IMG/VR virus record: IMGVR_UViG_3300030060_001830
Location: 1 to 22,244 of that record
Origin: a virus
Length of the DNA: 22,244 nucleotides
Reading direction: 5' to 3' (one strand)
The notes below the pieces were generated by a model that was not told the origin of the DNA, ran no database searches, and saw nothing but the letters and a program-made list of their open reading frames with translations. Position numbers and translations under genes: made by a program. This document shows positions 1 to 22,244 of the stretch, piece by piece. The number at the start of each line of letters is the position of its first letter. Position 1 is the stretch's first letter.

Positions 1-2
1 CA

Positions 3-98
3 CTACAAGAAGAGATAAAAAGATTAAAAGAAGAAAATAGAAACCTTAGAGAAGTAAATTATAAATTAACTTTAGAGAATCAATCTTTAAAGTTTTAA
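3..98 (+). CDS. C-terminal end of an unknown coiled-coil protein (partial)
   Basis: The window opens inside a reading frame that gives 31 residues before a TAA at 96-98. The residues are rich in Glu, Lys, Asn and Leu with Leu/Ile at heptad-like spacing, as in a coiled coil. The other two forward frames hit stops within the first 40 bases. The rest of the gene lies upstream of the window, so no function can be given. Confidence 0.55.
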   Translation, partial: LQEEIKRLKEENRNLREVNYKLTLENQSLKF

Positions 99-146
99 TA
101 TTAAGTTTTTATTATTATTATTGCATTAACTAAACAAACAATTATT

Positions 147-350
147 ATGAATCAAAAGAAAAGACTTCTGAATTATCTGGAGCAAGGTAAAAAAATCAAT
201 CCTTTAAAAGCATGGCAACAGCTAGGAATTTATAGACTAGCATCAAGAATATGCGACCTTAGAAAAGAGGGTAAAGAAATTAAAGATGAATGGTTAGATG
301 TACCTAACAGGTATGGTGAATTTGTAAAAGTTAAACAGTATTATTTATAG
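147..350 (+). CDS. Small helix-turn-helix DNA-binding protein
   Basis: A 67-residue protein. Residues 1-45 read as a compact winged-helix/HTH unit of the kind found in small phage HTH proteins: basic residues with a short helix, a turn at the GKKINPLKAW segment, a recognition-like helix (LGIYRLASRICDLRK), and a Lys/Glu-rich wing. The tail carries a Tyr/Val-rich strand pattern. An AT-rich 48-nt gap with no SD sequence precedes it, and the stop lies 3 nt before the helicase-methyltransferase start, so the two are probably co-transcribed. Known small HTH proteins of this shape act as transcription regulators or replication accessory factors. Which role applies here cannot be told from the sequence. 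Confidence 0.7.
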   Translation: MNQKKRLLNYLEQGKKINPLKAWQQLGIYRLASRICDLRKEGKEIKDEWLDVPNRYGEFVKVKQYYL

Positions 351-353
351 GTT

Positions 354-2519
354 ATGGATTATCAAGAGTTCTTAAAAACAAAAGAGAAAAGCCACATATC
401 AAGCGGATTTGATATAGACGAAAAACAACTAAATAAAAACCTATTTGACTTTCAAAAATATACTGTAAAAATAGCACTTAAAAAAGGTAGATTTGCTGTA
501 TTTGCTGATTGCGGTTTAGGTAAAACTTTAATGCAGTTAAGTTGGGCTGAAGAAGTATTTAATTACACAAATAAAAAAGTTTTATTACTAGCTCCATTAG
601 CAGTAGTTGAGCAAACAAAAAGAGAAGCTAAAAAGTTTAATATTAACTTAGACAGCTTTGATATTACAAACTATGAACAGCTTAAAAATACTGATACATC
701 TATTTATTCTGGAGTAGTATTAGATGAATCTAGTATCTTAAAAGGTAGAGATGGTAAGCTATCAAGGTTTATTATTGATACTTTTAAAATGACTCCATAC
801 AAGTTAGCATGTACTGCTACTCCTTCACCTAATGATCACATGGAACTAGGGCAACATGTAGAGTTTTTAGGATTTGATACATATGACAATATGAAGTCTA
901 TGTTTTTTGTTCAAGACCAAAAAATTAAAAGTAATGATAAGTGGAGATTAAGAAAGCATGCAATCGATGACTTTTGGAAATATACTTGTACTTGGAGTAT
1001 TTCAATAGATAATCCTAAAACATTAGGCTTTAATCATGATGGTTATGATTTACCTGAGATAGAATATATCGAGCATACTATTCCAGTAGATAATAATACC
1101 AATAATCTTTTTGGTGATGTCGCTGTATCAGCTACTGATTTACATAAAGACTTAAAAAGAAGTTTAAATGAAAGAATATCTAAAACTAGTGATATTGTTA
1201 ATAATAATCCTGATGAACAGTTTATAATTTGGACATTAAAAAATGATGAAGCAAAAGAATTAAATAAAATTTTAATCGATAGTATTAATGTGCAAGGTTC
1301 TGATAAGCCTGAAGTAAAAGCTAATAATTTAAATGGTTTTGCTAGAGAAGAATTTAAAAGGTTAATTACAAAAACATCAATAGCATCTTTTGGTATGAAT
1401 TACCAGCAATGCCATAATATGATATTTACAAGTTATGACTTTAAGTTTGAGCAATTTTATCAAGCTGTTAGAAGATGTTATAGATTTGGACAAAAGCAAA
1501 AAGTAAAAGTTCATTTATTAGTACCTGAATCACAAAAGAATGTAAGAAAGTCAATTTTAGAAAAAGAAAAAAAACATAAAGAAAAACAAAAAGAAATGGC
1601 AAAATACTCTAGCAATTCAAATTACAAATCTGAAGTAGAAATAATAACGGTTAAAGAAAAAGAAGTTAAAGAGAAAAACTATTGGCTTATAAATGGTGAT
1701 TGTAATCAAGAAATAAAAAAAATTAAAAGTAATAGTGTAGATTATTCATTTTTTTCACCTCCATTTAAAGACTTATACACTTACTCTGATGACCCTAGAG
1801 ATTTATCAAATGTAACTAGTGACAATGAGTTTTATAATCATTTTAGATATTTAGTTCCTGAGTTGTTTAGAGTTTTAAAAAATGGAAGGTTATTATCGAT
1901 GCATATTCAACAAGGAACTACATCAATTGGGAAAGATGGTTTTTTATCAATAGTAGATTTTAGAGGAGAGTTAATTAGATTATTTCAGGAAAGTGGTTTT
2001 ATATTTCATGCTGAAAAAATGATAAGAAAGAATCCACAACTAGCAGCCGTTAGAACTAAAAATGTTCAATTAATGCATGGACAAACTAAAAGAGATAGTT
2101 CAATTAATAGACCTGGACTAGCTGATTATGTTATAACATTTAGAAAGCCTGGAGATAATGAAGTTAAAATAAAAAATGATATTGATTTCGATTTATGGTG
2201 TAAACTAGCAGAGCCAGTATGGATGGATATTAATGAGTCTGATGTTATTTCTAATTTTAGAAAAGCAAAAGCTAATAAAGATGAAAAACACATGACTCCT
2301 ACTCAGTTAAGTGTTATTAGAAACTGTTATTTGTTATGGTCTAATGTGGGCGATGTTTGTTTTAGTCCTTTTGGTGGGGTTGGTTCTGAAGGATGCCAAG
2401 CTTTAAAAATGGATAGAAAAAGCATAAATATAGAATTGAAAAACAGTTATTTTAATATGAATGTACATAATCATAAAGCTTTTGATTTAGAAAAAAACTC
2501 AGTTTTAACATTATTCTAA
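354..2519 (+). CDS. Fused SF2 (SNF2-like) helicase and N4/N6-type DNA methyltransferase
   Basis: A 721-residue two-part enzyme. The N-terminal half is an SF2 helicase/translocase: Walker A ADCGLGKT at about 51-58, motif II LDES at 123-126, motif III TATPSPND at 154-161, and motif VI AVRRCYRFGQ at 371-380, which resembles the SNF2 arginine-finger motif. A Lys/Glu-rich linker follows at about 400-440. The C-terminal half is a permuted (beta-type) amino-methyltransferase: catalytic motif IV FSPPF at 467-471, followed near the end by the AdoMet-binding motif I FSPFGGVGSEG at 670-680. Ser replaces the usual Asp in SPPF (typical of N4-cytosine enzymes) and the usual Asp in motif I. The target base is unknown. 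No endonuclease domain is visible, so self-methylation against host restriction, or a replication/repair role, is more likely than a complete restriction system. The stop codon shares its last A with the next start. Confidence 0.85.
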   Translation: MDYQEFLKTKEKSHISSGFDIDEKQLNKNLFDFQKYTVKIALKKGRFAVFADCGLGKTLMQLSWAEEVFNYTNKKVLLLAPLAVVEQTKREAKKFNINLDSFDITNYEQLKNTDTSIYSGVVLDESSILKGRDGKLSRFIIDTFKMTPYKLACTATPSPNDHMELGQHVEFLGFDTYDNMKSMFFVQDQKIKSNDKWRLRKHAIDDFWKYTCTWSISIDNPKTLGFNHDGYDLPEIEYIEHTIPVDNNTNNLFGDVAVSATDLHKDLKRSLNERISKTSDIVNNNPDEQFIIWTLKNDEAKELNKILIDSINVQGSDKPEVKANNLNGFAREEFKRLITKTSIASFGMNYQQCHNMIFTSYDFKFEQFYQAVRRCYRFGQKQKVKVHLLVPESQKNVRKSILEKEKKHKEKQKEMAKYSSNSNYKSEVEIITVKEKEVKEKNYWLINGDCNQEIKKIKSNSVDYSFFSPPFKDLYTYSDDPRDLSNVTSDNEFYNHFRYLVPELFRVLKNGRLLSMHIQQGTTSIGKDGFLSIVDFRGELIRLFQESGFIFHAEKMIRKNPQLAAVRTKNVQLMHGQTKRDSSINRPGLADYVITFRKPGDNEVKIKNDIDFDLWCKLAEPVWMDINESDVISNFRKAKANKDEKHMTPTQLSVIRNCYLLWSNVGDVCFSPFGGVGSEGCQALKMDRKSINIELKNSYFNMNVHNHKAFDLEKNSVLTLF

Positions 2520-2797
2520 TGAAAGAAATAATAAGTACCAATTACCAAAGTATAGTAGATAGGGGTTTTATTACTCCTACTACTACGCTTTTTGAGTTTT
2601 TAGATAAACTTGAAGAAGAAGTAGAAGAGTTAACTAAAGAGGCTTTAAGACCTAGGCAGTACAGCAATTTACCTGAAGAGTTAGCTGATGTTATAATGGT
2701 ATGTTTAAATATGGCGAAACATTATGATATTGATATTGAAAAAGAAATAAAAAACAAAATAAAGATTAATGAACAAAGAGCCAAAAATGGAAAATAA
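2519..2797 (+). CDS. MazG-like nucleotide pyrophosphohydrolase
   Basis: A 92-residue all-alpha protein. It shows the metal-binding signature of the MazG/dUTPase-like pyrophosphohydrolases: EExxE at residues 33-37 and ExxD at 54-57 (EELADVI), separated by a basic loop. The family hydrolyses (d)NTPs to (d)NMPs plus pyrophosphate using Mg2+. Phage members are thought to adjust nucleotide pools or lower host ppGpp. The length fits a single-domain phage MazG. Its ATG overlaps the TAA of the methyltransferase gene (TAATG), which implies coupled translation, and its 3' end overlaps the next gene. The substrate cannot be read from the sequence. Confidence 0.8.
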   Translation: MKEIISTNYQSIVDRGFITPTTTLFEFLDKLEEEVEELTKEALRPRQYSNLPEELADVIMVCLNMAKHYDIDIEKEIKNKIKINEQRAKNGK

Positions 2798-3059
2798 AAC
2801 AAAACAACTAAGATTAACAGCATTAAGATTTTTAGCAAATGGAATCTCATTACTAGAAGATATTGATGACTTAAAAGAAACTAATATCTATAATAAAGAA
2901 ATGAAATATTACTGTAATAGATTTATTCAAGAACTTGAAAAAAAAATACTACCAATAGAAAAAGAAATGTATAAAACTGAACAGATAAGCATGGTTAATA
3001 CTATTCAACAATTGACTAAAGAATTTAATCATACATTACAAAAACAATACTTTGATTAA
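2787..3059 (+). CDS. Unknown small helical protein
   Basis: About 90 residues from the chosen ATG at 2787, or 96 from an upstream in-frame ATG at 2769. I prefer 2787 because it overlaps the MazG-like gene by only 11 nt and is preceded by an A-rich stretch. The product is charged, predicted mostly helical (Leu/Ile/Glu/Lys pattern throughout) and has no signal peptide, membrane segment, Cys cluster or recognisable catalytic motif. It closes the first tight gene cluster before the promoter-like box at 3077. I do not recognise the family. Confidence 0.6.
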   Translation: MENKTKQLRLTALRFLANGISLLEDIDDLKETNIYNKEMKYYCNRFIQELEKKILPIEKEMYKTEQISMVNTIQQLTKEFNHTLQKQYFD

Positions 3060-3076
3060 GAATAATTAAATTTTAT

Positions 3077-3084
3077 TATATTAG
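3077..3084 (+). promoter_or_regulatory. TATATTAG box, putative -7 promoter element
   Basis: TATATTAG differs at one position from the Bacteroidota -7 consensus TAnnTTTG. It sits inside a 14-nt AT-rich motif that recurs in other gaps of this window (5143, 9093, 20303, 21017). A TTTG lies about 22 nt upstream at the end of the preceding gene. Only 5 nt separate the box from the ATG at 3090, so a transcript from here would be almost leaderless. Identification as a promoter is inference. Confidence 0.45.
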
Positions 3085-3089
3085 TTAAA

Positions 3090-3311
3090 ATGGTTGAAGC
3101 AGGTACATTAAAAATAGATGACATTTTTATTTATAAAGGTTTTAAGCATAAAGTGATTGATAAAAACAATATTTTTGTAGTCGCTTTTAGACAACCTTAT
3201 GATGGGATAACTAGATATTATCTTCATGCAATAGAAGTAGAAAAAAAGCCTAAAACAACTTTTATAAATAATAATCCTAATCACGATATAACAGATAGAT
3301 ATAGAAGATAA
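3090..3311 (+). CDS. Unknown 73-aa protein
   Basis: A short protein with a beta-rich look in residues 5-50: alternating hydrophobic stretches (KIDDIFIYKGFKHKVID, then IFVVAFRQPYDG) suggest a small barrel such as an SH3-like fold, followed by a polar Asn-rich tail ending in Arg residues. There is no signal peptide or membrane segment. It stands alone between a promoter-like box 5 nt before its start and the repeat-bearing gap ahead of the small terminase. I do not recognise it. Clean boundaries and position support a real gene. Confidence 0.55.
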   Translation: MVEAGTLKIDDIFIYKGFKHKVIDKNNIFVVAFRQPYDGITRYYLHAIEVEKKPKTTFINNNPNHDITDRYRR

Positions 3312-3325
3312 AAAAATTATAATAT

Positions 3326-3354
3326 TAGCTAAAGTAGCTAAAAGTAGCTAAAAG
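3326..3354 (+). repeat. Three tandem TAGCTAAA(A)G repeats just before the small terminase
   Basis: Units are at 3326-3334 (9 nt), 3335-3344 (10 nt) and 3345-3354 (10 nt), followed by a degenerate TAAATATG that runs into the ATG at 3360. The period of about 10 bp puts each AGCT core on the same face of the helix. Tandem direct repeats beside terS are known in some phages as terminase-binding (pac/cos-type) sites. They could instead be an operator or a leader element. Confidence 0.6.
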
Positions 3355-3359
3355 TAAAT

Positions 3360-3707
3360 ATGCCGTATAATTATAAAAATAAAGATGCTGCAAGGGAATC
3401 AGCAAAAAAAAGCTCTAGAAAAGGTAGTCCTAATAAGACTACAAAAGAGCTTAGAGATTCTTTTCAGTTGTTTGTTGAAAATAATGTTAGTCAGTTTCAG
3501 GATTGGATTGAGCAAGTTGCAGAAAGCAATCCAGCAAAAGCTATTGAATTAGTTACTAGTTTAGGGGAGTACATATTACCCAAATTATCAAGAACGGAAA
3601 TAGATGCAGATGTAAAAACAGAAAACAAAACAGAAATAGATTACAGTAAATTAGATGAGTCAACACTTAAAGACATTATTAAACAGCTTAGACCTGATAA
3701 AAGCTGA
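3360..3707 (+). CDS. Probable terminase small subunit
   Basis: A 115-residue protein. Its basic N terminus contains SRKGSPNKTTKELRD (residues 18-32), the RKGSPNKTTKE-type signature common in small phage proteins directly before large terminases. A helical middle ends in LGEYILPKLSRTEID, also typical of this family. The C-terminal 30 residues are acidic. In tailed phages TerS recognises the packaging site and loads DNA onto TerL. The tandem repeats directly upstream would suit a binding site. The 3' end overlaps the large terminase start by about 50 nt in another frame. The role rests on the N-terminal pattern plus position. Confidence 0.7.
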   Translation: MPYNYKNKDAARESAKKSSRKGSPNKTTKELRDSFQLFVENNVSQFQDWIEQVAESNPAKAIELVTSLGEYILPKLSRTEIDADVKTENKTEIDYSKLDESTLKDIIKQLRPDKS

Positions 3708-5112
3708 ATCTGAATTATATCGTATTTCTTTTTATGAATTTACTTTAGAGGCTTTTAAAACTATCCATAACGGTCAAGAACTTACTCCTAACTGGCATAT
3801 TAAATACCTTTGTGAAAGACTACAAGAAGAAGCTATAAGGATAGTAGAGGGAAAGCCTAGAAACAAACATCTATTAATTAATGTACCTCCTAGAACTTTA
3901 AAAAGTGAATTAGTGAATGTTTTTTTTAGTGTTTATTGTTGGATTCTTAAAGACTCTATTCAGTTTATTAGCTCATCTTATTCAGCAAGCCTATCAATAA
4001 CATTATCAACACAATCAAGGAGATTAATAGAGTCTGATTGGTTTATTAGCCATTTTCCTAATGTTAAGTTATCCAAAGATGAGAATACTAAATCTAGATA
4101 CACAACTACAAATAGTGGTTTAAGATATAGTACTAGTACAGGTGGAACAGTAACAGGAATGGGTGCTGATATTATTGTTATTGATGATCCACAGAATCCA
4201 CAACTAGCCAGGTCAGATATTGAAAGAGATAATGCAAATAGATTCTTTAATGAAACATTAAGAAGCCGTTTAAACAATCCTGATATAGGTGTTTTTATTG
4301 TTATAATGCAAAGACTACATGAAAATGATTTAACAGGAATGCTATTAGAGAAAGAGCCTCATAATTGGGAGTATATTTGCTTACCTGCTGAGGTATCTGA
4401 TATTGTAAGACCAAAAGAATTAAAGAAGAATTATGTAGATGGTTTATTGTTTCCTGAAAGGTTATCTAGAACAACATTAGAAAGCTTTAAACTAGGTTTA
4501 GGGAGTTATGGTTATTCAGGTCAATATTCACAAATACCATCTCCTAGTGAAGGAGGTATTTTTAAAGGTGATTGGTTCAATATTATCAAAGAGTTACCTC
4601 ATAATTTAAGAGCCTCTGATTTGAAATGGAATTTCTATTTAGATACTGCTTATACTAATAAGCAAGAGAATGACGCAACTGCTATGCTATGTGCTGCTTT
4701 CCATAATAATGATTTATACATAAGAGAGGTTAGAGCAGTTAGATTAGAGTTCCCAGAACTAATAAAAGAAATAGAAAGCTTTGCAATGATGAACGGTTAT
4801 ACAAATAGAAGCCGTATTTATGTGGAGCCTAAAGCAAGTGGTAAAAGTATAGTACAGATGCTTAAAAGGTCAACAGGTTTAAATGTAATGGAGGATAAGC
4901 CTCCAGTACAGGACAAAGTAAGCAGGGCATCTAGTGTATCAGCATTTGTTGAAAGTGGTAGAGTTAGCCTTTTAGATGGTAGATATATTGATAGTTTCTT
5001 AAATGAATTAAAAGCTTTTCCTAATGGTAATCACGATGATCAAGTTGATGTATTAGTTATGGCAATTGACAAGAATACAAACAGAAGAAAGAAAGTGAGA
5101 GCAATAGCATAA
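3655..5112 (+). CDS. Terminase large subunit (ATPase and nuclease)
   Basis: A 485-residue packaging motor. ATPase part: a variant Walker A NVPPRTLKSE at 76-85, Walker B IIVIDDP at 173-179, and the coupling-type motif IMQRLHENDLTG at 217-228. Nuclease part (RNase H-like): acidic residues in YLDTAYT (D330), YVEPKAS (E391) and HDDQVDVLV (D461/D462/D465), giving the usual metal-binding set. Length and order match a complete TerL. The ATG at 3655 lies inside the small terminase gene. It is the only usable ATG before the conserved SFYEF...WHIKYL region starting at about residue 25, so it is preferred. TerL acts at the portal, translocating DNA into proheads and cutting concatemers. Confidence 0.93.
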   Translation: MSQHLKTLLNSLDLIKAESELYRISFYEFTLEAFKTIHNGQELTPNWHIKYLCERLQEEAIRIVEGKPRNKHLLINVPPRTLKSELVNVFFSVYCWILKDSIQFISSSYSASLSITLSTQSRRLIESDWFISHFPNVKLSKDENTKSRYTTTNSGLRYSTSTGGTVTGMGADIIVIDDPQNPQLARSDIERDNANRFFNETLRSRLNNPDIGVFIVIMQRLHENDLTGMLLEKEPHNWEYICLPAEVSDIVRPKELKKNYVDGLLFPERLSRTTLESFKLGLGSYGYSGQYSQIPSPSEGGIFKGDWFNIIKELPHNLRASDLKWNFYLDTAYTNKQENDATAMLCAAFHNNDLYIREVRAVRLEFPELIKEIESFAMMNGYTNRSRIYVEPKASGKSIVQMLKRSTGLNVMEDKPPVQDKVSRASSVSAFVESGRVSLLDGRYIDSFLNELKAFPNGNHDDQVDVLVMAIDKNTNRRKKVRAIA

Positions 5113-5120
5113 AGTTTTTA

Positions 5121-5150
5121 TTTTGTAATACAATTTTATTATTATATTTG
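5121..5150 (+). promoter_or_regulatory. Bacteroidota-type promoter (TTTTG, 17 nt, TATATTTG)
   Basis: TTTTG at 5121-5125 and TATATTTG at 5143-5150 are separated by 17 nt. The second element matches the Bacteroidota -7 consensus TAnnTTTG exactly, and the first matches the -33 TTTG. It follows the terL stop by about 10 nt and lies 24 nt before the ATG at 5175. This is the best promoter candidate in the window. Confidence 0.65.
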
Positions 5151-5174
5151 ATTTACAAAACAAACTAATCAATC

Positions 5175-5315
5175 ATGAAAAAAGACAAAAGATTTAAGAT
5201 TAAAAACGAAAACAGTTTTATGTTTTTACTAGTATTATTATCAATATTTACAAGCTGTTTATTCTATTGTGAAAAGGCTTATTTATTTATTAAAAACCTA
5301 TTTAAAAGCAAATAA
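5175..5315 (+). CDS. Tiny 46-aa membrane peptide or lipoprotein
   Basis: The frame runs from the ATG at 5175 to TAA at 5313-5315. Residues 1-14 are strongly basic and polar. Residues 15-31 form a hydrophobic stretch ending in SIFTSC, which resembles a Bacteroidota lipobox (hydrophobic, then T/S-S-C at residue 28). The last 15 residues are Lys/Phe-rich. It is the first gene after the best promoter and the next ATG follows its stop by one base. Possible roles are a small lipoprotein, a lysis-related membrane peptide or a superinfection factor. None can be shown from the sequence. It was identified from start context, promoter and hydrophobic profile. Confidence 0.55.
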   Translation: MKKDKRFKIKNENSFMFLLVLLSIFTSCLFYCEKAYLFIKNLFKSK

Positions 5316-5316
5316 T

Positions 5317-5547
5317 ATGGAATATTTAACTAAAGATTATTTATTAAGCAAACTAATATATTTAGATATTGCTAATTACAGAAGATTAGGAAAGTTAACT
5401 CATGGTAGATACATTCATGAGCCTGCTGGATATTATAATGACCTACTAGAAATCTATGGAGAGTTAAGCAAAGAGAATATTATTAAGCTCCTGAAACTAA
5501 AGCCAAAGAGCGAAAACTTTTTAAAAGGTAATGCTCATATTTTTTAA
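5317..5547 (+). CDS. Unknown 76-aa protein
   Basis: Start chosen at ATG 5317, one base after the stop of the 46-aa peptide. A GTG at 5269 would extend it by 16 residues but would lie inside the upstream gene. The product is soluble-looking and helical, with the segments DYLLSKLIYLDIANYRRLGKL and LLEIYGELSKENIIKLLKL (each split by turns) and a His/Tyr-rich middle. I see no catalytic motif. It lies directly before the first attC-like structure, so it could belong to the phage backbone or to an earlier cassette. Confidence 0.5.
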   Translation: MEYLTKDYLLSKLIYLDIANYRRLGKLTHGRYIHEPAGYYNDLLEIYGELSKENIIKLLKLKPKSENFLKGNAHIF

Positions 5548-5562
5548 TTTGCGAATTGAGAA

Positions 5563-5606
5563 TTAACGATTAGTGTAAGAGGCTTTTTAATGCCTTTTAC
5601 ACCTTG
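5563..5606 (+). repeat. attC-like left site with an 11-bp hairpin stem
   Basis: GTGTAAGAGGC (5573-5583) pairs with GCCTTTTACAC (5592-5602) through 11 bp with one G-U and an 8-nt loop. Outside it, TTAAC (5563-5567) could pair with GTTAA formed from G5606 plus the sequence at 6409 if the intervening DNA were removed. Spacers are 5 and 3 nt, like the R/L box layout of an integron attC. The site ends at the core triplet junction G5606-TT. No clean T-run follows, so a simple terminator is less likely but not excluded. Confidence 0.5.
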
Positions 5607-6408
5607 TTAGGCACTTTTAAAAAATACGGCAAATGGGTATAAAAGATAAATATAAAGTACAAAGTACAAAAACAGAAGTAGTAAAAGAGTGGTTTTTAAA
5701 AAAGCATTATGCTTATAGAATACCAAGTATAAGTTTTTGTTTTGCTCTTTTTAATAATGATGGTTATGTAGTTGGGGTTTGTTCTTTTGGGCAACCTCCT
5801 GTTAATTTTAATGATTCAAATGATATTTGTATTGGTATTGAAAATGTAAAAGTAGTTGAATTGAATAGACTAATAACAAATGATGATTTAGAAAAAAACG
5901 TGTTATCTTTTTTTGTTTCTGAATGTTTTAAGCTATTACCAAAGCCAATGATTATTGTTTCTTATTCTGACACAAGGCAAAATCACAATGGATACATATA
6001 CCAAGCTACAAATTGGATTTATACAGGATTACCAAACAAAACAGGCGGTAAAGAATATTTTATAGACGGAAATTGGATGAGCAATAAATCTTTAGCAGAT
6101 AGACACGGAACAAGAAGTGTAAATGATTTAGATAAAATATACAAAGATTGTGATAGTAGAGATGTAAGTTTAAAACATAGGTACTTTTATTTTATAGGTA
6201 ATAAGAAACAAAAAAAACAAATGTTAAAAAGATTAAAATATGAAACGAAACCATATCCAAAAGGGCAAAACAAAAACTATGATGCAGGTTACAAACCTAC
6301 TACACAAGCCATTCTTTTTTAGATGCTCGAACGTAGTATTTTTTTATTGTGCCTAACAACCTTATAAACGAGCTTGAGCGACTGCCGTAGGTTGCGTTTA
6401 TAATATTG
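5607..6408 (+). mobile_element. Putative 802-bp integron-type gene cassette carrying a mom-like gene
   Basis: The segment begins after G in GTTAGGC (5606-5612, matches the attC core GTTRRRY) and ends after G in the downstream site. GCCTAAC at 6351-6357 matches the inverse core RYYYAAC. TTGTTAGGCAC (5604-5614) is the exact reverse complement of GTGCCTAACAA (6349-6359), 11 of 11, as expected when a circular cassette is opened at G/TT. The gene fills the cassette with leaders of 26 and 26 nt, typical of integron cassettes. No integrase is present in the window, so mobility would depend on an integrase in trans. Confidence 0.6.
5633..6322 (+). CDS. Mom-like DNA adenine modification protein
   Basis: A 229-residue protein of the phage Mu Mom type, a GNAT-like fold family that converts adenine in phage DNA to an N6-(methylcarbamoyl)-type derivative and protects against restriction. 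The family pattern is visible in order: KKHYAYRIPS at 23-32, VVGVCSFGQP at 46-55 (strand and turn of the GNAT core), VELNRL at 75-80, and the strongly conserved YSDTRQNHNGYIYQATNW at 111-128 followed by IYTG. The C terminus is Lys/Tyr-rich with KHRYFYFIGNKKQK at 181-194, suited to DNA contact. Length is near that of Mu Mom. It has no visible partner comparable to Mu Com. It is flanked by integron-like core sites, suggesting horizontal acquisition. The chemical product here is inferred from family membership only. Confidence 0.8.
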   Translation: MGIKDKYKVQSTKTEVVKEWFLKKHYAYRIPSISFCFALFNNDGYVVGVCSFGQPPVNFNDSNDICIGIENVKVVELNRLITNDDLEKNVLSFFVSECFKLLPKPMIIVSYSDTRQNHNGYIYQATNWIYTGLPNKTGGKEYFIDGNWMSNKSLADRHGTRSVNDLDKIYKDCDSRDVSLKHRYFYFIGNKKQKKQMLKRLKYETKPYPKGQNKNYDAGYKPTTQAILF

Positions 6409-6415
6409 TTAACAC
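6349..6415 (+). repeat. attC-like recombination site downstream of the mom-like gene
   Basis: This is an imperfect palindrome with integron attC architecture. The R-type arms are GTG...TAACAA (6349-6359) and TTGTTA...CAC (6406-6415). The L-type arms are TTATAAACG (6362-6370) and CGTTTATAA (6395-6403), a perfect 9-bp match. Spacers are two unpaired bases on each side and the loop is 24 nt, with a few unpaired bases as expected of a single-strand-folded site. GCCTAAC fits RYYYAAC exactly. The right core GTTAACA fits GTTRRRY only in its first five bases, which is normal where the right end comes from the next sequence. Confidence 0.6.
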
Positions 6416-6479
6416 TTGTTAATAACTCACTTAGGGCTTTTATTTGTTAGATTATTTTAATTTTTATACACATTATTTT

Positions 6480-6508
6480 AAGAGGTTTTATCAGCCTCTT
6501 TTTTTTTG
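6480..6508 (+). terminator. Rho-independent terminator
   Basis: AAGAGG (6480-6485) pairs with CCTCTT (6495-6500) around a 9-nt loop, followed by a T-run to 6507. It closes the 225-nt gap after the mom-like gene and precedes the phosphoesterase gene. The rest of the gap (6323-6479) holds the attC-like site and GTTAA-rich AT sequence, and I see no gene in it. Confidence 0.75.
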
Positions 6509-6547
6509 TTCTTATAAAACACTATATTATAACCCAAACATTACTAA

Positions 6548-7699
6548 ATGAGTAAGTTAAGTAAGCTAGAGCCTTACAAAGAGATTATATTTAGCCTAAA
6601 ACAAAAAGGCAAATCTTGCAGAATCATCTCAGAGCATTTAAAAAATGAATTTGATTTTGAAATACATTCTAGAACTATATTCGATTTTATAAAAAAGCAT
6701 TATACACATAGTGTTTTTGAATCTAAACTAGAAGAATCAAACTTTAATCCTAAGTCAAACTGGAGTCATGGATGGTTAAAAACTAAAGAGGCATCTATAT
6801 TTATAAAAAATAAAGAGGGTGTTATATCATTTGATGAGATGAGGGCAAAGTTTATTACTGAAATGAGTAATTACTCTCCTGCTTATAAAAAGCTAAAGAG
6901 AAAGCATATAACAGATAAACATCTTTTAGTAATTGATATAGCAGATTTACACATAGGAAAGTTAGCAGATAAATCAGAAACAGGGGATTCTTACAACTCA
7001 GATATAGGAGTTAAAAGAGCATTAGAAGGTGTAAATGGTATTCTTAGCAAAGCAAAAGGATTCCCAATAGATAAGATACTATTTATTATTGGTAATGATG
7101 TCTTACACATTGATAACGCAAATAAGAGCACTAGTGCAGGTACTACTCAAGATGTAGATGGAATGTGGTATAAAAATTATGAGATAGCAAGAGATTTATA
7201 CATTAAGATCATAGAAATGTTAGTTAATGTTGCGGATGTTCATATAGTACATAATCCTAGTAATCATGACTATATTAGTGGCTTTATGTTGGCTGATAGT
7301 ATTTTTTGTTGGTTCAGGAAACATAAGAATATTACTTTTGATGTTAGTAATTCGCATAGAAAGTATTTCATCTATGGTAAAAACTTAATAGGCTCTTCTC
7401 ATGGTGATGGTGCTAAAATGGCTGATATGCCGTTATTAATGGCTAATGAAGCTCCTTTACAATGGGCGAATACTTTTTATAGGTATATCTATTTACATCA
7501 TATTCATCATAAAGATGTTACTAAGTTTAAAAGTGGTAAAGATTATCAAGGCGTAACAGTTGAGTATTTAAGAAGTCCATCAGGAACAGACTCCTGGCAT
7601 CATAGAAACGGTTATCAACATGCACCAAAAGCAATAGAGGCTTTTATTCATAGTAAAAACTTTGGGCAGGTGGCAAGGCTTACCCATCTTTTTAAATAA
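6548..7699 (+). CDS. HTH-metallophosphoesterase (SbcD/Mre11-like phosphatase domain)
   Basis: A 383-residue protein. Residues 1-55 form a resolvase-like HTH (KQKGKSCRIISEHL, then SRTIFDFIKKH). From about 125 it is a calcineurin-type phosphoesterase with all metal motifs: DLH at 133-135, GND at 182-184, NHD at 239-241, SHGD at 284-287 and HHIH at 317-320 (the usual GHxH with His for Gly). The family includes DNA nucleases (SbcD/Mre11) and phosphatases. The DNA-binding domain makes a nucleic acid substrate likely. Proteins with this HTH plus phosphoesterase arrangement occur in phages, where their job is not settled. It starts a gene run after a terminator. Role in DNA processing or packaging is inference. 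Confidence 0.8.
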   Translation: MSKLSKLEPYKEIIFSLKQKGKSCRIISEHLKNEFDFEIHSRTIFDFIKKHYTHSVFESKLEESNFNPKSNWSHGWLKTKEASIFIKNKEGVISFDEMRAKFITEMSNYSPAYKKLKRKHITDKHLLVIDIADLHIGKLADKSETGDSYNSDIGVKRALEGVNGILSKAKGFPIDKILFIIGNDVLHIDNANKSTSAGTTQDVDGMWYKNYEIARDLYIKIIEMLVNVADVHIVHNPSNHDYISGFMLADSIFCWFRKHKNITFDVSNSHRKYFIYGKNLIGSSHGDGAKMADMPLLMANEAPLQWANTFYRYIYLHHIHHKDVTKFKSGKDYQGVTVEYLRSPSGTDSWHHRNGYQHAPKAIEAFIHSKNFGQVARLTHLFK

Positions 7700-7704
7700 A
7701 TAAT

Positions 7705-7712
7705 TATATTTA
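7705..7712 (+). promoter_or_regulatory. TATATTTA box 4 nt before a start codon
   Basis: TATATTTA matches six of eight scored positions of the promoter-like box seen elsewhere in the window, and it lies in the 17-nt gap between two genes. Only CAAC separates it from the ATG at 7717, the same 4-nt spacing as at 20303. If it is a -7 element, the mRNA would begin at or next to the start codon. No clear -33 TTTG is seen. Confidence 0.35.
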
Positions 7713-7716
7713 CAAC

Positions 7717-7935
7717 ATGGAAAAGAAAATAGTAAAGGCTAAAAAGCCAGCGGTTAAAAAAGAGGCTAAGAAGCCTGTAAAAGAGGATTTAAATAATAAA
7801 CTAACTGAGATAGCAGAGTTTATTGATAAGACTATTAAAGAAGAAAGAAACAAGCAACTAAGTACTGTTGCATGTGCTAGATTGGGAAAAGTAAAACAAG
7901 ATTTAATATTTATTGCTAGAAATATAATTAACTAA
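7717..7935 (+). CDS. Small Lys/Ala-rich protein of unknown function
   Basis: A 72-residue protein with a highly basic, low-complexity N terminus of Lys, Ala, Pro and Glu (residues 2-25, similar to histone-like tails) followed by a helical region containing AEFIDKTIKEERNKQL and a second amphipathic helix to the end. The basic tail would suit nucleic acid or acidic-surface binding. Its TAA shares an A with the ATG of the tail chaperone gene (TAATG), so they are translationally coupled. The position just ahead of the tail chaperone suggests a virion or assembly role, but no family is recognised. Confidence 0.6.
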   Translation: MEKKIVKAKKPAVKKEAKKPVKEDLNNKLTEIAEFIDKTIKEERNKQLSTVACARLGKVKQDLIFIARNIIN

Positions 7936-8732
7936 TGTTAAAAGTAACTATCCTCGATAAACCATATTACATCAGAAACGAATGGCAAGATAACACCATT
8001 AAAAATATGACTAGGGCACAGGATTATATTAATTCTATGCCTAAATGGTTATCTAATTATATCTATTCTGATAAGCCAGAGCCTGTAAGTGATTTAAAAC
8101 TACTTGATTTCTATATTGATTGGGTTGAGCTTTTTAGCGATATACCTCGTGAGTTTTTAGAATCTGAGATAAGTGTTAACAAAGCTGATGAGATAAGCCT
8201 AATAGAAATATTTAATATTACGGCTAAGTTTTTAGGAGAGCCTTCACAAGATGACATAGGAACATCTGACACTATCAAATTACTTGATAAAGAATATAAG
8301 TTAATTAATTCTGTTAAAACTGCTGGAGGTATCGAAAAGATGTTAGGAGGTGCTACTTATAAACATTTTGCAGAATCTCAAGCTTTATCTACTTTGTTTC
8401 AATCTAAGCAGTATAGAAAGTGGAGTTATTTATCTAAAATTACTGCAATACTTTTTAGAGAATCAGAGAATGAGCAGTATAATGAAGATGTAATAGATAT
8501 TAGAGCAAGTACTTTTGAGAATCTAACAGTATCAGAGGCTTACAAAGGTTATTTTTTTTTGCAAGATCATATCAACAAGTTACAAGAATCTATGCTAACA
8601 TCTTTGACGGAAAAAAAGGTAAAAGCACAGGAACGAAAAGTGAAACCATTGTTAGGAATCTTTACTGGCAAAATAAAGCCTATAAAATTGCTGAAAAAGG
8701 TATTTTTAACAAACAAAAACTTACTCCTTTAG
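7935..8732 (+). CDS. Tail assembly chaperone, zero-frame (short) product
   Basis: A 265-residue product. It starts with KVTILDKPYYIRNEWQDNTI, the strand-rich opening seen in tail assembly chaperones of Bacteroidota siphoviruses. It continues helical, with a conserved-looking ASTFENLTVSEAYKGYFFLQ near residue 205. The last 37 residues after the AAAAAAG slip site are basic and low in conserved features (KVKAQERK...NLLL), as expected of a terminator tail in the non-shifted frame. By analogy with lambda gpG, the short form would coat the tape measure protein during tail assembly. The gene lies far upstream of the tape measure gene, which is unusual for the lambda layout. Confidence 0.6.
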   Translation: MLKVTILDKPYYIRNEWQDNTIKNMTRAQDYINSMPKWLSNYIYSDKPEPVSDLKLLDFYIDWVELFSDIPREFLESEISVNKADEISLIEIFNITAKFLGEPSQDDIGTSDTIKLLDKEYKLINSVKTAGGIEKMLGGATYKHFAESQALSTLFQSKQYRKWSYLSKITAILFRESENEQYNEDVIDIRASTFENLTVSEAYKGYFFLQDHINKLQESMLTSLTEKKVKAQERKVKPLLGIFTGKIKPIKLLKKVFLTNKNLLL

Positions 8733-8863
8733 ATAGTGTTTATAGTACTAATATGTGGAAGGTGTTAGAGTTTATAAGTATAGAAACTGCTGAAGAAACT
8801 TACAAAGCAGAATTAACTCAACAGGCTCACGATGATGCTATGAAAAAGCAACGTAAAAGATGA
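7935..8863 (+). CDS. Tail assembly chaperone, -1 frameshift (G-T type) product
   Basis: A -1 slip on A_AAA_AAG at 8612-8618 joins residue 228 of the zero frame to 81 more residues in the next frame (starting GKSTGTKSETIVRNLYW, ending MKKQRKR), giving 309 residues. The extension contains protein-like sequence such as NKAYKIAEKGIF and NMWKVLEFISIETAEETY, and its TGA at 8861-8863 overlaps the ATG of the next gene by the common ATGA arrangement. Without the shift, 8733-8859 would be an unexplained gap. Many siphophages make two tail chaperones in a fixed ratio in this way. An assembly error in the seven-A run could mimic this, but the coding signature of the extension would still hold. Confidence 0.7.
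8612..8618 (+). promoter_or_regulatory. Programmed -1 ribosomal frameshift slippery heptamer
   Basis: The zero-frame codons are GAA AAA AAG, giving A_AAA_AAG, the X_XXY_YYZ heptamer that is the most efficient -1 slip site known in bacteria. Slipping back one base lets G8618 start a GGT codon in the frame that stays open to 8861. I found no strong stem directly downstream, only weak pairings such as CAC at 8626 with GTG at 8640. Confidence 0.7.
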
Positions 8864-9075
8864 ATAGGAATGATTTGCTCGATGATATACTAGCTGCATG
8901 TGCTTTTTATCATTGGGAAATATCAGGAGCTTATAAGCATTATCAGATAGTAGCAGTTACTAGTAGTTTTGTACAGATTTCAATTATTCATTTTGACAGT
9001 AAGGAACAATGGGCAGAGGTTGTAGATTTCGATAATGATGAGGGGTTAATTGATAAAATGTTAGATAAACTATAA
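8860..9075 (+). CDS. Unknown 71-aa acidic protein
   Basis: Its ATG overlaps the TGA of the frameshifted tail chaperone product by four bases, so it is probably translated by re-initiation. Residues 1-20 are helical with an acidic start (NDLLDDILAACAFYHWEIS). The centre looks like beta strands (HYQIVAVTSSFVQISIIHF) and the C terminus is acidic. It has no signal peptide, metal-binding cluster or catalytic motif. The position suggests a tail-assembly accessory gene, but I do not recognise it. Confidence 0.6.
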   Translation: MNRNDLLDDILAACAFYHWEISGAYKHYQIVAVTSSFVQISIIHFDSKEQWAEVVDFDNDEGLIDKMLDKL

Positions 9076-9092
9076 GTGTTTTAAAAAATTAT

Positions 9093-9100
9093 TATATTAG
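9093..9100 (+). promoter_or_regulatory. TATATTAG box, putative -7 promoter element
   Basis: This is the same AATTATTATATTAG sequence as at 21011-21024, lying in the 49-nt gap after 9075. The box ends 24 nt before the ATG at 9125, the same spacing as the promoter at 5143. It is followed by an A-rich leader. No convincing -33 TTG is seen, so it is less certain than the 5143 promoter. Confidence 0.45.
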
Positions 9101-9124
9101 TGTAAATTTTAAAAACAAAACAAG

Positions 9125-9202
9125 ATGACTAACAGAGATTTTATTTCAGTATTAATAATTATGTTTTCAGTATTCGCAATGTTTATTTTAAACCTAATAT
9201 AG
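9125..9202 (+). CDS. Tiny 25-aa single-pass membrane peptide
   Basis: The frame runs ATG 9125 to TAG 9200-9202 and ends two bases before the next ATG. After MTNRDF the remaining residues are almost all hydrophobic (Ile, Val, Phe, Leu, Met), forming one membrane helix with a basic/polar cytoplasmic-type start. It follows a promoter-like box 24 nt upstream. Short phage membrane peptides can be holin-like, regulatory or superinfection factors. No function can be assigned, and chance cannot be fully excluded at this length. Confidence 0.4.
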   Translation: MTNRDFISVLIIMFSVFAMFILNLI

Positions 9203-9204
9203 GT

Positions 9205-9543
9205 ATGATAAAAAACTATACAGATTCAATACTAAAGCAGTTTGATAAACAGATAAAGGTTGAACTTGTTTACAACAAAGATTTAAAAAAATGTCCGTCT
9301 TACTGGAACAAAAGATTATTTGTAGAAACTATAAACTTTAATTCTTATAATTGGAAAATTATAAAAACAGATTCTTATTTATCAAAAAAAGATTATTACC
9401 AGCGTATAATTAATAACTCAGATGACTTTTATAAACAACAAGAAAACTTAGTAAAGCAATATAAATTTATGTATGATTCTGTAATAAATCATAAAAACCG
9501 CTTAGTTAATATTAACGGAGAAACATACTATGACCTATCCTAA
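9205..9543 (+). CDS. Unknown 112-aa protein upstream of the glycosyltransferase
   Basis: A polar protein rich in Lys, Asn, Tyr and Asp, with no signal peptide or membrane segment. It has a helical N terminus (residues 2-20), a strand-like centre around FVETINFNSYNWKIIKT and a helical C-terminal half (YYQRIINNSDDFYKQQE). Its 3' end overlaps the glycosyltransferase gene by 14 nt, so the two are probably translated together and may work together. I do not recognise a family. Confidence 0.6.
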   Translation: MIKNYTDSILKQFDKQIKVELVYNKDLKKCPSYWNKRLFVETINFNSYNWKIIKTDSYLSKKDYYQRIINNSDDFYKQQENLVKQYKFMYDSVINHKNRLVNINGETYYDLS

Positions 9544-10240
9544 AATACTAATAGGCTTTCCTACATCATCAGCAAAAGATTATTGTTTAGATGATTTTGT
9601 AAAGCAAATAACATCATTTACTTATCCATTGTACGATATTTTTGTAGTAGATAATAGCAAGGATAAGAATCACATCAAAGAGTTTCACAAAAGAGGTATT
9701 AAGGCTATTCATGAGCCGTTAAAAGGTGATTTTAGAGAAGAACTTGCAAGACATCAAAACATCATAAGAGAATACTTTTTAAATGGTGATTATGACTATT
9801 TAATGATGATTGAATCTGATGTATTTACAGGTGAGTGCATATTAGAAAAGCTTGTAAGCTATGCGGAATGTTCAGGAGCTGGTGCAGTTACCTGTACCTA
9901 TGAAATCATGAGAGGAGAGCCTACATTATGTTTAACCTCAACTAGTGATTATAGAGCAGTTAGAAGTGAAAAGCTTTTAGAACGTTCGCATGGTTATGAA
10001 ATAATGGGGCAAGGTGTTTTACCTCTTAATCAGATTTTAGTTGACCCTGATGCAAAAATAACGGCAACAGGAATAGGATGCACCTTATTTAGAAGGGAGG
10101 CTCTAGAACTTGTTTATTTTAGAGTTGATTTAGATTTAAATAAAAAGGCTTTTAGTGATACTTTTATATTTACTGATATGCAGAAGTTAGGTTTTAAAAT
10201 ATTAATAGATAGTAACATTATTTGTGAGCATAGAAAATGA
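9530..10240 (+). CDS. GT-A fold glycosyltransferase
   Basis: A 236-residue protein with the GT2-like nucleotide-sugar-binding order: KILIGFPTSS at 5-14, VVDNS at 39-43, an acidic metal-binding triad ESD at 95-97 (in place of the usual DxD) preceded by the hydrophobic strand YLMMI, a GIGCTLFRREALE segment near 180-195, and a late His in ICEHRK at 231-236. The length is that of a single catalytic domain with no membrane anchor. It would transfer a sugar from a nucleotide donor. In phages such enzymes modify DNA bases, virion proteins or the host surface, and the location between the tail chaperone and fibre-type genes does not choose between these. The TGA overlaps a tiny membrane ORF start. 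Confidence 0.8.
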   Translation: MTYPKILIGFPTSSAKDYCLDDFVKQITSFTYPLYDIFVVDNSKDKNHIKEFHKRGIKAIHEPLKGDFREELARHQNIIREYFLNGDYDYLMMIESDVFTGECILEKLVSYAECSGAGAVTCTYEIMRGEPTLCLTSTSDYRAVRSEKLLERSHGYEIMGQGVLPLNQILVDPDAKITATGIGCTLFRREALELVYFRVDLDLNKKAFSDTFIFTDMQKLGFKILIDSNIICEHRK

Positions 10241-10314
10241 TTTATAAACTAGCATTAATAGGAGTAACAATTTTAATAATTATAAAAACATTTATTACAT
10301 GGATGAAGATATAG
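10237..10314 (+). CDS. Tiny 25-aa single-pass membrane peptide
   Basis: Starts with an ATG overlapping the glycosyltransferase TGA (ATGA) and ends at TAG 10312-10314. After MIYK comes one hydrophobic helix (LALIGVTILIII), then Lys, Thr, Trp and a final MKI. It overlaps the next small gene by 16 nt in another frame. The ATGA coupling favours real translation, but a peptide this short could be a chance frame. Function unknown. Confidence 0.4.
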   Translation: MIYKLALIGVTILIIIKTFITWMKI

Positions 10315-10451
10315 ACTATTTTTTTTTAGTCCATAAAGAAACAGATAACGAAGAAGAACTGATAGACATAGGAGAAGATTTAATGGGATGGCAAATAGCC
10401 ATAGGTAGCATACCAGAGGCTGCAAAGTATGAACTAATAAAAAAAAACTAA
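10299..10451 (+). CDS. Unknown 50-aa acidic protein
   Basis: The frame runs from ATG 10299 to TAA 10449-10451, four bases before the next ATG. It is strongly acidic at the start (MDEDIDYF, then ETDNEEELIDIGEDL) and becomes helical with a Lys-rich end. The frame, the short spacing to 10455 and the absence of any better explanation for this interval support it. No family is recognised. A reverse-strand frame across the same interval looks like a shadow. Confidence 0.5.
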   Translation: MDEDIDYFFLVHKETDNEEELIDIGEDLMGWQIAIGSIPEAAKYELIKKN

Positions 10452-10454
10452 ACA

Positions 10455-10958
10455 ATGTTAGCAACTATCCAAAAACTAGAAGAAGAGTTAGAGAACTATA
10501 AAAAGAGGGTTAACTTTTTAAAGCAATACATCGAACATTTAACAAAACATACCGTAAATAGCAAAGGGGATTTAATTTATCATAGCTTAGATGATGTTGA
10601 TAAGGCTTACAGACTCCAGAATGAATTAGATTTTAAAAAGAGTTTAATTAGTCAAAGAGAGGCACAGATTAAGCAAGTAAAAGAGCAAGAGCAGTTAAAA
10701 ACAAAAGCAATTGCAGAAATGCCTGAGCTTATAGAGAAATCTAAAGAGGTGCATGATACTATGTTAGATGACCTTTATAAGTTAAAAGCATCTAAAAAGA
10801 CTAAAGAGATTAGAGATGCTATTAAAATGATAGAGATTCAGATTGATGAGGTTAGTGATTTAATAGATGGTGTTGTAGAAAGATTTGAGGCTAAAAACTA
10901 TAAACAGATATTGAATGATTTTAGACAAATTAATAATATTTTAAAGTTAAAAGATTGA
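10455..10958 (+). CDS. Coiled-coil protein of unknown function
   Basis: A 167-residue protein predicted almost entirely helical. It has heptad-like Leu/Ile positions in residues 1-30 (LEEELENYKKRVNFLKQYIE), a short polar break near residues 35-45 (SKGDLIYHSLDD), and long charged helices to the end. There is no signal peptide, membrane helix or Cys pair. The placement before the terminator at 11046 and before the fibre-type genes is compatible with a structural or assembly role, which is inference. Its TGA overlaps a possible TTG-started membrane peptide. Confidence 0.6.
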   Translation: MLATIQKLEEELENYKKRVNFLKQYIEHLTKHTVNSKGDLIYHSLDDVDKAYRLQNELDFKKSLISQREAQIKQVKEQEQLKTKAIAEMPELIEKSKEVHDTMLDDLYKLKASKKTKEIRDAIKMIEIQIDEVSDLIDGVVERFEAKNYKQILNDFRQINNILKLKD

Positions 10959-11026
10959 CGCCTATTTTGTTTTTATTAATATTTGTACTGATAAATATAG
11001 CATGGAGATTGATAAATAAAAGGTAG
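10955..11026 (+). CDS. Possible tiny 23-aa membrane peptide with TTG start
   Basis: A TTG at 10955 overlaps the upstream TGA in a TTGA arrangement and opens a frame to TAG 11024-11026. The peptide reads TPILFLLIFVLINIAW followed by a basic RLINKR tail, one membrane helix with positive residues at its end. It is the third such peptide placed at a gene junction here. TTG starts are less common, so this remains tentative. Confidence 0.3.
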   Translation: MTPILFLLIFVLINIAWRLINKR

Positions 11027-11045
11027 TTCTTTAACAAAAAAAATT

Positions 11046-11075
11046 GAGAGTCAAAAATATTGACTCTTTTTTTTT
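11046..11075 (+). terminator. Rho-independent terminator
   Basis: GAGTCAA (11048-11054) pairs perfectly with TTGACTC (11060-11066) around the loop AAATA, with one more A-T pair outside. A run of nine T residues follows (11067-11075). It ends the unit containing the glycosyltransferase and separates it from the fibre-type genes. Confidence 0.85.
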
Positions 11076-11082
11076 ATATTTA
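11075..11082 (+). promoter_or_regulatory. TATATTTA box after the terminator
   Basis: TATATTTA directly follows the terminator T-run and lies 34 nt before the ATG at 11117. A new promoter would be expected here because the terminator cuts off read-through to the tail operon. No clear -33 TTTG is present at 17-21 nt, so this is a weak call. Confidence 0.3.
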
Positions 11083-11116
11083 CTTTATCCAACATAAGCT
11101 ATACAAATAAAAAGAT

Positions 11117-11356
11117 ATGGCTACAATAACTAATAAAACAGATGGCATCGAGATAGTTGATGCTGGAGGTGATACCTACTTTATTAAGTATGGTAATGTA
11201 AAATTAATTAAGAGTTCCTTAACTCTTTCTATCTACGATAACTCAGAAAACAGAAGAGGTGCAGATGCTTTGAAGGTTAAACATTCAGATGTTACAAGCC
11301 CTGTTACAACAGATTTAAATGATTTATACACAACTATAAGAGGATATATTGACTGA
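11117..11356 (+). CDS. Small fibre/tail-associated protein, paralogue of the next gene's N terminus
   Basis: A 79-residue protein, probably beta-rich. It aligns along its length with residues 1-81 of the next protein: both begin MATITN, both have a Gly-Ile-Glu-Ile start, an N-V-K-L segment, and end DVTSP...DLY.T.RGYID. It therefore looks like a free-standing copy made by duplication. The TGA overlaps the start of the paralogue. No enzymatic motif is seen, and a role in the tail tip or decoration is inferred from its neighbour. Confidence 0.65.
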   Translation: MATITNKTDGIEIVDAGGDTYFIKYGNVKLIKSSLTLSIYDNSENRRGADALKVKHSDVTSPVTTDLNDLYTTIRGYID

Positions 11357-12234
11357 TGGCAACGATAACTAATTTAACAAGCGGAATCGAGATTAATTTC
11401 GCAGGAGCAGTAACTTACATTAAGCATAACAATGTTAAGCTACTTAAAAGAGGTAATAACATTAATATCTATGATGATTCAGATGATGACGGTAACCAAA
11501 GAGGACAGGTTTACATAAGTATTCCTTTTGCTGATGTTACTAGTCCTAGTACTGGTGATATAGATGCTTTATATTCTACTGTAAGAGGTTATATTGATGT
11601 TTCTTCAGGTGGTGGTACTGATGCAAATGCGGTTCATGTAAATACAGGAGGGGAGATAAACGGAATAACTGCAAAAGCTACTCCAACATCTAGTGATATT
11701 CTTTTAATAGAAGATGCTGCTGATAGTAACAATAAAAAGAAAATTACAATAGGAGATTTACCTGCTACAAGTGATGCAAATGCAGTACATGTAAACGCTG
11801 CTAATGAGATAACTGCAATAACTGAAAAGACAACAGTAGCAAATGCTGATGAGTTTATTATTGAGGATAGTGCAGATTCAGGTAATAAAAAGAGCATTAA
11901 AAGAAAAACACTTATTGATCCTATAAGTACGTCAACGTCATCAACGGCAACATTAACAGTAGATGCTGATAGTACAGATTTTGCAGTAATAACGGCACAG
12001 GCTGAAGGGTTAACAATAGAAGCTCCAACAGGAACGCCAGTACAGGGGCAAAAGTTAATTATTAGAATTAAAGATGATGGTTCTGCTAGGTCAATTAGTT
12101 TTAATGCAATATTTACTGCGATAGGTGTTACTTTACCAACTACTACAACAGTTAGCAAAAAGTTATACATAGGTTGCATTTACAATGATACTGACACTAA
12201 ATGGGATGTAATCGCAATTAAAGAAGAAGCTTAA
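11356..12234 (+). CDS. Modular tail fibre/receptor-binding-type structural protein
   Basis: A 292-residue protein in four parts. Residues 1-81 match the preceding paralogue. A Gly/Ser linker follows (VSSGGGTDANA). Two copies of a roughly 48-residue module come next, each running DANAVHVN...EI..IT.K.T....D..LIED.ADS.NKK.I (starts near 87 and 136). The C-terminal domain of about 100 residues includes TIEAPTGTPVQGQKLIIRIK and GVTLPTTTTVSKKLYIGCIY, features I associate with phage tail fibre C termini. It is likely a virion protein exposed for adsorption. The strand-rich composition and low Cys content agree. A long opposite-strand frame here is a codon shadow. Confidence 0.7.
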   Translation: MATITNLTSGIEINFAGAVTYIKHNNVKLLKRGNNINIYDDSDDDGNQRGQVYISIPFADVTSPSTGDIDALYSTVRGYIDVSSGGGTDANAVHVNTGGEINGITAKATPTSSDILLIEDAADSNNKKKITIGDLPATSDANAVHVNAANEITAITEKTTVANADEFIIEDSADSGNKKSIKRKTLIDPISTSTSSTATLTVDADSTDFAVITAQAEGLTIEAPTGTPVQGQKLIIRIKDDGSARSISFNAIFTAIGVTLPTTTTVSKKLYIGCIYNDTDTKWDVIAIKEEA

Positions 12235-12235
12235 A

Positions 12236-12517
12236 ATGATAACAATTATTTCAAAAATAGAATTAGAGGGTACTGATAATCTTAAATATACAGATGTAGG
12301 TTATACTACTGATACAAGTGTAATTAATCAAATTAATGAAGATTATGATAGTACTTTAGGCAAGTTTATAGGGGAAAATAGGACTAAGTTAAGTTTAGGA
12401 TTAGTTTCAATAAGTACATTTTTTGCAACTACTGAATATGTAAATGAAGCAGCTACTCAAACAGATAGCATTGAGGGTTTAAGTTTAACTGAAATTACTA
12501 ATATAAATCAGTTATAA
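12236..12517 (+). CDS. Unknown 93-aa structural-region protein
   Basis: Begins one base after the fibre-type protein stop and shares TAATG with the next gene. It is acidic and Thr-rich, with strands at the start (ITIISKIELEG) and a helical/Thr-rich second half. It has no signal peptide, no Cys and no catalytic motif. The tight packing among virion genes suggests a small virion or assembly component. Family not recognised. Confidence 0.6.
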   Translation: MITIISKIELEGTDNLKYTDVGYTTDTSVINQINEDYDSTLGKFIGENRTKLSLGLVSISTFFATTEYVNEAATQTDSIEGLSLTEITNINQL

Positions 12518-13182
12518 TGGCAGTACCTACTAAAGGAAATACAACTAACTCAAGTGCTACTCCTGGAGGTAGTTCTAAAAACTATACTCATACTCAAAAT
12601 ACAGGTAGTGATGGATTGATAATAGTCCAACTTTCTATGACTAATAACCGTAGTTTTACAGGAGCTACGTATGGAGGTCAGGCTATGACTCAATTGTATC
12701 AAATCAATAGAGGTGGTTTAGGTCAAAGAATGGCTTTTTATTATTTAGAGAATCCTCCAACAGGAAGTAATACACTAACAGTTAATTTTAATAATAGTGT
12801 TTGGAATGGTGTTAGTGTTCATATTAGAAGCTTTACAGATTCAGGAGGTGTAGGAGCATCACAAAGAACAGGAGGTCAACCAAGCCCTCATAGTGGAGAT
12901 ATAACAGTAGAAGAAGATTCTTTAATTATGACTACCTCATGTTGTGTAAATGTTATTCTTACTCAACAAATACCAACAGGAACTAATAGAACTTTTACTA
13001 CTCATAATGTTAATAGGCAAGTAGCAACAGGTGCAATTAGTGCTGATACTGGGCATAGTGCAGGTACTATTAACGTAAGAGCAACTAGTGCTAGTGGTAA
13101 CTTAACATTAGATAGAACAGAGATAAAAGGCTTATCAAGTTCAGTAGATACTAGTGGAGGTGATTTCTTTGCAATTTTATAA
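12517..13182 (+). CDS. Beta-sandwich tail/fibre-type protein
   Basis: A 221-residue, Gly/Ser/Thr/Asn-rich, mainly beta protein. Residues 30-110 follow a pattern I know from beta-sandwich domains of phage and secreted proteins: GSDGLIIVQLSM, then GATYGGQAMTQLYQI, then MAFYYLENPPTGSNTLTVNF, then a variable strand and HIRSFTDSG. The C-terminal half continues as low-complexity strands. There is no cleavable signal, as expected for a virion protein. A carbohydrate- or receptor-binding role is plausible but not shown. The TAATG overlap upstream and 2-nt gap downstream place it firmly in the tail operon. Confidence 0.6.
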   Translation: MAVPTKGNTTNSSATPGGSSKNYTHTQNTGSDGLIIVQLSMTNNRSFTGATYGGQAMTQLYQINRGGLGQRMAFYYLENPPTGSNTLTVNFNNSVWNGVSVHIRSFTDSGGVGASQRTGGQPSPHSGDITVEEDSLIMTTSCCVNVILTQQIPTGTNRTFTTHNVNRQVATGAISADTGHSAGTINVRATSASGNLTLDRTEIKGLSSSVDTSGGDFFAIL

Positions 13183-13184
13183 TT

Positions 13185-13667
13185 ATGGCATTATTTAAAG
13201 ATATAATAGACGAGTTTAAAACGGTTGCAGATGCTTTTACCTCTGTAAATTACTTTGTTTATGATAGGGTAAGCAGAATCAATGGAGCTTTACAAAATAA
13301 AGCCTATCCAATGATATTAATTAATTCTACTCCTAACTTTGAAAGAGGTGCTAATAATAATGATTTTCTTCCACGAAATAAGCAATTTACATTTAACATA
13401 TTTTGTTATGGGGATTATAACACAGCAGAAAGAAAGGTTAAAAGCTTACAACAAAAGCAAGGCGAAATAGATAATATTCTAGATCAATACATAGCAGAAG
13501 TTATTAGAAGAAATATAGACGGCTCTAATGGTTTTAGTATTGTTAATAATACTGCTTTAAGTGGTTTCTTAGCTCATGATGTTCACAATGATAAGCTAGT
13601 ACAATCAACATACACTATTACAGTAGAATTAGATAGTAATTGCACATTAGGTTCATTTAGTTACTAA
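13185..13667 (+). CDS. Probable tail terminator protein
   Basis: A 160-residue alpha/beta protein. The N-terminal helix (FKDIIDEFKTVADAF) and the strand pattern YPMILINSTPNFER followed by KQFTFNIFCYGDY, a long helix with the KVKSLQQKQGEIDNILDQYI heptads, and a final strand TYTITVELDSNC match the layout of siphophage tail terminators, which cap the growing tail tube and join it to the head. The adjacent gp10-like gene is the usual partner. The assignment rests on layout and neighbours. A head-tail completion protein is the alternative. Confidence 0.55.
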   Translation: MALFKDIIDEFKTVADAFTSVNYFVYDRVSRINGALQNKAYPMILINSTPNFERGANNNDFLPRNKQFTFNIFCYGDYNTAERKVKSLQQKQGEIDNILDQYIAEVIRRNIDGSNGFSIVNNTALSGFLAHDVHNDKLVQSTYTITVELDSNCTLGSFSY

Positions 13668-14158
13668 TGGTAGATTTTAAAAAAGTTGGTAAATTAATTA
13701 TAGCATCTTTACAAAAAGAGTTAATAGGTCAAGGGCATAAGGCTACTGGTAATTTAATTAACAGTTTTGAACAAAGAGTAATTGAATTACCTAATAGCAT
13801 AGTGATTGAGATACTAATGGATGAGTATGGTATCTATGTTAATGAAGGTAGAAAAACAGGAGGTAAGAAAGTACCTATTAATGTTTTAGTAGAATGGATA
13901 GAAAGAAAAGCTATTGCGAGTGGAGATAAAGAAGTTAAAAGCATGGCTTTTGCTATTCAAAATACTATACATAAGGAGGGAATACCAACTAAAGGAAGTT
14001 TTAAATTTAGTAATAATGGGAGGCGTAAAGGGTTTATAGATTTTGTTATTGATAACGAATTAAATGACGTTTATAACGAGTTAGAAGAGCAAGTATTTGA
14101 AGGCTATGATGATGCAATAGCTACAATAGTAAAAGATTTTAATAAAAATAATAAGTAA
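13667..14158 (+). CDS. HK97 gp10-like head-tail connector/tail completion protein
   Basis: A 163-residue protein. It contains the family's features in order: HKATGNLINSFEQRV at 24-38 (the A-T/S-G-N-L-x-N-S start motif), YGIYVNEGRKTGGKKVP at about 53-69 with the Y-x-V-N-E-G-R signature, VEWIERKAI at about 75-83, and a hydrophobic helix ending in a polar Lys/Asn tail. HK97 gp10-type proteins sit between head and tail in siphoviruses. Both ends use TAATG overlaps, so it is in strict coupling with the terminator-like gene before it and the next tail gene. Confidence 0.75.
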   Translation: MVDFKKVGKLIIASLQKELIGQGHKATGNLINSFEQRVIELPNSIVIEILMDEYGIYVNEGRKTGGKKVPINVLVEWIERKAIASGDKEVKSMAFAIQNTIHKEGIPTKGSFKFSNNGRRKGFIDFVIDNELNDVYNELEEQVFEGYDDAIATIVKDFNKNNK

Positions 14159-15360
14159 TGGCAATAAGTATAATATCAACACCTAGCGGAATAAATTCAG
14201 CGTATAGACCAATTGTCTATAAATGGAGTAGTAATCATATTGATTTAAAATATTGTATAGTTGAGGTTGTTATAAATAGTGTTAGGGTTTCTGCAATAAG
14301 CGTACAATTAGATGCAGGGAGTTCTGTTAACTTTACTTTAGATGCCTCTGAGATTTGTAAAACAAATTTAGATTTTGATTTAGTAGCAATTAATTCTTCA
14401 GGTGTTGTAAGTCCTGTTAACAGTCAAAAATCTGTTGAATTAAAAATATATGAAGTAACTGAGTCTGGTGGTGTTTTAGTAACTGATTACAATCCTGATG
14501 ACGCAAATAACTCTAGCTATGAGCTTATTACTACTGCTATATTAGTTATTAATTTAATTACATCTCATTTAGATTATGCTACTTTTAATCAATCTGATTA
14601 CACTTTAACAGGGGTAACAAAAAAGTTTTTAACAGATTCACCATCAACAAAAAGTATTGAATTAGATAAAGATGAGTTTATCGGTATTTTATCACATGCA
14701 GGGGTGGCTAGTAAAAACTTTAAACTAGAAATTTTAACATATGATAGTTCAGATGCTCTTTTAAATACAGATAACATTAATATACCTGATTGGGATAGTG
14801 CCTATGTAACAATACCAACTGGTACTTATTTAACTTTAGCAGTTGGAACTAAAAACTTAATTAATTCAGGAGTTAGTTTAACTAATGTTGCTTATTATAC
14901 TATTAAGATAATTAATGATGATGGCGATATGAGTGAAACAAAGAGATTTAATATAGTTGATTCATGTAGTCAGGATGTTCGCATACATTGGGTAAATAAT
15001 TACGGTAAACAAGACAGTTATACTTTTAAGGGTAATGTTCAGGAAAGTATTAAGCATAAAGCAAGTACTTACAATCAGCCTTTAGGCTTAACTTATTCTA
15101 GTGATGCTAGAGGGTTAACAGTTTTAGAAAATGTTTCTAAGAGCAGTTTTAAGGCTTTTAGTAGGTCTATTAGTAGAGATGATTATCATTGGTTGAGTAG
15201 TATGTTGGTTAATAAAAAGGCATTTGTAGAAATAAATGGATATTATTTTCCTATTATTATAGATGATGGTACTATTTTAAAAACTGATGAGAAAGATATG
15301 CCGATACAGTTTGTTTTAAGTTACAGTTTTGCTAATGCTACAAAAGGAATTAGAGGATGA
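14158..15360 (+). CDS. Tail structural protein (distal tail region, tentative)
   Basis: A 400-residue beta-rich protein lacking signal peptide and Cys clusters. Its C-terminal third has an order I associate with Bacteroidota phage tail proteins: DVRIHWVNNYGKQDSYTF near 275, then FKAFSRSISRDDYHWLSSML and FVEINGYYFPIIIDD. The N-terminal part looks like one or two beta-sandwich domains. The combination of a strand-rich N terminus with a domain ending in a Trp/Tyr-rich block, lying between the connector gene and the 738-aa tail protein, fits a distal tail or tube-associated component. The tube protein itself is not obvious elsewhere in the window. The ATG lies in a TAATG overlap. Confidence 0.55.
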   Translation: MAISIISTPSGINSAYRPIVYKWSSNHIDLKYCIVEVVINSVRVSAISVQLDAGSSVNFTLDASEICKTNLDFDLVAINSSGVVSPVNSQKSVELKIYEVTESGGVLVTDYNPDDANNSSYELITTAILVINLITSHLDYATFNQSDYTLTGVTKKFLTDSPSTKSIELDKDEFIGILSHAGVASKNFKLEILTYDSSDALLNTDNINIPDWDSAYVTIPTGTYLTLAVGTKNLINSGVSLTNVAYYTIKIINDDGDMSETKRFNIVDSCSQDVRIHWVNNYGKQDSYTFKGNVQESIKHKASTYNQPLGLTYSSDARGLTVLENVSKSSFKAFSRSISRDDYHWLSSMLVNKKAFVEINGYYFPIIIDDGTILKTDEKDMPIQFVLSYSFANATKGIRG

Positions 15361-17573
15361 ATGAGGTAATTATTAGAATAACAGATACTGATAACAATGT
15401 ATTAGGCGATTTAGATTTAACTAATTTTAATGATTTCCCTTTAGCTATAAATAAAGGGATAGTTAATTTAGATAACCTACAAGCAAGAACAGGAACGTTT
15501 ACTAAAAGTTTTAAAGTACCTAATACAAAAAATAACTCTAATCTTTTATCTAGTGTAGATAATATTAATTCTAGAAAAGATTTTAGAGATTCGTTAAATA
15601 AAAAACCATGTGTAATACTTGTAAATAATAATCCTATTGAACAGGGTTTTGTTCAAGTTAGTAAGGTTTATAATGGTTTTGAATTAGATAGCTTTGAATT
15701 AGTATTTTATGGTAATAATATTGACTGGGTTAAAGGTGCTGCTGAAAAGAAGATACAAGATTTAACTTTTAAAAATAGCCCAGAAGTTTATAATAAGGCT
15801 AATATTAAATTAGCAAATGAAAATACTTATACTACTTATGATCATGCTTACCCATTTATTGATAGAAGTGGAGATAGTAGTTACAAGCCTGTTTACTACC
15901 TCAGAAACATAATAATAACTGGGTTAAATAGTTTAAACTTTAATGTAGAAAGTAGTTTTTTAGATGATTCTAAAATTAATAAGTTAGTATGTGATTTTGA
16001 TATAGATTTTAGAGTAACTGATGCTGATTTTGAAGACACTAAAACAACTGTTAAAAGGTCTACTAATCAATTAATTGCTATAAATAGCGATAGAAGGATA
16101 ATTTTTGATAGTGTAGAAACTGATAGTAATAGCAATTTTAATACAACAACAGGAGTTTACACAGTACCTCAAACAGGTAGATATGAAATAGAAGTAATAT
16201 GTAATTTAGATGTACTTGCAGGAAGGGTTAAAATAGTAAAAAACGGTACTTCTTTAACATCTATTGGAGTTGGTACAGTATTAGAAGATGATAATGCTTT
16301 TAGTAAGCGTACTGGAGGTGGTAGTATAATAGCTATTCCTTTAGAAGAAAGTTTACAGGCAGGAGATGAAATAAGTGTTTATATCAATTCTAGTCTATTT
16401 AGTGATGGTTTAGCATCTACTTATAATGTTGAGCCTAATTCAGGAGATGAAAGAACTCATTTTAATATTTTTAGAAAACAAGAAATCGAAGAGGGAGACA
16501 CCTATAACATAGCAGAGGTTATACCTAAAGAAGTAACTCTTTTAAATGTTATAAATGATTTTAGTAGAATGTTTAATATCTATTTTTGGACTGATATTAA
16601 AAGTAAAACTGTTTATTTAGAGCCTCGTGATACCTTTTTTAAAGCAGAATCTGAATCTTTAGATTGGAGCAATAAGTTAGACATTTCTAATGATTATGAA
16701 ATAGACTATGTAAGTTCTTATAAAAGAAATATTGAATTTAAATACAAAGAACTAAAGAATGATGAATGGTTGAAAGGCTGGCAAGATGCTAATAAACGAG
16801 AATACGCTACTTATAAACATACTTTGCCTAATAGATTTGTAGAGGGTACAGATACTATTAGTTTAAGTTTATTTTCTGCATCATATAGTAATATTGCTTA
16901 TGGTTATGATAATCGTCCTATTATTCCAGAGCAACAGCCTATAACTATAAGGTTATGGAGTGCATTTGGTGGTGAAACTAAACCAACAGAGAAAATTAAA
17001 AGATATAACGCTAAAATATATTCCTTTAAATATGGTACACAGTTAGGCTCATCTTTAAGTTTTAAAAAACTTACTTATTTTGGCTCTACAACTGAAACTA
17101 TTCCTTATGGTATTTTTCAAGAATATAATTCAATCCCAACAGATATTAATTTAAGCTTTTCAGGTTCTGATGGTTTATTTGCTACATATTATTCTAATAT
17201 GTTTAAAAACATAGAAGAAGGAGGTAGATTAATTGCTATGTTTAATTTAAATAGTAGTGATATACAAAATTTAGATTTTAGGAAATTAATTTATATTAAT
17301 CAACCATCAACTGTTAAAGGTTATTATTTGATTGAAAAGATAATTGACTATAACCCTTTAAATAATAACTTAACAAAAGTTAGTTTATTTAAATTTGAAA
17401 ATTTAGGAAGTGTTGCAGTTGATCCTACGCAAATAAGTAATAATAGTGTAGATGTTGATAGTGGAAATAATCCTGATTTATTAAAACCGATTTATGTTGA
17501 AGATGGTTCTACACTTATAGAAGTATTAATCGAAGACCCAATAACTGGACTATTAGAACCAGTTTTTAAATAA
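15357..17573 (+). CDS. Large tail-tip/baseplate-type protein with a C1q-like insertion
   Basis: A 738-residue protein. Residues 41-60 carry LQARTGTFTKSFKVPNTKNN, a motif at the start of many Bacteroidota phage tail proteins, and residues 389-423 carry PKEVTLLNVINDFSRMFNIYFW and YLEPRD in the same family order. Between them, about 245-345, lies an insert with C1q/TNF-type jelly-roll features: TTTGVYTVPQTGRYEIEV, then RVKIVKNGTSL, then GGGSIIAIPLEESLQAGDEI. Such domains are trimeric binding modules, so this protein may be exposed at the tail tip. The C-terminal 300 residues are beta-rich and unrecognised. The start overlaps the upstream TGA by ATGA, with the tape measure gene next. Confidence 0.65.
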   Translation: MNEVIIRITDTDNNVLGDLDLTNFNDFPLAINKGIVNLDNLQARTGTFTKSFKVPNTKNNSNLLSSVDNINSRKDFRDSLNKKPCVILVNNNPIEQGFVQVSKVYNGFELDSFELVFYGNNIDWVKGAAEKKIQDLTFKNSPEVYNKANIKLANENTYTTYDHAYPFIDRSGDSSYKPVYYLRNIIITGLNSLNFNVESSFLDDSKINKLVCDFDIDFRVTDADFEDTKTTVKRSTNQLIAINSDRRIIFDSVETDSNSNFNTTTGVYTVPQTGRYEIEVICNLDVLAGRVKIVKNGTSLTSIGVGTVLEDDNAFSKRTGGGSIIAIPLEESLQAGDEISVYINSSLFSDGLASTYNVEPNSGDERTHFNIFRKQEIEEGDTYNIAEVIPKEVTLLNVINDFSRMFNIYFWTDIKSKTVYLEPRDTFFKAESESLDWSNKLDISNDYEIDYVSSYKRNIEFKYKELKNDEWLKGWQDANKREYATYKHTLPNRFVEGTDTISLSLFSASYSNIAYGYDNRPIIPEQQPITIRLWSAFGGETKPTEKIKRYNAKIYSFKYGTQLGSSLSFKKLTYFGSTTETIPYGIFQEYNSIPTDINLSFSGSDGLFATYYSNMFKNIEEGGRLIAMFNLNSSDIQNLDFRKLIYINQPSTVKGYYLIEKIIDYNPLNNNLTKVSLFKFENLGSVAVDPTQISNNSVDVDSGNNPDLLKPIYVEDGSTLIEVLIEDPITGLLEPVFK

Positions 17574-17578
17574 TAGAT

Positions 17579-20296
17579 ATGGCAGATAAAACAATAGCTT
17601 TTAAAGTTGAATTAAAAGGTACTGAAGTACAAAAAAAGAAGTTAGCAGGTTTAGAAACTGAGGTTAAAAAGTTAACAATCCAAAGAACTAAACTTAATAA
17701 GCAGTTAAAAGATGGCACTATAAACACTAAACAATATGGTGCTGCAATTGCAAAGATTAACACAGGGTTAAAAGCTCATAGAAGGGAATTACTAGTCACT
17801 AGACAGGAGATGTTAGGTATTGATGGTTTTACTACTAGATTAGGAAAATCATTTAGAAAAATGGGTACTAGTATTGTTGCAGGTTTTGCTGGATTGTTTG
17901 CTATCCAACAATTAGTTAGGCTTGTTAAAGGTGCTTTTGATACTATAAAAGAATTTGAGCAACAGATGGCAAGAGTTGAGGCTATCACAGGGGCAACAGA
18001 TGAACAAATTAAAGCCTTATCAGATTCTGCTAAAACATTAGGAAGTACTACAAGAAAAACAGCCACGGAAGTAGGTCAGTTACAAGAGGAGTTAGCAAAG
18101 TTAGGTTTCACTACTGATGAGATACTAGCATCAACAGAAGCTATTATACAACTATCAGAGGCAACAGGCTCAGACCTAGCTCAATCTTCTAGTGTAGCTG
18201 CTGGAGTTCTTAATGCTTTTGGTTTAGAGGCTCAAGATACTCAAGAATTAGTTGATGTAATGGCTAAAAGTTTTACTAGTTCTGCATTAGATTTAAATAA
18301 GTTTGAGGTTGCGATGGCTAACATTGGACCAGTAACGGCAGAGGCAGGTTTATCTGTTCAGGAAACAACAGGATTACTAGGAATATTAGTAGATAGAAAC
18401 GTACAAGCATCAAAAGCAGGTACAGGATTAAGAAACGTATTTTTAACACTTGCAAAAGAGGGTAAAACATTAGAGGGTGCTATGGCTGAAATTAATTCAG
18501 CAACTGATAAAACTGCAAAAGCTACTGAGATATTTGGCAAAGAAAATGCAGTAGTAGCAACTATTTTATCTAGTACAGAAAGCGAAGTAAGAGCCTTAAC
18601 AACATCTTTAAATGATGCTAATGGTTCTGCATCAGAAATGGCACAAATCACAGGAGATACATTAAGCGGTGATTTGGATAGGGTTACTAGTGCATGGGAA
18701 GGGTTTATATTATCATTAGAAGATGGTGACAATAGTATAAGTAGAAGTATAAGGAGTTTACTAGATTTTACTGCAACTACATTAAATACACTATCTAATT
18801 TAGGTAAAAGTACAGCGGAACTTACTCAACAAGCATTTGAAAGTAAACTACCTGAAAGAATAAAGCAAATCAGAAAAGATGAGATTAAGTTTCAAAATGA
18901 AATGCTTGAAAGAATAAAAAATAGAAAGGATTTACAAAATGCTACTGATAAAGAATTATTAGATGCTCAGGTAACCTCTTTAGAATTAAGTAGAGATTTA
19001 ACTAAGAGTGGAATTGAATTTATTGAAAAAAAGATTGAAGAAGGTAATTTATCAGAATCTCAATTACAATTTGAAAAAAATAAATTAACTACTCAACAAG
19101 CTCAATTAGATATACAAAATGAGCTTTTAACAGAATTTAAAATAGAGCAGGGTTTACAAAAAGATTTAGCAGAAATTGAAAGATTAAAAAGAGTTGAAAA
19201 GAATAAAACTTTAAGACTAGAAAAAGAATCTAATGAAAGAAGAAAAAAGGAAGAGGCAGAAAATAAGAAAAATCAAGAAACTATTGATAGAGATACACAA
19301 AAATCAATATCTAATAAAGAGAAGTTAGAACAAGAGGCTTTAAATATTAAAAAGATTTCTACTCTACAAACTGAAAGAGAGATAGAGGATGAAAAGTTAA
19401 ATATTGCAAGAGAGGCAGCTAAAAAGCAAGTAGATTTAAGTAAGGCAACAGAAGAAGCTAAAAGAAATGAAAAGATAGCAATTGATGCTAAATTTGATGC
19501 AGAAGAAGAGGCTCTTAAATTACAAAGAAAAGAAGAGGATAAGGTTAAAGATGATGAAGAAAGACTATCAATAAGGCAACAGCAACTAGATTTTGCTCAA
19601 GAAACTGCTAACCTATTATCAGAGGTTTCACAAGCTAGGGTTAACAGAGAAAAAGATTTAGAGTTAGCTAGTTTAGATGCTAAATTAGAGCAGGGAATTA
19701 TATCACAAGAGCAATTTGATAAACAAAGAGAGGCAATTGAAAAAAAGGCTTTCCAACGTCAAAAAAGAATAGATATTGCTACAACTATTGCAAATGGTGC
19801 AGTAGCAATAGGTAAAACAATAGCTAGTTTAGGAGGTGTAGGAGCAATTACTCCTCCTGGTATTGCTGCTTTAGCTTTGGTTGCTGCTAAAACTGCATCA
19901 CAAGTAGGTATAATAGCATCTCAATCATTTGCTGAAGGTGGTTTTACAGGTGATGGTTATGGCTCTCCTGACAGTAGTGGGTTTAAGAGAGCAGGGGTAG
20001 TTCATGAGGGTGAATATGTAGTACCTAAAAATGTACTTGAATCTCAAAGAGGTAGTAGTTTAGTAGGTGCTTTAGAGGCTATGAGAACAAACAAACCTCA
20101 ACCTTTTAGTAATTTTGGTTTTGCTAATGGTGGTTTAGCAGGTTCTACTAGTTTAGATATAGGTAATTTAAGAAGTGAAATCTCTCAAGCTGTTGCTGAT
20201 TCAGTAGGTGCTATTCAAGTTGTGAATAACGCAACAGATACAATTAGCCAAGCTGCAAGAGTTAACAATATTCAATCAGAGGCTACATTTGGATAA
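17579..20296 (+). CDS. Tail tape measure protein
   Basis: A 905-residue protein. The N terminus is a Lys-rich coiled coil (residues 5-80). The TMP core follows at about 90-380, with the QMARVEAITGATDEQIKALS and ATEVGQLQEELAKLGFT segments typical of PhageMin-type tape measures. A long coiled coil rich in Glu/Lys/Gln spans about 400-720. A hydrophobic segment of Ala/Ile/Gly at about 731-785 suggests membrane-insertion ability, and the family-typical FAEGGFTGDG and AGVVHEGEYVVPKNVL come near 790-820. Length fixes tail length (about 905 residues of mainly helical protein suggests a medium tail). It follows the 738-aa tail gene with a 5-nt gap. The several opposite-strand frames here are shadows. 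Confidence 0.93.
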   Translation: MADKTIAFKVELKGTEVQKKKLAGLETEVKKLTIQRTKLNKQLKDGTINTKQYGAAIAKINTGLKAHRRELLVTRQEMLGIDGFTTRLGKSFRKMGTSIVAGFAGLFAIQQLVRLVKGAFDTIKEFEQQMARVEAITGATDEQIKALSDSAKTLGSTTRKTATEVGQLQEELAKLGFTTDEILASTEAIIQLSEATGSDLAQSSSVAAGVLNAFGLEAQDTQELVDVMAKSFTSSALDLNKFEVAMANIGPVTAEAGLSVQETTGLLGILVDRNVQASKAGTGLRNVFLTLAKEGKTLEGAMAEINSATDKTAKATEIFGKENAVVATILSSTESEVRALTTSLNDANGSASEMAQITGDTLSGDLDRVTSAWEGFILSLEDGDNSISRSIRSLLDFTATTLNTLSNLGKSTAELTQQAFESKLPERIKQIRKDEIKFQNEMLERIKNRKDLQNATDKELLDAQVTSLELSRDLTKSGIEFIEKKIEEGNLSESQLQFEKNKLTTQQAQLDIQNELLTEFKIEQGLQKDLAEIERLKRVEKNKTLRLEKESNERRKKEEAENKKNQETIDRDTQKSISNKEKLEQEALNIKKISTLQTEREIEDEKLNIAREAAKKQVDLSKATEEAKRNEKIAIDAKFDAEEEALKLQRKEEDKVKDDEERLSIRQQQLDFAQETANLLSEVSQARVNREKDLELASLDAKLEQGIISQEQFDKQREAIEKKAFQRQKRIDIATTIANGAVAIGKTIASLGGVGAITPPGIAALALVAAKTASQVGIIASQSFAEGGFTGDGYGSPDSSGFKRAGVVHEGEYVVPKNVLESQRGSSLVGALEAMRTNKPQPFSNFGFANGGLAGSTSLDIGNLRSEISQAVADSVGAIQVVNNATDTISQAARVNNIQSEATFG

Positions 20297-20302
20297 AATT
20301 AT

Positions 20303-20310
20303 TATATTTA
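20303..20310 (+). promoter_or_regulatory. TATATTTA box 4 nt before a start codon
   Basis: It sits in the 18-nt gap between the tape measure stop and the ATG at 20315, inside the same AATTATTATATT sequence found at 9087 and 21011. Four bases separate it from the ATG, matching the site at 7705. A leaderless transcript would follow if it is a -7 element. There is no TTTG at proper distance, as the nearest lies about 11 nt upstream. Confidence 0.4.
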
Positions 20311-20314
20311 GAAT

Positions 20315-20545
20315 ATGTGGTTTACTAATTTATTTGGATGGGCAAAGAATATAAGTAGTGAATTAGCGAGTTATCAAAAGAAATTAAACAGATTAGAAAT
20401 CTGTAATGGATGCACAAATAAAAAAGATAACTTTAGATTTCTATTTATTAAAAAACAAGGTGTATCACAATGTAATATCTGTAAATGTGCATTAATAGAT
20501 AAAACAATATGGGAAGATGAGAAATGCCCTAAGGGAAAATGGTAG
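20315..20545 (+). CDS. Small zinc-ribbon-like phage protein
   Basis: A 76-residue protein with two Cys pairs, CNGC at 30-33 and CNIC at 53-56, plus C58 and C71, enough to bind one zinc. The end reads TIWEDEKCPKGKW, a pattern I associate with a small zinc protein found near the tape measure gene of Bacteroidota phages. The N-terminal 28 residues form an amphipathic helix starting with Trp/Phe. Its precise job is unknown to me. The stop overlaps the next gene by 7 nt. Confidence 0.7.
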   Translation: MWFTNLFGWAKNISSELASYQKKLNRLEICNGCTNKKDNFRFLFIKKQGVSQCNICKCALIDKTIWEDEKCPKGKW

Positions 20546-20778
20546 ATTTTGACATAAATAAAAACTTAGAAAAATTAGACCACTTGCAAAGGTTAGACAT
20601 AAAAGAGGCTATAATTAAAACTCATGGTAAAATGTTTCCATGTTCTAAAAGCCTTGAATATTTATCAGAATTATTTAAAGAGAATGTTGAACCAAACTTT
20701 AAGATTTCATGTGGCAGGTGCAAAAGGAGAATAATAAACTTTTGGAAGCAGAGGCTAGAGAGTTGGAAAATGTATTAA
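20539..20778 (+). CDS. Unknown 79-aa protein with a CxxC motif
   Basis: A 79-residue basic protein with Cys at 35, 58 and 61 (CGRC). The end, RRIINFWKQRLESWKM, is basic and aromatic. The N-terminal 55 residues are helical. The CxxC suggests half of a metal site, possibly completed by a partner such as the zinc protein it overlaps by 7 nt upstream. It overlaps the following gene by 70 nt in another frame, which is unusual and leaves the start of one of them uncertain. Confidence 0.5.
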   Translation: MVDFDINKNLEKLDHLQRLDIKEAIIKTHGKMFPCSKSLEYLSELFKENVEPNFKISCGRCKRRIINFWKQRLESWKMY

Positions 20779-21011
20779 ATCAAACTTTATTTAGTATTGT
20801 TAACAAAGCAAATGATATTAAACAAGCAACAGAACTACTACTGAGCACAGGATTAATTAATCAGAAAGCAGTTAGAAATTTAGCAGTTGTTAATGACTAT
20901 CATATAATGAGAAAGAATCCATTAATGATGATGAAGGATATTTATTATAACCTATCTGTAAAGTATGATATTTCTGTAAATTTGGTTATAAAGATTGTTT
21001 TACAAAAGTAA
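20709..21011 (+). CDS. Unknown 100-aa helical protein
   Basis: Starts at the only early ATG in this frame, inside the upstream gene. A TTG at residue 12 or 19 would shorten the overlap but lacks support. The first 35 residues are a charged coiled-coil-like helix (NNKLLEAEARELENVLNQ). The C-terminal half, with RNLAVVNDYHIMRKN and MMMKDIYYNLSVKYDIS, looks like an HTH-type helical bundle, so DNA binding is possible. There is no catalytic motif. It ends just before the promoter-like sequence at 21017. Confidence 0.55.
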   Translation: MWQVQKENNKLLEAEARELENVLNQTLFSIVNKANDIKQATELLLSTGLINQKAVRNLAVVNDYHIMRKNPLMMMKDIYYNLSVKYDISVNLVIKIVLQK

Positions 21012-21024
21012 ATTATTATATTAG
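20995..21024 (+). promoter_or_regulatory. Promoter-like TTG-19-TATATTAG
   Basis: TTG at 20995-20997 and TATATTAG at 21017-21024 are 19 nt apart, a good Bacteroidota spacing. No start codon with an open frame follows closely: a terminator hairpin lies only 40 nt downstream and the next gene starts at 21143. It may drive a short leader/attenuated RNA. Confidence 0.5.
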
Positions 21025-21061
21025 TATCTACTTTTGCAAGTGTTAATTTTTAGGGTTATTT

Positions 21062-21092
21062 ATAGAGGGCTTTTATAGTCCTCTTTTTTTTT
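21062..21092 (+). terminator. Rho-independent terminator
   Basis: AGAGG (21064-21068) pairs with CCTCT (21080-21084), with a further G-T pair inside, around a loop of about 9 nt, followed by a run of nine T residues (21084-21092). It separates the small-gene cluster from the head operon. Confidence 0.8.
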
Positions 21093-21106
21093 ATATAATT
21101 TTTTTA

Positions 21107-21141
21107 TAGACCAATTAGTCTACAATTATTTATTGTTGTAG
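21107..21141 (+). promoter_or_regulatory. Two small inverted repeats before the protease start
   Basis: TAGAC (21107-21111) and GTCTA (21118-21122) form a 5-bp palindrome with the 6-nt spacer CAATTA, operator-like. CTACAA (21120-21125) and TTGTAG (21136-21141) form a second, partly overlapping hairpin that ends one base before the ATG at 21143. The two are mutually exclusive, so this could be an operator or a translation-control leader. Confidence 0.35.
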
Positions 21142-21142
21142 T

Positions 21143-22186
21143 ATGAATTGGTATAATATAAGTAATTCAATTAACAACAAATTATCTATTTCAATAGATG
21201 AGGAAATAGGTTCTTTTGGGATTGATGCTAAAAGCTTTATTGATGAGGTTAAGGTATCAGGTTCTAAAAATATAGAACTTACTATAAATAGTGGAGGTGG
21301 TTCTGTTTTTGATGCTCTTGCTATTTACGATTTTCTTAAAAACTCTTCTTATAATGTTTCTGTAAAGATTGAAGGTTTAGCTGCTAGTGCTGCTACAATC
21401 ATAGCTTTATCAGGTAGTGAGTTACCTGTTATGAGTGAAAACAGTTTTTTTATGATCCACAATGCATGGATGCCAGTAGTATCTATGGAGGGAATGAATA
21501 GTGATGAGATTAGAGATTATAAAGAGGAGTTAGAAAAGCAGGCTCAGTTAATGGATAAAATCAACTTGAAACTTGCTAAAATATACGCTAATTCAACAGG
21601 TCTAGAATTATCTACTATTCAGGACATGATGAAGGCTGAAACATGGTTAACTGCTGAAGAGGCTAAAGAGTATAATTTTATAGGTAGTATAGAGAGTGCA
21701 ATGGCAATAGCTGCTTATGCTAGTCCTAAAGAGTTAGCCAAGAAAGGGTACAAAGTACCATCTAATTATGTAAATCAATTAAATAACGTGAATATGTCTG
21801 AAAAAGAAGGTCTATTAGACCAACTAAAGGCTTATGTTTCTGAATTATTAGCTCCTAAAGCTGAAGCAGTAGAAGAAGAAGCAGTTGAAGAAACTGTTGA
21901 AGAATCTGTTGAAGAGGTTGAAGAAGTTGAAGAAGAAGTAACTGAAGAGCCACAGGATGCAGTTGATGTTGAGTCTATCAAAGCTGAGCTAATGGATTCA
22001 ATTAAAGCTGAGTTAACAGCTAAAGATAGCGAGTTAGCAGAATTAAAGAAAGAATTGGATAAAGCGAAAGCATCAAGAAAGCCCTTAGAGGCTAAAGAGG
22101 ATGTTGTTAATCCTGAAGCTAAAACTGAAGTAGTGGATGAATTAGGTGCTGCAATCCTTAATATTTTAAAATCGTCTTATAAATAA
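21143..22186 (+). CDS. ClpP-type prohead protease fused to a scaffold-like domain
   Basis: A 347-residue protein. Residues 1-200 form a ClpP/S14-like head-maturation protease: INSGGGSVFDALAIYDF near 48-64 (the oxyanion Gly stretch), nucleophile S82 in GLAASAATIIALS, catalytic H106 in FFMIHNAWM, and ETWLTAEEAKEY at about 166-177, where the third residue is usually found. Residues 218-347 are a helical, Glu-rich low-complexity stretch (EEEAVEETVEE and similar) ending in a coiled coil and a hydrophobic C-terminal helix, as in scaffolding domains attached to phage proteases. An in-frame ATG at 21794 could start the scaffold alone. The protease would trim the head shell, and the capsid gene follows 11 nt downstream. 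Confidence 0.88.
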   Translation: MNWYNISNSINNKLSISIDEEIGSFGIDAKSFIDEVKVSGSKNIELTINSGGGSVFDALAIYDFLKNSSYNVSVKIEGLAASAATIIALSGSELPVMSENSFFMIHNAWMPVVSMEGMNSDEIRDYKEELEKQAQLMDKINLKLAKIYANSTGLELSTIQDMMKAETWLTAEEAKEYNFIGSIESAMAIAAYASPKELAKKGYKVPSNYVNQLNNVNMSEKEGLLDQLKAYVSELLAPKAEAVEEEAVEETVEESVEEVEEVEEEVTEEPQDAVDVESIKAELMDSIKAELTAKDSELAELKKELDKAKASRKPLEAKEDVVNPEAKTEVVDELGAAILNILKSSYK

Positions 22187-22197
22187 ATTTTTAAAAA

Positions 22198-22244
22198 ATG
22201 GCAAATTTTATTACACAATCAATCTCCTCTACTTATTCAGGTCA
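22198..22244 (+). CDS. Major capsid protein, N terminus only (partial)
   Basis: The last 47 bases open a frame at ATG 22198 reading MANFITQSISSTYSG before the window ends. Position directly after a protease-scaffold gene is where HK97-fold capsid genes normally lie, and the short opening resembles Bacteroidota phage capsid starts. An A-rich stretch (ttttaaaaa) precedes the ATG. The identification is mainly by position. Confidence 0.55.
   Translation, partial: MANFITQSISSTYSG

What the first reader, a model, noticed from the sequence alone, without database searches (positions are those of the whole stretch)
5563..6415. Integron-type gene cassette architecture around a mom-like gene inside a phage genome
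Seen: GTTAGGC (5606-5612) fits the attC core GTTRRRY, GCCTAAC (6351-6357) fits the inverse core RYYYAAC, and the two ends match as 11/11 reverse complements (5604-5614 versus 6349-6359), which is what a circular cassette opened at G/TT leaves. The downstream site has R- and L-type arms (TAACAA/TTGTTA and TTATAAACG/CGTTTATAA) and the gene has short flanks of 26 nt. Upstream, a second attC-like hairpin could be the recipient site. Inference: an 802-bp cassette (5607-6408) moved a DNA-modification gene into the phage, using an integron integrase in trans. A phage with a cassette but no integrase would be an unusual route for antirestriction genes.
Basis: partly seen in the sequence, partly recalled or inferred. 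Interest (0 to 1): 0.8.

Follow-up and report, generated by a model that had tools for sequence, protein, structure and literature searches.

The report
Integron-type gene cassette in marine phage
A DNA-modification gene in a sea phage sits in an exchangeable, integron-style gene cassette: related phages carry the same slot empty or filled with other genes, joined at the exact base where integron enzymes cut, although no such enzyme is found in these phages.

Summary
Two attC-type sites flank a mom-like gene, and the matching ends are exactly where stated. A covariance model built from other phages' sites finds the LEFT hairpin (5563-5611, E 9e-9) as the only real hit in the window.

Relatives decide the anatomy. 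At three loci, occupied and empty alleles differ by exactly [hairpin B + gene], joined at AA|C. The right-hand site A (6349-6415) stays with the phage. So the cassette is 5567-6356 (790 bp), not 5607-6408. B is its own attC and A is the recipient attC. The gene strand is the attC bottom strand (AACG box, extra G, match to aadA1 attC on its bottom strand), so mom runs antisense to the usual cassette layout.

The cultured Polaribacter phages P12002L and P12002S show the same thing. Flanks identical over 415-1018 bp enclose different arrays of methyltransferases and, in P12002L, mom.

No integron integrase or other PF00589 recombinase was found in these phages, so catalysis in trans is inferred. 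Phage attC arrays are already published (Qi 2023). New here are their rapid turnover, the resident recipient site (not found by exact pattern in 84,980 species genomes), the reversed polarity and the mom cargo.

The parts
5567..6356 (+). mom cassette (790 bp), cut points 5566|5567 and 6356|6357 (AA|C on the gene strand); consists of attC B followed by the gene
   Evidence: Insert boundaries in occupied/empty allele pairs and in P12002L against P12002S fall at AA|C; complementary ends TTAGGCAC (5607-5614) and GTGCCTAA (6349-6356)
5558..5614 (+). attC B, the cassette's own site (gene strand = attC bottom strand): box AATTAAC+G ending 5567-5568, stem GTGTAAGAGGC 5573-5583 / GCCTTTTACAC 5592-5602, core GTTAGGC 5606-5612
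   Evidence: Covariance model R1 from other phages: 44.6 bits, E 8.9e-9; 94.7% copy in L017; spacers 5/3 as in other B sites
5606..5614 (+). one self-complementary cassette end (GTTAGGCAC)
   Evidence: Pairs with 6349-6357 across the cassette
5633..6322 (+). mom-like DNA modification gene, 229 aa (cargo)
   Evidence: Pfam Mom 2.9e-34, PHROG 1384 3.9e-55
6349..6357 (+). other cassette end (GTGCCTAA|C); the C belongs to the recipient site
   Evidence: same rule in relatives
6357..6415 (+). resident recipient attC A: arms TTATAAACG 6362-6370 / CGTTTATAA 6395-6403, loop GAGCTTGAGCGACTGCCGTAGGTTG, extra G 6394 (extrahelical base), core GTT 6408-6410
   Evidence: Same site in L009, L050, L051, L057, L069, L080-L087 and others; constant while the neighbouring gene changes; no real hit in 84,980 bacterial and archaeal species genomes
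5269..5547 (+). left flanking phage gene (92 aa ORF), shared by relatives
   Evidence: 97% identical in L009, 79% in L010
6548..7699 (+). right flanking phage gene (exonuclease/phosphoesterase), shared by relatives
   Evidence: PHROG 704 4.4e-69; 97%, 90% and 87% identical in L009, L010, L011

Best explanation
The locus is an integron-type cassette slot in a flavobacterial phage. SHOWN by comparison: a resident attC-type site (A) stays in the phage, and units made of one attC-type hairpin (B) plus the gene downstream of it are inserted or lost at the AA|C of the box next to A. The ends of each unit are mutually complementary, as expected if they are the two halves of one attC box split when a circular cassette opens. 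INFERRED: during replication the gene strand folds into the attC bottom-strand hairpin. An integron-type tyrosine recombinase supplied in trans (by the host or a co-infecting element) cuts between A and C and exchanges a circular cassette. The gene is expressed from phage transcription rather than from an integron promoter. The cargo is mainly DNA modification genes (mom and methyltransferases), so turnover probably changes which host restriction systems the phage resists.
For: Empty/occupied pairs with the same flanks: L049 is empty and L047 occupied, flanks 259/262 and 196/200 identical, insert about 265 bp. L051 is empty and L069 carries a methyltransferase-like gene, flanks 577/613 and 386/400, insert 698 bp. 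In P12002L against P12002S, flanks of 1018/1018, 415/415 and 1000/1000 identical bp enclose different cassettes; one 964-bp unit is shared as a block, ends at AA|C on both sides, and has different neighbours on its left and right. Cassette ends are complementary in 16 of 19 cassettes: 101 matched positions against 26 expected after shuffling, 0 of 20,000 shuffles as good. Covariance model hit E 8.9e-9, with compensatory changes in 7 of 17 pairs. The model aligns to the aadA1 attC on its bottom strand. The cut point, the G after AAC and the extra G agree with Bouvier 2009 (PMC2727003). Phage attC sites were shown to recombine with IntI1 in Qi 2023, including a site of P12002L (PMC9892861).
Against: No integrase was found: PF00589 was absent from all the array-bearing records searched (its one hit was L030, whose record is not shown to carry an array), and TIGR02249 from all 23 searched. 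Complete integrons are reported as very rare in Bacteroidetes (PMC9024848), so a donor enzyme is not identified. Three cassettes lack complementary ends (L086_c1, P12002L gp36, L009), and some units have no hairpin (L011, L080, L085). The permutation set was chosen by eye. B sites lack a clear extrahelical base. No circular cassette has been observed.
Confidence: 0.85

Rival explanations
1. One reading: the cassette is 5607-6408, its attC is the right hairpin, and the left hairpin is the recipient site.
For: The two readings give the same complementary ends, and the order gene-then-attC is the usual one in integrons.
Against: At three loci the right site is constant while the gene beside it changes, and empty alleles keep the right site, not the left. 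In P12002L/P12002S the hairpin travels with the gene downstream of it. AACG box, extra G and spacer asymmetry give the same polarity.
Confidence: 0.06
2. Ordinary homologous or illegitimate recombination between palindromic terminators that happen to resemble each other, exchanging modules without a site-specific enzyme.
For: The sites are hairpins in intergenic spaces and phage modular exchange is common; some units have no hairpin.
Against: The junctions resolved here fall inside the AAC core, cassette ends pair with each other rather than within their site, and the hairpin sequences on the two sides are not homologous.
Confidence: 0.06
3. Same cassette system, but driven by an unidentified recombinase that is not an integron integrase, for example a phage or host enzyme of another family.
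For: No tyrosine recombinase in the array-bearing phages, integrons rare in Bacteroidetes, and phages of the second locus carry a serine recombinase about 1-2 kb from the array.
Against: The serine recombinase is absent from the window's relatives and from P12002L. The cut point and site structure match integron integrase rules, and a P12002L site was active with IntI1.
Confidence: 0.2

Closest known systems
Clusters of attC sites lacking an integrase (CALIN) in virulent phages, notably Polaribacter phage P12002L (Qi et al. 2023, PMC9892861)
   Same: attC-type sites with single-gene cassettes, methyltransferase cargo, no integrase in the phage, a flavobacterial host; five of six phage sites tested (three phages) recombined with IntI1.
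   Different: That paper described single genomes. Here alleles with empty slots and swapped cassettes are shown, the unit and its polarity are resolved, a recurrent recipient site is found, and mom is a cassette. A mom cassette is present in P12002L too (gp53, second array), which the passages of that paper read here do not mention.
Sedentary and mobile integron cassette arrays (class 1 integrons, Vibrio superintegrons)
   Same: Cassettes of about 0.2-0.9 kb, mostly with one gene, split R boxes, cut at G|TT / AA|C, hairpin attC sites.
   Different: No integrase gene and no proven attI platform; ORFs run antisense to the usual attC orientation and read toward the recipient site; hairpins are AT-rich and B sites lack a clear extrahelical base.
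Mom DNA modification proteins (phage Mu Mom; PF25680, PHROG 1384)
   Same: Sequence family of the cargo.
   Different: Carried as an exchangeable cassette rather than as a fixed phage gene.

Membership tests
Integron gene cassette / attC site | Two opposed core boxes RYYYAAC and GTTRRRY | tested here: met
   GTGCCTAAC / GTTAGGCAC at the two cassette ends, 11/11 complementary with the next bases; left flank box AATTAAC is a weaker match
Integron gene cassette / attC site | Imperfect palindrome folding into a hairpin with L boxes, recognised by structure | tested here: met
   R1 model E 8.9e-9 for site B, covariation in 7 of 17 pairs, folding z-scores for both window sites; IntegronFinder/HattCI models not available
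Integron gene cassette / attC site | Extrahelical base in the L'' box of the bottom strand | tested here: inconclusive
   Site A has an extra G at the expected place and strand (6394); B sites show spacer asymmetry and G.T pairs but no clear extra base
Integron gene cassette / attC site | Insertion and loss exactly at the core cut point | tested here: met
   Empty/occupied pairs and P12002L/P12002S junctions within AAC
Integron gene cassette / attC site | Free circular cassette intermediate | not testable with these tools
   Only indirect: cassette ends are complementary
Integron gene cassette / attC site | ORF oriented with attC at its 3' end | tested here: not met
   attC B lies at the 5' end of the gene; the gene strand corresponds to the attC bottom strand. 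This is a usual, not an obligatory, feature
Complete integron | intI gene with attI platform in the same element | tested here: not met
   No PF00589 or TIGR02249 in the window or in any array-bearing relative searched, including records of 36-64 kb and complete phages P12002L, P12002S and phi12:1 (TIGR02249 for all three; PF00589 for P12002L)
CALIN (attC cluster lacking integrase) | At least two attC sites within about 4 kb and no integrase | tested here: met
   Sites B and A about 0.8 kb apart; found by our own model and by comparison, not by IntegronFinder
Mom protein family | Profile match over the whole protein | tested here: met
   PF25680 residues 7-210, 2.9e-34, well above cut-off
Mom protein family | Modifies adenine in phage DNA and blocks restriction | not testable with these tools
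   Function inferred from family membership only

The most novel reading that the evidence does not exclude
Flavobacterial phages share a cassette pool of their own (a phage-confined recipient site A, hairpin cassettes with the gene in reversed polarity, anti-restriction cargo) that turns over rapidly by integron chemistry, moved by an enzyme that is not a known integron integrase of their hosts.
Probability: 0.25. Interest if true: 0.88.

Novelty: new variant of a known kind. Interest (0 to 1): 0.72.

Why it matters
Phage attC arrays were known from single genomes, and it was open whether they are relics or live. Sister phages with identical flanks and different cassettes point to live exchange. 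That would give phages a fast, precise way to swap DNA-modification genes against host restriction. It also makes a concrete question testable: which enzyme moves them, when neither the phages nor, as far as reported, most Bacteroidetes carry integron integrases?

Tried and rejected
Rfam scan of the window: no family reached threshold. Simple inverted-repeat ranking: not discriminating in this AT-rich DNA. First loop pattern with a wrong spacer found only a chance hit (L046); corrected. Genome scan for the A loop: two hits, both chance matches without the hairpin (L076 inside a peptidase-like ORF, L077), so no donor genome. Relatives of the host could not be drawn for a virus record and no Bacteroidota genome handle was obtained, so host integrases and host B sites were not tested. 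The P12002L terminal sequence AACGGATAAAACAAG as a general attI-like site: found only in P12002L in IMG/VR and in P12002S, so not generalised. L017 methyltransferase as a homologue of P12002L gp35 because of a shared leader: not homologous. Serine recombinase as the general enzyme: absent from most carriers.

Full report
What was claimed and what is there. All coordinates check. The gene is a Mom-family protein. The window is a 22 kb IMG/VR phage record whose terminase is nearest to phages of marine Flavobacteriia such as Croceibacter and Cellulophaga.

Is it more than chance? In this AT-rich DNA inverted repeats are common, so I used independent evidence. A covariance model was built from 13 hairpins of other phages, leaving out the window and its closest relatives. 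It finds the left hairpin at 5563-5611 with E 8.9e-9; the next hit in the window has E 0.5. In other loci it finds the expected sites and gives nothing in the chance contigs of the pattern search. The right hairpin belongs to a sequence-conserved family with loop GAGCTTGAGCGACTGCCG..GGTTG, present at several different phage loci.

Alleles at the window's own locus. Relatives with 97%, 90% and 87% identical exonuclease carry other genes between the same flanks. L010 reads GAATTAA|C-hairpin-G|TTGTATGCC..ORF..GGCATACAA|C-site A. L011 has site A directly after GAATCAAC, followed by a methyltransferase-like gene with no hairpin of its own. L009 carries a 78-aa ORF before the same site A. The ends of the L010 cassette are complementary to each other but unlike those of the window.

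A second locus. Phages sharing the genes MRYVKDYM.. and MRTLILDKE.. have 0 to about 4 cassettes between closely similar flanks. L051 is empty (site A only). L069 has B + a methyltransferase-like gene + A. L084 has one cassette, L083 two, L080 and L085 several. In the alleles with this layout site A is constant and the gene and hairpin to its left vary; the more distant L096 and L097 lack it.

A third locus, in the window's phage family. L049 is empty, L047 has one cassette with ends TTATGTAC / GTACATAA, and L055 has another mom-like gene, 40% identical to the window's. L047 and L049 flanks are 259/262 and 196/200 identical.

Cultured phages. P12002L and P12002S (same Polaribacter host strain, PMC4615864) are identical over 1018 bp left of array 1, 415 bp left of array 2 and 1000 bp right of array 2, but differ in cassettes. 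A 964-bp unit (hairpin + gp38) is shared, with different sequence on both sides, and ends at AA|C on both sides. P12002L array 2 includes a mom cassette (gp53). The P12002L gp36 methyltransferase is 90.5% identical over aligned pieces to a Cellulophaga phi12:1 gene that has its own attC-type site and different, self-complementary ends.

Cassette-end statistic. Over 19 cassettes, the 8 nt after GTT and the 8 nt before AAC match at 101 contiguous positions against 26 expected by shuffling partners (0 of 20,000). The cassettes were delimited by eye, so this is biased upward. Three that fail were kept.

Polarity. Integron integrases cut the attC bottom strand between A and C of the R' box; the base after AAC is usually G, and an extra G sits in L'' of that strand (PMC2727003). 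In B sites the gene strand reads AA|CG (all 13 aligned, plus the window and L017; L010 differs), with the 5' spacer longer than the 3' by 2-3 nt in nearly all; site A has the extra G in its 3' arm. The model aligns to class 1 aadA1 attC on its bottom strand (weak, 10.5 bits; that sequence was recalled from memory and confirmed in 1961 plasmid records at 99% identity or more). So the gene strand is the attC bottom strand, and cassette genes run antisense to the usual layout.

Enzyme. PF00589 and TIGR02249 were not found in any array-bearing record searched, including ones of 36, 38, 51, 62 and 64 kb and complete phages (for P12002S and phi12:1 only TIGR02249 was run). IMG/VR records may be fragments. 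A serine recombinase is present only in the second-locus phages. The trans-acting integrase is therefore inferred. Complete integrons are reported as rare in Bacteroidetes (PMC9024848); host genomes could not be searched here.

Known and new. Phage CALINs with methyltransferases, and activity of phage attC sites with IntI1, are published (PMC9892861). The P12002L/S genome paper did not describe cassettes in the passages I searched (PMC4615864). New here, as far as the papers read show, are cassette turnover in phages with exact junctions, the unit and its polarity, a recipient site found only in phages by the exact-pattern scan, and mom as cargo.

Noticed in passing
L075 (P12002L) 28900-39300 and L104 (P12002S) 1-12001: Two cassette arrays per genome with different contents between identical flanks in sister phages of one host strain; two P12002L arrays end in the same 75-bp sequence AACGGATAAAACAAGTTTTACC...
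   Followed up: partly
L055:1366-2028: A second mom-like gene (40% identical to the window's) at a different site-A locus of a related phage; its left hairpin seems lost.
   Followed up: partly
L085 and L086, around GCATTGTGTATGGGTA...TTACCTATACAC: Very long attC-like sites whose loop holds a small ORF (about 40-55 aa).
   Followed up: no
L080:5581-6456: Cassette gene that looks like a PAPS-reductase/DndC-type protein; possible DNA sulphur modification. Judged by eye only.
   Followed up: no
L069:427-1122 and homologues in L083-L087: Serine recombinase gene conserved near the second-locus arrays; role unknown.
   Followed up: partly
L026:2826-4251: Four model hits in a row in a more distant phage (53% identical exonuclease): another array not examined.
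   Followed up: no
window:354-2519: Fusion-like ORF with SNF2-type helicase and N6/N4 methyltransferase domains upstream of the terminase.
   Followed up: no
L017:1835-1892: 94.7% copy of the window's left hairpin and cassette start in front of an unrelated C5 methyltransferase at another locus of a relative.
   Followed up: partly
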